From assembly GCF_013404085.1 (NCBI RefSeq), contig NZ_JABFHO010000001.1:992001-1056000 (forward strand): a DNA stretch of 64,000 bases, given 5' to 3'. How positions within the stretch are numbered: the first letter of the stretch is position 1; every line of letters begins with the position of its first letter. Of this stretch, positions 1-64,000 are shown piece by piece. The DNA comes from Winogradskyella helgolandensis (GTDB lineage Bacteria; Bacteroidota; Bacteroidia; Flavobacteriales; Flavobacteriaceae). The notes below the pieces were generated by a model, which saw nothing but the letters and a program-made list of their open reading frames with translations, made no database searches and was not told the origin of the DNA. Position numbers and translations under genes: made by a program.

Positions 1-377
1 GCATCGGGTTGTTTTTGAATAAAAGTTAACAATAACATCCCAAAACCAAAAAATAATGATAAAATTAAGCCTAAAGCCGTATCAGATTTTAAATGGGTTT
101 TGGTGACGATTCCTCTAATCCAAAAGGTACCTATTAAGCCACTAATTAAAGCTCCAATTAGTAACGTGTTGCTGTCTTTTGAACCTGTAATTAAAAAGGC
201 AATGGCAATACCTGGTAAAGCCGCATGCGAAATAGCATCACCCAATAAACTCTGTTTTCTGAGTACCGCAAAACTTCCTAACATGCCTGTTACAGCACCT
301 AAAATTGCGGTTCCGAGTGTGATGGTTCGTAAGGTGTAGTCTGTGAAGACTAGTTTTATGTATTCTGTTATGTCCAC
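1..377 (-). CDS. Metal (Zn/Mn-type) ABC transporter permease, truncated by window edge
   Basis: This is the N-terminal part (about 125 residues) of an inner-membrane permease of the ZnuB/MntB/TroC family; the rest lies beyond base 1. Translation from a GTG at 377 gives hydrophobic segments and the family stretch LRKQSLLGDAISHAALPG, which is highly typical of these metal permeases. An ATT start just upstream in frame is also possible. It lies downstream of the matching ATPase and binding-protein genes, but a VOC-family gene separates it from the ATPase gene. It should form the membrane channel that takes metal from the binding lipoprotein at 1789-2700. The metal (Zn, Mn or Fe) cannot be decided from sequence alone. 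Confidence 0.85.
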   Translation of the reverse strand, partial: MDITEYIKLVFTDYTLRTITLGTAILGAVTGMLGSFAVLRKQSLLGDAISHAALPGIAIAFLITGSKDSNTLLIGALISGLIGTFWIRGIVTKTHLKSDTALGLILSLFFGFGMLLLTFIQKQPD

Positions 378-378
378 A

Positions 379-398
379 ATTCCTGCGAAAGCAGGAAT
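379..398. repeat. Perfect hairpin palindrome, 8-bp arms and GAAA loop
   Basis: ATTCCTGC and its exact complement flank a GAAA tetraloop immediately upstream of the permease start. A near-identical copy occurs at 1768-1787 in the same operon, so this looks like a dispersed REP-like element rather than a simple terminator, as no T-run follows on the gene strand. Confidence 0.6.
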
Positions 399-436
399 CT
401 CATCCTACTTTGTAATATTTTTTTCGTTTAGTTTGT

Positions 437-469
437 AGACCTCAAAGGTTTCTATAACTAGTGAGGTCT
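437..469. repeat. REP-like inverted repeat (AGACCTCA / TGAGGTCT)
   Basis: Eight-base perfect arms at 437-444 and 462-469 lie between the permease and the VOC gene. A related palindrome with AGACCTA/TAGGTCT ends occurs at 7057-7094. Such AGACCT-ended palindromes are scattered through many flavobacterial genomes (general knowledge; copy number here not checked). Confidence 0.55.
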
Positions 470-478
470 GTATATGTT

Positions 479-871
479 TTAATTTTTAATTGGTGTGCAA
501 ATTTCAATAAGAAACCCATTAATATCTCTTAAATATCCAACTTTTTGTCCCCAAGGTTTTTCAATTATAGGTTCATATTCTATTGCTCCAGCTTTTATTG
601 CTTCATTAAAATCATTTTCAATGTTTTCAGTTGTAAAAGCCATTTCAACTCCATTAGGCTTTTTATTTATAGAAAGTTGTTTAAAACTTTTTTTAAAGTT
701 TGAATTCCCTAAAGAATTAGATGCAAAAGCGATTGTGGTTTCTCCGGAAATTAGCTCGCCATAATCATGCTCTGGTGTGATGAATTTTTTTTGAAACCCA
801 AAAGCATTTTCATAGAATGAAATTGTCTTTTCAACATCTTCGACGTATAAAATAGTGTATGCGTATTTCAT
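479..871 (-). CDS. VOC-family (glyoxalase/bleomycin-resistance-like) protein
   Basis: This 130-residue protein has the vicinal-oxygen-chelate pattern. It opens with YTILYVEDVEKTISFYENAFGF and ends with GYLRDINGFLIEICTP, whose Glu is in the usual metal-ligand position of the second beta-alpha-beta module. Members are small metal-dependent isomerases, dioxygenases or resistance proteins, and the substrate cannot be told. It lies between the ABC ATPase and the permease of the metal-transport operon and reads in the same direction, so it is probably cotranscribed. No signal peptide is seen, so it should be cytoplasmic. Confidence 0.8.
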   Translation of the reverse strand: MKYAYTILYVEDVEKTISFYENAFGFQKKFITPEHDYGELISGETTIAFASNSLGNSNFKKSFKQLSINKKPNGVEMAFTTENIENDFNEAIKAGAIEYEPIIEKPWGQKVGYLRDINGFLIEICTPIKN

Positions 872-943
872 ATTTTTCTTGCTTTCTTATTTCTCATTAG
901 AGTAAGCACTGCCAACTGCTAACTGTTAACTGCCAATTATTTC

Positions 944-1741
944 CTACTCCTGTATACTCACTTTATAATTAATACCATAAGTCTTTGTCAGATTATCATC
1001 ATTAAAAATATCTTTTACTGGTCCTGTGGCAATTTTTTTCACGTTTAAAAATGTTACCCAATCAAAATATTCGGGTACGGTTTGTAAATCGTGATGGACT
1101 ACAATAACTGTTTTTCCTGCTTTTCGTAATTCTTTTAATATGTTTATAATTGCTATTTCAGTAGTAGCATCGACTCCTTGAAACGGTTCATCCATAAAAT
1201 AGATAGATGCGTTTTGAACTAAGGCTCTGGCCAAGAAAATACGCTGTTGTTGGCCACCTGAAAGTTGACTAATTTGTCGACCCTTAAACGCTAGCATGCC
1301 TACTTTTTCTAAAGCTTCTAGTGACGCTTTTTTCTCTTTTTGTCCAGGACGTTTAATCCAACCCAAACTGCCATAGGTTCCCATCATTACAACATCTAAG
1401 GCTGTGGTAGGGAAATCCCAATCTACGCTACCTTTTTGTGGAACGTATGCGACGAGTTGTCTTTGTTTTTCGTAAGGTTTATCATAAATAGAAACACTAC
1501 CAGCAATAGGCTTTAAGATGCCTAGAATAGATTTTATAAGTGTCGATTTTCCTGCTCCATTGGGTCCAACAATAGCCATTAAAACGCCTTCCGGAATTTC
1601 TAAATCGATATCCCAAAGTACAGGTTTGTAGTTGTAGGCAACGGTAAGGTCGTCTACTTTTACGGCTATGACTCTTGCGGAAGTAGGAGTCTTGTCACTA
1701 GGACTGCTATCTTTTATATTTTCGTTTGACTCGTTTTTCAT
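944..1741 (-). CDS. Metal ABC transporter ATP-binding protein
   Basis: This 265-residue ATPase energises the Zn/Mn-type uptake system of this operon. Walker A is GPNGAGKST at residues 59-67, the ABC signature LSGGQQQR at 160-167, Walker B IYFMDEP at 180-186, and the switch His lies in VVHHD. The first 22 residues are a polar Ser-rich extension not usual in the family, so translation may start further in. It follows the binding-protein gene after 47 bases that hold a hairpin repeat. Family and role are clear; the metal specificity is inferred only as Zn, Mn or Fe. Confidence 0.93.
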
Positions 1742-1767
1742 TTTAGAATTGAACTAAGTTTCATGAG

Positions 1768-1787
1768 ATTTCTGCTTTCGCAGGAAT
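1768..1787. repeat. Second copy of the ATTCCTGC hairpin
   Basis: Eight-base arms with one mismatch flank a TTTC loop. It is the same element as at 379-398, in inverse orientation, and lies between the binding-protein and ATPase genes of one operon. Confidence 0.5.
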
Positions 1788-1788
1788 T

Positions 1789-2700
1789 TTATTTCAAAGC
1801 ATTCACTATAGTATTCACATTATACTCAAACATACCAATATAAGTACCTTCTACGGTTCCTGCACTTCCTAAAGCATCAGAATACAACGTGCCACCAATT
1901 TTTACATCGTGGCCTTTAGATTTTACCGAGGCTTGTAAGGCTTCAATAGTTCGTTTTGGAACAGAACTTTCTACAAATATGGCTTTGATTTGTTTTTCGA
2001 TAATAAATGTAGCTAATTTTTGAACATCTTGTACACCTGCTTCAGTGGCTGTAGATATGCCTTGTAAACCAACGACTTCAAATCCGTAAGCTTTTCCGAA
2101 ATAATTAAAGGCATCATGAGCTGTAACGAGTACTCTTTTTTCTTTGGGAAGGGTTTCAATAGTTTGTTTTACTTTATTTTGAAGCGCTTCTAATTTAGCA
2201 AGGTACACTGATTTATTGGCTTCAAACTTTTCGGCATTTTCAGGATTCTTTTCTGATAGAATAGTGGCTGCTTTTTCTGCAAATTGTTTGAAATAATTAA
2301 TATCGAACCATACGTGTGGGTCGAAATTGGATGCAAAATATTCAGAACCAATTAGTGTTTTTTTGTCTAAAGCATCTGCTAATGCGATTGGAGTTTTGGT
2401 GTTGCTTCCCATTTTCTCAAAAACTTCAACCAATTTTCCTTCAAGATGCAAGCCGTTATAAAAAATAATATCTGCATTAACGAGTTTATTAACATCTCCT
2501 TCGCTTGCTTTGTAGAGGTGTGGATCTACGCCACTTCCCATTAAACCTTGAACATTTACCATATCGCCACCAATATTCTGGACTAAATCGGTGATCATAG
2601 TTGTTGTGGTTACGATATTTAGTTTTCCGTTATCTTGAGATTCATCTTTACAAGCTATGAAAGTGAGTGTGATAGCTAATAAGAAAATTATTTTTTTCAT
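1789..2700 (-). CDS. Metal ABC transporter substrate-binding lipoprotein (TroA/ZnuA family)
   Basis: This 303-residue protein begins with a lipoprotein signal peptide ending in the lipobox FIAC, so it should be anchored on the periplasmic side. The TroA/ZnuA family pattern is clear. GSGVDPHLY supplies the first His, DPHVWFD the second, TAHDAFNYFGKAYGF the third, and a C-terminal GGTLYSDALG block supplies the conserved Asp. The long His-rich loop of many ZnuA proteins is missing, which leans towards Mn/Fe or low-capacity Zn binding (inference). The gene follows the TonB receptor and precedes the ATPase, so a complete outer-to-inner-membrane metal uptake route is encoded here. Confidence 0.93.
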   Translation of the reverse strand: MKKIIFLLAITLTFIACKDESQDNGKLNIVTTTTMITDLVQNIGGDMVNVQGLMGSGVDPHLYKASEGDVNKLVNADIIFYNGLHLEGKLVEVFEKMGSNTKTPIALADALDKKTLIGSEYFASNFDPHVWFDINYFKQFAEKAATILSEKNPENAEKFEANKSVYLAKLEALQNKVKQTIETLPKEKRVLVTAHDAFNYFGKAYGFEVVGLQGISTATEAGVQDVQKLATFIIEKQIKAIFVESSVPKRTIEALQASVKSKGHDVKIGGTLYSDALGSAGTVEGTYIGMFEYNVNTIVNALK

Positions 2701-2740
2701 ATATCTAAATATTTATTACGAAAGTACTAAAAATCAATGA

Positions 2741-4993
2741 TTAATTTAAATTATATCTTAAACCAAAGAACAGTCGTATACCTTGATTAGGCCCATAAAC
2801 ATAAGCTGGGTCAAAAGTTAGAGCGTAAGGATTATCTGCTGTAGCAATAACATCTCCATTCCCATCAAATTGTACGTTTTCATCAAAAGGGTCATCTGCC
2901 CTCGCGATTATAAAGGGATTTCCTTTGTTTGGTGTCCAGTTGAGTAAGTTTTTTACTCCACCATAGATCTCTAAGTTATTGAAACCATCATAGGTCGCTT
3001 GTATATTTTGAACACTCCAGGTTGGCGAATATTCTTCTCTTGGATCTAAGTCGCCAAGTAAAGGCAAGCGCATTGGACCATAAAGATTACCCGTATAATC
3101 GAAAATAAGGTTAGTGGCATAATTTTTATACGATAATGACCAAACACCAGAGTATTCCTCTGTTAATATTTGTTTGGTGCGTTCACCATTTTCAGTTTGA
3201 GCAACATCTTGAAAAGTAGCACCAACTGAAGCACTAATACCACTTCCAAAAACCGCATCTATATTAAAACTTAAACCTTTAGATTCAGAGTAGCCATCAA
3301 GATTGTCATAGATAATTTGATTAGGGTTGGTATCGTAATCTGGTATAATGGCATTGGTAAAGTAGGTGTACCAAACTGAGGTATCAAAGGTGAAATACAT
3401 GCCATTGTTGAGGTAGAGTTTTTTGAGGTAGTTTAAATTAACGTTGTAAGATTCTTCGGGTTGTAACTCGGATTGAATTATAACATCTCGTGCTCCTGTA
3501 AGTGCAGCATGTTCTTCAGTGAATAAGTTGACGACTCTAAACCCTGTACCAGCATTCAATCTAATAATATCAGTGTCGGTTGGTTTGTATCTGTAGGCTA
3601 ATCGTGGTGTCAAAATGCTTCCGTGCCTGCTATCATAATCGTAACGTAAACCTAAAAGTAAACTTTGTTTTTCAGTAAAGTCAATTTCATCTTGTATAAA
3701 AAGTGAAGGTATTGTGACCTCGTCTGCAGTTATGGTTGCTGTAGTATTATCGTTGTAATGATTGTAGCGTAGTGCTGTTCCGAATAATAAATCGTGTTTA
3801 TAAATGGTCTTATCCCAAATTAATTGTCCAAATCCAATGCGTTGTTGTGCTAAATACGGTGTGTTTCCATACACTGAGTTCTGGTCGTGATCAGAATATG
3901 AAAACTGTAGATTTACTTTTTTAGTCATTGGTAATTGGTAGTCACCTAAAATTTCGAAACGTGAGGTGTAAATGCTTTCTCCATAAATTTCGTCACCTCC
4001 TCTATAGCTCGAATTCCATTGCATTTCTCCGCCCCAACGGTCTTCATAAAAATAACGACCAGCTAAAGACAGCTTACGATTGTTAGTCCGCTTAAAATCC
4101 CATTTTTGAAATATAGATATGCGGTCTTGAAGCGTAACATCTGTAAAATTATCATTGTTGTTATCTATAGGATTGTCGTATTTAAAATAATTTGTACCAA
4201 CCAATACATTGGCTTTTTCTCCAACTTTAGCCTTAAAACCTAGGTCTAAGTTTGTTTCTCCCCAACCTGTTACAAAAGCATCAGCGAAAAAACGAGGCGA
4301 ATTTTCTGGTAATTTTGTAATAACATTTATAAGTCCACCAACAGCTTCACTTCCGTATAATGAGGATGCAGGTCCTTTTACAACTTCAATTTGTTCGATA
4401 AGCGAATTAGGAATGCCAGAAAGTCCATAAACAGTAGATAGGCCACTAACAATTGGCATACCATCGATTAAAACCAAAGTGTAAGGTCCTTCTAGTCCGT
4501 TAATATGAATGTCTCCAGTATTACAAACACTACAATTTAATTGTGGTCTTACTCCATTGACATTCTGTAGCGCTTCAAAAATATTTGGAGTTGGGTTTTT
4601 CTTTAAAAATGTTGGAGTATAAACTTCAACAGGCACAGGGCTTTCTAATCGTGATACGGGTTTTAAAGTTCCCGTAATTATAACTTCATCTAGACTTTCA
4701 TTATAGTTTAAATTAAAATTTAGGCTAACATCGGCATTTGTGATTTGAACTTTCTTTTTTTGTGTGGTATAGCCAGCAAAAGAGGCAGCAATAGAATAGG
4801 TTCCTGGCTCTAAGTTTTTGATGGTATAAACCCCATTTTCGTTTGTTGTTGATCCTTTGATCGTTGTTTCTACATAGATGTTTGCATAGGGCAACACTTC
4901 ACCTTCTGCAGTTACTACACCGTTTATTTTATAAGTGTTTTGTGCGTTTAACATTGAAAAGGAAGCGAGGGTAAAAAGTATTATTAGTCTCAT
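2741..4993 (-). CDS. TonB-dependent receptor (metal-uptake operon)
   Basis: This 750-residue outer-membrane receptor has a signal peptide, a carboxypeptidase-regulatory-like beta domain at about 20-95 and a plug domain containing NVNGVRPQLNCSVCNTGDIHINGLEG and VVKGPASSLYGSEAVGGLINV. A 22-strand-type barrel follows and ends in FGLRYNLN. Two plug cysteines (CSVC) are unusual and could touch a metal. It is the first gene of the operon with the TroA-type lipoprotein, ATPase and permease, so it probably imports a metal or metal chelate across the outer membrane. Its promoter is back-to-back with that of the DtxR-like regulator, across the palindrome at 5022-5047. Confidence 0.92.
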   Translation of the reverse strand: MRLIILFTLASFSMLNAQNTYKINGVVTAEGEVLPYANIYVETTIKGSTTNENGVYTIKNLEPGTYSIAASFAGYTTQKKKVQITNADVSLNFNLNYNESLDEVIITGTLKPVSRLESPVPVEVYTPTFLKKNPTPNIFEALQNVNGVRPQLNCSVCNTGDIHINGLEGPYTLVLIDGMPIVSGLSTVYGLSGIPNSLIEQIEVVKGPASSLYGSEAVGGLINVITKLPENSPRFFADAFVTGWGETNLDLGFKAKVGEKANVLVGTNYFKYDNPIDNNNDNFTDVTLQDRISIFQKWDFKRTNNRKLSLAGRYFYEDRWGGEMQWNSSYRGGDEIYGESIYTSRFEILGDYQLPMTKKVNLQFSYSDHDQNSVYGNTPYLAQQRIGFGQLIWDKTIYKHDLLFGTALRYNHYNDNTTATITADEVTIPSLFIQDEIDFTEKQSLLLGLRYDYDSRHGSILTPRLAYRYKPTDTDIIRLNAGTGFRVVNLFTEEHAALTGARDVIIQSELQPEESYNVNLNYLKKLYLNNGMYFTFDTSVWYTYFTNAIIPDYDTNPNQIIYDNLDGYSESKGLSFNIDAVFGSGISASVGATFQDVAQTENGERTKQILTEEYSGVWSLSYKNYATNLIFDYTGNLYGPMRLPLLGDLDPREEYSPTWSVQNIQATYDGFNNLEIYGGVKNLLNWTPNKGNPFIIARADDPFDENVQFDGNGDVIATADNPYALTFDPAYVYGPNQGIRLFFGLRYNLN

Positions 4994-5010
4994 CTTTATT
5001 ATTTTTTAAG

Positions 5011-5018
5011 CAAATATA
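5011..5018 (-). promoter_or_regulatory. -7 box for the TonB-receptor operon
   Basis: Read on the minus strand this is TATATTTG, a match to the Bacteroidota TAnnTTTG box. It lies 18 bases upstream of the receptor start codon and next to the regulator palindrome. Confidence 0.55.
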
Positions 5019-5021
5019 AAT

Positions 5022-5047
5022 ATATTTTTAGATAAGTCTAAAAATAT
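5022..5047. promoter_or_regulatory. Palindromic operator, probably for the DtxR/MntR-type regulator
   Basis: The arms TTTTTAGA and TCTAAAAA flank TAAG, and pairing extends outward to give a 26-bp palindrome. It lies between the divergent -7 boxes at 5011-5018 (minus) and 5068-5075 (plus), where a bound repressor would block both promoters. The TTAGA/TCTAA half-sites resemble DtxR/MntR boxes. Binding by the adjacent regulator is inferred from position. Confidence 0.7.
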
Positions 5048-5067
5048 TTTAAGAAGTTTATCTTTTC

Positions 5068-5075
5068 TATATTTG
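5068..5075 (+). promoter_or_regulatory. -7 box for the DtxR-like regulator gene
   Basis: TATATTTG matches TAnnTTTG and ends 17 bases before the ATG at 5093. It is the mirror partner of the minus-strand box at 5011-5018. Confidence 0.55.
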
Positions 5076-5092
5076 TTATTCATAAACTAATC

Positions 5093-5749
5093 ATGATTAC
5101 ACTAACAGAAGAAAACTACATTAAAGCCATTTACCATCTAGGTAATAACGGTATCAATTCAGTTAATACTAATGCTATTGCAGAGGCTATGAGCACCAAA
5201 GCCTCTTCTGTTACGGATATGGTTAAAAAATTATCTGAAAAGAATTATGCCGATTATAAAAAATACCAAGGTGTTACGTTAACGGATGATGGTAGGCGTG
5301 TTGCGGTTAATATTATTCGGAAACATCGCCTTTGGGAAGTGTTTTTAGTAGAAAAATTAAATTTTTCTTGGGATGAGGTGCATGAAGTTGCAGAACATTT
5401 AGAGCATATTAAATCGGATAAGCTTATTGACGAACTCGATGCGTTTTTAGAATTCCCTACATACGATCCTCATGGCGATCCAATTCCTGATAAGGAAGGG
5501 AACTTTAAACATATTGAAAAAATTGTTTTAGCTAAAGCCGAGGTCGGATCAACTTACAAATGTGTTGGCGTCGATGATACGTCTTCTCATTTTTTGAAAT
5601 ATTTAGACAGTAACAATATCGGTCTTGGAACCATAATTACCATAAAGCACAAAGAGCCTTTTGATAATTCTATAAAAATAGCTTTAGAAAATTCTGAAAT
5701 TGTAGTCTCTCAAAGTGTAGCCAAAAATCTATATTTGAAGAGGGTTTAA
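5093..5749 (+). CDS. DtxR/MntR-family metal-dependent transcriptional regulator
   Basis: This 218-residue protein has a winged helix at the N-terminus (residues 1-65, with AIAEAMSTKASSVTDMVKKLSEK as recognition helices). The dimer and metal-binding domain follows (HRLWEVFLVEKLNFSWDEVHEVAEHLEHI), and then a C-terminal FeoA/SH3-like domain. The His and Glu residues of HEVAEHLEHI and the later DPHGDPIP motif are the usual metal ligands. It probably senses Mn, Fe or Zn and represses the divergent TonB/ABC operon and itself through the palindrome at 5022-5047. Confidence 0.9.
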   Translation: MITLTEENYIKAIYHLGNNGINSVNTNAIAEAMSTKASSVTDMVKKLSEKNYADYKKYQGVTLTDDGRRVAVNIIRKHRLWEVFLVEKLNFSWDEVHEVAEHLEHIKSDKLIDELDAFLEFPTYDPHGDPIPDKEGNFKHIEKIVLAKAEVGSTYKCVGVDDTSSHFLKYLDSNNIGLGTIITIKHKEPFDNSIKIALENSEIVVSQSVAKNLYLKRV

Positions 5750-5857
5750 TCGTTATAGTATTTGAATATCATTTCAAATGCTAAAATTATCTTAAAATAG
5801 TTACGTGTAATAGTTGGTATACATCTTACACTTTAAGTTTGAATAAAATCTCATAAA

Positions 5858-6667
5858 ATGTCTCCTATGTTTAAGTCTAGTATCATTTGTCTTTTGCTTT
5901 TAACACTTACTACAAGTTGTAAAAATGAAAAGAAAGAACCGGTTGAAGTCGAAACTCCAGAGCCTATAATAGAAAATAAGATTTTAACTCCTGTTGAAAA
6001 AATTGAGGAGGCTTACAATAAAGAGGGGTTTTTGTCTAATGAGGCTATTGAGTTAGACATGGTTATTAGCTTTGGTGGTAAAGAACGCCTTAATGGAAAA
6101 ATGACTTATTTAACGAATTCAACAAAAGGTAAAATCGAATTAAATGATGGTTCATTCATTTACTATGATGGATCTAAAGTGTTTCATTCTGCAGATCTTA
6201 AAAATGAAAAAGCAGCTCGATTTGATGCTTATACTTGGATGTATTTCTTATTGTTTCAAACTAAATTAAGTGATGAAGGCACAATTTGGTCTGATGTAGA
6301 GGCTTTAGAGCTTAATGAGAAAACTTATAATGCACAAACGCTAACCTTCGAAGCAAATACTGGTGATGCACCAGATGATTGGTATGTTGTTTATAGTGAT
6401 CCTGAAACACATATGATGGATTATGTCGCTTATATTGTTACAGTTAATAAATCTACAGAGGCAGCAGAAGCTGATCCGCATGCTATTGGATATTCTAATT
6501 ATAAAATGATAGATGGTGTGCCAATTGCACATAATTGGGAGTTTTATGAATGGTCTAAAGATGGTGGTCTAGGAAAGGTGATTGGTAATGCAACGCTTAA
6601 TAACGTGAAGTTTGTAACTCCAGATGCAAATACATTTTCTATTCCTGTGGATTTTATAGAAAAATAA
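5858..6667 (+). CDS. Lipoprotein of unknown function (DUF6503-like)
   Basis: This 269-residue protein has a lipoprotein signal (LTTSCKNEK) and a Glu/Pro-rich linker, followed by a beta-rich domain from about residue 50 to the end. Motifs such as MVISFGGKERLNGKMTY and PDDWYVVYSDPETH resemble a Bacteroidota family of exported proteins sometimes labelled DUF6503. I make that assignment from memory only. The start could also be the Met at residue 4. It stands alone between the metal regulator and a minus-strand small membrane gene. No enzymatic motif was seen. Confidence 0.75.
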   Translation: MSPMFKSSIICLLLLTLTTSCKNEKKEPVEVETPEPIIENKILTPVEKIEEAYNKEGFLSNEAIELDMVISFGGKERLNGKMTYLTNSTKGKIELNDGSFIYYDGSKVFHSADLKNEKAARFDAYTWMYFLLFQTKLSDEGTIWSDVEALELNEKTYNAQTLTFEANTGDAPDDWYVVYSDPETHMMDYVAYIVTVNKSTEAAEADPHAIGYSNYKMIDGVPIAHNWEFYEWSKDGGLGKVIGNATLNNVKFVTPDANTFSIPVDFIEK

Positions 6668-6680
6668 TAGGCGTAATGCT

Positions 6681-6911
6681 CTATTGATTTCTTCGTTGTA
6701 TAAAGGCTTTTAGTGTAAACAAAAGAATAATTTCTACACTGGCATAGAAAATACCGTGAACTATAGTGAGGTCAAATGCGATGACAAAAGCTATTGCAGA
6801 TATAAAAAGAAATAGACATACAATTATACCGCTAAAAAAGTCTTTTAGAAATGTTGTTTTATTCGATTTATAATCGAAAACAAAGGCGATTAAAATAACG
6901 ATTAATGACAT
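6681..6911 (-). CDS. Small membrane protein of unknown function, downstream of feoB
   Basis: The 76-residue product is almost entirely hydrophobic, with about three membrane segments (MSLIVILIAFVF, FFSGIIVCLFLFISAIAFV, TIVHGIFYASVEIILLF). Its start codon overlaps the last 10 bases of the Cys-rich gene at 6902-7042, which implies translational coupling in the feo operon. I do not recognise the family. Confidence 0.6.
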   Translation of the reverse strand: MSLIVILIAFVFDYKSNKTTFLKDFFSGIIVCLFLFISAIAFVIAFDLTIVHGIFYASVEIILLFTLKAFIQRRNQ

Positions 6912-7042
6912 CCACAGCCGTCATCACCTCCACAAGATTTTGCTGATTTTATTTTGGGTGGCCAAATATATTTTCGTACGAGATAAAGAATGGCCAAACC
7001 TACCGCAGAAAAAGCCAATATGTTTTGAATTATAGTATTCAT
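6902..7042 (-). CDS. FeoB-associated Cys-rich membrane protein (46 aa)
   Basis: The translated product has one membrane helix (IIQNILAFSAVGLAILYLV), a basic segment and a C-terminal metal-ligand cluster, CGGDDGCGCH. This is the layout of the short FeoB-associated Cys-rich membrane proteins that sit beside feoAB in many bacteria. It lies just after feoB, separated from it by a REP-like palindrome, and its end overlaps the next gene. A role in ferrous-iron handling or FeoB complex assembly is inferred from family and context. Confidence 0.8.
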   Translation of the reverse strand: MNTIIQNILAFSAVGLAILYLVRKYIWPPKIKSAKSCGGDDGCGCH

Positions 7043-7056
7043 AAATACAGTATTAA

Positions 7057-7094
7057 AGACCTACGTGGTTTAAAAAAACCTACTTGCTAGGTCT
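7057..7094. repeat. REP-like palindrome between feoB and the Cys-rich gene
   Basis: Arms AGACCTA and TAGGTCT enclose an inner GGTTT/AAACC pair. It is related to the copy at 437-469. It could slow or end transcription after feoB. Confidence 0.55.
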
Positions 7095-7095
7095 A

Positions 7096-9195
7096 TTATT
7101 TTAAGACTTGATAAGCAACTAATGCTACAATATAAGCAAAAGCACTCATAATTACTAACTGATACATTGGCCATTTCCAAGAGTTGGTCTCTTTTTTCAC
7201 AATAGCAAGTGTACTCATACATTGCATGGCAAAGGCATAAAATAGAAGCAATGAAATACCTGAAGCAAAATTAAATAAAGGGCCTCCAAGTATTGGATTT
7301 ACTTCTCCTGCCATTCTATTTTTAATAGTCTCTTCTTCGTCGCTTCCTACACTATAGATGGTAGCTAAAGTTCCAACAAATACTTCACGCGCAGCGAAAG
7401 AACTTACAATGGCAATCCCAATTTTCCAATCGTAACCTAACGGTCTAATGGCTGGTTCTATAGCATGGCCTGCAATACCAATAAATGAATGCTCTAGTTT
7501 ATGAGATTCTATTTTTTGGTTTAATTCGTCCTCTGGTAAATTCTCCCCAGCGTATTGTTCTGTAATTATGCTTTCTGCATTATTAAAGTTATCACCAGGA
7601 CCATAAGATGCCAAAAACCAAAGCACAATAGAAATGGCAAGGATAATTTTACCAGCTCCAAATACAAAAGCTTTTGTTTTTTCTAAAACCGTTAATACCA
7701 CATTTTTAAACAACGGTAATTTGTAATTTGGCATTTCTACCACAAAGAAACTCTTACTTTTTAATTTCAATATTTTATTTAAAATCCAAGCAGAGCCAAC
7801 AGCTGCACCAAAACCAATTAGGTACAATAACATTAAGGTTAAGGCTTGATAACTTAAACCGAGTATGCGTCCTTCTGGAATAACCAAAGCGATAATAATA
7901 AGATAGACAGGTAATCTTGCCGAACACGTTGTAAACGGTGTTACTAAGATGGTGATTAAACGTTCTTTCCAGCTTTCAATATTCCGCGTTGCCATAATCG
8001 CCGGAATTGCACAAGCTGTTCCTGAAATTAAGGGTACCACACTTTTGCCGCTCAATCCAAAACGACGCATAATGCGATCCATTAGAAACACCACACGACT
8101 CATATAGCCGCTTTCTTCTAATACTGAAATAAATAGAAACAAGAAGGCAATTTGAGGGATAAATATTACAATACCTCCAAGTCCTGAAATAATACCTTCA
8201 GCTAAAAGATTCGTAAATGCTCCTTCCGGTAAGGTGTTTTTTGTCCACTCACTTAAGGATGCAAACGAGCTATCTATAAAATCCATTGGAATGCTAGACC
8301 AATCGTAAATAGCTTGAAAAATAGTTAATAAAATAACCCCAAAAATTAAATAACCCCAAACTTTGTGCGTTAGAATTCTATCCAATTTTATACGTAAATC
8401 TTTTGCAGATTTCAGGTCAATGGTTTGTCCTTCTTTTAGCGTTTCGTTTATAAATTGGTAACGCTTTATGGTTTCTCTTTGTTGTAGTCGTTTTAAATCT
8501 GTTTTAGATTTAGTTTTAAAATCTTCAACCGCTTCATATGTTTTTCGGTCTGTTTTTCCGAAGTTAACATCTTGCGTTATGACTAACCACAGTTTGTACA
8601 ATAACTGGTTAGGAAATGCTTTTCTTAAATTACTAAAATACGCTTCATCTATAGTAGATGCATCCAAACAAGGTTCTATAGAGAGTTCTTTATGAGTGGC
8701 AATTAATTCTTTTAATTTATCTATACCCTTGTTTTTTCTTGTACTTATTAACGCAATTTTAGTTTTGAGTTCCTCTTCTAAATGGTCTAGATTTAATGAA
8801 ATACCTTTGTATTCCATCCTGTCAGCCATATTAATCACTAAAATTGTAGGAATCTTTAAGTCTTTAATTTGTGTGAATAATAGTAAATTTCGTTTTAAGT
8901 TTTCCACGTCACTGACAACAACAGCAACATCTGGATAATCTTTATCATTTTTATTAAGCAGCAGTTCAATAACTACATTTTCATCTAAAGACGATGCATT
9001 TAAACTATAGGTTCCGGGTAAATCTATGATATGTGCTTTTACTCCTCGTGGCAGTTTACAAATACCTTCTTTTTTTTCAACCGTAATACCAGGGTAATTA
9101 CCGACCTTTTGGTTTAACCCTGTAAGGGCATTGAAAACAGATGTTTTTCCGGTGTTGGGATTTCCTATTAATGCGACGTTGATTTGCTTACTCAT
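7096..9195 (-). CDS. feoB: Ferrous iron transporter FeoB
   Basis: This is a cytoplasmic GTPase fused to a membrane permease for Fe(II). The G1 motif GNPNTGKTS lies near the N-terminus, with IDLPGTYSLNASS (G3 region) and INMADR (G4). Two Gate-type membrane blocks follow, including SGKSVVPLISGTACAIPA and ATRNIESWKERLITILVTPFTTCSARLPVY. I chose the ATG at 9195, because it overlaps the feoA stop by eight bases (ATGAGTAA). An ATG four codons upstream (9207) is also open. Length of about 699 residues is normal for the family. It forms an operon with feoA and probably the small genes downstream. Confidence 0.96.
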   Translation of the reverse strand: MSKQINVALIGNPNTGKTSVFNALTGLNQKVGNYPGITVEKKEGICKLPRGVKAHIIDLPGTYSLNASSLDENVVIELLLNKNDKDYPDVAVVVSDVENLKRNLLLFTQIKDLKIPTILVINMADRMEYKGISLNLDHLEEELKTKIALISTRKNKGIDKLKELIATHKELSIEPCLDASTIDEAYFSNLRKAFPNQLLYKLWLVITQDVNFGKTDRKTYEAVEDFKTKSKTDLKRLQQRETIKRYQFINETLKEGQTIDLKSAKDLRIKLDRILTHKVWGYLIFGVILLTIFQAIYDWSSIPMDFIDSSFASLSEWTKNTLPEGAFTNLLAEGIISGLGGIVIFIPQIAFLFLFISVLEESGYMSRVVFLMDRIMRRFGLSGKSVVPLISGTACAIPAIMATRNIESWKERLITILVTPFTTCSARLPVYLIIIALVIPEGRILGLSYQALTLMLLYLIGFGAAVGSAWILNKILKLKSKSFFVVEMPNYKLPLFKNVVLTVLEKTKAFVFGAGKIILAISIVLWFLASYGPGDNFNNAESIITEQYAGENLPEDELNQKIESHKLEHSFIGIAGHAIEPAIRPLGYDWKIGIAIVSSFAAREVFVGTLATIYSVGSDEEETIKNRMAGEVNPILGGPLFNFASGISLLLFYAFAMQCMSTLAIVKKETNSWKWPMYQLVIMSAFAYIVALVAYQVLK

Positions 9196-9415
9196 GCGCA
9201 GTTTCAATTATAATATGAATAGCAGTTTCTTTTCTAATGGCTAAATGTGTACCATTAATATTAAGATACATTGGATCTGCAAAGGGAGCCACTTGCACAA
9301 GCTCTACAAAATTACCAGGCAAACACCCCATTTCGAGAAGTTTTAATGGAATATGTATAGAAGACACATCGGTAATAATGCCTTGTTGCCCGCGTTTTAA
9401 ATCTGCTAATGTCAA
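9188..9415 (-). CDS. feoA: FeoA ferrous-iron transport accessory protein
   Basis: This 75-residue SH3-like cytoplasmic protein has the family motifs LKRGQQGIITDV, LLEMGCLPGNFVELV and NINGTHLAIRKE. It is the first gene of the feo operon and overlaps feoB. FeoA is thought to aid FeoB activity through its GTPase domain. Confidence 0.93.
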   Translation of the reverse strand: MTLADLKRGQQGIITDVSSIHIPLKLLEMGCLPGNFVELVQVAPFADPMYLNINGTHLAIRKETAIHIIIETAHE

Positions 9416-9423
9416 CGTTATCC

Positions 9424-9455
9424 TTATTTAGATTAATTTTAAAGAAGCAAAAGTA
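9424..9455 (-). promoter_or_regulatory. feo operon promoter, with a possible metal-regulator half-site
   Basis: Minus strand TACTTTTG (9448-9455) matches the TAnnTTTG box upstream of feoA. The adjacent TTATTTAGATTAATTTT resembles one half of the palindrome at 5022-5047, but the second half is poor, so regulation by the same protein is only a suggestion. Confidence 0.4.
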
Positions 9456-9513
9456 AGCGATTTTTTTTAGTGTAAAAAACTAGACCGTGAATATTTGATT
9501 GGTTTCCATTTTT

Positions 9514-10194
9514 CTAAGAGCCACCAAAGTACTTTAAGGTTTCAATATCTTCTAAAATTTGTTCAATATCTTCAGGTTTTGTACCATCATAAAAGCCTCT
9601 AATTTGACGTTTTTTGTCAATTAACATAAAGTTTTCGGTATGAATCATATCGTATTCATCCCCATTACCATCAGTCTTAACGGCTAGGTAGCTTTTTCTG
9701 GCCAGTTCGTAGATTTGCTTTTTATCTCCTGTGACTAAATTCCATTTTCGGTCTATCACACCTTTTTCAAGCGCATATTTTTTGAGTTGCGCTACTGTAT
9801 CAATTTTTGGTGTTACCGTATGTGACAATAACATTATGTCATCGTCGTTAATAATTTCTTGCTGTATGATGGCCATGTGATCGGTCATTATTGGGCAAAT
9901 AGTTTGACACGTCGTAAAGAAGAAATCCGAAATATAGATTTTATCTTTATAGGTGTCTTGGGTTATCGTTTCTCCATTTTGATTGATTAAACTAAAATCA
10001 GCAATCTTATGGTATTTTAATTTGTATTGAATAGTACTATCAACTAATTCTTCGCTTACCATACCAGGTTGATATATAGGAAGCGGCTGCTTAACATTTA
10101 AGACATTATAAATAATAGTTATGATGACTACACAAAGTACAAAAAAGAATATTCCGAAGTTTTTGTAACCCTTAAAAAAAGAAAGAAATGACAT
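9514..10194 (-). CDS. SCO1/SenC-family copper chaperone/thioredoxin-like protein
   Basis: The product is about 226 residues from the ATG at 10194. An upstream-extended frame exists, but the membrane anchor (YKNFGIFFFVLCVVIITIIYN) fits this start. The thioredoxin-like domain has the metal-binding CxxxC (TTCQTICPIMTDH) and the later conserved His in LLSHTVTP. SCO proteins deliver copper to the CuA site of cytochrome oxidase, or act as redox proteins, on the periplasmic side. It is divergent from the M1 peptidase gene. Confidence 0.9.
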   Translation of the reverse strand: MSFLSFFKGYKNFGIFFFVLCVVIITIIYNVLNVKQPLPIYQPGMVSEELVDSTIQYKLKYHKIADFSLINQNGETITQDTYKDKIYISDFFFTTCQTICPIMTDHMAIIQQEIINDDDIMLLSHTVTPKIDTVAQLKKYALEKGVIDRKWNLVTGDKKQIYELARKSYLAVKTDGNGDEYDMIHTENFMLIDKKRQIRGFYDGTKPEDIEQILEDIETLKYFGGS

Positions 10195-10222
10195 TCCGTA
10201 TGTTTTAACGAGAGTTGAATGA

Positions 10223-10230
10223 CAAAAATA
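10223..10230 (-). promoter_or_regulatory. -7 box for the SCO gene
   Basis: Minus strand TATTTTTG fits TAnnTTTG, about 29 bases upstream of the chosen ATG at 10194. This supports that start over the longer reading, which would place the promoter inside the gene. Confidence 0.5.
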
Positions 10231-10278
10231 CGACTGAATCTCAATAAAAGCTTTATTTTTAACATTAAAAGAGGTGCA

Positions 10279-12219
10279 ATGAAACAATTTCTAACGGGTA
10301 TAATCTTAATTTTTGTAATACAAATAAATGCGCAAGACTACAACGAGACGTTAAATGCAATTCGTGCTTCTGAAGCGAACGCGGCATTACAGCAAATGAT
10401 GAGTAGCCAGAATGCTAATACTGGAAATTATGATGTTAAATACCATCGCCTTGAATTAAATGTGGATCCATCAGTAGCTGAGATTTCGGGTGATATTACC
10501 ACGTATTTTGAAGCTAAAGAAGCCATGACAGATATCACTTTTGATTTGGCCGATAATATGACGGTGTCTCAAGTTTTACAACGTGGCAATAGTTTAAGTT
10601 TTGTTCAAAATACGGATGATGAATTGGTGATTACATTACCTGTCACACAAGTACAGGGAGTTTTAGACTCTTTAACTGTAAGTTATTCTGGAAATCCTGT
10701 GAGTTCTGGTTTTGGATCTTTTGAACAAACCACACATGGAGATGACGATGATCCTATTATTTGGACGCTTTCTGAGCCTTATGGTGCTAAAGGTTGGTGG
10801 CCTTGCAAACAAGATTTAATTGACAAAATCGATTCTATAGATGTGTATCTTACCACACCAGATTTAAGTCCATTAGATAAGAACTATGTTTCGGTATCTA
10901 ATGGTTTAGAACAGAGTCAGATTATTTCAGGAACTCAGAAAACTACGCATTTTAAACATGGTCATCCCATACCTGCGTATTTAATTGCTATTGCGGTTAC
11001 TAATTATGACGTGTATTCACATGAAGTACCAAATAATGGTAGCCCTTTTGATATTGTAAATTATGTCTATCCGGAAGATGTTGTTACAGCTCAAGCAAGC
11101 ACAGGTATTACTGTAGATATTATGAATCTTTTTACGGATTTGTTTGAAGAATATCCGTTTGCAGACGAAAAATATGGTCATGCCCAATTTGGTTGGGGAG
11201 GAGGCATGGAACACACAACCGTTTCGTTTATGGGGTCCTTTAGTAGAGCTCTTATTGCACACGAGTTAGCACACCAATGGTTTGGTAATAAAATAACTTG
11301 TGGCAGTTGGAAAGATATTTGGCTAAATGAAGGATTTGCCACCTATTTAGCTGGTTTAGTTATTGAAGATCTAGATGGAGAAGGCAGTTTTAAAACTTGG
11401 AGACAGCAGACCACTGCTAATATTACGTCTCAACCAGATGGTGCCGTATATCTTACGGATCAGGATACAACAAGCGTTAATAGAATTTTTAGTAGCCGAT
11501 TAAGTTATAGTAAGGGTGCTATGGTACTGCATATGTTAAGACGAAAACTTGGTGATACTGATTTTTATCAAGGATTAAAAGACTATTTAGATACGCCAGC
11601 CTTAGCGTTCGATTATGCAAAAACTCAAGATTTTATAGATGTGATGGAATTGTCTACGGGACAAAATTTAGACGAATTTTTTAATGACTGGCTCTACAAT
11701 CAAGGTTATCCAAGTTACAATGTGAACTGGAATCAGGATGGAAACCAGTTACAACTTATGGTGTCGCAAACTCAAAGTGATGCGTCCGTTTCTTTTTTTG
11801 AAGCCAATGTGCCCATTAGAATTTTAGGAACTTTAGGAGAATCTTTAGATGTGGTTTTAGACAACACGAGTAATAATGAACAGTTTGTTGAAACCATTGA
11901 TTTCACAATACAAGAGGTGTTAATTGATCCGGATTATCATTTAATTTCAAAAAATAATGCTGCAACTTTAAGTACCTCTGATTTTGATTTTAATTCTGAA
12001 ATAAATGTATATCCCAATCCAACAACCGCAATAATAAATATTATAAAACCTGAATATATAGAGGTTGAAACGATTAAAATTTACAATAGTTTAGGTCAGT
12101 TATTACTGCAACAAGATTGGGCTACTGAAGTTGATTTAAAAACCTTAGCATCAGGTATATTGTTTGTGCAAATTCAAACAAATGATAAGATCATTAATAA
12201 AAGAATAATAAAAAATTAG
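10279..12219 (+). CDS. Secreted M1-family aminopeptidase with T9SS C-terminal domain
   Basis: The likely start at 10279 gives a signal peptide (MKQFLTGIILIFVIQINAQ). The zinc-peptidase motif HELAH is at residues 328-332, and the third ligand is the Glu of WLNEGFATY. The gluzincin exopeptidase signature is replaced by GWGGGMEHTT rather than classical GAMEN, as in many Bacteroidota members. The last 75 residues form a type IX secretion sorting domain (VYPNPTTAIINI, YNSLGQLL, SGILFVQIQT, KRIIKN end). The enzyme should be exported to the surface or medium and trim peptides. Confidence 0.92.
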   Translation: MKQFLTGIILIFVIQINAQDYNETLNAIRASEANAALQQMMSSQNANTGNYDVKYHRLELNVDPSVAEISGDITTYFEAKEAMTDITFDLADNMTVSQVLQRGNSLSFVQNTDDELVITLPVTQVQGVLDSLTVSYSGNPVSSGFGSFEQTTHGDDDDPIIWTLSEPYGAKGWWPCKQDLIDKIDSIDVYLTTPDLSPLDKNYVSVSNGLEQSQIISGTQKTTHFKHGHPIPAYLIAIAVTNYDVYSHEVPNNGSPFDIVNYVYPEDVVTAQASTGITVDIMNLFTDLFEEYPFADEKYGHAQFGWGGGMEHTTVSFMGSFSRALIAHELAHQWFGNKITCGSWKDIWLNEGFATYLAGLVIEDLDGEGSFKTWRQQTTANITSQPDGAVYLTDQDTTSVNRIFSSRLSYSKGAMVLHMLRRKLGDTDFYQGLKDYLDTPALAFDYAKTQDFIDVMELSTGQNLDEFFNDWLYNQGYPSYNVNWNQDGNQLQLMVSQTQSDASVSFFEANVPIRILGTLGESLDVVLDNTSNNEQFVETIDFTIQEVLIDPDYHLISKNNAATLSTSDFDFNSEINVYPNPTTAIINIIKPEYIEVETIKIYNSLGQLLLQQDWATEVDLKTLASGILFVQIQTNDKIINKRIIKN

Positions 12220-12280
12220 ACACGCTATAGTTTTAACGTAATGCTAAGTTTTTTTAAATATTCGTTTGATATAAATATGT

Positions 12281-12288
12281 TACTTTTG
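12281..12288 (+). promoter_or_regulatory. -7 box for rseP
   Basis: TACTTTTG fits TAnnTTTG, 25 bases upstream of the ATG at 12314. No convincing TTG box was found at the usual distance. Confidence 0.4.
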
Positions 12289-12313
12289 CAAATCGAAATT
12301 TGAAAATGATTAC

Positions 12314-13657
12314 ATGGAATTTGTTATAAAAATATCTCAATTTTTACTTAGTTTATCCTTACTTATTGTTTTGCACGAGTTAGGGCATTTTATACCAGCA
12401 AAGCTTTTTAAGACTAAAGTGGAAAAATTTTACCTCTTTTTTGATGTGAAGTTTTCGCTTTTCAAAAAGAAAATTGGTGATACCGAATATGGTATTGGTT
12501 GGTTACCACTTGGAGGCTATGTGAAAATCGCAGGAATGATTGACGAGAGTATGGATAAGGAAGCAATGGCACTGCCACCACAACCATGGGAATTCCGTTC
12601 TAAACCAGCTTGGCAACGCTTAATTATTATGCTTGGTGGTGTAACCGTAAACTTTATTTTGGCTTACTTTATTTACGTCGCACTTTCTTTTACTTATGGA
12701 GATACAGATGTGACTACAGACAGTATGAAAGACGGTTTTTGGATAGAGAACAAACTGCTTTTAGATGTTGGTTTTAAAAATGGCGATAAAATATTAGCTA
12801 TTAATGATGAAAAAGTTGATACCTATTATGAGGTTAGAAAGAACTTAGTAAATGGTGAAAAATATTCAATCGTTAGAGATGGAGAAAAGCAAGAAGTTGT
12901 ACTTCCAAAAGATTTCTTAGGTCAACTATCTTCTGCCGAAAGAAAGAATGGAACTTTCAAATTAAGAATTCCATTTATGGTTGGTAGTGTGCCAGATACA
13001 TCCATAAATGCTGGTGTTAACCTAAAAGAAGGTGATGTCTTATTAACTGTTAACGGAAATGAATTGCGTTATTTTGACCAATTTGAATCGCGATTATCAA
13101 ACTATAAGAATCAATCCGTAAATGCAACATTTTTAAGAGAAGACGAAAAAATTAATATAGACCTAAAGGTTGATGATAATGGAAGGGTTGGAATTTTTCC
13201 AGCATCACATAATTCGAGATTTGCAGAACTAGGTTATTTTAATATTATTCATAAAGATTATACCTTCTTAGAAAGTTTTGGTGGAGGAGTAGATAAGTTT
13301 AAAGAACAGGTTTCTGGTTATTTTGATCAATTAGGAAAAATATTTACACCTAGTACAGGCGCTTATAAAGGTGTCGGTGGCTTTAAAGCAATTTTTGATG
13401 TGTTCCCAGATCAATGGATTTGGCAAGATTTCTGGGGTTTAACAGCCTTTTTATCTATTATGTTAGCGATACTTAACTTATTACCAATACCAGCTTTAGA
13501 TGGTGGTCACGTGGTGTTTTTATTGTACGAAATGATTTCTGGACGTCAGCCAAGCGAAAAGTTTTTAGAGCGCGCGCAAGTTATTGGTTTCTTTATTTTA
13601 ATCGCTTTGGTATTGTTTGCCAACGGTAATGATATTTTTAAAGCCGTCACGAATTAA
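12314..13657 (+). CDS. rseP: RIP metalloprotease RseP (site-2 protease)
   Basis: This 447-residue inner-membrane zinc protease has HELGH at residues 21-25 in the first membrane helix and NLLPIPALDGGH in the C-terminal membrane region, where the Asp is the third zinc ligand. Two PDZ-like regions lie between (around GFKNGDKILAINDEKV and GVNLKEGDVLLTVNG). It cleaves membrane-spanning anti-sigma factors and signal-peptide remnants. It stands directly upstream of tRNA-Asn. Confidence 0.95.
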   Translation: MEFVIKISQFLLSLSLLIVLHELGHFIPAKLFKTKVEKFYLFFDVKFSLFKKKIGDTEYGIGWLPLGGYVKIAGMIDESMDKEAMALPPQPWEFRSKPAWQRLIIMLGGVTVNFILAYFIYVALSFTYGDTDVTTDSMKDGFWIENKLLLDVGFKNGDKILAINDEKVDTYYEVRKNLVNGEKYSIVRDGEKQEVVLPKDFLGQLSSAERKNGTFKLRIPFMVGSVPDTSINAGVNLKEGDVLLTVNGNELRYFDQFESRLSNYKNQSVNATFLREDEKINIDLKVDDNGRVGIFPASHNSRFAELGYFNIIHKDYTFLESFGGGVDKFKEQVSGYFDQLGKIFTPSTGAYKGVGGFKAIFDVFPDQWIWQDFWGLTAFLSIMLAILNLLPIPALDGGHVVFLLYEMISGRQPSEKFLERAQVIGFFILIALVLFANGNDIFKAVTN

Positions 13658-13695
13658 CGATTTTAAAAATTTTACAAAAAAAATAATATTTCATT

Positions 13696-13725
13696 TTGTA
13701 ATATTGAAAATACTATATATATTTG
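13696..13725 (+). promoter_or_regulatory. Promoter of tRNA-Asn
   Basis: TTG (13696-13698), a 19-base spacer and TATATTTG (13718-13725) match the Bacteroidota housekeeping promoter closely, 25 bases before the tRNA. Confidence 0.65.
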
Positions 13726-13750
13726 CATCCGCTAACGCGAAAAATAACCT

Positions 13751-13824
13751 TCCTCTTTAGCTCAGTTGGTTAGAGCATCTGACTGTTAATCAGAGGGTCC
13801 TTAGTTCGAGCCTAAGAAGAGGAG
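13751..13824 (+). tRNA. tRNA-Asn (GTT anticodon)
   Basis: The cloverleaf is complete: acceptor TCCTCTT/AAGAGGA, D arm with AGCTCAGTTGGTTAGAGC, anticodon stem TCTGA/TCAGA around loop CTGTTAA (anticodon GTT), and T arm CTTAG-TTCGAGC-CTAAG. CCA is not encoded. It is the integration target of the element that follows, and its last 44 bases are repeated at 36283. Confidence 0.97.
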
Positions 13825-13825
13825 C
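13781..13825 (+). other. attL, 45-bp core repeat in tRNA-Asn
   Basis: The 45 bases from the anticodon stem to one base past the tRNA end recur without mismatch at 36283-36327. Identity starts and stops abruptly at both ends. This is the standard signature of tyrosine-recombinase integration into a tRNA 3' end. Confidence 0.93.
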
Positions 13826-13829
13826 AAAC

Positions 13830-13858
13830 AAAGCCACTACGAAAGTAGTGGCTTTTTT
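13830..13858. terminator. Terminator just inside attL
   Basis: AAAGCCACTAC and GTAGTGGCTTT pair around GAAA and are followed by a T-run. The element thus supplies the tRNA with a new terminator; the original one appears to lie beyond attR at 36340-36370. Confidence 0.8.
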
Positions 13859-13898
13859 GTGTTTTATAGGTATCTGAGAAACTTTGCTTTTTCCTTTG

Positions 13899-13920
13899 GG
13901 TCAAACATAGGTCAAACATT
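13899..13920 (+). repeat. Tandem GGTCAAACATA repeat near the left end
   Basis: Two copies of the 11-base unit (second ending TT) occur 75 bases inside the tRNA end. The same 22 bases are found in the same orientation at 36148-36169, next to attR. They are probably arm-type binding sites for the recombinase. Confidence 0.65.
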
Positions 13921-13946
13921 GTATCTTAGTAATCTCAATTTAAAAG

Positions 13947-14813
13947 ATGACTCTAAAGCCAACACATCAGTTACTTTTTTACTTTCAAAATCTCTTAAAA
14001 TCAAATAAACTTGAATTTTTAAAAGATACATCACTTAATAATATGAAGGAGATGTATGGAAATTTAGTTGAACATGTAGATACTAATAATGGAGTTATAA
14101 AGTTTTGGAAAGTTTTTTCAGACCAACATAGCAACGGAGAACCTACAGAGGGATTAGTTACCTATGATTTTTATAAAGAACATAAAAACGAATTAATATT
14201 TAATGCTAAAGTTGTAACTGAGGAAATAGACAAATTAGTATATTCTAAAGCAGAAGCAAATGAAGTCTATACAGCTACTCTAAAAAACATTAGCTTAGAA
14301 CTACATTCTTTAAACCAGAAAGCAGACAAACTTTATCCAAATTATCCTGAACTACCTAGAGCCTTAAAACTTATTGAGCATCATCTTCTTATAAAGTATG
14401 ATATTAAGCCTTTTGCTAAAAAGAGAGCAGAAGATAAATTATCATATTTTGGATTTAAAGATACAATCTCTAGGCAGAAGTTTATTGAGCTATATGAACT
14501 AGCTGATAGTTTAGAGATTATTGAATATGATGTAATTGACCAAGAAACTTTTTTAGAGGTATTACTTGAAAACCCAAGTGAACCTAATAAGGTTATAAAA
14601 TTCTTCTGCCAAAATGCCTTAGCTAAACAATTTATTGAAAAGTTGAGACCTTATTTTACTTCATTAGACCCAAAGTCTATTGAGAAATCAGGTAGATTCC
14701 TTACTAAAGGTGGTACTGTGTTATCTGAAACTAATTACAATAGGACATTATTGAAGTTTAATCCAAAGCTTGATAGACTCAACAAAGAAATGGATACAAT
14801 ACTACTAAGCTAA
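13947..14813 (+). CDS. Element-encoded protein of unknown function, alpha-helical
   Basis: This 288-residue, soluble, mostly helical, charged protein has no signal peptide. I do not recognise the family. It is the first gene inside attL and reads towards the excisionase-like and integrase genes, so a role in regulation or processing of the element is possible but not shown. Motifs noted are a central HHLLIKYDIKPFAKKRAEDK segment and a C-terminal FLTKGGTVLSETNYNRTLLKF. A Lys/Glu-rich, AT-rich composition matches the rest of the element. Confidence 0.65.
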   Translation: MTLKPTHQLLFYFQNLLKSNKLEFLKDTSLNNMKEMYGNLVEHVDTNNGVIKFWKVFSDQHSNGEPTEGLVTYDFYKEHKNELIFNAKVVTEEIDKLVYSKAEANEVYTATLKNISLELHSLNQKADKLYPNYPELPRALKLIEHHLLIKYDIKPFAKKRAEDKLSYFGFKDTISRQKFIELYELADSLEIIEYDVIDQETFLEVLLENPSEPNKVIKFFCQNALAKQFIEKLRPYFTSLDPKSIEKSGRFLTKGGTVLSETNYNRTLLKFNPKLDRLNKEMDTILLS

Positions 14814-14923
14814 ACATCTTACATTTTACCTTACACCCTTCTTACACTTCTTAATTCTTAGGTTATTTGCACAGTTTCTTTGTGTTAATATTAACCTGAA
14901 TGTGCGCACATTCCTAAATCATA

Positions 14924-15250
14924 ATGATTATGGAAACCATTCAAAGAATAGTTTTTACACAAGAACAATTAAATCAAATTAAAGAAGAGTTTTCTGAGGT
15001 ATTGAAGCCTCTAAAAAACTTTATGTCAGTAGATGACTTGTCTGTTTATTTAGAACTTTCAAAATCTGCAATTTATAAAATGACAAGTAAAAAGGAAATA
15101 CCTTTTTACAATCCAGGGGGTAAAAAAATCTATTTTAAAAGAGTAGAGGTAGATGCTTGGATAGAGAGTGGGAGAATTGCATCTGACTCAGAAATTCTAT
15201 ATAGTATGCATCAATCTGGGAGTAACTCAAATGATACTCCGTTATGGTAG
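14924..15250 (+). CDS. Helix-turn-helix protein, excisionase/MerR-like
   Basis: This 108-residue protein has a HTH_17-type DNA-binding domain at about 38-82 (SVDDLSVYLELSKSAIYKMTSKKEIPFYNPGGKKIYF) followed by VEVDAWIESGR, the usual end of excisionase-family domains. Its stop overlaps the next gene's start by seven bases. It is likely a recombination directionality factor or regulator for the integrase 1 kb downstream. Such HTH proteins are standard in Bacteroidota mobile elements. Confidence 0.85.
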   Translation: MIMETIQRIVFTQEQLNQIKEEFSEVLKPLKNFMSVDDLSVYLELSKSAIYKMTSKKEIPFYNPGGKKIYFKRVEVDAWIESGRIASDSEILYSMHQSGSNSNDTPLW

Positions 15251-16134
15251 ACTTTGTTAGACTCTCATGGAGAGACAAGGCAATATTTGAAAATTTTGTT
15301 TGTCAAGAAGAGAATTTCGAAGAGCTACATACACTGTTTAATCTTCACACGAGTGAAATTAAATACCCTTATGTGACAGGTTTTAGTGGTATGGATGTTA
15401 GGATTACAGAGAAGCGTGCTTATGTATATAATTCAATTCATAAGGCTTATAATCAATTAGGTTCAGGGGTGGGACATAATCATAATGACTTTGCTTATTC
15501 TGGAATTTGTTTCGTGATAGACCATATTAATAAAAAATTAATAGATGTAGATAACTCAAATCTCACACAGCTAGAATTTGGGTTTAATATTAAAGTGCCT
15601 ATACCTGCAGAAGAAATTATCAATAATAACTTATTAATGCATAAAACCAATGGTCCTAATCATGTAAGATTATTTAATGGCAGAGGAAAATTGAAACAAT
15701 TTGACCATTATAACTATGTTTTAAAGATATATGATAAAGGAAGGCAATATAATCTAACAGAAAACATCTTAAGGTTTGAAGTTAGGTTCATGAAGGCTAA
15801 AGAATTTCAAAAATTTGGAATTTTTAAGTTAGAGGATTTAAAGGATAAACACATGCTAAGGAAATTGTTCAAGAATCTAATACAAAGGTTTGATGAGCTT
15901 GTAATAATAGACCAATTTGATGAGTCTTCTATTGAGCCTTTAGACCTATCAAAATTAAATAAGTACAACAACCCATATTATTGGGAAACTACTATAAAGA
16001 AATATTCAGCAACTACTAAAATGAGGCATTTTAATGATTATAGTGAGCTACTAAATAAGTATAATTTACTTACTACGAAAATCTATATAAGAGAACTCTT
16101 ATTAGAAAAGTATTTGGAGCTCATTAACTTTTAA
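15244..16134 (+). CDS. Possible rolling-circle replication initiator (gene II-like)
   Basis: This 296-residue protein overlaps the HTH gene. It has an N-terminal beta-rich region with GVGHNHNDF, a segment LTQLEFGFNIKVPIPAEEII, then VLKIYDKGRQYNL and ILRFEVRFMKAKEF with a final helical part. The order Y-D-K-G-x-Q followed by LRFEV resembles filamentous-phage/plasmid gene II/X replication proteins, where the Tyr-Lys segment is catalytic and the HNH-like stretch could be the metal site. This rests on motif memory without an alignment. If right, the element can make single-stranded or circular replicative forms. Confidence 0.4.
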   Translation: MVDFVRLSWRDKAIFENFVCQEENFEELHTLFNLHTSEIKYPYVTGFSGMDVRITEKRAYVYNSIHKAYNQLGSGVGHNHNDFAYSGICFVIDHINKKLIDVDNSNLTQLEFGFNIKVPIPAEEIINNNLLMHKTNGPNHVRLFNGRGKLKQFDHYNYVLKIYDKGRQYNLTENILRFEVRFMKAKEFQKFGIFKLEDLKDKHMLRKLFKNLIQRFDELVIIDQFDESSIEPLDLSKLNKYNNPYYWETTIKKYSATTKMRHFNDYSELLNKYNLLTTKIYIRELLLEKYLELINF

Positions 16135-16199
16135 ACTTTGAGTTATGTTTTCCCTACTCTTTATATAAGGAATTCATTACTCTCAATAAAACAATAATT

Positions 16200-17465
16200 A
16201 TGGCAAGTATAAAAATACTATTAAGAAAAAAGACTAACACTAAGGGTGAATGTCCTATTGTGATGCGAGTTGTAAAAGATAGAAAGTCTAAGCTTATAAC
16301 TCTTGGGGTAACTACAGCACTAAAAGACTGGGATGATAAATCAAATAGGTTTAAAAGAAGTCACCCTAATTGGAATCAAAGAAATAGAATCTTATTAGAA
16401 TTAGAGCAAAAAGCACTTAACATAATAGATGAATATATATCCACAGATACAGATTTTACTTTAGAGCAATTTGAAGAGCAATTTAAGGGTGTCAAAAAGA
16501 ATAAGTTGTCTGTATCTGATTTTTGGTTAGATAAGATAGATGAGCTTATTCAGGTAGGTAGAACAGGGAATGCTAGGGCTTATCGAGATACATATACCTC
16601 ATTTTTTAAATTTCAAAAAAGTAAATCCTTGAGATTTCACCAGCTAACACCCGAGCTGTTACTTAGGTATGAGACTTATTTAAGAACAAATGGTAATCAA
16701 GATGGTGGTATTGGTGTTAAGATGAGAGAAATTAGAGCGTTGTTTAATGATGCAATTAATAGAGGCGTTACTCTAGAGAAATATTACCCTTTTAAGGTCT
16801 ATAAAGTATCAAAACTAAAGGGGAAGAGTATAAATAAGGCTTTAACTAGAGAGCAAATAAAATTGATGGAAAACTTAAATACAAGTGAGTTACCTCATTT
16901 AGTGAACTCTCATAATTTTATGATATTTAGTTACTATACAGGAGGTATGAATTTTGTAGATATGATGAAGTTGAAATGGTCAGACATAGATGGAGATAGG
17001 ATACTCTATAAAAGGTCTAAGACTAAAGGAAGATTCTCTGTGAAAGTATTACCACCTGTTGAAAAGGTTTTAAACTACTATAGAGGTGTTTCTAGTAAAA
17101 CTCAATATGTTTTTCCTATTCTTCTAAGTGACGAGCTTACACCTACTCAAATTGAGAATAGAAAAGGTAAAACACTTAAGAAATTTAATAAGGATTTAAA
17201 GGAGATAGCATCATTAAAAGGTATAAATACTAATGTCTCTAGCTATACCATTAGACATAGTTTTGCTACTAATTTAAAATATGCAGGGATTTCTATGGAT
17301 ATTATTGGAGAAACTATGGGGCATCAGAATGTAAATGTTACTAAGGCTTATTTGAAAGAATTTCAGAATGACGTTTTAGATAGTGCTATGGAAAAATTAT
17401 TAGAAGAATCCAAATCCCATTATACATTCTCTGACAACTTCACAAAAGTTTCCCTTCCTCTTTAA
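16200..17465 (+). CDS. Tyrosine recombinase (integrase) of the tRNA-Asn element
   Basis: This 421-residue protein has an arm-binding domain (1-90), a SAM-like core-binding domain (about 100-205) and a catalytic domain (215-400). Box II is intact: R352-H353, H375 and the nucleophile Y384 (NVTKAYLKEF). In box I, where most family members have Arg (TGLR...), the sequence is YTGGMNFVDMMKLKW, with Met250/Asn251 instead. Loss of this Arg is known in the IntDOT-type integrases of Bacteroidota. It should catalyse recombination at the 45-bp repeats. Confidence 0.94.
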   Translation: MASIKILLRKKTNTKGECPIVMRVVKDRKSKLITLGVTTALKDWDDKSNRFKRSHPNWNQRNRILLELEQKALNIIDEYISTDTDFTLEQFEEQFKGVKKNKLSVSDFWLDKIDELIQVGRTGNARAYRDTYTSFFKFQKSKSLRFHQLTPELLLRYETYLRTNGNQDGGIGVKMREIRALFNDAINRGVTLEKYYPFKVYKVSKLKGKSINKALTREQIKLMENLNTSELPHLVNSHNFMIFSYYTGGMNFVDMMKLKWSDIDGDRILYKRSKTKGRFSVKVLPPVEKVLNYYRGVSSKTQYVFPILLSDELTPTQIENRKGKTLKKFNKDLKEIASLKGINTNVSSYTIRHSFATNLKYAGISMDIIGETMGHQNVNVTKAYLKEFQNDVLDSAMEKLLEESKSHYTFSDNFTKVSLPL

Positions 17466-17479
17466 GAAAACACCTATCC

Positions 17480-17600
17480 CTTCAAAATTAGTAATTTTTC
17501 AACGCAGGAACTCTGGACGAGGAAGTCTGGAAAGATCTTAATCTTTTGTACTGATAAGATACACAAAGTTAAGGCTTTGAAAATTAATAATCAAGTTTTG
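17480..17600 (+). ncRNA. Candidate structured RNA downstream of the integrase
   Basis: No reading frame fits here, but pairing is dense. AGTAATTTTTCAA (about 17489-17501) can pair with TTTGAAAATTAAT (about 17576-17588). Inside this are AAAGAT-CTTA-ATCTTT and CTTTTGT/ACAAAG hairpins. A GC-richer stretch, ACGAGGAAGTCTGGAAAG, stands out from the AT-rich surroundings and looks a little like the P4 strand of RNase P RNA. A strong terminator follows at 17646. It could be an element-encoded RNA or a 5' leader. Confidence 0.3.
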
Positions 17601-17645
17601 TTGAAAGATTAGAGCTAATAGCCATTTCTTAAAAACAGCATAAAT

Positions 17646-17680
17646 AAAAAGCATTTTACTACTTCAGTAAGGTGCTTTTT
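17646..17680 (+). terminator. Intrinsic terminator
   Basis: AAAAGCA and TGCTTTT pair with an inner TTACT/AGTAA stem, joined by T-G pairs, and are followed by Ts. It ends the integrase or RNA-candidate transcript before the ATPase gene. Confidence 0.7.
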
Positions 17681-17734
17681 TCATTTTTAATAACCATTAA
17701 ACAAATTACATATTAACCTTTAAAATCATAAATA

Positions 17735-18601
17735 ATGAAATTAAGACAATCAGAGAGAAAACTTGCCAAGATAAAAATGGCATTACAAGGAAGTGCTGGA
17801 AGTGGTAAAACATATTCAAGTTTACTTCTAGCAAAAGGACTAACAAAAGACAATTTGACTAGAGTTGCAATAATAGATACTGAAAATGGTAGTGCAGATT
17901 TGTATGCTCATCTAGGTAATTATAATGTCTTATCTCTACAACCACCATTTACACCTGAAAAATATGTGCAAGCTATTGAGGTTTGTGAGAAAGCTAATAT
18001 GGAAGTAATTATCATAGATAGTATTTCTCATTGTTGGGAGTACCTATTAGATTATCATTCTAAAATGGCAGGTAATAGTTTTACAAATTGGGCTAAAATT
18101 AAGCCTTTAGAGAAAGTGTTTCTAAATAAGATACTGCAATCACCAACTCATATTATTGCTACCATGAGAACTAAGCAAGATTACGTATTACAGCAAAAAG
18201 ATGGTAAGTATATACCTGAAAAAGTAGGTTTGAAGTCTATTTCTAGAGATGGAACAGATTATGAGTTCACTTTGGTGTTTGATGTAGATATTAAGCATTA
18301 TGCTACTAGCTCAAAAGACAGAACTGGTCTATTTATGGGTAAATCTGAATTTGTAATAAATACATCTACAGGGAAGAAGATTCTAGATTGGTGTAATAAT
18401 GGAACAAGTCTAGAAGAGGTTAGAGAGCAGATTAAAAGCTGTAATGATATTGAAGCATTAAGATTGCTTTATAGTCAATATTATAGTATGAAAGCTTTAG
18501 ATGCTGATTTCAAACTACAAAAGGAAACTATCCAATCTAAAAAACAATTGTTAAACCCTCAAAATATTTCAAGTAATGGAATTACAAATCATTCAGCCTA
18601 A
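17735..18601 (+). CDS. RecA-like AAA ATPase (phage/element recombination type)
   Basis: This 288-residue ATPase has Walker A QGSAGSGKTYSS (residues about 16-27), Walker B EVIIIDSISHCWEY and a sensor segment HIIATMRTKQDY. This pattern belongs to the AAA_24/Sak4-like ATPases of phages and integrative elements, which are thought to assist single-strand annealing or recombination. It overlaps the DUF3871 gene by 26 bases. Both are typical of flavobacterial elements, so they likely act together in element DNA metabolism (inference). Confidence 0.82.
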   Translation: MKLRQSERKLAKIKMALQGSAGSGKTYSSLLLAKGLTKDNLTRVAIIDTENGSADLYAHLGNYNVLSLQPPFTPEKYVQAIEVCEKANMEVIIIDSISHCWEYLLDYHSKMAGNSFTNWAKIKPLEKVFLNKILQSPTHIIATMRTKQDYVLQQKDGKYIPEKVGLKSISRDGTDYEFTLVFDVDIKHYATSSKDRTGLFMGKSEFVINTSTGKKILDWCNNGTSLEEVREQIKSCNDIEALRLLYSQYYSMKALDADFKLQKETIQSKKQLLNPQNISSNGITNHSA

Positions 18602-19589
18602 AAGGGAGCTACAGTTAAACTCTGTAGTTCCCAATATTATATTAGAAAGTAGTATAAACAAGCCTCTATATAAGCCTAAACCATTTATAGAGGCTAATAC
18701 TATTGATGTCCAGTTAAATCATCTTAGAAATGACTGTATTATACCAGTTTTCTCAAAAGACAATGAAAGGACCATCAGTCATAATGAATTTGTAGAAGTA
18801 GCTCAAGACTGTTTAAATCAGGTTTTTCCTCATCATATTTTTGATACTCCAGAAATTAGAGTGAGTCATCAGATTAAAGGTAGAGTACCAAGTGCTGTAA
18901 ATAAACCTGTAAAGGAACTATTGGACCATGAGAAGACAATTTATTATGAAAGGATGGCTTTTATTATACGTGTTCCAAGTATTACAGAGAATATTAATGG
19001 AAATGACGTTGCTTTAACTATAGGTGGAGTAAGAGCTTATAATCAAGAGAACTTATACTCAAAGAAAACTTATGAGAGGTTTAAGTTTTTTATTGGTTTT
19101 CAGAATTTAGTATGTTGTAATATGTGTGTCTCAACTGATGGAATGTTGGATGATTTACGCGTTGATAGTTATAGTGCAATGAGGTCTAAACTATTAGAGA
19201 TTATGCAAGCTTATCAAGCTGAAAAACATTTGAATAGTATGAGGCAATTATCATATGAAACTTTATCTGAACATCAGTTTGCGCAGTTAATTGGTAAGAG
19301 TAGATTATATAATTATCTGCCTAAAAAGGATAAACTTGAAATTCCAGAATTGTTACTTAATGATGGACAAATTTCTACAGTAGCTAAGGACTACTATCAA
19401 GATGAGAGTTTCAGTAGAAATGATGAAGGTGATATTAACTTGTGGAGTGTGTTCAATCTCTTTACTCAAGCTAATAAAAGTAGTTATATAGATACTTTCT
19501 TAGATAGAAACTTAAATGCATATGAATTCTCTAAAGGAATAGCACAAACTCTCAATGGTGATAGTACTTATCATTGGTTTTTGAGTTGA
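18576..19589 (+). CDS. DUF3871 family protein
   Basis: This 337-residue protein is recognised from motifs typical of this Bacteroidota mobile-element family: PVKELLDHEKTIYYERMAF, LTIGGVRAYNQENLYSKK, LVCCNMCVSTDG, HQFAQLIGKSRLYNYLP, INLWSVFNLFTQANKSSYID and the C-terminal HWFLS. Function is unknown. It overlaps the RecA-like ATPase gene and marks the end of the conserved left arm. A decayed second copy of its last codons lies at 27101-27163. Confidence 0.88.
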   Translation: MELQIIQPKRELQLNSVVPNIILESSINKPLYKPKPFIEANTIDVQLNHLRNDCIIPVFSKDNERTISHNEFVEVAQDCLNQVFPHHIFDTPEIRVSHQIKGRVPSAVNKPVKELLDHEKTIYYERMAFIIRVPSITENINGNDVALTIGGVRAYNQENLYSKKTYERFKFFIGFQNLVCCNMCVSTDGMLDDLRVDSYSAMRSKLLEIMQAYQAEKHLNSMRQLSYETLSEHQFAQLIGKSRLYNYLPKKDKLEIPELLLNDGQISTVAKDYYQDESFSRNDEGDINLWSVFNLFTQANKSSYIDTFLDRNLNAYEFSKGIAQTLNGDSTYHWFLS

Positions 19590-19595
19590 GTGATG

Positions 19596-19630
19596 CCACC
19601 TTACAGAAATGTAGGGTGGTTATTTTTTTT
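19596..19630. terminator. Bidirectional terminator after DUF3871
   Basis: CCACCTTACA and TGTAGGGTGG pair around GAAA, followed by a T-run. It separates DUF3871 from the convergent SRAP gene. Confidence 0.7.
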
Positions 19631-20228
19631 AGAATAAGGTTGGTTGTATCTGGTCTAAAGCTATAGCTGTGAAATCAAACCTTGGTTTAACTTCTTTTTT
19701 AACTAACCAATTTTCTATTTCAATATCCTCTTTTAAAGCAATTGGCATTCTTAATTTTGTGTTGTGTATTTCTCTCATAATACCTTTTGCTTCAGTTGTA
19801 ATTATAGTATAGGTTTTTATATTTTCAAATTCTGAATATAGACCTGCAAAAGCAAATAGCTCATTTTCAAAACCAATCTCATATTTAATTTTTTGTTTTC
19901 CTACATGTTGCCACTCATAGAAACCATCAACTAAAATAATACATCTATTTTCTATGACATCTTTAAATGCTGGCTTATCCTCAATAGTTTCTATTCTAGC
20001 ATTTAATGTATAAGATTTATTCCAATTTTGGTTTGCCCATTGTGGCACTAAACCCCAATTTAGCATTTGAATAGTTGTACTATCATCATTGGTTATTAAT
20101 GGAGTTTTTGGAAAGTTAAACCCATTATAATGATTAGTAGGTGCAAAGTCATTATTAGTCTCAAACTTAGCATTGAACTTGTTTTCTATCTGTTGAGCTT
20201 TTTTGCTTTGCTTGCTATGAAAACACAT
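19629..20228 (-). CDS. SOS response-associated peptidase (SRAP/YedK/HMCES family)
   Basis: The ATG at 20228 is chosen over a longer frame because it places the catalytic Cys at position 2 (MCFHSKQ), which these enzymes need for thiazolidine cross-linking to abasic sites. Further conserved parts are GLVPQWA, the Asn of TLNARIET, the active Glu in VDGFYEWQ and the His in MREIHNTKLRMPI. The protein (199 residues) shields abasic sites in single-stranded DNA. It is the last gene of the umuC-umuD-SRAP operon, starting one base inside the umuD stop (TAATG). Confidence 0.9.
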   Translation of the reverse strand: MCFHSKQSKKAQQIENKFNAKFETNNDFAPTNHYNGFNFPKTPLITNDDSTTIQMLNWGLVPQWANQNWNKSYTLNARIETIEDKPAFKDVIENRCIILVDGFYEWQHVGKQKIKYEIGFENELFAFAGLYSEFENIKTYTIITTEAKGIMREIHNTKLRMPIALKEDIEIENWLVKKEVKPRFDFTAIALDQIQPTLF

Positions 20229-20677
20229 TATAAATCTCTGATTAATTGTTTTACAACACCTAAACAAATTAAGGTGTCCTCTTCATTTAATTCTATGTTA
20301 GGAAATTCCGAATTATCTGCCAAAAGCTTTTTTTTGATTTTATCAAACCTTTTTACTGTGAAATCTGTTTGATTTACAGAGACTATACCTATATCACTAT
20401 CCCCAAATTCTTGGTCAGATTTTACTATAAGGATGTCTCCAATTTGTAAAGTAGGGTACATTGAATTTCCTGCAACTTTAATTAAATAAGTTGCCTGTGG
20501 ATTTTGTAAATATTTTTCATCTAGACTTAATGGAATTTCTTTAAAGTCTTCTGCTGGACTAGGGAAACCTGCCTGTACACCTTCATCAAAATAGTTTACA
20601 TAAACTTTGTTATCATCTATTCTAAAAGGTAGATTAATTAGCTCTTTGTTAAGTTTTGGTAAGTTTAAAATCTTCAT
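20228..20677 (-). CDS. umuD: UmuD/LexA-type S24 self-cleaving peptidase
   Basis: This 149-residue protein has an Ala36-Gly37 cleavage site (VQAGFPSP), the catalytic Ser72 in [10 protein letters not shown] and the Lys109 in FTVKRF. The DNA-binding domain of LexA is missing, so it is a UmuD-type accessory factor that RecA filaments would activate by self-cleavage. It overlaps umuC by four bases (ATGA). The order umuC-umuD-SRAP is reversed compared with the usual umuDC. Confidence 0.92.
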
Positions 20678-21927
20678 TGTACTTCTAATAATTCATTCCA
20701 ATCTGTAGTATATCTTTTAGATAGTTTTTCTTGCTTCATTATCCAAGTCTTTTGAATATTCTGATTGGCTAATTTAACTTTATTATAACCTATCCTAGAG
20801 TTCAACTTATCTACAGTTCTCATCAGCTCTTGATGCTTTGGGTTTTCATTTTCAAATAAGTTATGTTGTATGGTGTTTTCAGGTACAATACCCATTACTA
20901 TTACACCTGCTTTTTTATAGGCATAACCCTTTTTATAAATGGTTAGTAAGGCTTTATTTGCATATTGGCTTAAGGTAATATCTGAATTTGATGCAAATGG
21001 TAGCTTTACAACAATATTTCTATTGTACTGTGCTTGGTCTTTTTTATGCCTGTTGGTATGTACAAATATCATAAGTGCATTGCAAGCAGACTTTTGCTTT
21101 CTTAATTTTAAAGCACAACTAGTAGCAAAAGTGCTTACTCTTTCTTTTAAATCATCTAACTCAGTAAGATTATTAGCAAAGCTTCTAGTGGTAGCAATAT
21201 TTTTCTTAGTCTTTATTTCCTCTAGTTGTAAAGTAGGCTTACCTTCAAGCTCATGTTTTAATCTTAAGCCAACAACTGAAAACTCTCTTCTAACATAGCT
21301 ATCATGTAATTGTGTATAATCATATGCTGTATTTATGTTAATAGCTTTTAATTTCTTTGAAATTTGTCTTCCAATTCCCCAAACATCTTCAATTTTAGTC
21401 CATTTAAGAGCTTTTATTCTTTTTTCTTCAGTATCTAGACTATAGACTCCTTTGGTTCTATCTGAGTACTTCTTAGCTATTTTATTAGCAACCTTACTTA
21501 GTGCTTTTGTAGGTGCAAAACCTACACTAATTGGAATATGTGTAAACTGCTTGACCTTGGTAATCATATCAAGTCCATAATCATCTAAATTGTAGTTTTC
21601 AAATCCTTTAAACTGGAGAAAAGCTTCATCTATAGAATAAACCTCAATATCTGGACTATAGGTACTTAAAACATCCATTACTCTTTGGCTCATATCACCA
21701 TATAAAGGGTAGTTTGAAGAAAACACAGTAATATTATATTGCTTAAAAATGTCTTTATATTGAAATGCTACACCTCCCATTGGCACAAAAGGCTTAGCTT
21801 CATTACTTCTAGCAATGACACAACCATCATTGTTAGAGAGCACAACAATAGGTTTTCCAATTAGTTTTGGATTAAACACTCTTTCACAAGAGGCATAAAA
21901 GTTATTACAATCAATTAATGCAAACAT
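20674..21927 (-). CDS. umuC: Y-family translesion DNA polymerase UmuC
   Basis: This 417-residue polymerase has the N-terminal catalytic motif [18 protein letters not shown], the fingers segment [16 protein letters not shown], the second acidic motif [11 protein letters not shown], and the helix-hairpin-helix [11 protein letters not shown]. With UmuD it would form a mutagenic bypass polymerase. Carriage on the element could help the host or the element survive damage. The operon lies between the DUF3871 gene and the cassette array. Confidence 0.94.
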
Positions 21928-21957
21928 TTCGTAAATTTAGAAATCATTTTTAAATTT

Positions 21958-22092
21958 ATGTCACAAAAAAAGAAATTACCTAGATGGTATAGAATAGTTA
22001 GATACTATTTGAATTGTCTTTGGTATTATGTTCTATTCCCATTAGGTGCAGAAGAAGATAGTTTTACAAAGAACATGAAAAACAAAGGTTAA
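21958..22092 (+). CDS. Small ORF of 44 residues, divergent from umuC
   Basis: The translated product starts MSQKKKLPRWYRIVRYYLNC and ends MKNKG. It is basic and aromatic-rich, with a short hydrophobic stretch (LWYYVLFPLG). It begins 31 bases from umuC on the other strand, so both may share a control region. No recognised family; it may be non-coding. Confidence 0.35.
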   Translation: MSQKKKLPRWYRIVRYYLNCLWYYVLFPLGAEEDSFTKNMKNKG

Positions 22093-22109
22093 AGATTGTT
22101 TTTTAATAT

Positions 22110-22217
22110 TAGAAAATATGAACTTAGCAATGTGTAGAAACACGCAATCTTAACTTTTATATTTTTTCTTTCTGTAAGTAAGTTAGAACTAGTTATTAAT
22201 TATACACGATGTTAGGC
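22110..22217 (-). repeat. attC-like site A1 (end of cassette array in the element)
   Basis: On the minus strand it opens with the core GCCTAAC followed by ATCGTGTATAATTAATAAC, the motif shared by the sites of both arrays. The far arm (GCGTGTTTCTACACATTGC) is diverged. Plus-strand GTTAGGCATA at 22211 is exactly complementary to TATGCCTAAC at 23111-23120, the other end of the same cassette. Confidence 0.75.
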
Positions 22218-22221
22218 ATAG

Positions 22222-23058
22222 TTATATTTTATTCATATCAATATCGTATCCAGATGCTTTCATTTCTTTCGCAATTGTATATTTCCAAGAATCCGCGTTG
22301 TCCAATTGAATATAAACAACTCCAGAAATATCATTAGGTAATTCAACATCTCCTTTGACTAAAGCACAGACATTCTCTCTTTTAATTTTTCCAATTAAAA
22401 ATCCATGTTCAAAAACAACATTTTGTCTTGCTCTCGATTTTAATTCAGGATTTTCGATTTGCTTACTTCCAATATCACAAGGTGTATATAAAACAATACC
22501 AAAACCTACATTGGAATATTCCTCAATTTTTTCAATAATTGACATACTAGAACTTGCTTGTTCGTGAAGAATAATTGCTTCAAACCCGAGTTTTTCAACA
22601 AAACGTGCTGTTTTAGTTTTAGCTTCTTCATCGTGTCCGTGAACAATAAATACTTTTGATTTGTTATCTGTTAGCTTTTTACTGTTAACGGGTTCATGTT
22701 TGGTTTTAATCATATGCGCTTTTGCTAATATAAAATTAAGGTTTGCTAATTTTTTTTGTAAAAGAATTTTTTTAAGCTTATCTGGCGATGGTCTGTTATA
22801 ACGAGTATAATTTAAACTTGAGACTTCTATAGAATAATAAGTAGAACTATAGGTGTTAAAAGCATCATTAAAGGCATTACTTAAAAACTGACTGTTATAA
22901 TTGTCCCATAGTTTATACTCTTCTTCAAAATTATCAAAACTTTCCTTGTCTGAAATTTCCTTTCTAAATAATGTTTCGCCTTTATTAATTGTATCAGATA
23001 ATTGACTTTTAAATTCTGATTTAGACATTGATAAGATTGGGTCTGATTTTTCTTTCAT
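22222..23058 (-). CDS. TIR-like (CAP12/Pycsar-type) NADase-like protein, predicted phage defence
   Basis: This 278-residue protein has a helical N-terminal part (1-130) of unknown fold. From about 133 it carries the TIR-like nucleotide-binding domain: KVFIVHGHDEEAKTKTARFV, ILHEQASSSMSIIEKIEEY (with the probable catalytic Glu), VGFGIVLYTPCDIG, RARQNVVFEHGFLIGKI and VELPNDISGVVYIQLD. Proteins with this domain degrade NAD or bind cyclic nucleotides to stop infected cells. It is the only gene in cassette 1, 38 bases from the nearest site core, and lies close to the ABC defence operon. The trigger is unknown. Confidence 0.85.
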   Translation of the reverse strand: MKEKSDPILSMSKSEFKSQLSDTINKGETLFRKEISDKESFDNFEEEYKLWDNYNSQFLSNAFNDAFNTYSSTYYSIEVSSLNYTRYNRPSPDKLKKILLQKKLANLNFILAKAHMIKTKHEPVNSKKLTDNKSKVFIVHGHDEEAKTKTARFVEKLGFEAIILHEQASSSMSIIEKIEEYSNVGFGIVLYTPCDIGSKQIENPELKSRARQNVVFEHGFLIGKIKRENVCALVKGDVELPNDISGVVYIQLDNADSWKYTIAKEMKASGYDIDMNKI

Positions 23059-23113
23059 TTTATTTTAAAAACATATTTTTCTCTGTTAGTTCAATGGTTG
23101 TTCGCTTAATTAT

Positions 23114-23244
23114 GCCTAACGTGATTGTCTATGGTTAGTTGCGTGTTTAAGCACTAAAGTTAGTAAATAAAATACAGACAGAAAGTCTGCGAGGACTTTC
23201 GTAAGTAGGCTAGAACTAGCAATAAATTATATACGGTGTTGTGG
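23114..23244 (-). repeat. attC-like site A2
   Basis: It is bounded by GCCTAAC (23114-23120) and GTTGTGG (23238-23244). Inside, GTCTATGGTTAGTTGCGTG is imperfectly complementary to CTAGCAATAAATTATATACG, with a small AAAGTCTGCGAGGACTTT hairpin at the tip. It is a palindrome with bulges, as in folded attC sites. Confidence 0.8.
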
Positions 23245-23261
23245 GTAGTTACTTTAATAAT

Positions 23262-24032
23262 CTATTGACAAACAAATATCTGTTTTTCAGAATTATCATT
23301 AAATTCTTCTTCTTGAAATCCTCCGAACTTGTGAATAATATCAAAGCCATTACTTTCAAGGTATGAATCTAATTCTTGAGGGAAAAACAGTCTCATATCC
23401 AAATTTTGAATTGAATCAAACTCGTCATTTATATAGTAATGCCATTCTATTCGGTTAATTTGAGTTTTGTTTTCATATCGCATTTTCTGCTTTATTAAAA
23501 CCTTTCTTCCATCCTCGGTTATATATTCAGCAATTACTTTTTGTTCTTTTTCACCTTCAATAATGTATTTAATATTAGGATTATAGCAATCCAATAAAAA
23601 GAACCCATTTTCTTTAAGGTGATTCTTTACAACATTTAATGCTTGGAATAAATCTTTGTTTTGATATAAATGATGAATTGAATTAAATGGAATAAAAATC
23701 AAATCGTATTTTTCAGACAAATCCAAAGTTCTAATATCCGCTTCAATAAATTCAATTTCTAAACCAGCTTCTGAAGCTTTTACTTGTGCTTGTTCAAGCA
23801 TTGAAGAAGTGATATCAACTCCGCTAATGTTATATCCATCCTTTGCAATTGGAAGGGTAAGTCTGCCAGTTCCACAACAAAGTTCAAGTATACGAGCGTC
23901 CTTATTTTTTGGCAACCACTTCTTGTAAAATTTCAAATCAGTTAGGTCAGTGTTCATTCCGTCGTAAACATTCGCGTCATAAATCAAATCACCAACTTTG
24001 TATTTACTATTTATTTTATGCTCCAATTTCAT
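23262..24032 (-). CDS. Class I SAM-dependent methyltransferase
   Basis: This 256-residue enzyme has motif I ILELCCGTGRLTLPIA, the acidic loop GVDITSSMLEQA, IEADIRTLDL and LIFIPFNSIHHL. The C-terminal part is beta-rich. It resembles small-molecule methyltransferases with a Methyltransf_25 core; the substrate is unknown. It is the only gene of cassette 2, 18-20 bases from the site cores at each end, and uses codons like its neighbours. Confidence 0.85.
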   Translation of the reverse strand: MKLEHKINSKYKVGDLIYDANVYDGMNTDLTDLKFYKKWLPKNKDARILELCCGTGRLTLPIAKDGYNISGVDITSSMLEQAQVKASEAGLEIEFIEADIRTLDLSEKYDLIFIPFNSIHHLYQNKDLFQALNVVKNHLKENGFFLLDCYNPNIKYIIEGEKEQKVIAEYITEDGRKVLIKQKMRYENKTQINRIEWHYYINDEFDSIQNLDMRLFFPQELDSYLESNGFDIIHKFGGFQEEEFNDNSEKQIFVCQ

Positions 24033-24053
24033 TGTTATTTATTGTGCTCTAAT

Positions 24054-24187
24054 TACCCACAACGGTCTTGTATATGAAAAGTAGCGTTTAGGTATTCAAT
24101 ACTTTTCTCTTTGCCTAAAGATATTAAAAAAGCGCAAACCATTATGATTTGCGCTTAATTAGCTATTTTTTATATACGTTGTTAGCA
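24054..24187 (-). repeat. attC-like site A3
   Basis: Bounded by TACCCACAAC (24054-24063) and GTTAGCA (24181-24187). The tip is replaced by a strong hairpin, AAGCGCAAA...TTTGCGCTT, which could also terminate transcription. The minus-strand end ACGTATATAAAAAATAGCT is a diverged form of the shared motif. Confidence 0.7.
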
Positions 24188-24202
24188 AACGTTTTATTCT
24201 AT

Positions 24203-24967
24203 TTAGTTTGTAGCGAAATTAGCTATACTAGTTCCGCCATTTGTTACTGTATTGTCAGCATATTTTACGTATGGCCTAAAATAGTATTGAGTTCCTGACA
24301 TTAGAGGTTCTGCTACAGCAGAATAACTAGTAATTACAATAGTACCTTCGTTATGTATACCATCAAAATTCTCAATTGCATTTATACTACTGCTAGTGAA
24401 ATCGCTATTTACACTATATTCAACACCAAATTCTATAGGCATTTCTTTAACAACATTATTAATATTTAATGTTACTGTGATAAAGTCTGTCTGAATTAAA
24501 AACGCGTCTGATTCTATATCTAAAGTAACATTTCTACTAGTACTCGCATCAACATCAGTACTTGCTTGTATCTCGTTTCCATAGAAATGAGTGCCATCAC
24601 TGTATTCAAAATAACCTCTTATAAAATAAGTTTGACCACTTGTTAAATTTTCTATATAACCTGTTGCATCAGAATTATTACCAGATATACCTGAAGTATT
24701 ATTAGCACCAACTTCAGGGTTAGATGAAGTACCATAAACAAAACCTCTGTCTGTTACTGTCCCAAAACCACTATCTTCTTGAAAAGTTCCCGAAACTATT
24801 AGATTTACAGTCCCATCAAAATTTATAAAAAAATCTGTGTTGGAATTAGTTGTAAAGTTACTATTAACTGTTGGTGGATTCATAGAATCATCATCGCTAG
24901 AACAACTAAATGTTAAGCTTAAAGTTAATAAGCAAATTACTGTTTTAAATAAATTTTTAATTTTCAT
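24203..24967 (-). CDS. Cassette-encoded lipoprotein with repeated beta domains
   Basis: This 254-residue protein has a lipobox (LTFSCSSDDD) followed by an Asn/Thr/Ser-rich mature part. Two related segments, FGTVTDRGFVYGTSSNPEV... GQTYFIRGYFEYSDGTHFYGN and FGVEYSVNSDF...GTQYYFRPYVKYADNTVTNGG, look like fibronectin-type or similar beta-sandwich repeats. It is probably anchored to the outer membrane and exposed. It is the 3' gene of cassette 3. No enzymatic motif is visible. Confidence 0.7.
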   Translation of the reverse strand: MKIKNLFKTVICLLTLSLTFSCSSDDDSMNPPTVNSNFTTNSNTDFFINFDGTVNLIVSGTFQEDSGFGTVTDRGFVYGTSSNPEVGANNTSGISGNNSDATGYIENLTSGQTYFIRGYFEYSDGTHFYGNEIQASTDVDASTSRNVTLDIESDAFLIQTDFITVTLNINNVVKEMPIEFGVEYSVNSDFTSSSINAIENFDGIHNEGTIVITSYSAVAEPLMSGTQYYFRPYVKYADNTVTNGGTSIANFATN

Positions 24968-25002
24968 TTTTTTTAATTTTTAGCGCACTTTTGCGCAATT
25001 AT

Positions 25003-25206
25003 TTATTTTGTTATTTTGGTTTTACTAAATACTTTAATTAATGTATAAATTGTAATAAACTGAAGTAGTGGAAAAATAATAAGTAGGTCTACCCTAAATG
25101 CATCTTTGTTTTTTATAAGACTCCATTCTGTTACAAGTAATTCCCAAGAAATGAAAAGAATCCAGATAAAGATTATTACCATCAAAGTCAGTTTATTAGT
25201 CTTCAT
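25003..25206 (-). CDS. Small two-helix membrane protein
   Basis: This 67-residue protein has membrane segments LTLMVIIFIWILFISWELLV and VDLLIIFPLLQFITIYTLI. It lies between the lipoprotein and the AraC-type regulator in cassette 3 and reads the same way. No family recognised. Confidence 0.55.
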   Translation of the reverse strand: MKTNKLTLMVIIFIWILFISWELLVTEWSLIKNKDAFRVDLLIIFPLLQFITIYTLIKVFSKTKITK

Positions 25207-25315
25207 AATTCTAATTCTTGATTTGCTGGTGCAAAGATACGGCCAAGGACTATTTTTTAAGTCTTAAAAAAGGCTTGTTGAGTCTAGAAAACCGTTTTCT
25301 AGACTTATTACATAA

Positions 25316-26464
25316 TTATAGACTCGTGTAGTTTTGTGGTAATATGTTGTTTTTAAACAATGTAGGTGTAAGGGAAGTGTGTTTTTTAAAAACACTATAA
25401 AATGTTGCTTTTGAGCTAAATCCTGAGTCAAAAGCTATTCCTAACATATTTAAATGATTGTTTGAAGTATCTAATAATAACTTTTTTGCTTCTTCTACTC
25501 GATAATGATTTACAAATTGATTAAAGTTTTTGTCAGACTCGTCTCGTATGAGTTCCGATAAATTCCGTTGCGTTATTTTAAGTTTTAAAGACACATCTGC
25601 TAAAGATAAATTGGGCTCTAAAAATAATTTTTCATCATCCATTAATGCAATTAACTTTTCATAATGATCTTTATTATTAGTTTTTAATCTATTATTGGTT
25701 TCATTAACATCACTTTGTTGATGGTCTATCTTTTTAATACTAGCGATTTTAGTAACAAAAAGCTTAGGCTGCTTTATACCGGAAATCCCTATCCAGAAAA
25801 TAAAAACGACATTAATTATTGAAATGGCTGGATAGATGTAATCATCATAAAATATTCCTTCTAAAAAAAGTGAAGACAATATAATAATCAGAAAGGTAAA
25901 CAGAAACATAAGAACACCCTTTGCCCAAGTGAGTAATTTTCCTTCTGTATTTGAGTAAAATTCTTCAACTTTTGTTTTTTGCTTATTAATGAATTTAATA
26001 GTTAGAAAGATATAATATATTGAATAAGCAAATGATAATATTTCAATCAGAGACAATACATTAGAAAAACTTTCTGAATTATGCAATTTTACTTTTGTAC
26101 CCACACTTAGCATAAAAAGTACTGTATAACTTATAAATTCTAGTATTCCAGGCAAAAGGATGAGTACAATTTTCTTTTTAGTTAAATTAATATTAGAAAT
26201 TCCTTTAACATATATATAGAATAAAGGAAGTATTAAATAAAAAAAGTTAAATGGTAAAAACAGCAACCAAGGTTCAGATTCAAGAATGTTTAAATCGTGA
26301 AGGATTGAGTTTAAGAGTTCTGCGCAATACGCAATTAAAAATAAGCCTAAAAAAAGCTTGGGTTTTATGCGTCTGCCCTCGATTATTAATACCAAGCCTA
26401 AAAACACACCTTGAACTAACCCGAGTATATCGATTAAACTGACAATGTTATAGTTAATTTCCAT
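25316..26464 (-). CDS. AraC-family regulator with N-terminal membrane domain
   Basis: This 382-residue protein has about seven N-terminal membrane helices (residues 1-240), then a linker and a C-terminal AraC DNA-binding domain (LSLADVSLKLKITQRNLSELIRDE, FNQFVNHYRVEEAKKLLLD, IAFDSGFSSKATFYSVFKKH, TPTLFKNN). Membrane-bound AraC regulators are common in Flavobacteriaceae and probably sense a signal in the membrane. As the 5' gene of cassette 3 it may control the two genes downstream. A cassette with its own regulator and about 2.3 kb is larger than usual. Confidence 0.88.
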   Translation of the reverse strand: MEINYNIVSLIDILGLVQGVFLGLVLIIEGRRIKPKLFLGLFLIAYCAELLNSILHDLNILESEPWLLFLPFNFFYLILPLFYIYVKGISNINLTKKKIVLILLPGILEFISYTVLFMLSVGTKVKLHNSESFSNVLSLIEILSFAYSIYYIFLTIKFINKQKTKVEEFYSNTEGKLLTWAKGVLMFLFTFLIIILSSLFLEGIFYDDYIYPAISIINVVFIFWIGISGIKQPKLFVTKIASIKKIDHQQSDVNETNNRLKTNNKDHYEKLIALMDDEKLFLEPNLSLADVSLKLKITQRNLSELIRDESDKNFNQFVNHYRVEEAKKLLLDTSNNHLNMLGIAFDSGFSSKATFYSVFKKHTSLTPTLFKNNILPQNYTSL

Positions 26465-26513
26465 TTACGTAATTATGAATAGAATTCTAGGAATGAATAA
26501 TGTTGATTCTAAT

Positions 26514-26523
26514 GTTTGCTAAC
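26514..26523 (-). other. Outer core end of cassette array A
   Basis: GTTTGCTAAC is the exact complement of GTTAGCAAAC at 24181. No palindromic site follows, so this is where the array meets other element DNA. An attI-like or decayed site may lie just beyond, where GGTATT...AATACC pairs at about 26536-26573. Confidence 0.55.
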
Positions 26524-26663
26524 AATTGGATATAGGTATTAACTATATCCGTCATATATCAATACCTACAAATTTATAAATAAAATAAGATATTTCTATA
26601 CGTAGTTTTACGTATAGATATATTTAAATAACTAACTAATAAAGATGTATAGAAAAAAGTCAA

Positions 26664-26891
26664 TTAAAAGCCTGTTGAATACTTATCTAGTAGATATCCA
26701 GTTTTAAAACTTCTTAATTCAGTGATGGTGTTATATTCAGAATTGTAAACTACCTCAACAAAAAACATATCCACTGCATAAAGGTTGCACCTTTCTGTTT
26801 TGGTAACGTGGTTATCTATGAAAGCACCTAACTGGTTAACAACTTCCATTTGTTCATTTAATTCAAGTCTATTAAAATCGTATAGTTCCAT
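26664..26891 (-). CDS. Small hypothetical protein (75 aa)
   Basis: The protein is acidic and soluble (MELYDFNRLELNEQMEVVNQLG...), with NLYAVDMFFVEVVYN and an end TGYLLDKYSTGF. It starts directly after the stop codon of the 50-residue membrane gene, with no gap. Proteins of this look are common in flavobacterial elements, function unknown. Confidence 0.6.
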   Translation of the reverse strand: MELYDFNRLELNEQMEVVNQLGAFIDNHVTKTERCNLYAVDMFFVEVVYNSEYNTITELRSFKTGYLLDKYSTGF

Positions 26892-27044
26892 TTAAAATAG
26901 ATAATTGTAAATACTATAAAGCAAATAACCAACTACCCCAATAAGTATATAAAACAAGAGAAGTATGAAGTTATCCATATACTTATCTGTATAATTATCA
27001 AGAGGGGTGTTGAATCGTTTATCTTTTTTTTTAAATACTCGCAT
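26892..27044 (-). CDS. Small single-helix membrane protein (50 aa)
   Basis: The translation reads MRVFKKKDKRFNTPLDNYTD and continues into a membrane helix (FILLLFYILIGVVGYLLYSI). A basic N-terminus precedes the helix. Its TAA abuts the ATG of the next gene, suggesting a two-gene operon. No family recognised. Confidence 0.5.
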   Translation of the reverse strand: MRVFKKKDKRFNTPLDNYTDKYMDNFILLLFYILIGVVGYLLYSIYNYLF

Positions 27045-27100
27045 GTTATAAAGATAAAAAAACATCTACATTTCTGTGAGTGCTTTTTTATTGTTAAGTA

Positions 27101-27163
27101 AAATGCTAATGTATTTTTAAAGGACTAGCACAAACTCTCAATGATGATTCTAAACATCGTTAG
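27101..27163 (+). pseudogene. Remnant of a second DUF3871 gene (3' end)
   Basis: From 27119 the reading KGLAQTLNDDSKHR-stop matches the C-terminal KGIAQTLNGDSTYH of the DUF3871 protein at 18576-19589, with 28 of the first 30 bases identical. Weaker similarity runs back to about 27101. The rest of the gene is gone. It suggests that the block between 19590 and about 27100 was inserted, or left by recombination between two elements. Confidence 0.75.
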
Positions 27164-27352
27164 TTTTTTATTTTGTGAACAAATAAATGCTATATTGTGA
27201 CTACTTTAAGTAAATGTGTTTTTTGTTTTTCATCCAATTTAATTTTTAAATAGTTGTAAATCAAGATTTTAAATATTAAATTATTCAATACACAAAAAAA
27301 CAGAGAGGCGGATAGTGTTAAAAAATAAAATTAATAAGGGCAGTGTGACAAA

Positions 27353-28969
27353 ATGAATGTAAATAAAAGCTCAACTCAAGAAAAATATAATACATTTTTA
27401 AGCAAGCTACTCAAAGAGAGATTATTTGATACTGCTATAAATTTGAATAATAATCTCGTAGATAAATTTGGGGTGACTAATGATTATGCTAGACAAATTA
27501 TTAAAAGAGCAACCTCAAGTAAAGCAATCAAATCTTCTTCTCCATATACCTTTGGAAAGAAACAGTATGTTTATATCTATAACGATTTTGAATTAGATAA
27601 GGAAAGTATAAAAACTATTGTTGAAAAGCACAGACCTCCTATATATAGATTACTAGAAGTAATGGATATAAATGGAGGAATTATATCATATTATGAAGGA
27701 CTTAAAATAACTGCTTCTACTTTAGAAAAGAGTTCTACTAAGGTTTCATGTTTAGATGATATTTTGAATTTATTGTATAAACTAAATATTGTATATACAA
27801 AGAAAGACTCTAATAGTGTTGTGTATATAATTTATAAGAATAAAAATGAATTTATTCAAGATAATATTGAAAAAGCTATGATGTTTAGCCACTTTTCAAA
27901 AATGGTAATGGATTGTAGTGTATTGCCAGATATTTTAAGGTGGTTAGGTAAATCAAATTTAATAAAAAATTCTAATGCAATATATCGGAATAAGAAAACA
28001 CCTGCTTTAGGTGCTGAACATAATAATTTAGTATGGGATGCATTTGCTTACACAAGTGCAACAGGTATAAATCCTATTCTTAGTTCTAAAGCTGATAATA
28101 TTGAGAAACAGACTCTTGTAGTGCTAGATGTTCTTTTGTCAAATGAATACTCTCAAGTCCACTTAGATGCTTTTTACAACAGGATTCAAATCAATAGGAA
28201 TTCTGTTCATGATGATAAAAGAAAGACTCTTCCAATAATAATTTATAGTTCCTCAACTGATTTAATCATTAATAAAATAAGAAAGCTTGGAATCATTGCT
28301 TTTGATATAAGTGCTATTTTTGGGACAAGAATATATGATATTCTTAGCAGAACAAGAGAATTATCTACAGCTTTCAATAATACAGAAAAGATTGATGATG
28401 TTATTAAAAATATTTTAAGTTCAATTAGTAAGGCAGGTCAAGAAGATGCTTTAAAAGAACTTAGAGGAACATTATTTGAGTTTTTAATGTATCCTTTGTT
28501 ATCTAGTATTTACCCTGTTGCCACTATACAAAGAGGTAAGACTATCTCGAGGCTAAATGAAAAGGGAGAAAAAGAAAGCTATGAATATGATTACATAATT
28601 CATTCTACAAATCCACCTGAAATAGTTATAGTTGAACTAAAGGGTTATCATTCTGGTGCAACAATACCATTAGGAAATTATCAAACAAAATCTTCTTTAA
28701 AATGGTTTTTCTCTAAGACCTTGCCTTTTGCAGTTAAAGAATATAAGTTAGATATAGGTCAAGGTAAAATAGCTAAAGGAGTATACATTACTTCAGCTAG
28801 TTTTTGGGATGATGGAAAAGCCTTTATAGACACATTGGATAAGAGTAAAATCAAGTCAGCTGTAATGAATACAGGATATGATAGAGAAGCCCTTTTGGGT
28901 TTGTTAAGCGAAAGAGGATTTAAGAATGAAATAAAAATAATTGAAAAATTTTACACTAAGAAAGAGTAG
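27353..28969 (+). CDS. Large PD-(D/E)XK nuclease-like protein, possible defence effector
   Basis: The N-terminal 140 residues look like two winged-helix units (DKFGVTNDYARQIIKRATSS; PIYRLLEVMDINGGIISYYEG). The C-terminal third carries a probable nuclease core: Glu376 in GTLFEFLMYP, Asp413 in YEYDYII and Glu428-x-Lys430 in VIVELKGYH. A middle part (NLVWDAFAYTS...TLVVLDVLLSNEY) may be a second, degenerate nuclease-like fold. The protein (538 aa) is convergent with the ABC three-component operon. I do not recognise a named family; it could be a restriction-type or abortive-infection protein. Confidence 0.6.
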   Translation: MNVNKSSTQEKYNTFLSKLLKERLFDTAINLNNNLVDKFGVTNDYARQIIKRATSSKAIKSSSPYTFGKKQYVYIYNDFELDKESIKTIVEKHRPPIYRLLEVMDINGGIISYYEGLKITASTLEKSSTKVSCLDDILNLLYKLNIVYTKKDSNSVVYIIYKNKNEFIQDNIEKAMMFSHFSKMVMDCSVLPDILRWLGKSNLIKNSNAIYRNKKTPALGAEHNNLVWDAFAYTSATGINPILSSKADNIEKQTLVVLDVLLSNEYSQVHLDAFYNRIQINRNSVHDDKRKTLPIIIYSSSTDLIINKIRKLGIIAFDISAIFGTRIYDILSRTRELSTAFNNTEKIDDVIKNILSSISKAGQEDALKELRGTLFEFLMYPLLSSIYPVATIQRGKTISRLNEKGEKESYEYDYIIHSTNPPEIVIVELKGYHSGATIPLGNYQTKSSLKWFFSKTLPFAVKEYKLDIGQGKIAKGVYITSASFWDDGKAFIDTLDKSKIKSAVMNTGYDREALLGLLSERGFKNEIKIIEKFYTKKE

Positions 28970-29027
28970 ATTGAAACCTATTCTGTGTCTAAATTCAAAT
29001 CTTTTCCATCTCAGTTCTAATATAAAA

Positions 29028-31040
29028 TTAAAACCAATCTCTTGGAATTAAAGCTTGATAGTTATCACTATTTTCATCTCCTCTCCATATGCCAGCAATA
29101 TGAAAATTTTCATCATTAATATCTTCCCAAGTAGATTTTGGAACATGCTCTAAAATTATAACCTGAACATTATTACTAGTATTTTTCATAAAGGTATTAC
29201 AGGCAGTAAATATTTTCTTAGTGTCCTCAATATCTTTTGAACCTTTTTCACCTTTCTTAGTTTCAAACTTATCTGGGTAATAAACTTGACTTGGTTGGTC
29301 AAATACTATAAATGATGGTACGAAATTTGGTTTACTCGTTTCCTCTAGTTTGTAAAAGAATTCATGTAAGCCTAGCATTGTAGAGATATGGTATCCCATA
29401 TAATTAGCTCCACTACCTAATCTTGATAAAAAATATTTATTTTGAGTTTTAGTATCTTCAATTTTTATGCTAATACTTTGGTCAGGGTCTAAGTGAACTT
29501 TTTTAGTTTCTTTATCCTCTATAGGTAAAGTTGTGATATACTTACCAATAATTTTTGTTAATTTATTTAAAGAATGCTCTTTGTCGAACTTACTTTGTAA
29601 CTTATATAATTCTTTCTTTTTAGAATTTATTTGAATTAGAACTCTGTTGATTTCATCCTCTAATTGTCCAGAGGGAGAGATTTTTTTCAGGTTGTCAATT
29701 GCGTGCTCAATTTTACCAATGAATTCAAATATTTTTTGATAGGATTTTTCACTTTCTTTTGCTTCAGAAAGTATAATTCTTAAATTATTATCAAATTTTT
29801 CAATCTGTTCTTCTTTTTCTTTAATTGATTTCTTTACCTCTATTCTTTCATTATCAAAGCTAAACGAAAGAGATTTTGCATTTTGTAATACAATTCTGTT
29901 TTTATCTTTTTCTTCTTTGAGTAAAAGTAATTCGTCAATGGCTTTAGTTGATTGCGAATCACAAAAAGGGCATTCATCAGTACCTCTCTGTTCTAAAAAC
30001 CATTCAATAGGCTTAAGCCTATTTTCTTTTTCATAAGCTACATCTTTTAAATACACATCTTTAGAATCGCTAATATCTTCAATTTTATAAAGAGTAGTTT
30101 TTAACTTACTTAATTCTCTAATTAAAAAGTTCCTCTTTTCTTCTAATTCAGTTGCCTTTTCAACAAACCTATTAGCAGAACCTTTTTTATATAGAAAACC
30201 TCTTTTAGACTCTTTAGTAATGTTAGATAGTTCATTTTGTATTTGATTAACTGTTGATGTACTAATGTCAATATCCGAATTTGTTAGTCCTAAGTTAACT
30301 GCTTCTGAATAATATTGATAAATATCAGATTGCCAGTTTTCATATTGTTTTTTAACCCCTTCAAGTTTATTCTCTTTCTTTTTTTTATCAGATTCTAAAC
30401 TTGAAATCTCTCTATCTAATTTTAAAACTTCATAAGATTTATAACCAAGCACTAAAGGGAAAATAGTTTTTAACCTTTGAAGATGTTCCCAAGAATCAGT
30501 TTTGTAAAACATTGTTGATGGATTAGCAATAATGTTTTGAGTTTGAAATTGAAAAGCTGAAGTGTCTCTAAAGCTAGCAGCTGAATCAAATGTACTTTCT
30601 GGGTTGTCACCAGTGTTTATGTTTTTAAAGCCAGCTAATTCATTTAAAATCTTCTTTATATAAGGTAAGTTTTGCCTGTAAGAGCTTTTATTCTCAAGCC
30701 ATTTATTAGTTCTTAATTCTAACCTTTCTGCTTTTTCATTTTCTTTATAGAAATACATTGTAGACTTAGATTCTTCGTAATTCTCTCTACCTAAAAAAAT
30801 ATGTTCATCGTTATATTTTAGATATAAAGCATAAACTTCAACTTTATCTCTAATTGGTCCAATAGGTATATTACAATCAAAACTACCTAAACAATAATCT
30901 ATTATATCTATTATTGCAGATTTCCCTCTTTGACTATACCCAGTAATTATGTTGATTTTATCCTCTTTAAAAGTTATGACCCTAGGTTTTAGCTCTTTGT
31001 CTTTTGGGTATAAGATAATATTCTTAATAAATAGTTTCAT
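29028..31040 (-). CDS. ABC three-component system ATPase (DUF3732, SMC/Rad50-like)
   Basis: This 670-residue ATPase has Walker A TGYSQRGKSAI (about 33-43), long coiled coils and a zinc-hook-like CPFC in the middle (about residue 355). The DUF3732 C-terminal block is RLGSGANYMGYHISTMLGLH (signature) and FIVFDQPSQVYYP (Walker B). In ABC-3C systems, this ATPase works with a middle component and a nuclease or other effector in conflict with phages or plasmids. It overlaps the middle-component gene by one base. Confidence 0.88.
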   Translation of the reverse strand: MKLFIKNIILYPKDKELKPRVITFKEDKINIITGYSQRGKSAIIDIIDYCLGSFDCNIPIGPIRDKVEVYALYLKYNDEHIFLGRENYEESKSTMYFYKENEKAERLELRTNKWLENKSSYRQNLPYIKKILNELAGFKNINTGDNPESTFDSAASFRDTSAFQFQTQNIIANPSTMFYKTDSWEHLQRLKTIFPLVLGYKSYEVLKLDREISSLESDKKKKENKLEGVKKQYENWQSDIYQYYSEAVNLGLTNSDIDISTSTVNQIQNELSNITKESKRGFLYKKGSANRFVEKATELEEKRNFLIRELSKLKTTLYKIEDISDSKDVYLKDVAYEKENRLKPIEWFLEQRGTDECPFCDSQSTKAIDELLLLKEEKDKNRIVLQNAKSLSFSFDNERIEVKKSIKEKEEQIEKFDNNLRIILSEAKESEKSYQKIFEFIGKIEHAIDNLKKISPSGQLEDEINRVLIQINSKKKELYKLQSKFDKEHSLNKLTKIIGKYITTLPIEDKETKKVHLDPDQSISIKIEDTKTQNKYFLSRLGSGANYMGYHISTMLGLHEFFYKLEETSKPNFVPSFIVFDQPSQVYYPDKFETKKGEKGSKDIEDTKKIFTACNTFMKNTSNNVQVIILEHVPKSTWEDINDENFHIAGIWRGDENSDNYQALIPRDWF

Positions 31041-31558
31041 TAAAATCTAATGTTTAGTTCTAATTGTAAGTTTTTTTCTGAGTTTTTAGCAAAAATACTT
31101 CCTAATTTAAAAGCGCTATCCTGTATGTTTTTAACAATATTTTCATGTCCTAAACTAGAGGGTATTTTAATCTTGGTACTCATAAAACCTCTTGCTAATT
31201 CTATAGCTTTACTTTCTTTATTATATGAGAGAACCTTTTTACTAAAAGCTAAATTTAGTGCATTAAAAGTTTGGGGTGACATCTTATTTGCTCTTGTCTG
31301 AAGACCTAAAATGATTTCTTTATTCTTGAGAATTACATTATAAAGTTCATTTGAACTTTTAAAAACAACTCTTGTATCTTTATGGTAAACTATTGGTAAA
31401 ATGAAAAAAAGATAATCTAAACTTGGATAGTTTTTTTTGTCATTTTTATTCTTGGCTACCTTATAATACCCTAATACAAAACTATGACAAGCCAAAGCGC
31501 TTAATGCTGTATTTTGCATTATATCATATAAATCGAATTCTCTATTAATAGGATTCAT
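31040..31558 (-). CDS. ABC three-component system middle component
   Basis: This 172-residue helical protein (REFDLYDIMQNTALSALACHSFVLGYY, LDYLFFILPIVYHKDTR, FNALNLAFSKKVL, SAFKLGSIFA) has the style of the small middle components next to DUF3732 ATPases. It sits exactly between the ATPase and the nuclease-like gene. The assignment rests on gene order plus these motifs. It probably links ATPase and effector. Confidence 0.75.
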   Translation of the reverse strand: MNPINREFDLYDIMQNTALSALACHSFVLGYYKVAKNKNDKKNYPSLDYLFFILPIVYHKDTRVVFKSSNELYNVILKNKEIILGLQTRANKMSPQTFNALNLAFSKKVLSYNKESKAIELARGFMSTKIKIPSSLGHENIVKNIQDSAFKLGSIFAKNSEKNLQLELNIRF

Positions 31559-31561
31559 AGT

Positions 31562-32791
31562 CTATTTTTTAAATTTTGATTCCCAATCAGGTAACCATCC
31601 AATTTTGGGGATGTTAGAGAGTTTCAAGAAACTACCATTTTTTATATAATCATTAGATGTGTTTATTGGGTAGTCATAGTTGAAATTTATTTTTAATTCA
31701 GTCATTACATAATCATATATATTAATAGCAATTTCATTTTTTTCTTTTTCATTATATTCAGACAGTTCATAGATAACTTTTGTGTCGAAGTAGGATTGCC
31801 ATGATTCATAACAGGAATCAATAAACTTCTTAAAGTCTTCTTTAGTAAATTCACCTATTTCATTTATAACATAGGTATGTTCAATCTCATATTTAATAAA
31901 GTCCTCAATTGCCCTTTTGACTATTCTTTCTTGAGCGTCTTTTCTTCTTGTGATTGCTTGAATTTGTTTTACAAACAAGCCATCTTTTTTAATCCTGATA
32001 GTGTTTTTGTCAATATTAAAAGATTCTTTTGCTCTGAAAATTGCATTAGAAATGGAAGGTGTTGACAGAGTAGAATGATATTTATTATCCATTTGACTTT
32101 TACTAAACTTAGCTTTTCTTGAATCTTTCCACTTATAAAGACTACCATCAACTAACCAGCCAATCATTGAATGATAGATATTCTCTCTCTGAAGAGAACT
32201 ATATTTATCAGTATTTAAAAGAAGTTTATTATAGATTAATTCCTTGATGTTAGGAATATCTTCAATAGAAATTGACTTATGTACTATTTTTAAGTGCTCT
32301 TCTTTTTTTAAAACAAAGTTCATCAACTTTATATTTTTTTCTATTGATTTACCTTTTTGCGGCTCTTTTTTTCTTAATTCAGTTAATTTCTGCTTTTGGT
32401 TTTTCTCTAGATTTTGAATTTTACTCAGAACTGAATCAAAGTCTTCATTACAAATGGAATACAAAAGAGAGGTTTTTTTTACCTGTTTGTTGGTTGAGCA
32501 AATAAATTTTGTCTGTTCATTTAAAGTTTTATTCTCTAACTTTAGAATCCATAATTCTATAGTTCTCCATAAAGAATATGAGGTGTCTTCAAAAGTACTT
32601 CCACTTTGCGAAATACTATGCTTTGCTTGGTCTGCTATAAGTACAGTCCCATTCTCCCTGTGTGTGGCTATATCATCAACATCTTCAATGGATATGAAGT
32701 TTGAGTTATTATCTAATTTTGTTAGTAATAACAATGCTCTTTCAAATTGAAATAGAAACCCTGCTAATGAACCTTTTGCTGAATCAGACAC
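31562..32791 (-). CDS. ABC three-component effector with N-terminal nuclease-like domain
   Basis: In this 409-residue protein the N-terminus, GSLAGFLFQFERALLLL...ISIEDVDDIATH...VLIADQAKHS, matches the PD-(D/E)XK-like fold found in DUF4297/Cap4-type effectors. The acidic residues are Glu17, Glu36 and Asp37, with a Q55-x-Lys57 variant of the last motif. The rest is helical and is the likely docking domain. It is the first gene of the three-gene operon, three bases from the middle component. It likely cuts DNA when the ATPase senses an invader. Confidence 0.78.
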   Translation of the reverse strand: MSDSAKGSLAGFLFQFERALLLLTKLDNNSNFISIEDVDDIATHRENGTVLIADQAKHSISQSGSTFEDTSYSLWRTIELWILKLENKTLNEQTKFICSTNKQVKKTSLLYSICNEDFDSVLSKIQNLEKNQKQKLTELRKKEPQKGKSIEKNIKLMNFVLKKEEHLKIVHKSISIEDIPNIKELIYNKLLLNTDKYSSLQRENIYHSMIGWLVDGSLYKWKDSRKAKFSKSQMDNKYHSTLSTPSISNAIFRAKESFNIDKNTIRIKKDGLFVKQIQAITRRKDAQERIVKRAIEDFIKYEIEHTYVINEIGEFTKEDFKKFIDSCYESWQSYFDTKVIYELSEYNEKEKNEIAINIYDYVMTELKINFNYDYPINTSNDYIKNGSFLKLSNIPKIGWLPDWESKFKK

Positions 32792-33496
32792 TTTATGTTT
32801 TTTCTTATTAATTTTTATTATTTAGTAATTCTCGAAGACATTAATGCTTTATAATTATTGTATTAGAAAATTTATCCTATTAGAAAAATAAGATAATATT
32901 TAAAATTTTGGTGCTACTAATTTAGGGAGAGATTATAAATCTACACCTATTTTTTTACATATAAAGTTTTTGTTAAAATTATTTTTGAGGTTGCTGTATG
33001 AAAGCGCAAAATACCTTATGCAATCACCTCACCAATTCACAAGAAGAAGCTCCCCCTAACACATATTTAGAAAATAAATTTTTTAGATAGGAATAATAAA
33101 TTCAAGGTGATAGTTGAGTTTTATACGCTGTAATGTTATGATTTTCTAAGTGGTGTACTACAACTCAACATCATTTTCCAATAGTTAGATTATTGAATTC
33201 AAACAAAGAGCGAGAGAAGATTGAATACAATTTTTATTCTAGAATTATAAGGTGGTGTATAAATCTGTAGATAAATTTTTTTTAGAAAAATTCTGGTATT
33301 TTAAAATAACACATTCACGCAATCCTCCTTAAGAAGTACCCCCACTCATTTTGAGGGGTAAAAACACCCCCAACCCCAATTTAAAGATTTTACTTTTTTT
33401 TAGGCAGATATGATACAAGTTGATAGCTGTTATCTTATGTCTAACAAAGGTGTAATCTTTTGTAGGGTTTATGTTCAACTCAAAAATTTAAAAATT
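32792..33496 (+). other. Long non-coding region with hairpins, candidate origin
   Basis: No gene is seen. Two inverted repeats stand out: GTTGAGTT/AACTCAAC (33113-33120 and 33172-33179, with further pairing inward), and ACCCC-CTCA/TGAG-GGGT (33338-33359) followed by a C-rich ACACCCCCAACCCC tract. Imperfect direct similarity links about 33000-33060 with 33310-33345 (GCAATC...CTCC). Such GC-rich hairpins in AT-rich DNA could be an origin for replication or transfer of the element. Confidence 0.4.
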
Positions 33497-33892
33497 ATGG
33501 TACGTATTATTAACTACAAAGAAAGACAAGTAGAGGATGGAAGCAACTTCTTTGTTTTAGAGCTACAAGGTGGTGTTGAAATGGTAAAAAGCCAACAGAC
33601 TAACCAGTTCTATGCAACAGCTAAAAAGTCCTTTATTACTTCAACATTTGATGAAGAAACTTGCAAAGCATTAATAGGCACTTCTATGCCTGGAAATATA
33701 GAAAAGCAAAGTTGTGAACCTTATCAATACACTGTTAGAGAAACAGGTGAAATGATAATTTTAGAACACAGGTATGTCTATGTTCCAGAGGGTGAGTCTC
33801 AATCTAAAGAAGATAAAGCAGTTCAGGAGCTATTAGCTGAAGAACACACATTTTCTCAGAATGGTGTACTAGAGGAAGAATTAATGGATTAA
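33497..33892 (+). CDS. Conserved Bacteroidota mobile-element protein of unknown function
   Basis: This 131-residue protein starts at the ATG at 33497. A longer frame upstream runs into the non-coding region, and the family begins MVRIINYKERQ. It contains FFVLELQGGVEMVKSQQTNQFYATAKK, TFDEETCKALIG and EHRYVYVPEG, and an acidic C-terminus. I recall close relatives always near RadC-like and DUF3871 genes in integrative elements, so it is likely part of the backbone. A DNA-binding role is possible but not shown. Confidence 0.75.
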   Translation: MVRIINYKERQVEDGSNFFVLELQGGVEMVKSQQTNQFYATAKKSFITSTFDEETCKALIGTSMPGNIEKQSCEPYQYTVRETGEMIILEHRYVYVPEGESQSKEDKAVQELLAEEHTFSQNGVLEEELMD

Positions 33893-33967
33893 TTAATCAT
33901 ACTTCCAGTTTGTGTGTAACTACTATATGGGTAGGAAACATAAACTGGAAGTTCTAATTTAACTACA

Positions 33968-34402
33968 ATGAAAGTATCAGAAATTAAAGTTTCCTATTCT
34001 AATGAAAACCCTGACAAAGTAATAATAAAAGACAGTCAAAGTGTGTATGAATTAATTACTAATCATTGGGATGTCAATTTAATTGAACTTCAGGAAGAAG
34101 TGAAGGTTGTCTTACTTAATAGAGCTAATATAGTTATTGGTATATATGACTTGGCAAAAGGTGGTATTTCAGGGTGTATAGTCGATATTAAGCTAGTATT
34201 AAGTGTTGCTTTAAAAGCACTCACTTCACACATAGTATTAGTGCATAATCATCCAAGTGGTAATTTAAAACCTAGTGAAGCAGATAAGAGGATAACTAAT
34301 AAGCTAAGTAATGCGTGTGAGATAGTTGAGATTACTTTACTAGACCATTTAATTATCACAAAAGATAATTATTATAGTTTTAAGGATGAGGGATTAATCT
34401 GA
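33968..34402 (+). CDS. RadC-like JAB-domain protein
   Basis: This 144-residue protein has the JAMM metal site LVHNHPSGNLKPSEADK (His-x-His...Ser...Asp) and an upstream Glu in LQEEVKVVLLNR. The helix-hairpin-helix of full RadC is missing. Short RadC-like proteins with only the JAB domain are typical of flavobacterial mobile elements, and their role in DNA metabolism is unproven. It lies 75 bases after the 131-residue backbone gene. Confidence 0.9.
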   Translation: MKVSEIKVSYSNENPDKVIIKDSQSVYELITNHWDVNLIELQEEVKVVLLNRANIVIGIYDLAKGGISGCIVDIKLVLSVALKALTSHIVLVHNHPSGNLKPSEADKRITNKLSNACEIVEITLLDHLIITKDNYYSFKDEGLI

Positions 34403-34778
34403 CTATACGATTTAATAAATTACTGAAAAGTGATTATACCACGCTCTAGGATTTTTTTTTATGTTTCTTCTCTAATTTTATAACAATTTTCTGATTAGCT
34501 CACATGTGAATGTGTAAATATTCAGTTGGAATCACATGTTTGGAAGTCAAGTGATAATTTGTGAATTATATATTTATAGCGAAATATTAAAAAAAATGAG
34601 AGTTACTGGATGGTTATAATATATGTTGTATTAGAGATATTTCTGTATGTCTAGTAATAATCAGTTTTTCATCACTAAGTAATAAATAGCTAAATTGTAG
34701 TTTTAATTCCACTTATAAAGTCAATTGAAGAATACCTACTTTGGTTTGTTTGTAATTGATTACTAAAAATATATTTCA
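34403..34778 (+). other. Intergenic stretch, no gene seen
   Basis: The 376 bases are AT-rich. Copies of CACATGTGAATGTG and AATCACATGTTT around 34501-34542 give weak inverted pairing. I see no ORF, RNA gene or clear terminator. Confidence 0.5.
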
Positions 34779-35312
34779 ATGGTAGATGAAGAATACAGTA
34801 GAGATTTATTTTCTATAGATAAAAAAGCTGTAAGTATCCATCATATTAATTGGTGGCTTATGAAATATGAGAAGGAATTCTATGATGCCATACCTAAGTC
34901 AAGTTGTGGTAAATGGAGTAAATGGGTTAGAGATAATAGTATTCATGTATTTCCATGTGCTTGTCATACTAGAGAGAAAGACTGTATATTTATTGAGTTA
35001 TATTACAAGCTTTTAGAAGTGAGAAAGTTAAATAGTCAGGAAGAGTTTTATGCAGAAGAATTAATAAGATTCTCTGGTATTAAACAAAGTAAAGAATCCG
35101 TGATAGAATGGGTAAGGGATAATAAATCAAAGTATAAAAACCTTAAGTACAGACTAGATATTGATTCAATAGGGGTAATTATAGATGTAAGGATTAATAA
35201 TCATGATGAGCCAAGTAGGGTTAAAATGATTAAAATTGATAAAAAAGAATTTAAACACGCTACAGAATTTAAGAGGATTTTTGATGAAATGGTATTTGTG
35301 GATTATATCTAA
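34779..35312 (+). CDS. Hypothetical protein near the right end of the element
   Basis: This 177-residue, soluble, charged protein has WWLMKYEKEFYDAIPKSSCGKWSKW, two His/Cys pairs (FPCACHTREKDC) that could bind a metal, and an end of KIDKKEFKHATEFKRIF. No family recognised. Its base composition is like the element, and it is the second gene from attR. Confidence 0.6.
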   Translation: MVDEEYSRDLFSIDKKAVSIHHINWWLMKYEKEFYDAIPKSSCGKWSKWVRDNSIHVFPCACHTREKDCIFIELYYKLLEVRKLNSQEEFYAEELIRFSGIKQSKESVIEWVRDNKSKYKNLKYRLDIDSIGVIIDVRINNHDEPSRVKMIKIDKKEFKHATEFKRIFDEMVFVDYI

Positions 35313-35388
35313 ACATATACCTTGATATTTTTCTTTTAAATATCTGAGTGAATGACTTAACAGATTAAAATTTAAATAATAAAAAAAC

Positions 35389-36135
35389 ATGAAAAAAACA
35401 TTTTTAACATTAATGGTTACTTTATCATTATTAACATGCTCTAATAGTGATGACTCATCTAATTTAAATGAGGTAGGACAGGGGCTAATAGGTGAGTGGT
35501 ATTTTGATAACCCAGTAATATATGGTGTAGCTACGAATAATTCTTTTGTATTTAATTCAAGTGGGGAAGTTATATACAACAATTGGTCAGGGGATGCTGA
35601 TTACGATTTTAATAGTGAAGTAGGAAGTTTTAGTGTAGATGGAGATATACTAACCATGATATTTCCTGAGGGAGTTGAACTAACGTTTGTTCAGTTAGTT
35701 GCTTTTGAGAATGATTATAAGGTTTATTTTCAGCCAGTATCAGGTTCTCAATATGAAGCTTATGAAGGTGATTATTTTAGAGAGGGTTATACAGGACCAT
35801 ATGATTATGATATTCAGGTTTCAGGATATAGTTCTTCTGACCAACAATATCCCTTAGCTATAACTTATTATTGGGATAATGAATCTGGGAATTTAGAGAC
35901 TCATACCATAAATTCTCAAACTAATACAGATATAAATGAATCCTATAATGTTAATGCATTTGATAAAATTGGATTTAAATATGATGTTTCAGGCTATGAG
36001 GATAGTAGAGTTAATTCAATATATATTAAAAATTTAGAAACAGAAACAGTGATTTTTAATGAAAGTATATTTGAAATAGAGAATGGGCAAATGTTTTTAT
36101 TTGATATTTCCGAGGGAACTTATACAATAGAATAA
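35389..36135 (+). CDS. Lipoprotein of unknown function, last gene of the element
   Basis: This 248-residue protein has a lipobox (LLTCSNSDDSS). A lipocalin-like first half follows (GEWYFDNPVIYGV, FSVDGDILTMIFPEGVELTFVQLV) and a beta-rich second half with many Tyr and Asp (YSSSDQQYPLAITYYWDN). It is likely anchored in the outer or inner membrane. It could be cargo unrelated to mobility; the gene stops 12 bases before the right-end tandem repeat. Confidence 0.65.
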   Translation: MKKTFLTLMVTLSLLTCSNSDDSSNLNEVGQGLIGEWYFDNPVIYGVATNNSFVFNSSGEVIYNNWSGDADYDFNSEVGSFSVDGDILTMIFPEGVELTFVQLVAFENDYKVYFQPVSGSQYEAYEGDYFREGYTGPYDYDIQVSGYSSSDQQYPLAITYYWDNESGNLETHTINSQTNTDINESYNVNAFDKIGFKYDVSGYEDSRVNSIYIKNLETETVIFNESIFEIENGQMFLFDISEGTYTIE

Positions 36136-36147
36136 ATTTTAATATTA

Positions 36148-36169
36148 GGTCAAACATAGGTCAAACATT
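36148..36169 (+). repeat. Tandem GGTCAAACATA repeat near the right end
   Basis: It is identical over 22 bases and in the same orientation to 13899-13920. It lies 113 bases from the attR core. Presence at both ends and nowhere else noticed in the window supports arm-site function. Confidence 0.65.
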
Positions 36170-36282
36170 TTCATAATTATATGCAATCAATTGAAAACAT
36201 TTATTATTGTTATATAGCCTTAAGTCCTTTAAATACGTGCTAAATGTAATCATTGATTAATAAGTGTAAGATATATGTTACG

Positions 36283-36327
36283 GACTGTTAATCAGAGGGT
36301 CCTTAGTTCGAGCCTAAGAAGAGGAGC
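36283..36327 (+). other. attR, duplicated 3' end of tRNA-Asn
   Basis: It is a perfect copy of 13781-13825. Only the 3' part of the tRNA is present, with no 5' acceptor strand or D arm upstream, so it is not a second tRNA. The rest of the 36136-36516 gap holds the tandem repeat, a terminator and the probable promoter region of the FecR gene. Confidence 0.93.
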
Positions 36328-36339
36328 TTATTTAAATCA

Positions 36340-36370
36340 AAAGCCTTTACAGAAACGTAGAGGCTTTTTT
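36340..36370 (+). terminator. Original tRNA-Asn terminator, displaced beyond attR
   Basis: AAAGCCTTTAC and GTAGAGGCTTT pair around AGAAAC, followed by a T-run. It sits at the same distance from the tRNA end sequence as the replacement at 13830-13858. Confidence 0.7.
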
Positions 36371-36516
36371 GATTTTCCAAACTTCCTAAAAATACCTCCA
36401 CGCTGAGTCATAGAACGCAATTAACATTTACTTAATAATTCCTTGTCAATCTCTTGATGTCAATCACTGAGGGTATTTTCTAATTTTCTACTCTTAGTAG
36501 TAAAAGGGAATACTCC

Positions 36517-37491
36517 ATGACGGAAATGACTAAAAATGAGAGAAAATGCGTTCGATATTTAACGCAGGAATTGTCTACAGCAGCTAAAGCGATATTCGAA
36601 ATAGAGCTGACTTTAGATCATGAGTTAAAAGCAACCTTTGATAACTACAAACTTATTTGGGATAACTATCCTGAAAGTTTAAAAGCCTATGAAGCACAAA
36701 AAGACTTACAATTAGAATCCCAAGATATTCATAGAACTCAGCGTTCAAAACGAAATGTTATACGTCGTGTTGCATATAGTTTGGCGGCTTGTGTTTTACT
36801 ATTTATAACCTATGGTTACTTTTCGCATTCCGATGAATTAAGCTATAAAAACCAAGTCACTACAAGTAAGGGGCAGCGACAAACCGTTTACCTTCCTGAT
36901 AGCAGTTTGGTGATTTTAAATGCGTCTAGCGAAATCCAATACAACTCAGATTTTAATACTAAGCGTTGGGTTTACATTAAAGGAGAGGCGTATTTTGATG
37001 TCACTCATAATAAAGAAATTCCGTTTGTTGTCCATACAGAGGATTTAAATATCACCGTTTTAGGCACCGCTTTTAACGTTAATACCGTCTTAGATAATAA
37101 GTCTGTGTCGTTAGAAAGAGGTAAGGTCAATGTCCTTATTAAGAAGTCTCAAAACAGTCTTAATTTATTACCAAAGGAAGAGCTTATTTATAACACCAAA
37201 ACTTCGGATGTTACTAAAAGAAACTTCAATGTCACCAAGGCTTTAGCGTGGAAAGATAACATGTTAATTCTCGATAATTTAATATTCAAAGACGCCTTAT
37301 ATAAAATAAATAATTTTTACGGAGTACGCTTCAAGATTACTGATGAAGAAATTAATCAAAAAAAGATAACAGGTGCTTTTAAAGAACAAGACCTCGAGGA
37401 GTTTATTCACTCCATTGAATTCATTGCAGATGTTAAAATGAAGAAGATAAATCATAACGAATATCTAATAACTCAAAATCATGAAGATTAA
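36517..37491 (+). CDS. FecR-family anti-sigma factor
   Basis: This 324-residue protein has a cytoplasmic N-terminal sigma-binding part (1-85), one membrane helix (YSLAACVLLFITYGYF, about 87-103), and a periplasmic FecR domain. The FecR domain holds the typical TSKGQRQTVYLPDSSLVILNASS, VYIKGEAYFDVTHNKEIPFVV and LNITVLGTAFNVN. The C-terminal DUF4974 (IFKDALYKINNFYGVRFKI) follows. It would receive a signal from the STN domain of the SusC-like receptor and control the sigma factor. It precedes and overlaps the sigma gene by 11 bases, whereas sigma usually comes first. Confidence 0.93.
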   Translation: MTEMTKNERKCVRYLTQELSTAAKAIFEIELTLDHELKATFDNYKLIWDNYPESLKAYEAQKDLQLESQDIHRTQRSKRNVIRRVAYSLAACVLLFITYGYFSHSDELSYKNQVTTSKGQRQTVYLPDSSLVILNASSEIQYNSDFNTKRWVYIKGEAYFDVTHNKEIPFVVHTEDLNITVLGTAFNVNTVLDNKSVSLERGKVNVLIKKSQNSLNLLPKEELIYNTKTSDVTKRNFNVTKALAWKDNMLILDNLIFKDALYKINNFYGVRFKITDEEINQKKITGAFKEQDLEEFIHSIEFIADVKMKKINHNEYLITQNHED

Positions 37492-38062
37492 AAGCATTCG
37501 TCATTCAGTTATCACAAGCGAAGACCTTTTTCTATTTGAACAAATTCAAGAAGGTGATACCAAGGCACTCGATGTGTTTTTTAAAAAATACTATGACAAA
37601 CTGTGCAGATTTGGTGTTTTATTCGAGTCTAACATTCATATCATAGAGGAAAAAGTAGACGATGTTTTTATTCAATTATGGTCTAATCGAGACCAACTTA
37701 ATAAAATTAAAAATCCAAAATCATATATCTATGCGATACTAAAAAACGATCTCCTAAGAGTTAAGAACAATTACCAAACAAGACCACTACAAAACGACGA
37801 CCAGTTAAATAGCAGTAGCCTGTATCCGAGTATAGAGGATGAAATCATTGCTAACGAACAAAAAGAAATTAATAAAAATGTTATTAAAAATGTTTTAGAA
37901 TCCATACCAAAACGTACACGTCAAATTTTTGAAATGAGCAGAATTGACGGCTTTAAATACAAAGAAATATCAGAACTATTAGGCATAAGCCCTAAAACTG
38001 TAGAGAATCATATTGGGTTAGCCCTCAGGCATATCAGCTCTAATATCAGCAAGCTAAAGTAG
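37481..38062 (+). CDS. ECF RNA polymerase sigma factor
   Basis: This 193-residue protein has region 2 (LDVFFKKYYDKLCRFGVLF, IIEEKVDDVFIQLWSNRDQL, KSYIYAILKNDLL) and region 4 (VLESIPKRTRQIFEMSRIDGFKYKEISELLGISPKTVENHIGLALRHI). It belongs to the Bacteroidota group coupled to FecR and SusC-like receptors, and likely drives the SusC/SusD/phosphodiesterase genes that follow. Confidence 0.93.
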   Translation: MKIKSIRHSVITSEDLFLFEQIQEGDTKALDVFFKKYYDKLCRFGVLFESNIHIIEEKVDDVFIQLWSNRDQLNKIKNPKSYIYAILKNDLLRVKNNYQTRPLQNDDQLNSSSLYPSIEDEIIANEQKEINKNVIKNVLESIPKRTRQIFEMSRIDGFKYKEISELLGISPKTVENHIGLALRHISSNISKLK

Positions 38063-38152
38063 AACGCTACACTATTGAGCAATGTTAGCCTATGCTTTTA
38101 ATCCCTTAAGATTATATCAACCACAACTAAACAACAAAAAAATCACAACTTT

Positions 38153-41100
38153 ATGAAACACCAAAAATTCATATTAAGTACTGTCATCATCTTGGCAAGT
38201 TTATTAAATGTTTACGGAAGTACACATCCAACACGCAACACTGAGCGTTATTACATTAATACTAACACTATTAATTTACAGTTAAAAGAAGCATCCTTAA
38301 TTCAGGTGTTTAATTTAATTGAAAAACAAACGGATTTAAAATTCATTTATATTTCTAACGCACTTTACCAAAACACAAAAGTTGACTTAAATGTCAATAA
38401 TCAACCTTTAGAAACGGTATTAAAGACGTTAAAGCAAAAATCACCGATCGATTTTAAAATTACAGATAATGGCATTTTAGTTAAGCCGATAACTCAAACA
38501 GTTTCTAAGATTAATCAAGAGAATATCACTATTAAAGGTGTGGTGTATGATGAAACAAATACACCTGTACTTGGAGCTAATATTTATGCTACAGCTTATA
38601 ATATTGGTGCTGTAACGGATTATGACGGTCAGTTTACAATTACCGTTCCTGCCGATACTAAGACGTTAAAAATTACTTACATCGGATATGAAGAAGTAGA
38701 ATACGCTTTAGAAGGTCAATTAGAAATTACGGTGAATTTAACCCCTCATTTTGCTGCACTTAACGAAGTGGTTATTACAGGGCAAGGTGCTAGTGTGCAA
38801 CGAAAACGGTTATCTAGTAACGTTGAAGTTCTTAAGTCCGAAGATTTAGCTGGATTACCGTCGCAACGTATAGACCAGTTGATTGCAACCAAATTGCCTA
38901 ATACACAGATTAATTTTACCGGAGGCCAGTCCGGAGCAACAACATTAATTAGATCTCGAGGTATTAATTCAGCTTTTCTAAGTTCAACACCAGTTTTTTA
39001 TATAGATGGTGTGCGTATGGATAACTTAAACACCACTAGTGCTTTAGGTGGTGGTAGTGCACAAGGAGCAGCTATGAGTTCTATCGCAGATATTCCAATG
39101 GATAATATAGATCGTATTGAATACATTAATGGTGGAGCCGCAACAACATTGTACGGTTCAGATGCAGCAAACGGAGTGATTCAAATTTTCACCAAAAAAG
39201 GAAGCTCTAGAGGAACGCAAATTACAGCTTCAACTCAAATGGGAATCATAGCGCCAACTACAGATTTCCTTTATTTTGATCGCTCTAAAGACTTATTATT
39301 TGAAACAGGAACTTATCAAAAATACAACTTAAGTATAAGTGGAGGTAACTCTGAAGGTTTCGGTTATAGTTTTTCTGGAAATTTTTTAGATAACACCGGA
39401 GCTCAAATAGCGGATAATAATGCCAACAAGAAAATAGATTTTAGCACTGGTTTTAAAGCGAAATTAGGAGAAAAAGTAACCTATAATAGTTCTTTTATTT
39501 ATGTGAATAATACCTACAACCGAAACCGAAATGGTAACCAAGGAGGTTATACAGGTTTGTGGTTTGCAGAAAGTGGTGCTTCAGTCTTAAAAGGGTTTAA
39601 CAATAGATTAGACGATCTTAGTGCTGCCGAGTTTAGTGAAATTAATGATTTTGTAAAAACGGCAGAAGAATTACAAGACAACGAAATCTCAATTAATAGA
39701 TTTACAACGTCTCAAAGTTTTTCTTATAAACCTGTAAATAATTTTGAAGCTAAATTTGTTGGAGGTATCGATTATAGGGTTCAGAACGACAAGGCGATTC
39801 AAACTAATGAATATCTAACACATACAACTCAAACTAATGTTACAGACGAAGGAAGTATAAATAATATAGATCGTAAGTACTTTGGTATTACTCTAGAGTT
39901 AAGTGCACAACATAAATTTGAAACAGGTCAATTTTCATTTATCTCTACCGTCGGAGGTCAGTTGTTTAGAAACTCAGATCATCAAATTCAATACACAGGT
40001 ACTAATATTAGAGATGGAGCCGAAACTATTAGCGATGCCGCTATAAAGACAAGTGAAGAATATTTAGCAGAAGTACTCAACTATGGTTTCTATTTTCAAG
40101 AAAATATCGGCTTTAAAGATAAGTTGTTCTTTGACTTAGGTATTAGAGGAGATCGTAACCCATCTTTTGGAGATAATATTGGGACGCAATACTATCCTAA
40201 AGCAGGTGTTTCATATCTATTAAGCTCAGAACCTTGGTTGGAAAATTCAACAGCTATAAATTCTTTAAGATTACGAGGTAACTTCGGTGTGGCTGGTAAT
40301 TTACCTCCTGCTTTTGTAAATGAAAGAACCATAGATTTTGATGGTTTTTTAGGAGAACAAGCTGCCTTTTTTGGTCAGTCAGGAAATCCTGATTTAAAGC
40401 CTGAAAAAACGAAAACTTTTGAAGTAGGTGTAGACGCTGCATTATTTAATAATAGAGTGAATCTTTCTGTAGGCTACTATAATGCAAATACGAAAGATGC
40501 TTTATTCTACGTACCACCAACACCATCTAGTGGGTATGCCAATAGTCAATTATATAATATTGGTGAAATAGAGAATAAGGGTTGGGAAATAAATGCCAGC
40601 TTTATTCCTATCAAAACCGAAAATGTAACCTTGTCACTTAATGTATCTATAAACACTTTAGATAACTTAGTGGTAGACTCAGGAGGTGTCGCTCCATTTA
40701 ATATTAATGGATTTAGTGCCAGAACCATTCAAACTGTAGTAGAGGAAGGGTATCCTATTGGATATATTAGAGGAAACTATGGAACCTTTGATGAGAATGG
40801 TGTTTTAGAGTCCACAACAGCCCAATCGTATTTAGGAACTACGATTCCAGATTTGTTTGGTAACTTAGGAATGAACTTCTCGTATAAAAACTTCAGTTTA
40901 TTTGCAAATGGTAATTATCAAAAAGGAGCCTACGCGAATAGTTTTGACCAACAGTTTAGATTTCTCTATGGAGCTTCAGATGATATAGTTCCTGCTGCCG
41001 AAGTTGAAGCTAATGGCACATCAAATTGGTTAAACTTCACAAATTTATTTACAGAAAAAACAGATTTTATAAAAATAAGAACTATAGGTATTAGCTATAA

Positions 41101-41311
41101 TTTAGTACCTAAAAATAACAGTACTATTAAATCAATATTAATTGGATTTAATGTGAATAACCCGCTTAGTTTTACAGCATCTTCATTCGATCCGGAAGCA
41201 ACCATTAGTGGTTCGGCAACTGGTCAAGGTGGTGCTTCTACGGGTGGTATATCTTATGCTACGTACTCTGCGCCTAGAGAATTTTTAACCTCATTAAAAA
41301 TAAACTTCTAA
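38153..41311 (+). CDS. SusC/RagA-family TonB-linked outer-membrane transporter with STN domain
   Basis: This 1052-residue protein has a signal peptide, then an STN domain (about 40-115: LQLKEASLIQVFNLIEKQTD), which marks receptors that signal to FecR. A carboxypeptidase-like beta domain follows (ITIKGVVYDETNTPVLGANIYA, about 123-205), then the plug (DQLIATKLPNTQINFTGG... GGAATTLYGSDAANGVIQIFTKKG) and the barrel ending LTSLKINF. With the SusD-like lipoprotein downstream it forms a nutrient importer. The partner phosphodiesterase hints at a phosphate-ester or nucleotide-type substrate. Confidence 0.94.
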   Translation: MKHQKFILSTVIILASLLNVYGSTHPTRNTERYYINTNTINLQLKEASLIQVFNLIEKQTDLKFIYISNALYQNTKVDLNVNNQPLETVLKTLKQKSPIDFKITDNGILVKPITQTVSKINQENITIKGVVYDETNTPVLGANIYATAYNIGAVTDYDGQFTITVPADTKTLKITYIGYEEVEYALEGQLEITVNLTPHFAALNEVVITGQGASVQRKRLSSNVEVLKSEDLAGLPSQRIDQLIATKLPNTQINFTGGQSGATTLIRSRGINSAFLSSTPVFYIDGVRMDNLNTTSALGGGSAQGAAMSSIADIPMDNIDRIEYINGGAATTLYGSDAANGVIQIFTKKGSSRGTQITASTQMGIIAPTTDFLYFDRSKDLLFETGTYQKYNLSISGGNSEGFGYSFSGNFLDNTGAQIADNNANKKIDFSTGFKAKLGEKVTYNSSFIYVNNTYNRNRNGNQGGYTGLWFAESGASVLKGFNNRLDDLSAAEFSEINDFVKTAEELQDNEISINRFTTSQSFSYKPVNNFEAKFVGGIDYRVQNDKAIQTNEYLTHTTQTNVTDEGSINNIDRKYFGITLELSAQHKFETGQFSFISTVGGQLFRNSDHQIQYTGTNIRDGAETISDAAIKTSEEYLAEVLNYGFYFQENIGFKDKLFFDLGIRGDRNPSFGDNIGTQYYPKAGVSYLLSSEPWLENSTAINSLRLRGNFGVAGNLPPAFVNERTIDFDGFLGEQAAFFGQSGNPDLKPEKTKTFEVGVDAALFNNRVNLSVGYYNANTKDALFYVPPTPSSGYANSQLYNIGEIENKGWEINASFIPIKTENVTLSLNVSINTLDNLVVDSGGVAPFNINGFSARTIQTVVEEGYPIGYIRGNYGTFDENGVLESTTAQSYLGTTIPDLFGNLGMNFSYKNFSLFANGNYQKGAYANSFDQQFRFLYGASDDIVPAAEVEANGTSNWLNFTNLFTEKTDFIKIRTIGISYNLVPKNNSTIKSILIGFNVNNPLSFTASSFDPEATISGSATGQGGASTGGISYATYSAPREFLTSLKINF

Positions 41312-41322
41312 TAACAAAAAAC

Positions 41323-42732
41323 ATGAAAACAATTTATATATACATAACCGTTTTGTTTCTGACACTCACCGCTTGTGTCGATAACCCAAATGTTACTGAA
41401 GAGGATTTCTTGGACAACAACAATTCAGCTACGAGTTGGATAATGGGTATTAAAAGGCAACTTGCCTTAACCATGAACGATATCGTCATCAATTCTGAAA
41501 TGGTTTCTGATAATTATTTCAACAATTATACGCTTTATAATAAAGTATTCGATATTCCGCAAATTGATTACACCGACATCGATGGAAACAGTATGCAAGT
41601 AGAAATTGGAGCTTTAAGAGAGATGGCAGAGTATGCTTTAGAAACAGTACTTCCAAATGATCCAGACGCTACAACTCAAGAATGGTCTTACGCTCATTTT
41701 GCAAAAGCTTATGCCTTAATTTTATCTGGTGAAAATTTCACAGGTCTTCCAATGAACAGTAATGGTGAAGCTTATATGGCAACCGAATTATTAGAAGCTA
41801 GCTTAGACCATTTAGATCTTGCTATTGACAATGAAAGTGATTCTGAAACTATTTTAGCTTACCAATTATTAAAGTCTAGAGTGTACCGTGGTTTAGGAGA
41901 TGTAGATAATGCGAAATCCTCTGCTTTAGCAGCGATTAGTAATAATAGCTTATTATTTACTGTAGAATTTGATGGAACCAATGGTGTTCCTAATGAAATT
42001 CAAAATGCCACTTTTACAGCTAGCGAAAATAGATTTGCGCCATTGCCAAGGTTAGACTTTTTAGATCCTAAATTCTTTGATTTAGGAACGGCTTCAGAGG
42101 ATCAAAAACCATTGTCTTTAGCTAAAGTAGAAGAAGCCTATTTAATTTTAGCGGAAGCATATACGGCTGAAAATAATTTAGAATTGGCTAGATCTACATT
42201 AACTAATTTAATAGATAATGTTTTAGCATCCAGACCAATTATGTATTTAGACGATAGTGAAGAATTGAGAAATGGTACGAATAGACAAGATTATCCAACA
42301 ACAGCTGTTGACGTAAGTTTTGAAAGTGGTCAAGAATCTAATTCAGGGTATATCTTAGATAGACAAGCAGGTTTAATACCTGTGTATACCGTTTCTGGTA
42401 CAAGTATTACAATTCAAGATATTGATGCAACAGCAAGTGCAGACGATTTATTATATCTTATTTACTTAATGCGTCAAGAAATTTTTATAAGTGAAGGTAG
42501 GCGTTCTAACGATTTAGGAATTAAGTTTCCTGTATCTCAAACCGAGCAGTTAAACAATTCTAATATTTCAGATGAATTTACGCAGCCTACTATACCTAGT
42601 TTCATTCCTTTAAATTTAGGTTTAGACGATTTTACTGTAGATGAAACAACAGGAAATGTGACTATCTTATATGATATGAACCGTGTATTGGTAGCGAATA
42701 AAGCGTCAAATCATGTATTACCTTTTAATTAA
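41323..42732 (+). CDS. SusD/RagB-like outer-membrane lipoprotein
   Basis: This 469-residue protein has a lipobox (LTLTACVDNP) and tetratricopeptide-like helices (WSYAHFAKAYALILSGENFTGLPM, ALDL-type repeats). The typical C-terminal SusD block is RQEIFISEGRRSNDLGIKFP. It starts 12 bases after the SusC-like gene. It forms the lid of the transporter and captures substrate at the cell surface. Confidence 0.9.
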   Translation: MKTIYIYITVLFLTLTACVDNPNVTEEDFLDNNNSATSWIMGIKRQLALTMNDIVINSEMVSDNYFNNYTLYNKVFDIPQIDYTDIDGNSMQVEIGALREMAEYALETVLPNDPDATTQEWSYAHFAKAYALILSGENFTGLPMNSNGEAYMATELLEASLDHLDLAIDNESDSETILAYQLLKSRVYRGLGDVDNAKSSALAAISNNSLLFTVEFDGTNGVPNEIQNATFTASENRFAPLPRLDFLDPKFFDLGTASEDQKPLSLAKVEEAYLILAEAYTAENNLELARSTLTNLIDNVLASRPIMYLDDSEELRNGTNRQDYPTTAVDVSFESGQESNSGYILDRQAGLIPVYTVSGTSITIQDIDATASADDLLYLIYLMRQEIFISEGRRSNDLGIKFPVSQTEQLNNSNISDEFTQPTIPSFIPLNLGLDDFTVDETTGNVTILYDMNRVLVANKASNHVLPFN

Positions 42733-42740
42733 TTCGAAAA

Positions 42741-44084
42741 ATGAAAAAGCAACTTAGATATATTTATTGTGTCATATTAACGTGTTTTGGATTAAACCTA
42801 ATCGCTGCACAAGAGGCGAAACACCTCGTTATTATTAGTATCGATGGTTTTAGGCCAGATTTTTATTTACAAGACCAATGGCCAACTCCTAATATTAAGG
42901 ATTTAGCTAACAATGGAATTGCTTCTCAAGGTGTCAATGGTATTTTCCCGACAGTGACGTACCCTTCACATACGACTTTAATTACTGGTGTAGGTCCAGA
43001 CAAGCATGGCATATATTACAACACTAAAGTTTCGGAAGAAGGCACTACAGGGGACTGGTATTATGATTTTAAGTCCGTAAAAGCTAAAACCTTATGGGAA
43101 GCTGCAAAAAACGCTGGACTAAAAACAGCCTCTGTGTCATGGCCCATTACTGTAAATGCACCGTTTATAGATTATAATATACCAGAAATATGGTCCTTTG
43201 ATAACCCGAGAGACCGTCGTGGTGCTACTCAAAAATATGCAACACCTGAAGGTTTGTTTGAAGATGCCATAGCGAATGCTACAGGGAGTTTAGATGTAGA
43301 CGATTATAACTTAAGTTCTTTAAGTATGGATCAAAATTTGGGTCGAATAGCAGGCTATATAATCAGAACCTATACTCCAAATTTATTAACGATTCATTTA
43401 CCAAATACCGACGGTGCACAGCATAGAAATGGACGTGACGGTGTTGGTGTCGAAAAGGCAATTGCTGGTGCAGATCAAGCCGTGAGTACTATAATAGACG
43501 CCTTAAAAAAAGCTAATATTTTAGAGCAAACCAATATTATTATCACTGGAGATCATGGTTTTTACACGGTACATTCTAGTATTGGTGCCAACCTATGGTT
43601 AAAAGAATTAGGTTTATTGGATAAAGACACCTTCTTTATAAGTACTGGTGGTTCGGCATTCTTACATATGAAGGATAAAAACGATACCCAAACATTAGAA
43701 AAAATTGTAGAGAAACTCGAAGGTTTACCTTTTAGTATCAAAAAAGCCTTTAGAATTATTTCTAGAGATGAAATGACTTCTAGAGGAGCTGATCCAGATG
43801 CTGTTTTGGCTTTATCTGCGAACGATGGCTTTAGTTTTAATAATGATAGAGAAGGAGATTTGATTAAACCGGCACATGGTGGTAAGCATGGTCAATATCC
43901 AGATACTAAAAATATTCAAACGGGTTTTGTAGCCTATGGTCCAGATTTTAAAAAAGGTGTGGTGTTTTCTGAAATTCAAATGGAAGATATTGCAACTATA
44001 GCAGCTTATGTCCTAGGAACTCAATTAGAAGCTTCTCATGGAATTGTATATAAGAGCATGCTAAATGATAATAGTAAAGATTAA
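42741..44084 (+). CDS. Exported type I phosphodiesterase/nucleotide pyrophosphatase
   Basis: This 447-residue protein has a signal peptide (MKKQLRYIYCVILTCFGLNLIA) and an alkaline-phosphatase-type core. Asp35 in IISIDGFRPD and the nucleophile Thr73 in FPTVTYPSHTTLITG are present, with further metal ligands in HLPNTDGAQH and ITGDHGF and a C-terminal AHGGKHGQYPD. The family splits nucleotides and other phosphodiesters. It is eight bases after the SusD-like gene, so it is the enzyme of this uptake locus. Confidence 0.92.
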   Translation: MKKQLRYIYCVILTCFGLNLIAAQEAKHLVIISIDGFRPDFYLQDQWPTPNIKDLANNGIASQGVNGIFPTVTYPSHTTLITGVGPDKHGIYYNTKVSEEGTTGDWYYDFKSVKAKTLWEAAKNAGLKTASVSWPITVNAPFIDYNIPEIWSFDNPRDRRGATQKYATPEGLFEDAIANATGSLDVDDYNLSSLSMDQNLGRIAGYIIRTYTPNLLTIHLPNTDGAQHRNGRDGVGVEKAIAGADQAVSTIIDALKKANILEQTNIIITGDHGFYTVHSSIGANLWLKELGLLDKDTFFISTGGSAFLHMKDKNDTQTLEKIVEKLEGLPFSIKKAFRIISRDEMTSRGADPDAVLALSANDGFSFNNDREGDLIKPAHGGKHGQYPDTKNIQTGFVAYGPDFKKGVVFSEIQMEDIATIAAYVLGTQLEASHGIVYKSMLNDNSKD

Positions 44085-44112
44085 TAATTTCGATTATTAC
44101 ATTTTTTACAGT

Positions 44113-44147
44113 AAAAAAGCAAGAGTTCGGTTTCTCTTGCTTTTTTT
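44113..44147. terminator. Bidirectional terminator
   Basis: AAAAAAGCAAGAG and CTCTTGCTTTTTT pair around TTCGGTTT, with T-runs on both strands. It lies between the convergent phosphodiesterase and threonine-dehydrogenase-like genes. Confidence 0.85.
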
Positions 44148-44171
44148 ATGCGGTTATATTTTATTTTAATG

Positions 44172-45125
44172 TTATGACTGATACTTTTTCTTCAACTGCG
44201 TTAACATTTCCAAGGTCATTTTCTCTAAGTCAAAATCGTGCGACCAATTCCAGTCTTTTCGTGCAACTCTATCATCAATAGATGACGGCCAGCTATCAGC
44301 GATGGCTTGTCTAAAGTCTGGATTATAAGAAATTTTGAAATCTGGAATTTCGGCTTTAATACTGTCTGCAATCTCTTGTGGTGTAAAACTAATAGCCGAT
44401 AAATTGTAAGAGGATCTTATGGAGATATCTTCAGGTGGTGCTGCCATAATTTGAGTTGTAGCTTTAATGGCATCATCCATAAACATCATAGGTAAATTGG
44501 TCTTTTCAGATAAAAAACTTTCATATTTACCTTCTTTTATAGCTTCGTGATAAATTTCTACAGCATAATCTGTAGTGCCACCGCCTGGCATTGCTTTATG
44601 GCTAATTATACCAGGATAGCGTATGCTTCTTACATCTACTCCATATTTATCATAGTAATATTCGCACCAACGTTCGCCAACTTGTTTGGTAATGCCATAA
44701 ACGGTTGTTGGTTCGCAAATGGTATGTTGAGGCGTGTTTTCTCTAGGAGTCGTTGGTCCAAAAACAGCAATACTACTCGGCCAGAATACTTTTTTAATTT
44801 GCTTAGTTTTGGCTAAATTTAGAACATGAAACAATGAATTCATATTTAAATCCCAGGCTTCCATTGGGTATTTTTCGCCAGTAGCACTAAGTAAAGCTGC
44901 CATTAAGTAAACCGTATCTATATTATGATTGATGCAACAATCTTTAATCGCATTAAAGTTTTTAGCATCTAAAATCACAAATGGTCCAGCATTTACTAAC
45001 TCTAATTTGCGTGTATTAATATCGCTAGCAATAACGTTATCTACACCATGGATTTCTCTTAACTTGGTCGTTAATTCTGTTCCTATTTGCCCACAGGCAC
45101 CAATGATTAATATTTTTGAAGACAT
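44172..45125 (-). CDS. NAD-dependent epimerase-like L-threonine 3-dehydrogenase
   Basis: In this 317-residue enzyme an extended SDR fold is shown by ILIIGACGQIGTEL (NAD loop), YLMAALLSATGE, WPSSIAVFGPTTPRENTP and the catalytic Tyr-x-x-x-Lys in TTVYGITKQVGERW. The overall pattern, including SIRYPGIISHKAMPGGGTTDYAVEI, is that of GalE-type threonine dehydrogenases known from Flavobacterium. It would oxidise threonine to 2-amino-3-ketobutyrate in the cytoplasm. A sugar epimerase role is less likely. Confidence 0.85.
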   Translation of the reverse strand: MSSKILIIGACGQIGTELTTKLREIHGVDNVIASDINTRKLELVNAGPFVILDAKNFNAIKDCCINHNIDTVYLMAALLSATGEKYPMEAWDLNMNSLFHVLNLAKTKQIKKVFWPSSIAVFGPTTPRENTPQHTICEPTTVYGITKQVGERWCEYYYDKYGVDVRSIRYPGIISHKAMPGGGTTDYAVEIYHEAIKEGKYESFLSEKTNLPMMFMDDAIKATTQIMAAPPEDISIRSSYNLSAISFTPQEIADSIKAEIPDFKISYNPDFRQAIADSWPSSIDDRVARKDWNWSHDFDLEKMTLEMLTQLKKKYQS

Positions 45126-45237
45126 CTGCTCTTTTTAAATTATCGCCAAAAGTAATAAGAATTACGACTTTGCAATATTAAAATTTTCAGAAAATGCGTG
45201 TTATATTATGAATTCCTCAATTTAGTTTCAAATGCAT

Positions 45238-45269
45238 ATACTAAACCACTAGAATAGATAGTTTAGTAT
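45238..45269 (+). promoter_or_regulatory. Operator-like inverted repeat upstream of the lipoprotein gene
   Basis: ATACTAAAC and GTTTAGTAT, perfect nine-base arms with a 14-base spacer, end 26 bases before the ATG at 45296. They overlap a box TATCTTTA that resembles TAnnTTTG. A dimeric regulator could bind here. Confidence 0.45.
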
Positions 45270-45295
45270 CTTTACAGTCAAATTAGTTATTACTT

Positions 45296-45823
45296 ATGAA
45301 AATTAGATTCGTCGTTTTATTTTTAAGTTGTATTATGGTTATCAGTTGTGATGATGATACCACTAGCACTAAAACATTGGAAACAACTGAAAATGTAGAT
45401 CAGAATAAAAAAATTACAGCTAAAACTATTGAAGATATTGATTATAGGGATTATGCGCTTAGTAGCGAAAGTGAAAGTGAGATTGTAACTTGGGATAGAT
45501 ATCATGAATTAGCCACTCAAATCAGTTATTTAAAGAAAGGGGATTTCTCTTTTTTTAATGGAGATATAGAGCTCTTAAAAAAGTTTATTAAAGAGTTTAA
45601 AACACAAATGCCAGATCAGTTTAAAACGAATCTTATTGTCTCTCGAAATGCTATTATTGAAACAGAGCTTTTAAAGTTAAATGAAAATCTAACTATAGAT
45701 AACATTAGTAGAGATGAGAAATTATTTAATATTAAAGCGCTTTTTGTGGCTTTCTCAAACCTTAATTACCTCATTAATAAAAAGCTTGAAGATGATTTTT
45801 ATGATAAAATTCAACCAGAATAA
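45296..45823 (+). CDS. Lipoprotein of unknown function
   Basis: This 175-residue protein has a lipobox (MVISCDDDTT), a Thr/Lys-rich linker and a helical C-terminal domain (LLKKFIKEFKTQMPDQFKTNLIVSRNAIIETELLKL). No family recognised. It precedes the M13 peptidase by 81 bases and may be cotranscribed. The operator-like palindrome just upstream suggests control. Confidence 0.7.
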   Translation: MKIRFVVLFLSCIMVISCDDDTTSTKTLETTENVDQNKKITAKTIEDIDYRDYALSSESESEIVTWDRYHELATQISYLKKGDFSFFNGDIELLKKFIKEFKTQMPDQFKTNLIVSRNAIIETELLKLNENLTIDNISRDEKLFNIKALFVAFSNLNYLINKKLEDDFYDKIQPE

Positions 45824-45904
45824 CATCTAATATGTTTGTAACAAATCAATGCTTTTTTTGTCTTATTAGCAATTAATTTTAATTAAAACTAATTAACATA
45901 AACT

Positions 45905-47971
45905 ATGAAAACTAATATTAGTCGCGCATTAGCGCTATCAGGTTTGGCATTTATTACACTAGTAGGGTGTAAGGAAGAGGTCAAAAAAGATTCTGCCATG
46001 ACAGAGGTAAAAATACCCGGAATCGTTTTGGAGAATATGGATACTTCAGTGGATCCAAAACAAGATTTTTACAATTACGTCAATGGAAATTGGGCTAAGA
46101 ATAATACCATTCCAGATGATGAAACTAGTTGGGGAGGATTTGGAGTCTTGCGTAAATCTACAAGACAAGATGTTCTAGAGATTTTAAATGCTTCAAAAGA
46201 ATTAGGAACTTATAAAGAAGGTTCTGACCAAAAAAAGGCTTTATTAATTTATGAATCTGAGTTAGATACGCTTGCGCGTAATGAAGCTGGTATTAAACCC
46301 ATTCAGCCTTTATTAGATAAGATTAATGGGGTTAAAAACCTTAGCGATATGCAGACGGTTTATGCTTCTACATTAGGTGTTAGTGCACCGTTTTCAGGTA
46401 TTGGAGCTAGTGCCGATCTTAATGATAGTAGTATGAATATTGCTTGGGTATTCCCTGGTGGATTAGGATTGCAACGCGATTATTACCTCGACCAAGATGA
46501 AAAAACGAAAGAGATAAGAGGTAAATATGTAGATCATATTACAAAAATGCTTCAATTTATTAATTATTCTGAAGCTGATGCTCGTACTGCAGCAGAAAAG
46601 ATTTTAGCTTTAGAAACGCAATTGGCAGAGCCACGTTTAGATAAAGTAGCGAGTAGAGATATTAGAAATTTTAATAATCCTACAGCGCTTACAGATTTAC
46701 AAAAAATGGCACCTTCTATTAATTGGCAAAAATTAATGGATGATATGGGGATTGAGAAAAAAGTAGATACACTTATGGTTATGCAACCTAAGTATTTAAA
46801 AGCTATGGATGCGTTTTTGAAAACCAATTCTATAGAAGATATCAAAACACTTATAACTTGGAGTACATTAGATAATGCTGCAAGTATGCTTACCACAGAA
46901 ATGGAAAAAGCTAATTGGGAGTTTTACAGTAAAACGCTTAATGGTTCTAAAGCGATGCGTCCAGCAAAAGAACGTGCTCTGGGTACTGTAGATGGTACTG
47001 TTGGTGAAGCCATTGGTCAATTGTATGTGCAGGCAAAATTTCCGCCAGAAGCTAAAGAGAAAGCAGAAAAAATGATTGCTAATGTTATTAAGGCATTCCA
47101 AAATAGAATTAATAATCTAGATTGGATGAGTGAAGAAACCAAAAAGAAAGCTATAGTGAAGCTCGATAAATTTACGGTTAAAATAGCCTATCCAGATGAG
47201 TGGGAAGATTACTCAGCAATGCAAGTAAAAGAAGGTAATTCTTATGCAGAGAATATGTTAGCTGTAGGTGCTTGGGCTCAAAAGAAAAATATGGATGATA
47301 TTAACGAACCTGTTGATAAGTCAAAATGGGGAATGGCACCTCAAACGGTTAATGCTTATTTTAACCCAATGAATAATGAAATTGTTTTTCCTGCGGCTAT
47401 TTTACAACCTCCGTTTTATAATTATACAGCAGATGAAGCTGTAAATTATGGAGGTATTGGAGCGGTTATTGGCCATGAAATTTCACATGCTTTTGATGAT
47501 TCTGGAGCCCGTTTTGATGGTGATGGAAATGTAAATAATTGGTGGACACCAGAAGATTTAGTAGAATTTGAAAAACGAGGGAAAGCTTTAGCAGATCAGT
47601 ATTCTGCTATTCAGGTTTTAGATAGTGTTTATATAAATGGAGCTTTTACTTTAGGTGAAAACATTGGTGATCTTGGTGGTGTACTAGGGGCTTATGATGG
47701 TCTACAATTATATTACGAAGAAAACGGAAGACCAGAAAATATAGATGGTTTTACACCAGAGCAACGTTTCTTTATGTCTTGGGCAACAGTTTGGAGAACA
47801 TTAACAAGAGAAGATGGATTAAGGTCTCAGATAAAAACAGATCCACATTCTCCAGGTGTTTACAGAGCAACACAACCTTTAAAAAATATAGATGCATTCT
47901 ATGAGGCATTTGATATTAAGGAAGGTGACGCAATGTATTTAGCGCCCGAAGATCGAGTTAGAATTTGGTAA
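45905..47971 (+). CDS. M13-family zinc metallopeptidase (neprilysin-like), lipoprotein
   Basis: This 688-residue protein has a lipobox (TLVGCKEEV). The N-terminal M13 domain begins at DTSVDPKQDFYNYVNGNWAKNN. The zinc motif HEISH is at residues 524-528, followed by FDDSGARFDGDGN. The third ligand Glu and its partner Asp are in LGENIGDLGG, and the C-terminal domain ends YLAPEDRVRIW, as usual in the family. It should be anchored on the periplasmic side and cut short peptides. Confidence 0.95.
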   Translation: MKTNISRALALSGLAFITLVGCKEEVKKDSAMTEVKIPGIVLENMDTSVDPKQDFYNYVNGNWAKNNTIPDDETSWGGFGVLRKSTRQDVLEILNASKELGTYKEGSDQKKALLIYESELDTLARNEAGIKPIQPLLDKINGVKNLSDMQTVYASTLGVSAPFSGIGASADLNDSSMNIAWVFPGGLGLQRDYYLDQDEKTKEIRGKYVDHITKMLQFINYSEADARTAAEKILALETQLAEPRLDKVASRDIRNFNNPTALTDLQKMAPSINWQKLMDDMGIEKKVDTLMVMQPKYLKAMDAFLKTNSIEDIKTLITWSTLDNAASMLTTEMEKANWEFYSKTLNGSKAMRPAKERALGTVDGTVGEAIGQLYVQAKFPPEAKEKAEKMIANVIKAFQNRINNLDWMSEETKKKAIVKLDKFTVKIAYPDEWEDYSAMQVKEGNSYAENMLAVGAWAQKKNMDDINEPVDKSKWGMAPQTVNAYFNPMNNEIVFPAAILQPPFYNYTADEAVNYGGIGAVIGHEISHAFDDSGARFDGDGNVNNWWTPEDLVEFEKRGKALADQYSAIQVLDSVYINGAFTLGENIGDLGGVLGAYDGLQLYYEENGRPENIDGFTPEQRFFMSWATVWRTLTREDGLRSQIKTDPHSPGVYRATQPLKNIDAFYEAFDIKEGDAMYLAPEDRVRIW

Positions 47972-47989
47972 ACATTAAAAGTGGATATA

Positions 47990-48019
47990 AAAAAAGCAGC
48001 TCATTGAGCTGCTTTTTTT
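47990..48019. terminator. Bidirectional terminator
   Basis: AAAAAAGCAGCTCA and TGAGCTGCTTTTTT pair around TT, with A- and T-runs on both sides, between convergent genes. Confidence 0.88.
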
Positions 48020-48039
48020 ATAATATAATTGATGATGTC

Positions 48040-48756
48040 TTAACCTTTTTTCGCAGCTGCTGCTTGTTGAGCGCGTTGTGCCTTCTGAGCTTCTAATGCT
48101 TCTCTACTAATCTTTGCTAAATTAAAATTAGGATCAATAGCTAAAGCATCGTTCATTAATTTTAATGCAGCATCCATATTCGCCGTTTTATTTTCTGTAA
48201 AGGTTAAAAGTCCCTTTAAATAGGTTAAAGCTGCTTTCAAAGACGTTTCGTAAGGTTGTTGCTTTTCGTAAAAGGCACGCTTCATATCATCTGTAACATT
48301 AGCCATAGCGTAATCTATGTTTAATCTTGCGCCTGCTAAATCGTTAGTCTGAATTTTCATATCAGCCATTTCATAAGCTAAATAAGCATTTGGGTCACGT
48401 TGGTAAAGCACTTCAAAGTGCTCTAATGACATGGCGACTTGATTAAGGTTTTTTAAAGCTAACGCTTTTACTTCTACATTCATATCCGAATCGGTAGCGT
48501 TTTTCTCTACTCCAATAGTGTTTAAAGCTTGCATATACTGTCCTTCCGAAAGGTAGATGTATGCTAAAGTATCTTTACGTGCTACAGACGGTTCTAAAAC
48601 ATCGAGATGCGTCATAGCATTGATAACTCCTTGTTTGTCACCTTGCTTTTTCATTTGTTTATAATACGCTTCAAAATGTGCTTTTAACTCTGTATTAGTC
48701 TGTGCAAATACACTTACTGAAAATAACATAAGTATTGCAATTGTAATCGTCTTCAT
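48040..48756 (-). CDS. Exported tetratricopeptide-type protein
   Basis: This 238-residue protein has a signal peptide (MKTITIAILMLFSVSVFAQ), then TPR-like helix pairs (AYIYLSEGQYMQALNTIG, ALALKNLNQVAMSLEHFEVLYQRDPNAYLAYEMADM) and a C-terminal Gln/Ala/Lys tail. It probably acts in the periplasm as a protein-binding scaffold. It is alone in its transcript. No partner is evident. Confidence 0.75.
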   Translation of the reverse strand: MKTITIAILMLFSVSVFAQTNTELKAHFEAYYKQMKKQGDKQGVINAMTHLDVLEPSVARKDTLAYIYLSEGQYMQALNTIGVEKNATDSDMNVEVKALALKNLNQVAMSLEHFEVLYQRDPNAYLAYEMADMKIQTNDLAGARLNIDYAMANVTDDMKRAFYEKQQPYETSLKAALTYLKGLLTFTENKTANMDAALKLMNDALAIDPNFNLAKISREALEAQKAQRAQQAAAAKKG

Positions 48757-48849
48757 TTGTTCTTAGTTTATTGTTCTTTAATTATTTTATCTTTAAAGGG
48801 TTAAATCTATAAAAATTAATAAGAAATGATCTTAAAAATCTTATAATTT

Positions 48850-49659
48850 CTATGGTGCCTCTTTAAAGGTGTAATTCAAAAGTTGTACCATAATTTTACT
48901 GTCTATGATTTTTCCTTTGCTTTCTCCTGAAGTACTAAATATAGGACGCGGTAAGTTATTGCGTTCACAATGTTCTTTATAGTAAGATTCTTTATTGGGA
49001 TGTTTTGGATAGACTGCGTTTAATGTGACACTCCAAAATCCATTTTTAAGAATAGAACTTATAATGGCGATACAATCTGTTTTATGAATTAAATTTATGG
49101 GAGCTTCGGGATTTGAAATATTAGTTTTTCCGGATAAAAACTTTGAAGGATGACGTGTCTCATCTATCAAGCCACCAAACCGTAAAATTGTGGTTTTAAA
49201 ATTAGAATTTGCTTGAAGCATTTGTTCTATGGCTATGAGTTGTTTCCCGTTATTGGAAGTTGCATTTGGAATTTTTTTCGCTGTTATAACCGGAAAATTT
49301 ACCGCATCTTCAAATACAGAAGTAGAGCTTATGTAAAGGATGTTTTTTATCTTATGTTTTTCAATTTCAGGTATTAAATGCTTAATCTCTTCAACATGAT
49401 TTTTAGTTGAATCTTTTCTTAATCCTGGTGGAATATTAATGATAACGGTATCACTTCCTGTTAAAAATTTAGAATAATCCCATGAAATTGAAGTTTCAGT
49501 TAAAGTGATTAAAAACGGATTTATCCGCTGCTTTTGTAATTCTTGTAACTTACTCTTAGTAGTTGTAGAACCATTGACTATGTAGCCTTCTTTAACTAAT
49601 TTCTGAGCTAAAGACAACCCTAACCAACCACAACCAATAATGCTTATTTGTGTTTTCAT
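48850..49659 (-). CDS. NAD(P)-binding epimerase-like protein (YeeZ type)
   Basis: This 269-residue protein has the nucleotide-binding motif ISIIGCGWLGLSLAQKLV and a later substrate-side region typical of SDR-like YeeZ proteins (INIPPG, YISSTSVFED, LRFGGLIDETRHPSKFLSG, NLIHKTDC). The reaction is unknown; the catalytic Tyr-Lys pair of true SDRs is not obvious. It is divergent from the CBS-domain gene. Confidence 0.78.
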   Translation of the reverse strand: MKTQISIIGCGWLGLSLAQKLVKEGYIVNGSTTTKSKLQELQKQRINPFLITLTETSISWDYSKFLTGSDTVIINIPPGLRKDSTKNHVEEIKHLIPEIEKHKIKNILYISSTSVFEDAVNFPVITAKKIPNATSNNGKQLIAIEQMLQANSNFKTTILRFGGLIDETRHPSKFLSGKTNISNPEAPINLIHKTDCIAIISSILKNGFWSVTLNAVYPKHPNKESYYKEHCERNNLPRPIFSTSGESKGKIIDSKIMVQLLNYTFKEAP

Positions 49660-49781
49660 AACGTATAGATCTAACCTTAGGTTAAAAATACGTAATATTT
49701 GTGCTTATGCATTTTGATTTTTTTAAGTGGTTAATTTTCAGTATTTTTAGAATTAACTCTAACCTTAAAAATCATAACGTT

Positions 49782-50267
49782 ATGGCAATAAAAAGTTTCC
49801 AAGGAGCGCGTAAACAGCAAAATGCTAATGAGTCTACGCAATTAAAAGTCAAAGATTATATGTCTACCAAACTTATAACGTTTAGACCAGATCAATCTGT
49901 CCAAGAGGTTGTAGAGGCTTTAATAACTAATAGAATTTCTGGTGGACCTGTAGTAAATGAGAAACAAGAATTAATTGGAATTATTTCTGAAGGTGATTGT
50001 CTAAAACAATTAAGTGAAAGTAGGTATTACAATATGCCTTTAGAACACGATACTGTAGATAAGCGTATGGCAGTAGATGTAGAAACTATTGATGGTAATA
50101 TGGATGTGTTTGATGCGGCAAATAAGTTTTTAAACTCCAAAAGACGACGTTTTCCAATCGTTGAAAACGGAAAACTTATTGGGCAAATTAGCCAAAAGGA
50201 TATTTTAATTGCAGCACTAGAATTAAAAGGCGAAAATTGGAATAGTACCACGAAAAAAGGCTCTTAA
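49782..50267 (+). CDS. CBS-domain protein
   Basis: This 161-residue protein starts at the ATG at 49782, as the longer frame lacks conservation-like character and the family starts MAIKSFQGAR. It has two CBS motifs: MSTKLITFRPDQSVQEVVEALITNRISGGPVV, and VDKRMAVDVETIDGNMDVFDAANKFLNSKRRRFPIV followed by KLIGQISQKDIL. CBS pairs bind adenine nucleotides and regulate other proteins. With no fused effector, the partner is unknown. Confidence 0.88.
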   Translation: MAIKSFQGARKQQNANESTQLKVKDYMSTKLITFRPDQSVQEVVEALITNRISGGPVVNEKQELIGIISEGDCLKQLSESRYYNMPLEHDTVDKRMAVDVETIDGNMDVFDAANKFLNSKRRRFPIVENGKLIGQISQKDILIAALELKGENWNSTTKKGS

Positions 50268-50315
50268 AGACAAATCGCGACTTGTCCGTACACGCAACTT
50301 GTCTGAACTGTAAAA

Positions 50316-50666
50316 TTAATCATCGCGCTTCACCAAAGCATAATACTCTCCTTCGAGAGGTAAATAGCCTTGGTCGTACACAAAATAATAAACAGTGCCA
50401 GCTTTGGTCGTATATATACTTGTGAAATAATTAAAGTCAAAACCTTTCTCCACCATTTTCGCTCTAGAGCATTTCATTTTTTTATTGGGATTGAGTGCTT
50501 CTAGGATTCTATAATTTTTTCTAAGTCGGTTATTAGTGTTTCTAATTAAGTTTTTAGAATCTTTATTTAGGCGGTTGTTTTGCGTATTTCTACAACCATC
50601 GCTACAGTATTTTTTATCAATTCTACCAACGATTAAATCACCACATTCTGGACACTTTTTCCGCAT
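50316..50666 (-). CDS. Zinc-ribbon protein of unknown function
   Basis: This 116-residue protein has an N-terminal CPECGDLIVGRIDKKYCSDGC (four Cys in two pairs), then a basic helical linker and a C-terminal beta domain (TSIYTTKAGTVYYFVYDQGYLPLEGEYYALVKRDD). It is probably a DNA- or RNA-associated cytoplasmic protein. Homologues appear widespread in Flavobacteriaceae, function unknown. Confidence 0.75.
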   Translation of the reverse strand: MRKKCPECGDLIVGRIDKKYCSDGCRNTQNNRLNKDSKNLIRNTNNRLRKNYRILEALNPNKKMKCSRAKMVEKGFDFNYFTSIYTTKAGTVYYFVYDQGYLPLEGEYYALVKRDD

Positions 50667-50707
50667 AACTTTAAAATTAAGTACTTACAATATACTAATT
50701 TATAACG

Positions 50708-51361
50708 TTATAAGGAATTTGTAATGATAACAGTATTGGTGTTGTTTACTTTTTTATAGACGTCTACTTTATAGACTTTTGTTTTAAGGTAGTTAACTAA
50801 AGTTTCAACCTTGTCTAAATCGGATTCTTTTACCGAAGCATTAAAAAGTAACGTCCCTTTTGAGGATTTTGATTTTAATACATAATCCCAAAACGCTGTA
50901 CTCAAGAATTTATCCGGAACCGAAAGATCGATATAAAGATCAATTATAATTAAGTCGAATAATTTGGTGTTGGCTTCAAGAAAAGCAAAAGCATCTGCAC
51001 AATGAATTTTGAGATACTGATTTTCTTCAATTCCAAATTCTGATTTCGCAATGTCTATAATAACAGGATCTAATTCTACGGCTTCAATAGTGTTACTGTA
51101 ATTAAAATCAGTGCGTAGCGTTTGAATAACGCTTCCGCCTCCCATGCCTAAAACCAAGACTGAATTGATTTTTGAAAGCTCAATTTTTTCTAAACCATAT
51201 TTTAAAATACGTTGTAAAGAGCCATAACTATAATTCGCATTGGCTGAATTGAGGTGTTTTTTGCCATTGAACCACGTAATTTCTAGTGTTCCGCTGTATT
51301 TAGAATCAATGGTTTTTGTAACAGGATAAATATAACTGAGTAGTTGCTTCATAGACGACAT
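50708..51361 (-). CDS. Spermidine synthase-like methyltransferase-fold protein
   Basis: This 217-residue protein has SVLVLGMGGGSVIQTLR, AVELDPVIIDIAKSEFGI, KIHCADAFAFLEA and LIIIDLYIDLSVPDKFLS, the order of motifs of polyamine-synthase-fold proteins. It lacks the N-terminal domain of true spermidine synthase, so aminopropyl transfer is not assured. Probably a cytoplasmic transferase of unknown substrate. Confidence 0.75.
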   Translation of the reverse strand: MSSMKQLLSYIYPVTKTIDSKYSGTLEITWFNGKKHLNSANANYSYGSLQRILKYGLEKIELSKINSVLVLGMGGGSVIQTLRTDFNYSNTIEAVELDPVIIDIAKSEFGIEENQYLKIHCADAFAFLEANTKLFDLIIIDLYIDLSVPDKFLSTAFWDYVLKSKSSKGTLLFNASVKESDLDKVETLVNYLKTKVYKVDVYKKVNNTNTVIITNSL

Positions 51362-51498
51362 AAGGGTAGGCTTTATTACGTTGAGGGATTGTTTTATTCT
51401 GTATTCTCATGCTCGAATTCAGTTTTAGGATCTTCTTTAGAAAGGTATTGTTTGGATTAGAGTTCCTGATTCATCTTTGAATCGTAGTTTCCAAAGCG

Positions 51499-52419
51499 CT
51501 AATTCAGCATCCAATTTATGAGGTCTTTGGTGTCTATAATAGCCCAACTATGCGGATGCCTCTCGCCATTAGAGCGATAGCCTTTGTCTTTTGTTGGGAT
51601 ATATGCAACATCTTTAAATTGAAATGCATGCAATGATTCCGAGAGCTTTTTAATGTAGTAAGCATTTAACTCTTCATATTTTGCCATGGTATTTTCTTTC
51701 CACCAAAGAGTATCTGGCTCAGTGTAAAGTCTAATTTTTGTGTTTTTTAAGTTTTTTAAAGCGTTGATATTGTTTGTTTTCGATGTAAATACAGCATGTT
51801 TCTCATAATTAAAAAGACTGTCGGTTGGAGTGCCAAATTGTGTCCCTAAAGTTTCAAGTAGCCATGTGCTTTCTTCTACTGCAGAACTTGAAAAATCACG
51901 TTCTACATTTTTCTGAGCAGTATTGTACAACGCAACTAAATCAACAGGTGAATCTACTATAAAAACACCTTTAGGAATAATTTTAGAATTTTGATTGGTC
52001 ATAAAATTACTAATTAAAAGTGCCATATTTCCTCCGCTTGAAAAACCGCCAATATAAATATTATCTGTTGGTAGTTGGTTTGTTTTAAATATGTTTTGAA
52101 GCTGTTCTGATAATTGTGATAATTCATTTTGCTCTAGCCATATTTTTCGGCTATAATTCATATACAACACTGAAATGTTATTATCTTTTGCGCTTTCTAG
52201 TATTTTAAATTCGCGTTTGATGTCCTTGGCACTTTCAGGAAAACCACCAAAAAGCACTAATACTGCGTTTGCGTTTTGTGATGATTTGTGTAATTCATAA
52301 TCTTCATTTATGATGTCTTTAAATATTATTTCTGTGACGGCTTTTTTTTGTTCTTGTTCGGTGTTTTTGCAAGAGCTAAAAGCAAATATGAATACGAGTA
52401 TTACAACATAATTTTTCAT
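51499..52419 (-). CDS. Alpha/beta-hydrolase-like lipoprotein
   Basis: This 306-residue protein has a lipobox (FAFSSCKNTE), the nucleophile elbow GFSSGG (Ser127) and a core with VLVLFGGFPES and VFIVDSPVDLVALYN. A late His in RHPHSWAIID is in place for the triad. It is probably an exported esterase or peptidase; the substrate is unknown. Confidence 0.72.
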   Translation of the reverse strand: MKNYVVILVFIFAFSSCKNTEQEQKKAVTEIIFKDIINEDYELHKSSQNANAVLVLFGGFPESAKDIKREFKILESAKDNNISVLYMNYSRKIWLEQNELSQLSEQLQNIFKTNQLPTDNIYIGGFSSGGNMALLISNFMTNQNSKIIPKGVFIVDSPVDLVALYNTAQKNVERDFSSSAVEESTWLLETLGTQFGTPTDSLFNYEKHAVFTSKTNNINALKNLKNTKIRLYTEPDTLWWKENTMAKYEELNAYYIKKLSESLHAFQFKDVAYIPTKDKGYRSNGERHPHSWAIIDTKDLINWMLN

Positions 52420-52450
52420 CGGTAGCGTATTACTTAGGTTAAAATTTTAA

Positions 52451-52906
52451 TTATTCGTTTTCTAATGCTTTCCATTGTTCGTATGATAAGATGCCATTTT
52501 CGGGTTTAGATTCACCGTTTAAAATCCCTATAAATTCTAGAGAATGCCCATCTGGATCATTAAAATATATTGATATTGCTGGCATCCATGCAAAAATCAT
52601 TGGTCTTTCGGTACCATCGTTTAGGAAATTCCGACATTTAATTGCCCTTTTTTTAAGATAGTTTACCGCTTCATTTAAAACCCAATCAGGTTCACATTGA
52701 AAGGCAAAGTGTCTAATATCAATTTCCGCTTTTGGTTTTTCCCATAAGCCTAACATAAACTGTTTGGGTTTGCCAATCCAAAAAAATACGGCGCGTCTTT
52801 CATCTTCAAAATGGCATTGTTCTAATTCCAATTTGTTAGTGTAAAAATCTATGGAACGTTCTATATTTTCAACATATAAGTGTGTTTCAAACAGTCCTTT
52901 TATCAT
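52451..52906 (-). CDS. VOC-family protein
   Basis: This 151-residue protein has FETHLYVENIERSIDFYTNKL, RHFAFQCEPDW and INFDPDGHSLEFIG-like FNDPDGHSLEFIGIL, where His and Glu fit metal-ligand positions. It is like fosfomycin- or glyoxalase-type enzymes, but the substrate is unknown. It reads with the hydrolase-like gene downstream. Confidence 0.82.
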   Translation of the reverse strand: MIKGLFETHLYVENIERSIDFYTNKLELEQCHFEDERRAVFFWIGKPKQFMLGLWEKPKAEIDIRHFAFQCEPDWVLNEAVNYLKKRAIKCRNFLNDGTERPMIFAWMPAISIYFNDPDGHSLEFIGILNGESKPENGILSYEQWKALENE

Positions 52907-52936
52907 GAGTTTATTTTTGAATTTGTAATAGTCACA

Positions 52937-53647
52937 TTATTCCCTTAAACTCCAAATTTCGTTTAGTGGATCTCCTTTGCTAGAAAACCCAGTGTGGTTC
53001 CAATCTCCATCAGTTAATTTATAATTAAATTTTAAAGATGCACCAACTCTAGAATCGTCCTTTGAAAAGAATTCAATGTTCTCTGTATAGTTTCCGTTTT
53101 CGGTGGTGTAGGTGCCTCCTCCTGTACCCAAAAATTGTTTCGTTTCTGTGTTATAGGCAATCCATTGAAAACGGGTTCCTGATAATATTTTCATGGTTTT
53201 TCTTGGTTTGCTGGTATCTCGTGTTTGCGTTTCACCATTTCTTACTCTACCAGACATTAACCAAGCCCCTTGTAATTGCCCTGGTTCGCCATCGTCTATT
53301 CTAGTGAATTTTAAGTCATTGTCAACAATTTCAATATTGTTGTCTGTAACAGCAACTTTAAAACTGATTTCTGTGCCAACAAGTGCAGGGTTTTCGGTGT
53401 GAAACTCTATTCTCTCGGTCACCATATCTCCTTCTAATGTCCATGATCCACCATTTGTTTGAATAAATTTTCCGGTTGTGGCATCATAGGTCGTTGCTAC
53501 TTTGTAACCATCGGTAAAAATGACGACGGTTTTTAATTGGTCGCCAGTTTTAGTCATTGTATAGGTTTCCCAAGCGCCAATTATACTTTGGGCCTCAGTA
53601 CCAAAAGAAATTAAAATACAAATTACTAATCCAATTATGATTTTCAT
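52937..53647 (-). CDS. Exported protein with two lipocalin-like repeats
   Basis: This 236-residue protein has a signal peptide (MKIIIGLVICILISFGTEAQ). Two parallel units then follow: GAWETYTMTKTGDQLKTVVIFTDGYKVATTYDATTGKF...GGSW and GAWLMSGRVRNGETQTRD...TMKILSGTRFQWIAYNTETKQFLGTGGGTY. Each is a beta-rich module of about 105 residues, which points to internal duplication. Function unknown; periplasmic or secreted. Confidence 0.75.
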   Translation of the reverse strand: MKIIIGLVICILISFGTEAQSIIGAWETYTMTKTGDQLKTVVIFTDGYKVATTYDATTGKFIQTNGGSWTLEGDMVTERIEFHTENPALVGTEISFKVAVTDNNIEIVDNDLKFTRIDDGEPGQLQGAWLMSGRVRNGETQTRDTSKPRKTMKILSGTRFQWIAYNTETKQFLGTGGGTYTTENGNYTENIEFFSKDDSRVGASLKFNYKLTDGDWNHTGFSSKGDPLNEIWSLRE

Positions 53648-53707
53648 GATGTTATAAATTTTGGCACAGAGATTTAGTTTAGGTATTTGTAAGTTAAGCT
53701 TTTAGGT

Positions 53708-53986
53708 TTAATTTGTTGCTTCTTTTTCTTCTTCTTTTTTATTGTATTTGGTGTGTGCTATTTTTTTCTTCTCTAATATGGCGTAGAATCTCCGAGGTGA
53801 GATTTTTAGGTCTTTAGTGATTTCACTCACCTTTTTAGTTCCTTTTTTATAAAGTTTTATATTTTCATTTACTTTTTTGTTGAAATAGTAATCTTTCAGC
53901 TTATCAACAACTTGTAATTCTGTTAAATTAGAATCATTTACATAGTTTTCTATTTCGGACGTTATGTTAGATAATTTAGTTTTCAT
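53708..53986 (-). CDS. Small basic protein with possible helix-turn-helix
   Basis: This 92-residue protein is rich in Lys and Glu. The stretch KKVSEITKDLKISPRRFYAILEKKK resembles a short helix-turn-helix. It lies next to the first cassette-array site (54005) and may mark the outer border of the array. No family recognised. Confidence 0.55.
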   Translation of the reverse strand: MKTKLSNITSEIENYVNDSNLTELQVVDKLKDYYFNKKVNENIKLYKKGTKKVSEITKDLKISPRRFYAILEKKKIAHTKYNKKEEEKEATN

Positions 53987-54004
53987 GAAGTTTATTTTTA
54001 GGGT

Positions 54005-54122
54005 TTTTGTGTTTGCTTAGTTCCACGTTTAAGCACTAAAGTTAATGAATAAAAACTAAAAATAAAATCCTAAGGGATTTTTGTAAGCGTGTTAGTGCTT
54101 TTGATTGTATCCGGTGTTTTGT
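54005..54122 (-). repeat. attC-like site B1 (left-most)
   Basis: The plus-strand core is GTTTTGT (54116-54122), next to CCGGT. The inner parts TTCCACGTTTAAGCACTAA and GTTAGTGCTTTTGATTG are diverged forms of the shared arms. The adjoining gene reads through the core and stops at 54092, inside the site. Confidence 0.65.
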
Positions 54123-54520
54123 TTATTTTTTATAAATTCTATTATTTTTCCAATTCCGAAAACAGTTAATGCAAGAGTTCCTGAAACAACGCATCCAGTT
54201 ATAAATGAAAAATTTCTACCAGTATCACTTATTAGATTTCTCATGGCTTTTTTCTGTTGAGGTGTGATTTCATTTCCGTTAAAAAAACCATCTTTATTTA
54301 GGTCAAACGTATTTAAATTCCATTGTGCATAAATGTCATCATAAGTAGATGTTCCAACGATAAATAGGTAAAACGAAAAGAAGACAGTGACGCTGATCCA
54401 AAACCATTTCATTTTTGTGTTTCTAAATATGCGCTTTCTTTTTAAGAATAGGATTCCTAAAACTAGCATTGAAATTAATGATGGAATGATTAAATGATAT
54501 GGTAAAGTGATTTCGTTCAT
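54092..54520 (-). CDS. Membrane protein with an EF-hand calcium loop (cassette gene)
   Basis: This 142-residue protein has three membrane helices (SLISMLVLGILFL, WFWISVTVFFSFYLFIVG, FSFITGCVVSGTLALTVFGIG). Between helices two and three is DLNKDGFFNGNE (residues 73-84), a perfect 12-residue EF-hand loop with acidic residues at positions 1, 5 and 12 and Asn at 3 and 9. It is probably a calcium-sensing or calcium-stabilised membrane protein. Its C-terminus is encoded within the attC-like site, typical of cassette genes. Confidence 0.65.
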   Translation of the reverse strand: MNEITLPYHLIIPSLISMLVLGILFLKRKRIFRNTKMKWFWISVTVFFSFYLFIVGTSTYDDIYAQWNLNTFDLNKDGFFNGNEITPQQKKAMRNLISDTGRNFSFITGCVVSGTLALTVFGIGKIIEFIKNKQNTGYNQKH

Positions 54521-54547
54521 TAAGATTTAGGCAAATGGTTTATTGTT

Positions 54548-54976
54548 TCAATCGCATTCCATTTTGTAAATGTCTAAGAATTTTGTGGTAAATATTTTAA
54601 TTTCCTTTTTCTTTTTGATTTTAGTGATAAAATATATGAGAAGTAGAAGCAAAGCACTAATAATTAGAACTAACCAATAGCTTTTTAAGTGGATGAATGA
54701 GAATAAAGAGAGTGCAATGCCAATAAGCGCTAAAAACTTATCTTTTAAAATTTTTCTAATTTTTAAATAAGATTTTATTTCAAATTTCCTATCCGCATTT
54801 AGAGTTCCAACGATGAAATAATTATTAGGCAAGTAATTTCGTGTTAATTCAAATTTTTCCAATTCTATATACCCATTGTAATGACCATTCTGAATTAATT
54901 TATTCAAAATATGCAATGACTTCTCATTTTTGGGAATTTTTCTTTCATACATTGAATTACGCATGGTGTTGGTCAT
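54548..54976 (-). CDS. Cassette-encoded membrane protein of unknown function
   Basis: This 142-residue protein has a soluble N-terminal part (SLHILNKLIQNGHYNGYIELEKFEL) and two C-terminal membrane helices (FLALIGIALSLFSFIH, WLVLIISALLLLLIYFIT), ending in a basic tail. The start is uncertain, as Met1, Met5 and Met9 are possible. It shares a cassette block with the EF-hand gene 27 bases downstream. Confidence 0.55.
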   Translation of the reverse strand: MTNTMRNSMYERKIPKNEKSLHILNKLIQNGHYNGYIELEKFELTRNYLPNNYFIVGTLNADRKFEIKSYLKIRKILKDKFLALIGIALSLFSFIHLKSYWLVLIISALLLLLIYFITKIKKKKEIKIFTTKFLDIYKMECD

Positions 54977-55028
54977 TATTTTTTTATCGACTGCGTTTTT
55001 AAAATCAATTACAATTACCTTATATAGC

Positions 55029-55239
55029 GTCTAAAAAGTTAAGACATCTCCCCATTTTAAAAGCAATATTATTAACGCTGTAAGCGCACCGTTAATCATT
55101 AATATAAAGTGCCAATAATACATTTTTGAAGTCCAGTTTTTTCAGTGGTTTCTTTTTTCATAAAACCTTCAAAGAACTTTATGACTAGAAACGTAATTCC
55201 TATAAAAAGTGGTATTGCTATTGTCCAAAAGGTTTTCAT
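55029..55239 (-). pseudogene. Frameshifted two-helix membrane protein gene
   Basis: From the ATG at 55239 the frame reads MKTFWTIAIPLFIGITFLVI...KKETTEKTGLQKC and stops at 55099 after 46 residues. Shifting frame at the A-run GAAAAAAC gives a continuous WTSKMYYWHFILMINGALTA and then LIILLLKWGDVLTF, stopping at 55029. The joined product of about 70 residues has two clear membrane helices, so a one-base indel in the A-run (or programmed slippage) is likely. Confidence 0.6.
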
Positions 55240-55245
55240 GTTTTA

Positions 55246-56076
55246 TTATTTTTTGTCAGTTTTAAATAGGGATTCAAAGGCATTGTAAACTGCATTATGT
55301 AAAGCGTCTCCGTGTGTTTTGTTCTCTAAGAAATCGTAAAATAATTTGGTGTTCTGACTTTTAGTCTCTTTTAGTTTGTCATATAGTTCTTTAGTAGTGC
55401 GTTCCATGATGGCTCCTTCTTTTCCTCCTGCTATGTATATCGATTTATTTGAATCGTAGGAAGCGGGTTGCAGATCTAGTAGCTTTTCATCGTCCCACCA
55501 CAAACTTGGACTCACAATAATATAGTTATCAAAAAGTTCTGGGTTTTTAAATAGTATTTCTGTTGCTAATAACCCGCCCAATGATTGTCCAATAATCGTT
55601 TTTACAGGTGTTGTTCTGAATTTAGCATCAATATACGGTTGTAATTCTTTTTCTAAAAAGGTTATAAACTTTTCAGATTTACCAGATGTAGGAAATTCTG
55701 TTTGGTCTAGTTTATTTTGAGAAGGATACGTAAAATCTCGTTTTCTATCCACGTTTCCGATACCAACAACAATAGATTCTGGAAGCATATTAATCCAAGA
55801 AAAAGATCCAAATTGAACGATTCCTGAAATATGTATAAAATCTTCATCTTTTGAGCCGTCTAGTAAATAAATAACAGGATAAGTTTTTGAACTATCAATA
55901 GAATAACTAGGAGGCAAATAGATGTTCAATGCTCTAGTCTCATCTAATAGTACTGATTCAATGTGCACCGATTTTCCAATCGAAAAATCTGTTTCACTAA
56001 TTTTTTTAGGTAGTTCTTGTGCATAAGACAAATGCGTGAATAACAATAAAATCCAAATGAATGTAGTTTTTTTCAT
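55246..56076 (-). CDS. Exported alpha/beta-hydrolase esterase (Fes/esterase D-like)
   Basis: This 276-residue protein has a signal peptide (FIWILLLFTHLSYAQ), DETRALNIYLPPSYSIDSSKTYPVIYLLDG, nucleophile Ser165 in IIGQSLGGLLA and the catalytic His in NKTHGDALH. This is the putative esterase family that includes enterochelin esterases and many carbohydrate or siderophore esterases. The enzyme is periplasmic or exported. It sits in the cassette array, next to the frameshifted membrane gene. Confidence 0.85.
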   Translation of the reverse strand: MKKTTFIWILLLFTHLSYAQELPKKISETDFSIGKSVHIESVLLDETRALNIYLPPSYSIDSSKTYPVIYLLDGSKDEDFIHISGIVQFGSFSWINMLPESIVVGIGNVDRKRDFTYPSQNKLDQTEFPTSGKSEKFITFLEKELQPYIDAKFRTTPVKTIIGQSLGGLLATEILFKNPELFDNYIIVSPSLWWDDEKLLDLQPASYDSNKSIYIAGGKEGAIMERTTKELYDKLKETKSQNTKLFYDFLENKTHGDALHNAVYNAFESLFKTDKK

Positions 56077-56086
56077 GTTTTTTTAA

Positions 56087-56214
56087 TTGGCTGTAATGTG
56101 TGTGTTTAATTCCATGGCTAAGCATGTAATTTAGTAAATATAAACTTAATAAAAATAGGTAAGTGTTTTTGTAAGTAGTTGAAAATTAGCCATTAATTTT
56201 ATGCGTTGTTGGCA
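56087..56214 (-). repeat. attC-like site B2
   Basis: The right core is GTTGGCA (56208-56214). The left end is TTGGCTGTAAT (56087-56097), like that of site B5. Arms GTGTTTAATTCCATGGCTAAGC and AAAATTAGCCATTAATTTTATGCG share GGCTAA/TTAGCC pairing. The gene at 56199 ends within it. Confidence 0.65.
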
Positions 56215-57257
56215 GAAGTTTTTATTTGTTTTTCTTTTGTTTTTATTTCGTGTTTCTTTAAAATTTCAGGATATAAATTCCGTGCTGATAGATATTCGGA
56301 TAGTTCGATTTCAAAATCTCCATAGACTTCAAAGAGTTCTTTAGTAGGTGCATACTTTTTTTCATATTCCCAATAATATTTACTAAATATGTCGGAAAAC
56401 AGGACTGATTCTTTATATTCTTTAATATCTACTAAAACATGGTTATACAACTTTATTTCTCCGCCAGTTTCAAAAAATGTTTCTCCATTTTTAAAAAGAA
56501 TTAAATTTGTTTTTTCCCAATTTTTAGTTTTTTCATAACCATTTGTAAATCGTAACTTACTTTTCTCGTATTTAATTAGCCAATCTATCATTGACTTTTC
56601 GGAAGAACTATCAAATTCAGCAAGTGCTTTTTTAGCAGAATTATGATTTTTAACTAATTCGTTAAAATTCTCAATGGTCATATAAATTGATAAGAAAGGC
56701 CAAACAAAATTATAATCCCAATCTAAGTCTTTTACAGAATTATGTATTTTTTTATTGTCTTTAAACCAAGAAACAAACTTATCAATATCTGTTATTTTGT
56801 TCTCAAATTTCTCAAATTCTTTTACGGCAACTTCTACTTGTTTTTGAAGTGATGAAATATAAGATGAAGGATTGTAATTTTTACTTTCATCTTTTTTAAA
56901 CCTGAAATAAATACAGTTTTTCTTAATGAGGTTTTCTTCGTTTTTAAAAATATTACATCTAAATAAATCTACGATTTCATTATTTTCCTCTTTAAAAAGT
57001 AAATCTAAATAGTCATTGTTTTTTGTTAAAAAAGTATAGCCATTACAACCATTAAAGCATTTATTACAAGTTCCTTTTGAAACGTTCACAAATTTTGTAA
57101 TTCCTTGATTTTTTAACTTGTTTAACTCAATACTTAACGTTTTAATAAATAACTCTTTAGGAACCTCCATGTAAGCTTTGTCATTGTCTAAAACGACGTC
57201 TAGCAAGGCCATATCCATTTCTGTTATAGCTTTTATAATTGCTTTTTTATTACTCAT
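56199..57257 (-). CDS. Cassette-encoded protein with Cys-rich N-terminal motif
   Basis: This 352-residue soluble protein has a CxxCxxxC cluster (KGTCNKCFNGCNGY, about 62-75) that may bind zinc, then a helical middle (ISSLQKQVEVAVKEFEKFENKI) and an end of SANNA encoded inside the attC-like site. No family recognised. It forms a three-gene unit with the next two upstream genes, all in one cassette block, so they may act together. Confidence 0.6.
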   Translation of the reverse strand: MSNKKAIIKAITEMDMALLDVVLDNDKAYMEVPKELFIKTLSIELNKLKNQGITKFVNVSKGTCNKCFNGCNGYTFLTKNNDYLDLLFKEENNEIVDLFRCNIFKNEENLIKKNCIYFRFKKDESKNYNPSSYISSLQKQVEVAVKEFEKFENKITDIDKFVSWFKDNKKIHNSVKDLDWDYNFVWPFLSIYMTIENFNELVKNHNSAKKALAEFDSSSEKSMIDWLIKYEKSKLRFTNGYEKTKNWEKTNLILFKNGETFFETGGEIKLYNHVLVDIKEYKESVLFSDIFSKYYWEYEKKYAPTKELFEVYGDFEIELSEYLSARNLYPEILKKHEIKTKEKQIKTSANNA

Positions 57258-57275
57258 AGAAGTGGTGAGGTTTTC

Positions 57276-57887
57276 TTAATCGGTATTCCATAAGTTTGAA
57301 TCGTCATTTTCATAAGCATCGCTATGCCAATTGTTATATTCTCCTAGTTGTGACCTATCAGTAACTCTATCATCATAGTAACGTTCGGCTTCTTCCTGAG
57401 TATAAATTGTAAGCCTTGTGTATCTACCTAATTTGCCATATTTCTTTTCTACTTCTAAAAAAAGTAATAATTTGGGATTTAGTTTAATTTTCTGAACTAA
57501 TTCTTTGTTACATATTACTGCAACACGATTTAAATTATCCCAATGCCTAAAGTTTGCATTGTTTCTGAATTCATCCGTTTTAAAATGAAATTTTGAAATT
57601 CCTATTTCTTTTTTTATGATGTCAATAGTGGTGTTTTCAATGTTTTCAAATTGAAAATCTTTAACATCTTCATCTGTATAATATTCTTCGGCATTAACTC
57701 TTTCATAAAGATATTTATTAATAATATTTATAATATTACCATAGTTAAAAAACAGTCTTTCCTTTAGGAGTTTAGATTTTAGGTCATTATTGGGTATTTT
57801 GTGTATTAAGTGACTTAATGGATAAGTGCGTTCTAATTCAATCGCTGAATTAATGGAAATTAATAATTGCTTTAAATTTTCATTCAT
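57276..57887 (-). CDS. Cassette-encoded hypothetical protein
   Basis: This 203-residue charged soluble protein contains LIHKIPNNDLKSKLLKERLFF, RHWDNLNRVAVICNKEL and a Tyr/Asp-rich end (RYYDDRVTDRSQLGEYNNWH). It reads 18 bases upstream of the Cys-rich gene. No family recognised. Confidence 0.55.
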   Translation of the reverse strand: MNENLKQLLISINSAIELERTYPLSHLIHKIPNNDLKSKLLKERLFFNYGNIINIINKYLYERVNAEEYYTDEDVKDFQFENIENTTIDIIKKEIGISKFHFKTDEFRNNANFRHWDNLNRVAVICNKELVQKIKLNPKLLLFLEVEKKYGKLGRYTRLTIYTQEEAERYYDDRVTDRSQLGEYNNWHSDAYENDDSNLWNTD

Positions 57888-57898
57888 TTTTCTTATAA

Positions 57899-58378
57899 TT
57901 AAAATGGTAAACCCAAATCAATTTCATCATTGTAAAGGATGTTACAAGAGGAATGTTCTTTGTCTTTGTATTTATCATAAATATTTTTTTCTGTACCTAA
58001 AGCAACGCATTGTTCTAATTCCTTTCTTTTCTCAAATTCAACCTCATTATAGACTAAATAAACATTTTTTTTGCAATCACTACAAAATTTAATGTCATCA
58101 TCATTGGTTTCAATTAAGTCAGAATAAGATTTAGAACACGGATTTTTAAAAAGACTTTTATTTATTTCTAACTTCATACTTTTAATATGAATCATAGCAA
58201 AATGGTAATTTTCATTTTCAATTTCAATGCCAATATCTATTATTAATTTTTCAGTATTAGATTTTTGTTCCTTGAAGTTGTTTTTAAAAAACGAAAGTGA
58301 AAATTTATCATTATCCATTACTAATGCTTGTAAAATATTTAAATTCTTAAGAGTTAGTAAATTGGGGTTATTAGTCAT
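57899..58378 (-). CDS. Cassette-encoded protein with paired Cys motif
   Basis: This 159-residue protein has a middle segment KNPCSKSYSDLIETNDDDIKFCSDCKKNVYLV. It recalls a small flavobacterial zinc-type motif (C...W..M....RFC..C.K.V) found in various uncharacterised proteins; the match is from memory. It is the 5' gene of the three-gene block and lies 11 bases upstream of the next one. Confidence 0.55.
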   Translation of the reverse strand: MTNNPNLLTLKNLNILQALVMDNDKFSLSFFKNNFKEQKSNTEKLIIDIGIEIENENYHFAMIHIKSMKLEINKSLFKNPCSKSYSDLIETNDDDIKFCSDCKKNVYLVYNEVEFEKRKELEQCVALGTEKNIYDKYKDKEHSSCNILYNDEIDLGLPF

Positions 58379-58430
58379 AATAATTATTATTTAAGCTGTA
58401 TTCTTTATTTCAGAAATGCGTGAGTTTAAA

Positions 58431-58596
58431 TTACAGCAGAGACAGTTTTGTGTATGGTTAGTTGTGTGCTTTAAGCACCTAATTTAGTAAATAAAACACA
58501 GTTAGACCCGAGCGCAGCGAACTGGCGAAGCAATATGCCGCAGGAATGTTAGTAAGTCGGCAGTGACCAGGTAATTAATTATACACAGTGTTGTAC
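58431..58596 (-). repeat. attC-like site B3
   Basis: The right core is GTTGTAC (58590-58596), preceded by AATTAATTATACACAGT. The left arm is GTGTATGGTTAGTTGTGTGC. The tip is longer (about 60 bases, GC-richer) with CGAGCGCAGCGAACTGGCG and CCGCAGGAA. The left core is degraded. Confidence 0.7.
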
Positions 58597-58606
58597 ACTG
58601 GCTTTT

Positions 58607-59110
58607 TTATTTTATAATTCCGCTAAATGTTTTTGATTCGTTATAAATAGTAATTCCGAAAAGATTCCATTTCAAAACACCGTTAGCAGTAAATTCCGCT
58701 TTTTTAGATTGTTTGTAACTATTAGTTTCAATCGATGTAAATTCCCATTCGTAACCGCTAACAAATCCAGTTAAGAAACTATTACTTTCTATGGGAATCA
58801 ATTCGGTTTGTTCAATCGAATACTTTACGTGCATATTTATATCAAAAGTCAAATTATTTTCGAGCGTTACTTTTTCTACTTCTGAAAAGTTCTTTTTGTT
58901 GTAGTTGTTTGATATTGTAATTCGATTCGTTTTTTCCTCCGAATTAGCAGCAGAAATTACTTGAACAATTCCAATTACCATTACAAATATTGAAACAACT
59001 TTGAATCTAGGATTAAAAATTCGTTTACCTTTTCTAATAATTCCAACAATCAGATATAGAAAGTAGAAAACAATAATTAAATTAATAATTGACCAAAGTA
59101 AATGTATCAT
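58607..59110 (-). CDS. Cassette-encoded membrane protein
   Basis: This 167-residue protein has two N-terminal membrane helices (LLWSIINLIIVFYFLYLIVGII, VVSIFVMVIGIVQVIS) and an exported-looking beta-rich C-terminal part (TLENNLTFDINMHVKYSIEQ, AEFTANGVLKWNLFGITIYNESK). No family recognised. It is the only gene in its cassette. Confidence 0.55.
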   Translation of the reverse strand: MIHLLWSIINLIIVFYFLYLIVGIIRKGKRIFNPRFKVVSIFVMVIGIVQVISAANSEEKTNRITISNNYNKKNFSEVEKVTLENNLTFDINMHVKYSIEQTELIPIESNSFLTGFVSGYEWEFTSIETNSYKQSKKAEFTANGVLKWNLFGITIYNESKTFSGIIK

Positions 59111-59133
59111 AGGTTTTCGTTTTTCAGCTTGTT

Positions 59134-59270
59134 TATAAAACGGTATTGTGTATGGTTGGTTGCGTGGTTAAGCAACTAATTTAGCAAACTTTTACGAACC
59201 CGTAAAAATTCCGAAGGAATTTTCCAAATAAGCACTTGCCAAAGCAATTAATTAAACACGGTGTTGTAGC
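59134..59270 (-). repeat. attC-like site B4
   Basis: The right core is GTTGTAG (59264-59270), preceded by GCAATTAATTAAACACGGT. The left arm is GTGTATGGTTGGTTGCGTGG. The tip AAAATTCCGAAGGAATTTT forms a hairpin, as in sites B6 and B7. Confidence 0.75.
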
Positions 59271-59273
59271 TAG

Positions 59274-60368
59274 TTATTTTTTAACTACTTCTTTTATTTT
59301 TTCAAATGTATCTTCCCAATTTACATTACCATATTTTTCTCCCATTCTTACAATAATTAAATTTTGGGATGGACTGACAAATATAAATTGACCTAAAATA
59401 CCCTCTGCAATAAAATCTCCTTTTTCGTTAGGTATCCACCATTGATATTGATAGCCTAAATTACTACCTTTCAAAGAATCTAATTTAGTTGAATTATGAA
59501 CCCAAGATTCAGAAACGATTTGTTTACCATTCCAATTGCCTTTATTTAGATATAAACGTCCAAATTTTGCAAAATCAATTGCTCTAGCGTTTATACAACA
59601 AAAAGTTTTTTCTAAACCATCTTTCTTTTTGTCAATGCTCCAAGACGCACTATATTCCATACCAACTTGTTTCCATAGTTTTTCTTCCAGATATTGAGAG
59701 ATGCTCTTCTCTTTTAAAACTCTGTCTAGTATTAAACCTAATAATTGAGTATTACCACTAACATATTCTGTTAACTCGTTAGGTTTGTTTTTTAGTTTTA
59801 ATTTTAAACTTGATTTTTCTAAATTTCTACCATAATAGAATGTTGCTGCGTGTCCAAAAGGATTAATATAACTTTCGTTAAAATCAAGTCCAGAAGTCAT
59901 CTGCAAAAGATTTTCAATAGTCACATCTTCAAATCCGTTTTCTTTTAGTTCAGGTATGTAAATTGTTACTGGGTCATCAATTGAATTGATATATTTGTCT
60001 TCAATTGCACAACCTATTAAAAAAGAAGTAAATGATTTTGCCATTGAAAAAGATGCAACTATAGACTCTTTAGAATAGTCGTTAAAATAATTCTCATATT
60101 TTAATGTATCATTTTGAATTATTAAAAAAGCTACTGTTTTACTTTTGATAAGAAAATCTTCAAAACTACCACCATCTTTTAATGTGATATTAAGTTCGTT
60201 CTTTTCATTATTTTTAAAATAAAAAATATCGGTAGAATCATTTTCTATTTTTCGCTCAGGGAAAATTTTATAATCAGTTATATCGGCAAAATTATAATAT
60301 GCAAATCTTCCAACTGTACAAGACGATGTAGTAAATAATATTAATAATAGATAAATTATTTTTTTCAT
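59274..60368 (-). CDS. Serine hydrolase, class C beta-lactamase family, lipoprotein
   Basis: The ATG at 60368 is used, because it gives a lipoprotein signal (LILFTTSSCTVG). The longer frame to 60431 enters the attC-like site. The product is 364 residues. The active-site Ser108-x-x-Lys111 is in FSMAKSFTSFLIGCAI and the Tyr-x-Asn region in EYVSGNTQLLG. The family includes class C beta-lactamases, esterases and peptidases, so drug resistance is not implied. It is the only gene of its cassette. Confidence 0.85.
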   Translation of the reverse strand: MKKIIYLLLILFTTSSCTVGRFAYYNFADITDYKIFPERKIENDSTDIFYFKNNEKNELNITLKDGGSFEDFLIKSKTVAFLIIQNDTLKYENYFNDYSKESIVASFSMAKSFTSFLIGCAIEDKYINSIDDPVTIYIPELKENGFEDVTIENLLQMTSGLDFNESYINPFGHAATFYYGRNLEKSSLKLKLKNKPNELTEYVSGNTQLLGLILDRVLKEKSISQYLEEKLWKQVGMEYSASWSIDKKKDGLEKTFCCINARAIDFAKFGRLYLNKGNWNGKQIVSESWVHNSTKLDSLKGSNLGYQYQWWIPNEKGDFIAEGILGQFIFVSPSQNLIIVRMGEKYGNVNWEDTFEKIKEVVKK

Positions 60369-60386
60369 TTCAGGCGTTTTTTTTAA

Positions 60387-60523
60387 TTGGCTGCAATATG
60401 ATTGTGTATGGTTAGTTGCGTGGTTAAGCAACTAATTTAGCAAATAAATCACAGATAGAATATTCCGCAGGAATGTTCGTAAGTCGGCAGTGAGCAATGA
60501 ATTAATTATACACGGTGTTAGCT
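60387..60523 (-). repeat. attC-like site B5
   Basis: The left core is TTGGCTGCAAT (60387-60397); the right core is GTTAGCT (60517-60523). Arms are TGTGTATGGTTAGTTGCGTG and GAATTAATTATACACGGT. The tip AATATTCCGCAGGAATGTT forms a hairpin. The left core pairs with the start of the same cassette (59264, GTTGTAGCTA) if G-T pairs are counted. Confidence 0.8.
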
Positions 60524-60541
60524 GTAGTTATTATTTCGTTT

Positions 60542-61102
60542 TCAACTTTCCCACGTTATGTCATGTAGTGTTCCATCTTTGTTGATATTCACAACTAAAA
60601 GCTGATTACAAGGTTCTCCATTAATATCAATTGAATAATCAAAAGTTCCGAAATAAGAATGTTGTGGATAAATTCCAACTCTAATTAAGTTCAGTTTTTC
60701 CATTAAAAGACTATTTCTCGAATTGTTTCGATTTTTCAAGTTTATTATTCCAGCTAATTCACTTTCGTCAAGTTCGTCTAGATAGAAATTTAAATAGTCA
60801 GATACCTCACTTGCGTCTTGTTCAAAATCCGATTCTAAATAACTTCGATTTTGAATATCAAATTCAGGTATTTTGTTTACGAATTCTACGATTTGATTTA
60901 ATTCAGATTGATTTGTTGATTCAAGCTCAAAATTTATATCCAATTTCATTATGCGCTCTCCATAATTCAATTTCCAATTGTAATAATCTTTTAATTTTTG
61001 AATGTCAATTTCTTTAAAATCTGGTTTCTCCAAAATTCTGATTTCTACTTTACTATTTTCAGGTGCTTCTTTATTTTTTTTAAAAAGGTCAAATATTCCC
61101 AT
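60542..61102 (-). CDS. Cassette-encoded protein, DUF2004-like
   Basis: This 186-residue acidic cytoplasmic protein ends with LNLIRVGIYPQHSYFGTFDYSIDINGEPCNQLLVVNINKDGTLHDITWES. The pattern Gly-Ile/Leu-Tyr-Pro, Phe-Asp-Tyr and Leu-Val-Val followed by a final Trp-Glu-Ser looks like DUF2004 proteins, from memory. Function unknown. It is the only gene of its cassette; the stop is 18 bases from the core. Confidence 0.6.
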   Translation of the reverse strand: MGIFDLFKKNKEAPENSKVEIRILEKPDFKEIDIQKLKDYYNWKLNYGERIMKLDINFELESTNQSELNQIVEFVNKIPEFDIQNRSYLESDFEQDASEVSDYLNFYLDELDESELAGIINLKNRNNSRNSLLMEKLNLIRVGIYPQHSYFGTFDYSIDINGEPCNQLLVVNINKDGTLHDITWES

Positions 61103-61133
61103 TTTTCGTTTTTCAGAATTGAGTGAGTTAATT

Positions 61134-61270
61134 ACAGCTAACGTTGTTGTGTGTGGCTAGTTGCGTGGTTAAGCAACTAAGTTAGTAAACATTTACGAAC
61201 CCGTGAAAATTCCGCAGGAATTTTCACAAGTAGGATAAAACCTAGCAATTAATTATGCACGGTGTTACCC
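61134..61270 (-). repeat. attC-like site B6
   Basis: The left core is ACAGCTAAC (61134-61142), complementary to GTTAGCTGT at 60517; the right core is GTTACCC (61264-61270). Arms are GTGTGGCTAGTTGCGTGG and CTAGCAATTAATTATGCACGGT. The tip AAAATTCCGCAGGAATTTT is a perfect hairpin. It is the best-preserved site with B5. Confidence 0.82.
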
Positions 61271-61813
61271 AACGTTTTTATTTCGTTCAAATTCAGTTTG
61301 TATTAATTGTTCCAGTTTTCCAAAATCATATTTTAGAGTATTGGATGTAATCGAAAGTGGTGTTCCGTACATTTTCATATTCGAACGCATAAGTTTGGCT
61401 TTCATTCCGCCTTTTGCTTTTTCGATATATTTTTCAGGATTCGTGACGTTAATCAGTAGAAATTTTGATGACATAACTTGCTTTGTTATGATATCAGTTA
61501 TATCATTCCATTCAATTAATCCGACACTCGATGCGTTTGAGTTGTCAGTTATTCCGTTTGAGTCAATTGTCAGTCCAACTTTTTTGTCAAACAGTTTTTT
61601 AAATCCAAAAATTCCTGTAGCACCAAAAAACAAAATACTTAAAATCCCAACTCCTTTTACTACCATTGGATTTCTCAATATTCTAAATGAATGTTCTTGA
61701 AAACTCTCCGCATTTGTAAACAGCCAAACTCCTAATATTACAAATAATATAGAACCTCCAATTCCTAAAAGTAATTTGTTTTTGCTTAATGGTATTTCAA
61801 TCTTTTCTTGCAT
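61265..61813 (-). CDS. STM3941-family membrane protein (cassette gene)
   Basis: This 182-residue protein has two membrane helices (LLLGIGGSILFVILGVWLF; MVVKGVGILSILFFGATGIFGF) and a PH-like C-terminal part (VGLTIDSNGITDNSNASSVGLIEWNDITDI). The Lys/Arg-rich stretch IEKAKGGMKAKLMRSNMKMYGTPLSI matches the STM3941 family in my memory. Its last codons overlap the attC-like core. Function unknown, membrane-located. Confidence 0.75.
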   Translation of the reverse strand: MQEKIEIPLSKNKLLLGIGGSILFVILGVWLFTNAESFQEHSFRILRNPMVVKGVGILSILFFGATGIFGFKKLFDKKVGLTIDSNGITDNSNASSVGLIEWNDITDIITKQVMSSKFLLINVTNPEKYIEKAKGGMKAKLMRSNMKMYGTPLSITSNTLKYDFGKLEQLIQTEFERNKNVG

Positions 61814-61843
61814 TTAATTCAGTTTTTGGTTTGAGTGGTTAAT

Positions 61844-61978
61844 GTTGGGTAACGTTTATGTATAAGAATAGTTGCGGGTTTGTATGCGAGGAATTTCCGA
61901 AGGAAATTCAGAAGTTACAAACACGCAACGACCTTTGATTAAGCACTAAGCCGCAATTATTTTTATACGGTGTTAGCA
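61844..61978 (-). repeat. attC-like site B7
   Basis: The left core is GTTGGGTAAC (61844-61853), complementary to GTTACCCAAC at 61264; the right core is GTTAGCA (61972-61978). It differs inside: GTTGCGGGTTTGT pairs with ACAAACACGCAAC, and the tip is GAATTTCCGAAGGAAATTC. A further piece TTAAGCACTAAGCCGCAATT follows. Confidence 0.75.
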
Positions 61979-61988
61979 AATCGGTTTT

Positions 61989-62633
61989 TTATGTTTTAAT
62001 CATATTTATCATTCCATAAGAATAACTTCCTTTTGGTAATCTGTCTCTAAAATCTTTAAAATATTTCCACAAGTTAAATTCGTTGTTAATTGACTTTAAT
62101 ATGTTCCGAACGTTTTTTATTTCAGACATTTCTGGGTCTTGATATCTTTCGTTTTCTGGTTCCCAATATGAGTAGACATGTCTTGTTTTTCCATTTCCGA
62201 TTTCAAAAACATATGTCTTTCCGTCAAATCCTTTCGGATAGTTTTCAATTTCTGCACAATCTTTTAAGGTCTCAATATTTTCCGCATTTAGAGAGTTAAT
62301 TAATTTCTCAACAATTCTGTTTGGAATTTTTATTTTTTGATAAATAATCTCTGACTTATTCTTTCTTTTATTTTCTGTCACAAAATTTGTCAAAGTTCCG
62401 TTATAAGTTGAGTCAGTTATTTTAATCAGTTCCACAACTTGATAATCTGTCCAAATTCGGTAAGCTTTTTCAAAATTCAGACTGTCATAATGTTTTAATC
62501 CAATTTCAATTCGGTCAGACTCGATATAAGGATTCCAAAAGGATTCTTTTTCGGTTTGTCCAAATGCAAAAGTCGAAATCAGACTTAAAATTAATATGTG
62601 GATTTGTTTTTTCAACTGTTTGCTAACATGCAA
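61989..62633 (-). CDS. Exported cassette-encoded protein of unknown function
   Basis: This 214-residue protein has a signal peptide (KKQIHILILSLISTFAFGQ). The first ATG (62633) lies partly outside the cassette core, so a TTG start at about 62615 may be the real one. The mature part has FWNPYIESDRIEIGLKHYDSL and GKTRHVYSYWEPEN. No family recognised. It is the first gene of array B on the minus strand. Confidence 0.6.
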   Translation of the reverse strand: MHVSKQLKKQIHILILSLISTFAFGQTEKESFWNPYIESDRIEIGLKHYDSLNFEKAYRIWTDYQVVELIKITDSTYNGTLTNFVTENKRKNKSEIIYQKIKIPNRIVEKLINSLNAENIETLKDCAEIENYPKGFDGKTYVFEIGNGKTRHVYSYWEPENERYQDPEMSEIKNVRNILKSINNEFNLWKYFKDFRDRLPKGSYSYGMINMIKT

Positions 62634-62700
62634 ATATCAGCACTCTAATGTATTCCTTATAAAAATACAACAAAACCCATCATAATCAACTATTAGTCAT

Positions 62701-62731
62701 TTACAAACGAAAACAATTAATTACAAACGAA
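62701..62731 (+). promoter_or_regulatory. Direct repeat TTACAAACGAA upstream of ssb
   Basis: Two identical 11-base units start 20 bases apart, about two helix turns, which suits a regulator binding one DNA face. They lie 109 bases before the ssb start. Confidence 0.4.
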
Positions 62732-62839
62732 TGTAAGTAGGTAACTACCGAATAATATTTGCAAGCCTCTACATCTTTGCAGTGTCGAAACATTAGAACT
62801 CGATAGTATTAACTGTTTAACCATTAAAAATTAGAAATT

Positions 62840-63175
62840 ATGAACACACTTAAAAACAAAGTACAGTTGATTGGTAACTTAGGACAAGACCCAGAAATCA
62901 CCAATTTTGAATCCGGTAAAATCTTAGCTAAATTTTCTATCGCTACTAACGATAGTTATAAAAATGCACAAGGTGAAAAGGTCACAGACACACAATGGCA
63001 TAATGTTGTTGCTTGGGGAAAAACAGCTCAGATTGTAGAAAAATATATTACCAAAGGCAAAGAAGTAGCCATAGAAGGGAAGCTAACCTCAAGATCTTGG
63101 GAGGATAAAGATGGCATGAAACGTTACATCACCGAAGTGGTTTGTAGCGAGCTTTTAATGCTTGGAAATAAATAG
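62840..63175 (+). CDS. ssb: Single-stranded DNA-binding protein
   Basis: This 111-residue OB-fold protein has the SSB signature NKVQLIGNLGQDPEI, AKFSIATNDSY, TQWHNVVAWGKTAQIVEKYITKGKEVAIEGKL and SWEDKDGMKRYITEVV. It ends at LLMLGNK, without the acidic linker and DDLPF-like tail of housekeeping SSB, so it probably cannot recruit partner proteins in the usual way. It may be a second ssb copy. A terminator follows directly. Confidence 0.92.
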   Translation: MNTLKNKVQLIGNLGQDPEITNFESGKILAKFSIATNDSYKNAQGEKVTDTQWHNVVAWGKTAQIVEKYITKGKEVAIEGKLTSRSWEDKDGMKRYITEVVCSELLMLGNK

Positions 63176-63196
63176 CATTTATTTAGATATAAAACT

Positions 63197-63228
63197 AAAA
63201 AGAGCAGCCCATTAGGTTGCTCTTTTTT
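63197..63228 (+). terminator. Terminator after ssb
   Basis: AAAAAGAGCAGCC and GGTTGCTCTTTTTT pair around CATTA. Confidence 0.82.
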
Positions 63229-63255
63229 ATTTAATACAATATGTCTTTTTATAAA

Positions 63256-63639
63256 TTACTTCACTAATAAAGTGTATTGTGGTGTTGGATTTAAAGGACA
63301 GAAATACACATATCCTCCTTTTGCTAATGTCGTAATATTACTAGATTCCGAAGTATTATTCTCTACAGCTTTAGTGACATATGCCGTTTTAATATGGTTT
63401 TCTGGTTTAGACACATCTGCTCCTTTTGGGACTAATACAAAACCAACTTGGTGACCTACATTGTTATTCGCAATTTCAAAAATGTAATCTCCTTCTTCTA
63501 AGGTTAATGATTCTTGAGTAAAGGCACCTGTGGTTTGTTCTAAAGTCACTGTTGTTGCTTTAGTTTTCATGTTGTCTTGTGCATGTCCTGTTAATGTAAA
63601 GGTTAATGCAAGTACGATAATTGTGATAATTTTTTTCAT
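63256..63639 (-). CDS. Exported cupredoxin-like protein
   Basis: This 127-residue protein has a signal peptide (ALTFTLTGHAQ), then a plastocyanin-like fold. YIFEIANNNVGHQVGFVLVP has the first His, and GGYVYFCPLNPTPQYTLLV has the Cys. The second His of the usual Cys-x-x-His loop is not present (CPLNPTPQY), so type 1 copper binding may be altered or lost. It is probably periplasmic and precedes no clear partner. Confidence 0.75.
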   Translation of the reverse strand: MKKIITIIVLALTFTLTGHAQDNMKTKATTVTLEQTTGAFTQESLTLEEGDYIFEIANNNVGHQVGFVLVPKGADVSKPENHIKTAYVTKAVENNTSESSNITTLAKGGYVYFCPLNPTPQYTLLVK

Positions 63640-63669
63640 CTTTTTAAATTTTGTGGGTTGCTGTTTTAA

Positions 63670-64000
63670 TTAAATGGTTTCTAATTCTAAAGGTTGTGCT
63701 ACCGGAAAATCTACAGGTACTTGCGTCGTACTATGTACATAATTAGAAATGGTTTTGTCACCAACTAAAGCAATAGTATCTATTAAGTTTCCTTTGGTAT
63801 AGCCAACATTAAAAAAATGTTCTAACACTGTTGCGTCTGTTTTACCTCTGTTTTCCGTAATGTTTTTAGCTAATTTAGCTAAAGCATCTAGTTTGTCGTT
63901 TACAGTAGAATATCCAGCTCTCAATTCTAATATTTGTTGGTCTGTAAAGCCGTTCATTTTTCCAATGGCAGTGTGTGCAGAAAGACAATAAATACAATCG
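63670..64000 (-). CDS. Carboxymuconolactone decarboxylase/AhpD-like protein, 5' end cut off
   Basis: The frame continues past the window edge. Upstream of the first ATG in view the coding reads DCIYCLSAHTAIGKM, the Cys-x-x-Cys...His active site of AhpD-like peroxidase-related proteins. Helical parts follow (LDALAKLAKNITENRG, VLEHFFNVGYTKGNLIDTIALVG). At least 110 residues are visible. It probably reduces peroxides or acts on small substrates. Confidence 0.85.
   Translation of the reverse strand, partial: DCIYCLSAHTAIGKMNGFTDQQILELRAGYSTVNDKLDALAKLAKNITENRGKTDATVLEHFFNVGYTKGNLIDTIALVGDKTISNYVHSTTQVPVDFPVAQPLELETI

Follow-up and report, generated by a model that had tools for sequence, protein, structure and literature searches.

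The palindromes that separate minus-strand genes in the window, the 64,000-nt stretch of the Winogradskyella helgolandensis genome analysed here, are very probably attC-type recombination sites, and the genes between them mobile gene cassettes, of an integron-like Bacteroidota system in which a Xer-type recombinase captures at attI. This reading is built on computed features, namely site anatomy, cassette-specific complementarity, unit boundaries, recombinase linkage and an attI-like conserved stretch; we infer that the linked recombinase carries out the reaction. In the proposed mechanism, the recombinase would capture circular cassettes at attI beside its own gene, strand exchange would occur within the GTT that attI shares with the cassette sites, and both elements of IntI recognition (the I2 helix and the extrahelical bases that I2 reads) would be dispensed with. 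The system is integron-like in its working, fails IntI membership and is a new variant, in several orders of Bacteroidota.

The window holds seven related sites at 53990–61979, and two further sites and a half-site at 22–24 kb (Table 1), in agreement with the ten sites counted in the first-pass annotation of this DNA. Six of these sites (S1–S5 and T2) served to build a site model (R1), and their matches therefore hold by construction. R1 matches all seven palindromes, the two leftmost weakly; the seven related sites are real. They have the palindromic layout of attC sites (R''...AAC, L'', L', GTT...R'); the shared motif AACACCGTGTATAATTAATT includes the L'' arm, and its plus-strand partner is GTGTATGGTTAGTTGC. 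The segment after S3 opens with ATT instead of GTT. In a model search of the kind that the annotation had recommended, R1 detected 175 sites over 335 kb of the genome.

Table 1. Sites, cassettes and an associated gene in the window (positions are those of the window)
Feature	Position	Strand	Match	Remarks
attC-like site S1	61841..61979	-	R1 108.6 bits, E 3.5e-24	Model-building site; minus-strand order R''-L''-VTS-L'-R'
attC-like site S2	61130..61271	-	R1 143.2 bits	Model-building site
attC-like site S3	60385..60524	-	R1 142.9 bits	Model-building site
attC-like site S4	59129..59270	-	R1 133.2 bits	Model-building site
attC-like site S5	58431..58597	-	R1 117.4 bits	Model-building site; terminal structure longer
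attC-like site S6, degenerate	56085..56215	-	R1 42.2 bits, E 1.6e-7	Weak
attC-like site S7, degenerate	53990..54123	-	R1 34.5 bits, E 1.3e-5	Weak
attC-like site T1, second small array	24051..24188	-	R1 49.1 bits, E 2.8e-9	
attC-like site T2	23108..23245	-	R1 130.6 bits	Model-building site
Half-site T3 (AAC + L'' arm only)	22194..22213	-	No R1 match as site	Motif scan, 2 mismatches
Cassette 0	61972..62627	-	214-aa ORF, no Pfam match	Ends GTTAGCAAA ... TTTGCTAAC
Cassette 1	61264..61853	-	182-aa ORF, no Pfam match	Ends GTTACCCAAC-ATT ... AACGTTGGGTAAC, matched
Cassette 2	60517..61142	-	186-aa ORF, no Pfam match	Ends GTTAGCTGTA-ATT ... AACTACAGCTAAC, matched
Serine hydrolase gene, beta-lactamase fold family, segment next to cassette 2	59274..60368	-	PF00144, E 7.2e-28	
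Methyltransferase-gene cassette	23238..24063	-	Methyltransf_25, E 3.8e-21	Ends GTTGTGGGTA-ATTA ... GTAACTACCCACAAC
CAP12/Pycsar-type TIR effector-gene cassette	22211..23120	-	PF10137, E 7.6e-39	Ends GTTAGGCATA-ATTA ... AACTATGCCTAAC

The two ends of one cassette are complementary (GTT-N7 against N7-AAC), in a sequence that differs from cassette to cassette. The end pair quoted in the annotation, GTTACCCAAC and GTTGGGTAAC, is present, with ends at 61853 and 61264, and the match is clear in all five cassettes of Table 1. It is weak in both segments of the 58.6–60.4 kb interval, and none was seen in the two leftmost window segments. Among 138 cassettes of the genome (those of the 162 site-to-site intervals that have both motifs), a mean of 7.19 of the 9 positions at places 4–12 was complementary compared with a maximum of 3.78 in 10,000 partner permutations, a score that includes place 11 although it is nearly always mismatched by letter. 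Across 24 genomes, at least 6 of the 7 N positions were complementary in 324/374 cassettes and in 15/374 shuffled ones, while the two arms within one in-array site matched no better than shuffled. The longest ORF was on the top strand in 349/374 cassettes. The cassette-specificity proposed earlier is thus far beyond chance and was seen across genomes, and the reading of the units as cassettes is supported. Pairing beyond 7 bases, which had been offered as a novelty, is not new: canonical cassettes are reported to self-pair over 9–11 nt (PMC2727003). The actual differences from canonical integrons are the integrase family, the lack of L-stem extrahelical bases and the conserved G.T wobbles.

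Near-identical cassettes occur at two places with different neighbours, so the sites are not tied to a fixed gene content; conservation of sites regardless of gene content, which the annotation would have counted against excision as cassettes, did not appear. Five near-identical within-genome pairs (body identity at least 0.994) define the unit as the stretch from a GTT to the following one: identity is lost within 3 nt to the left of GTT and 3–4 nt into the next GTT, with a right-core identity of 1.0 in 5/5 pairs, and left cores of 0.58–0.91 (random, 0.74–0.76). Cassettes were thus bounded at GTT as units in 5/5 near-identical pairs and less clearly in older ones. Of eight within-genome pairs, two, with body identities of 0.985 and 0.955, had right cores of 0.62 and 0.76, and for 12 between-genome pairs the values were 0.82 (right), 0.77 (left) and 0.74 (random). 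Hence, in older shared cassettes it is not clear that gene and right core move together. Such partly exchanged-looking cores between genomes, together with the homology that many related repeats offer, would suit palindromes that are terminators or REP-like repeats, with genes moved among them by homologous recombination. We regard this as highly improbable: it is contradicted already by the cassette-specific ends, and it leaves unexplained these matched ends, the fixed GTT boundary, the uniform gene direction, and why arrays are headed by a recombinase and attI.

That recombinase, a Xer-type tyrosine recombinase of 375 aa, is encoded elsewhere in the genome (G000:C1:4327165-4328292). An array of 78 detected sites starts 39 bases past it and is preceded by an attI-like sequence whose conservation extends as far as GTT. 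The N-terminal domain of the protein, about 100 aa long, has no Pfam match, and the catalytic part is close to XerA; residues R235, K260, H324, R327, H350 and Y359, which we take to be catalytic, are invariant in the alignment. A block of about 40 residues of IntI1 is missing from it and from XerC/D-like proteins, and it has 21 residues where IntI4 (2a3v) has 64. In agreement, it scored 193.4 bits on TIGR02249, under the cut-off of 265. Its best NCBIfam models were XerA, XerC and XerD: it cleared the XerA model NF040815 (XerA_Arch; 239.5 bits, cut-off 220) and failed the XerC and XerD equivalogs (TIGR02224, 201.7 versus 335.15 bits; TIGR02225, 201.4 versus 329.6). The product name of NF040815 also reads 'integron integrase'. 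What sets the recombinase apart from XerA, XerC and XerD is its linkage to cassette arrays, its N-terminal extension and its separation in the tree from the XerC/D-like proteins of the genus. The annotation had advised looking for a linked IntI-type integrase; no IntI above the curated cut-off was found in this genome, and the array-linked recombinase is of Xer type. 'Without an integrase' holds for the window array, the sole PF00589 match within the window being at 16.8–17.4 kb, but not for the genome. The window array is best explained as an outlying array that has no integrase and has decayed at its left end.

Linkage was recurrent. R1 sites adjoin relatives of the recombinase in 28/40 loci and XerC/D-like control genes in 0/20, and pairs that follow the complementary-end rule lie along the recombinase direction in 64 cases and against it in 13 (40 loci; controls, 0). 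In seven loci the recombinase faces away from the array, and array-adjoining recombinases do not form one clade. The attI-like stretch, recognised by sequence only, is conserved from stop codon to GTT in eight aligned loci, diverges beyond it, and contains a short inverted repeat. Among 37 genomes from the genus, six (G006, G020, G022, G023, G034 and G035) have sites and lack a homolog at a threshold of E 1e-55, which indicates that arrays persist, or are served, without the recombinase.

A cassette site is predicted to fold on its bottom strand into a hairpin made up of an R box, with GTT and about 11 further positions, a spacer that stays unpaired, a 16-bp L box and a variable terminal structure. 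Consistent with this, the bottom strand was the better folder in 120/122 circular and 117/122 in-array forms. In an alignment of 150 own-genome sites that was fitted to the model, the L stem was 96.8% paired and carried conserved G.U in 142/147, 115/147 and 146/148 cells. Extrahelical bases were absent from the L stem in 142/150 own sites, a count that leaves Rufibacter-type sites aside. In-array R boxes pair poorly; the plus-strand folds of in-array S3, S4 and T2 were no better than shuffles, and S1 gave -21.4 kcal/mol (z -5.1) on the plus and -17.8 kcal/mol (z -3.2) on the minus strand. Place 11 is A against G in 313/374 cassettes, giving a G.T wobble that is possible on the bottom strand only. 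Polarity would thus be encoded by conserved G.T wobbles, of which three lie in the L box and one at R-box place 11, each pairing on the bottom strand only. We infer that these wobbles set strand polarity and that the recombination substrate is a folded single strand. One-strand hairpins are typical substrates of single-stranded-DNA enzymes such as HUH transposases, and an enzyme of that kind might move the cassettes; linkage to a tyrosine recombinase makes this unnecessary, and we give it very little weight.

An alternative that we judge unlikely, yet the most serious, is duplex Xer-like recombination at the GTT core, as at dif-like sites, where the symmetry would reflect two binding arms rather than a single-strand substrate. 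The insertion that is said to permit single-strand recombination (PMC7790495) is missing from the recombinase, the protein ranks best on Xer models, and the attI inverted repeat resembles a duplex core site. However, in-array duplex sites bear two unrelated R arms, wobble pairs possible on one strand only are conserved, and cassette-specific self-complementarity matters only if both ends pair on one strand.

The proposed system shares with the IntI chromosomal integrons (Vibrio superintegrons, Treponema) an integrase at the attI end, attI, one-direction arrays, R''-L''-L'-R' sites, a bottom-strand folding bias and the GTT-to-GTT unit; self-pairing cassette ends are common to it and canonical integrons. 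In Treponema, intI is described as co-directional with the array (PMC3607928). Unlike IntI integrons, the integrase here has no IntI-specific insertion and has an extra N-terminal domain, most Winogradskyella-type sites lack L-stem extrahelical bases, G.T wobbles are conserved, and the R' consensus GTTRRRY is matched in only 16/374 cassette starts. The sites could otherwise be ordinary remnants (CALIN) of a canonical IntI integron, with the linked Xer-type recombinase a coincidence. Indeed, the attC anatomy and 9–11 nt self-pairing are shared, intI genes are reported from the Bacteroidetes/Chlorobi group (PMC2426708), and the window arrays are attC clusters without an adjoining integrase, with sites called by R1 rather than by IntegronFinder's model. 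The CALIN label fits the window arrays alone, and is defined with canonical attC models. This explanation is already disfavoured, and in our estimate quite improbable, given a genome without IntI above the cut-off, a recombinase that borders sites far more often than controls do with a conserved attI-like stretch between, and the rarity of both extrahelical bases and GTTRRRY.

Salinibacter ruber, of the same phylum-level group, has the complete integron named for Bacteroidetes in the IntegronFinder 2.0 paper. That integron was detected by way of its IntI; the present system presumably would not pass an IntI filter. A large gene-exchange system of a major marine phylum may be uncounted in integron surveys. 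With well over a hundred cassette-like packages beside a non-IntI recombinase, a known gene-shuffling system may have a second, largely overlooked form. We lean towards the view that integron-type cassette capture in Bacteroidota uses an I2-less Xer-type integrase, that recombination at single-strand hairpins thereby had a second origin (or exists in a pre-I2 form) with the strand marked by G.T wobbles instead of extrahelical bases, and that this integrase heads superintegron-size arrays missed by IntI-demanding tools. PMC7790495 describes the I2 helix as necessary if cassettes are to be captured, and as the step by which integrons arose; with an I2-less recombinase and sites mostly without I2-docking bases, that necessity becomes directly testable.

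Published outside support for the cassette reading comes from Riemerella anatipestifer, which we assume to belong to the same order as this bacterium. There, natural transformation brings aph(3')-IVb into the chromosome although no homology flanks it; the 27 bp preceding the gene and the 140 bp following it are always included, and the latter 140 bp adopt an attC-like fold. The available part of the account names no enzyme (PMC13148043). Compared by description, the likeness lies in a flavobacterial-order host, a homology-independent unit and an attC-like fold, and the difference in a single resistance gene and, in that part of the account, no array, cassette-specific ends or recombinase (PMC13148043). 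It is our conjecture that a recombinase of the present kind would supply the enzyme for this unexplained insertion.

The cargo in the window is largely without a Pfam family, and some of it looks like phage defence. The PF00144 name of the serine hydrolase gene denotes a fold, not resistance.

The 4.6 Mb genome is assembled in two contigs (C1 and C2), and two arrays of attC-like sites lie in the window, which covers C1:992001-1056000 (table below). A covariance model of the sites (R1) was built from the plus strand of six window sites, with a structure given by hand and read from one site, comprising an L stem of 16 bp plus a hairpin of 5 bp. Searching the whole genome with R1 gave at least 150 sites, and 175 sites were found at E 0.01 in 335 kb, comprising the window plus 15 stretches picked because the earlier whole-genome search had put sites there. 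The largest array (78 detected sites) spans the end of C1 and the start of C2, from which we infer that the two contigs join within it. Both contigs terminate inside this array (C1:4356360, C2:1) and several relatives' contigs stop near the recombinase gene; assembly appears to break at arrays.

Array features in the window
Feature	Window position	Strand	Pfam
Main array: seven related sites separating genes	54-62.6 kb	minus	
Second, smaller array	22-24 kb	minus	
Cassette with CAP12/Pycsar-type TIR effector gene	22211-23120		PF10137

Each cassette, the unit between two sites, carries its own matched ends. On the top strand (that of the array reading direction), cassettes start with GTT-N7-A-T and end with A-C-N7′-AAC, N7′ being the complement of N7, and both end motifs were present in 138 of the 162 intervals below 4 kb in the own genome. 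Counting places from the GTT start, complementarity there was 0.92–0.96 (places 4–9), 0.72 (10), 0.01 (11) and 0.80–0.91 (12–14), compared with 0.29–0.63 at places 4–10 and 12–14 and 0.03 at place 11 for mismatched partners; on average 7.19 of 9 positions were complementary, versus at most 3.78 of 9 across 10,000 permutations. A profile HMM from the 150 best own sites, run over relatives' loci and the own stretches, returned 559 hits, of which 528 were near full length and 483 carried both motifs, and these yielded 374 complete cassettes from 24 genomes. At least six of the seven N positions were complementary in 324 of these cassettes, versus 15 with shuffled ends, and the two R arms within one in-array site of the same set matched no better than shuffled. 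Therefore, the pairing belongs to the cassette and not the site, which fits a role for it in the circle formed on excision. The first-pass annotation had pointed to pairing beyond the usual 7-base core; this is not new, because canonical cassettes are described as self-pairing over 9–11 nt (PMC2727003). Place 4 was a purine in 371/374 cassette starts, and the canonical GTTRRRY was present in just 16/374.

The place that escapes complementarity is polar: place 11 combined A (start) with G (complement of the end) in 313/374 cassettes, A with C in 43 and other bases in 18. The A/G combination gives A·C on the top strand and G·T on the bottom strand. Three L-stem pairs were G·U (G·T) in 142/147, 115/147 and 146/148 cells of the 150 best own sites. 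In these sites, aligned by fitting to the model, the L stem was 96.8% paired with both-side changes in 9 of 16 pairs, and shifting the partner by 1–3 columns lowered whole-structure pairing from 93% to 33–46%; a MAFFT alignment of six sites gave an L stem that was 93.8% paired. The bottom strand had the more stable fold in 120/122 circular and 117/122 in-array forms, but, as counter-evidence, three of the five in-array window sites, folded singly, were no stabler than shuffles on either strand. Strand choice at canonical attC sites is reported to be directed by extrahelical bases (PMC2727003), whereas 142 of the 150 own sites had no base in any unpaired L-stem column and thus lack extrahelical bases there.

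Among the 374 cassettes, 26 pairs had bodies that matched along 85% or more of their length. Five within-genome pairs reached a body identity of 0.994 or higher; all five were identical in the right core but not in the left (0.58–0.91; random 0.74–0.76), and their identity stopped no more than 3 nt left of GTT and 3–4 nt into the next GTT. These limits place the crossover in the GTT common to the sites, as in integrons. Three other within-genome pairs (bodies >0.9) showed a kept right core once (0.99) and not in the remaining two (0.62, 0.76), and 12 between-genome pairs gave 0.82 for the right core and 0.77 for the left (random 0.74). This weak retention speaks against a simple picture, and it appears that with time cores are exchanged or become homogenised. 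In cassettes shared among relatives' loci (L121–L160, L261–L300) and the own arrays, the gene and both R arms were near-constant and the attC core varied between genomes, as though homogenised within each genome.

The main window array had been annotated as integron-like with no integrase, and no IntI match reached the cut-off in the own genome. The large array, however, begins behind a 375-aa tyrosine recombinase, and its first cassette starts (GTTGTAAGTAATGC) 39 nt past the recombinase stop codon and closes with its own end (GCACTACTTACAAC), a unit of 850 nt. Eight recombinase loci can be aligned from the stop codon as far as GTT, across an inverted repeat (GGATATA...TATATCC), and diverge beyond it; judged by its behaviour, this conserved stretch is the putative attI. 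R1 sites occurred in 28 of 40 loci around recombinase homologs in relatives and in none of 20 loci around XerC/D-like genes of the same genus. Among the 12 siteless loci, there are seven in which the contig stops within 500 bases on the side of the array, four that come from other families in the order, and a single one whose gene is truncated. A motif-free test (exact N7 complement plus A/G polarity) found 64 pairs running along the recombinase and 13 running against it at the 40 loci, and zero pairs at the 20 controls. The 13 derive from seven loci; in five of these the recombinase is of a 355-aa subfamily transcribed away from the array, and an AT-rich stretch ending GTGTT precedes the first cassette. 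The divergent layout of classical integrons occurs beside a co-directional one within the same genus, and in both the recombinase lies at the attI end. A precedent for co-directional intI is reported from Treponema (PMC3607928). Divergence of the 355-aa subfamily from the array was seen at L138, L141, L142, L144, L145 and L152.

The recombinase scored above the NCBIfam XerA_Arch cut-off (239.5 versus 220 bits), below that of the TIGR02249 integron integrase (193.4 versus 265 bits), and failed the XerC and XerD models too. It shares 31% identity with IntI1 and 32–33% with two own Xer proteins, and when it was aligned with IntI1 and own XerC/D-like proteins, IntI1 alone had a block of ∼40 residues. 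The catalytic part of its predicted model is similar to XerA and to IntI4, a Vibrio integrase, and residues 1–100 matched no Pfam family. In a FastTree tree of 138 rows, XerC/D-like controls lay apart, array-linked recombinases fell into several Bacteroidota subfamilies and IntI1 formed a long, unplaced branch. Many homologs carry the NCBI name 'site-specific tyrosine recombinase/integron integrase', which is what the XerA model gives as its product name. Integron integrases are described as recognised by an IntI-specific domain (PMC9668308), and the I2 helix has been called necessary for cassette capture and absent from other proteins (PMC7790495). Because the IntI integrase domain was tested for and not found, the system is outside the IntI-integron family. 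Its sequence features suggest that it works like an integron, with an enzyme that may act on folded single strands, and we regard it as a probable variant of the integron kind with an I2-less putative integrase, the variant itself being new.

Both intI genes and integrons are recorded for Bacteroidota (PMC2426708; PMC8618304), and the IntegronFinder 2.0 report names one complete Bacteroidetes integron, in Salinibacter ruber (PMC9024848). The closest report found, in print before the present analysis, is an experimental one on Riemerella anatipestifer, where a resistance gene is described as inserting in the absence of flanking homology, each time together with the 27 bp that precede and the 140 bp that follow it. 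The 140 bp fold like attC, and an unknown site-specific mechanism is what the authors suggest (PMC13148043). This makes attC-like sites in this order less surprising, and backs the mechanism but names no enzyme.

R1 sites were present in 37/37 searched genomes of the genus (1 to at least 53 per genome) and in 4/23 from other families of the order. Recombinase homologs at E 1e-55 or better occurred in 31 of the 37 (one broken, one a fragment). Four relatives (G034, G006, G020 and G035) have at least 20 sites each without a close homolog of the array recombinase. An even class-wide draw of 295 genomes gave a site at E 1e-5 in 26, covering 25/156 genera, the own one included. From a named set of 80 loci around recombinase homologs, R1 was run on 45, and sites at E 0.01 turned up in nine, in one of them weakly (0.007); positives include Winogradskyella ursingii, Seonamhaeicola, Algibacter and Zunongwangia. 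The motif-free test on all 80 found pairs in 16 (34 along, 4 against). In Rufibacter (L195), six end pairs form a chain downstream of the recombinase, the last four obeying the GTT-N7-AT rule and separated by sites that are very unlike R1, with arms 53 nt apart; R1 thus detects one site family among several. The bottom strand had the lower energy in all three Rufibacter sites folded, one being no better than shuffles. A metagenome contig labelled Spirochaetota (L207) holds a recombinase homolog and one GTT-N7-AT pair.

The longest ORF lay on the top strand in 349/374 cassettes. Three of ten window proteins from array segments could be assigned to Pfam families (a beta-lactamase-fold hydrolase, a methyltransferase and the CAP12/Pycsar TIR effector), and no second gene was seen in the effector cassette. 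The 61 proteins of the large array matched 42 Pfam families, each in at most two members, and a small number resemble defence genes (Abi_C, OLD/AriA-like AAA). Adjoining the small array, window 13751–22000 holds a tRNA-Asn, then a tyrosine recombinase of 421 aa and, at a greater distance, a UmuC/UmuD-like pair (names given by eye), and looks like an integrated element.
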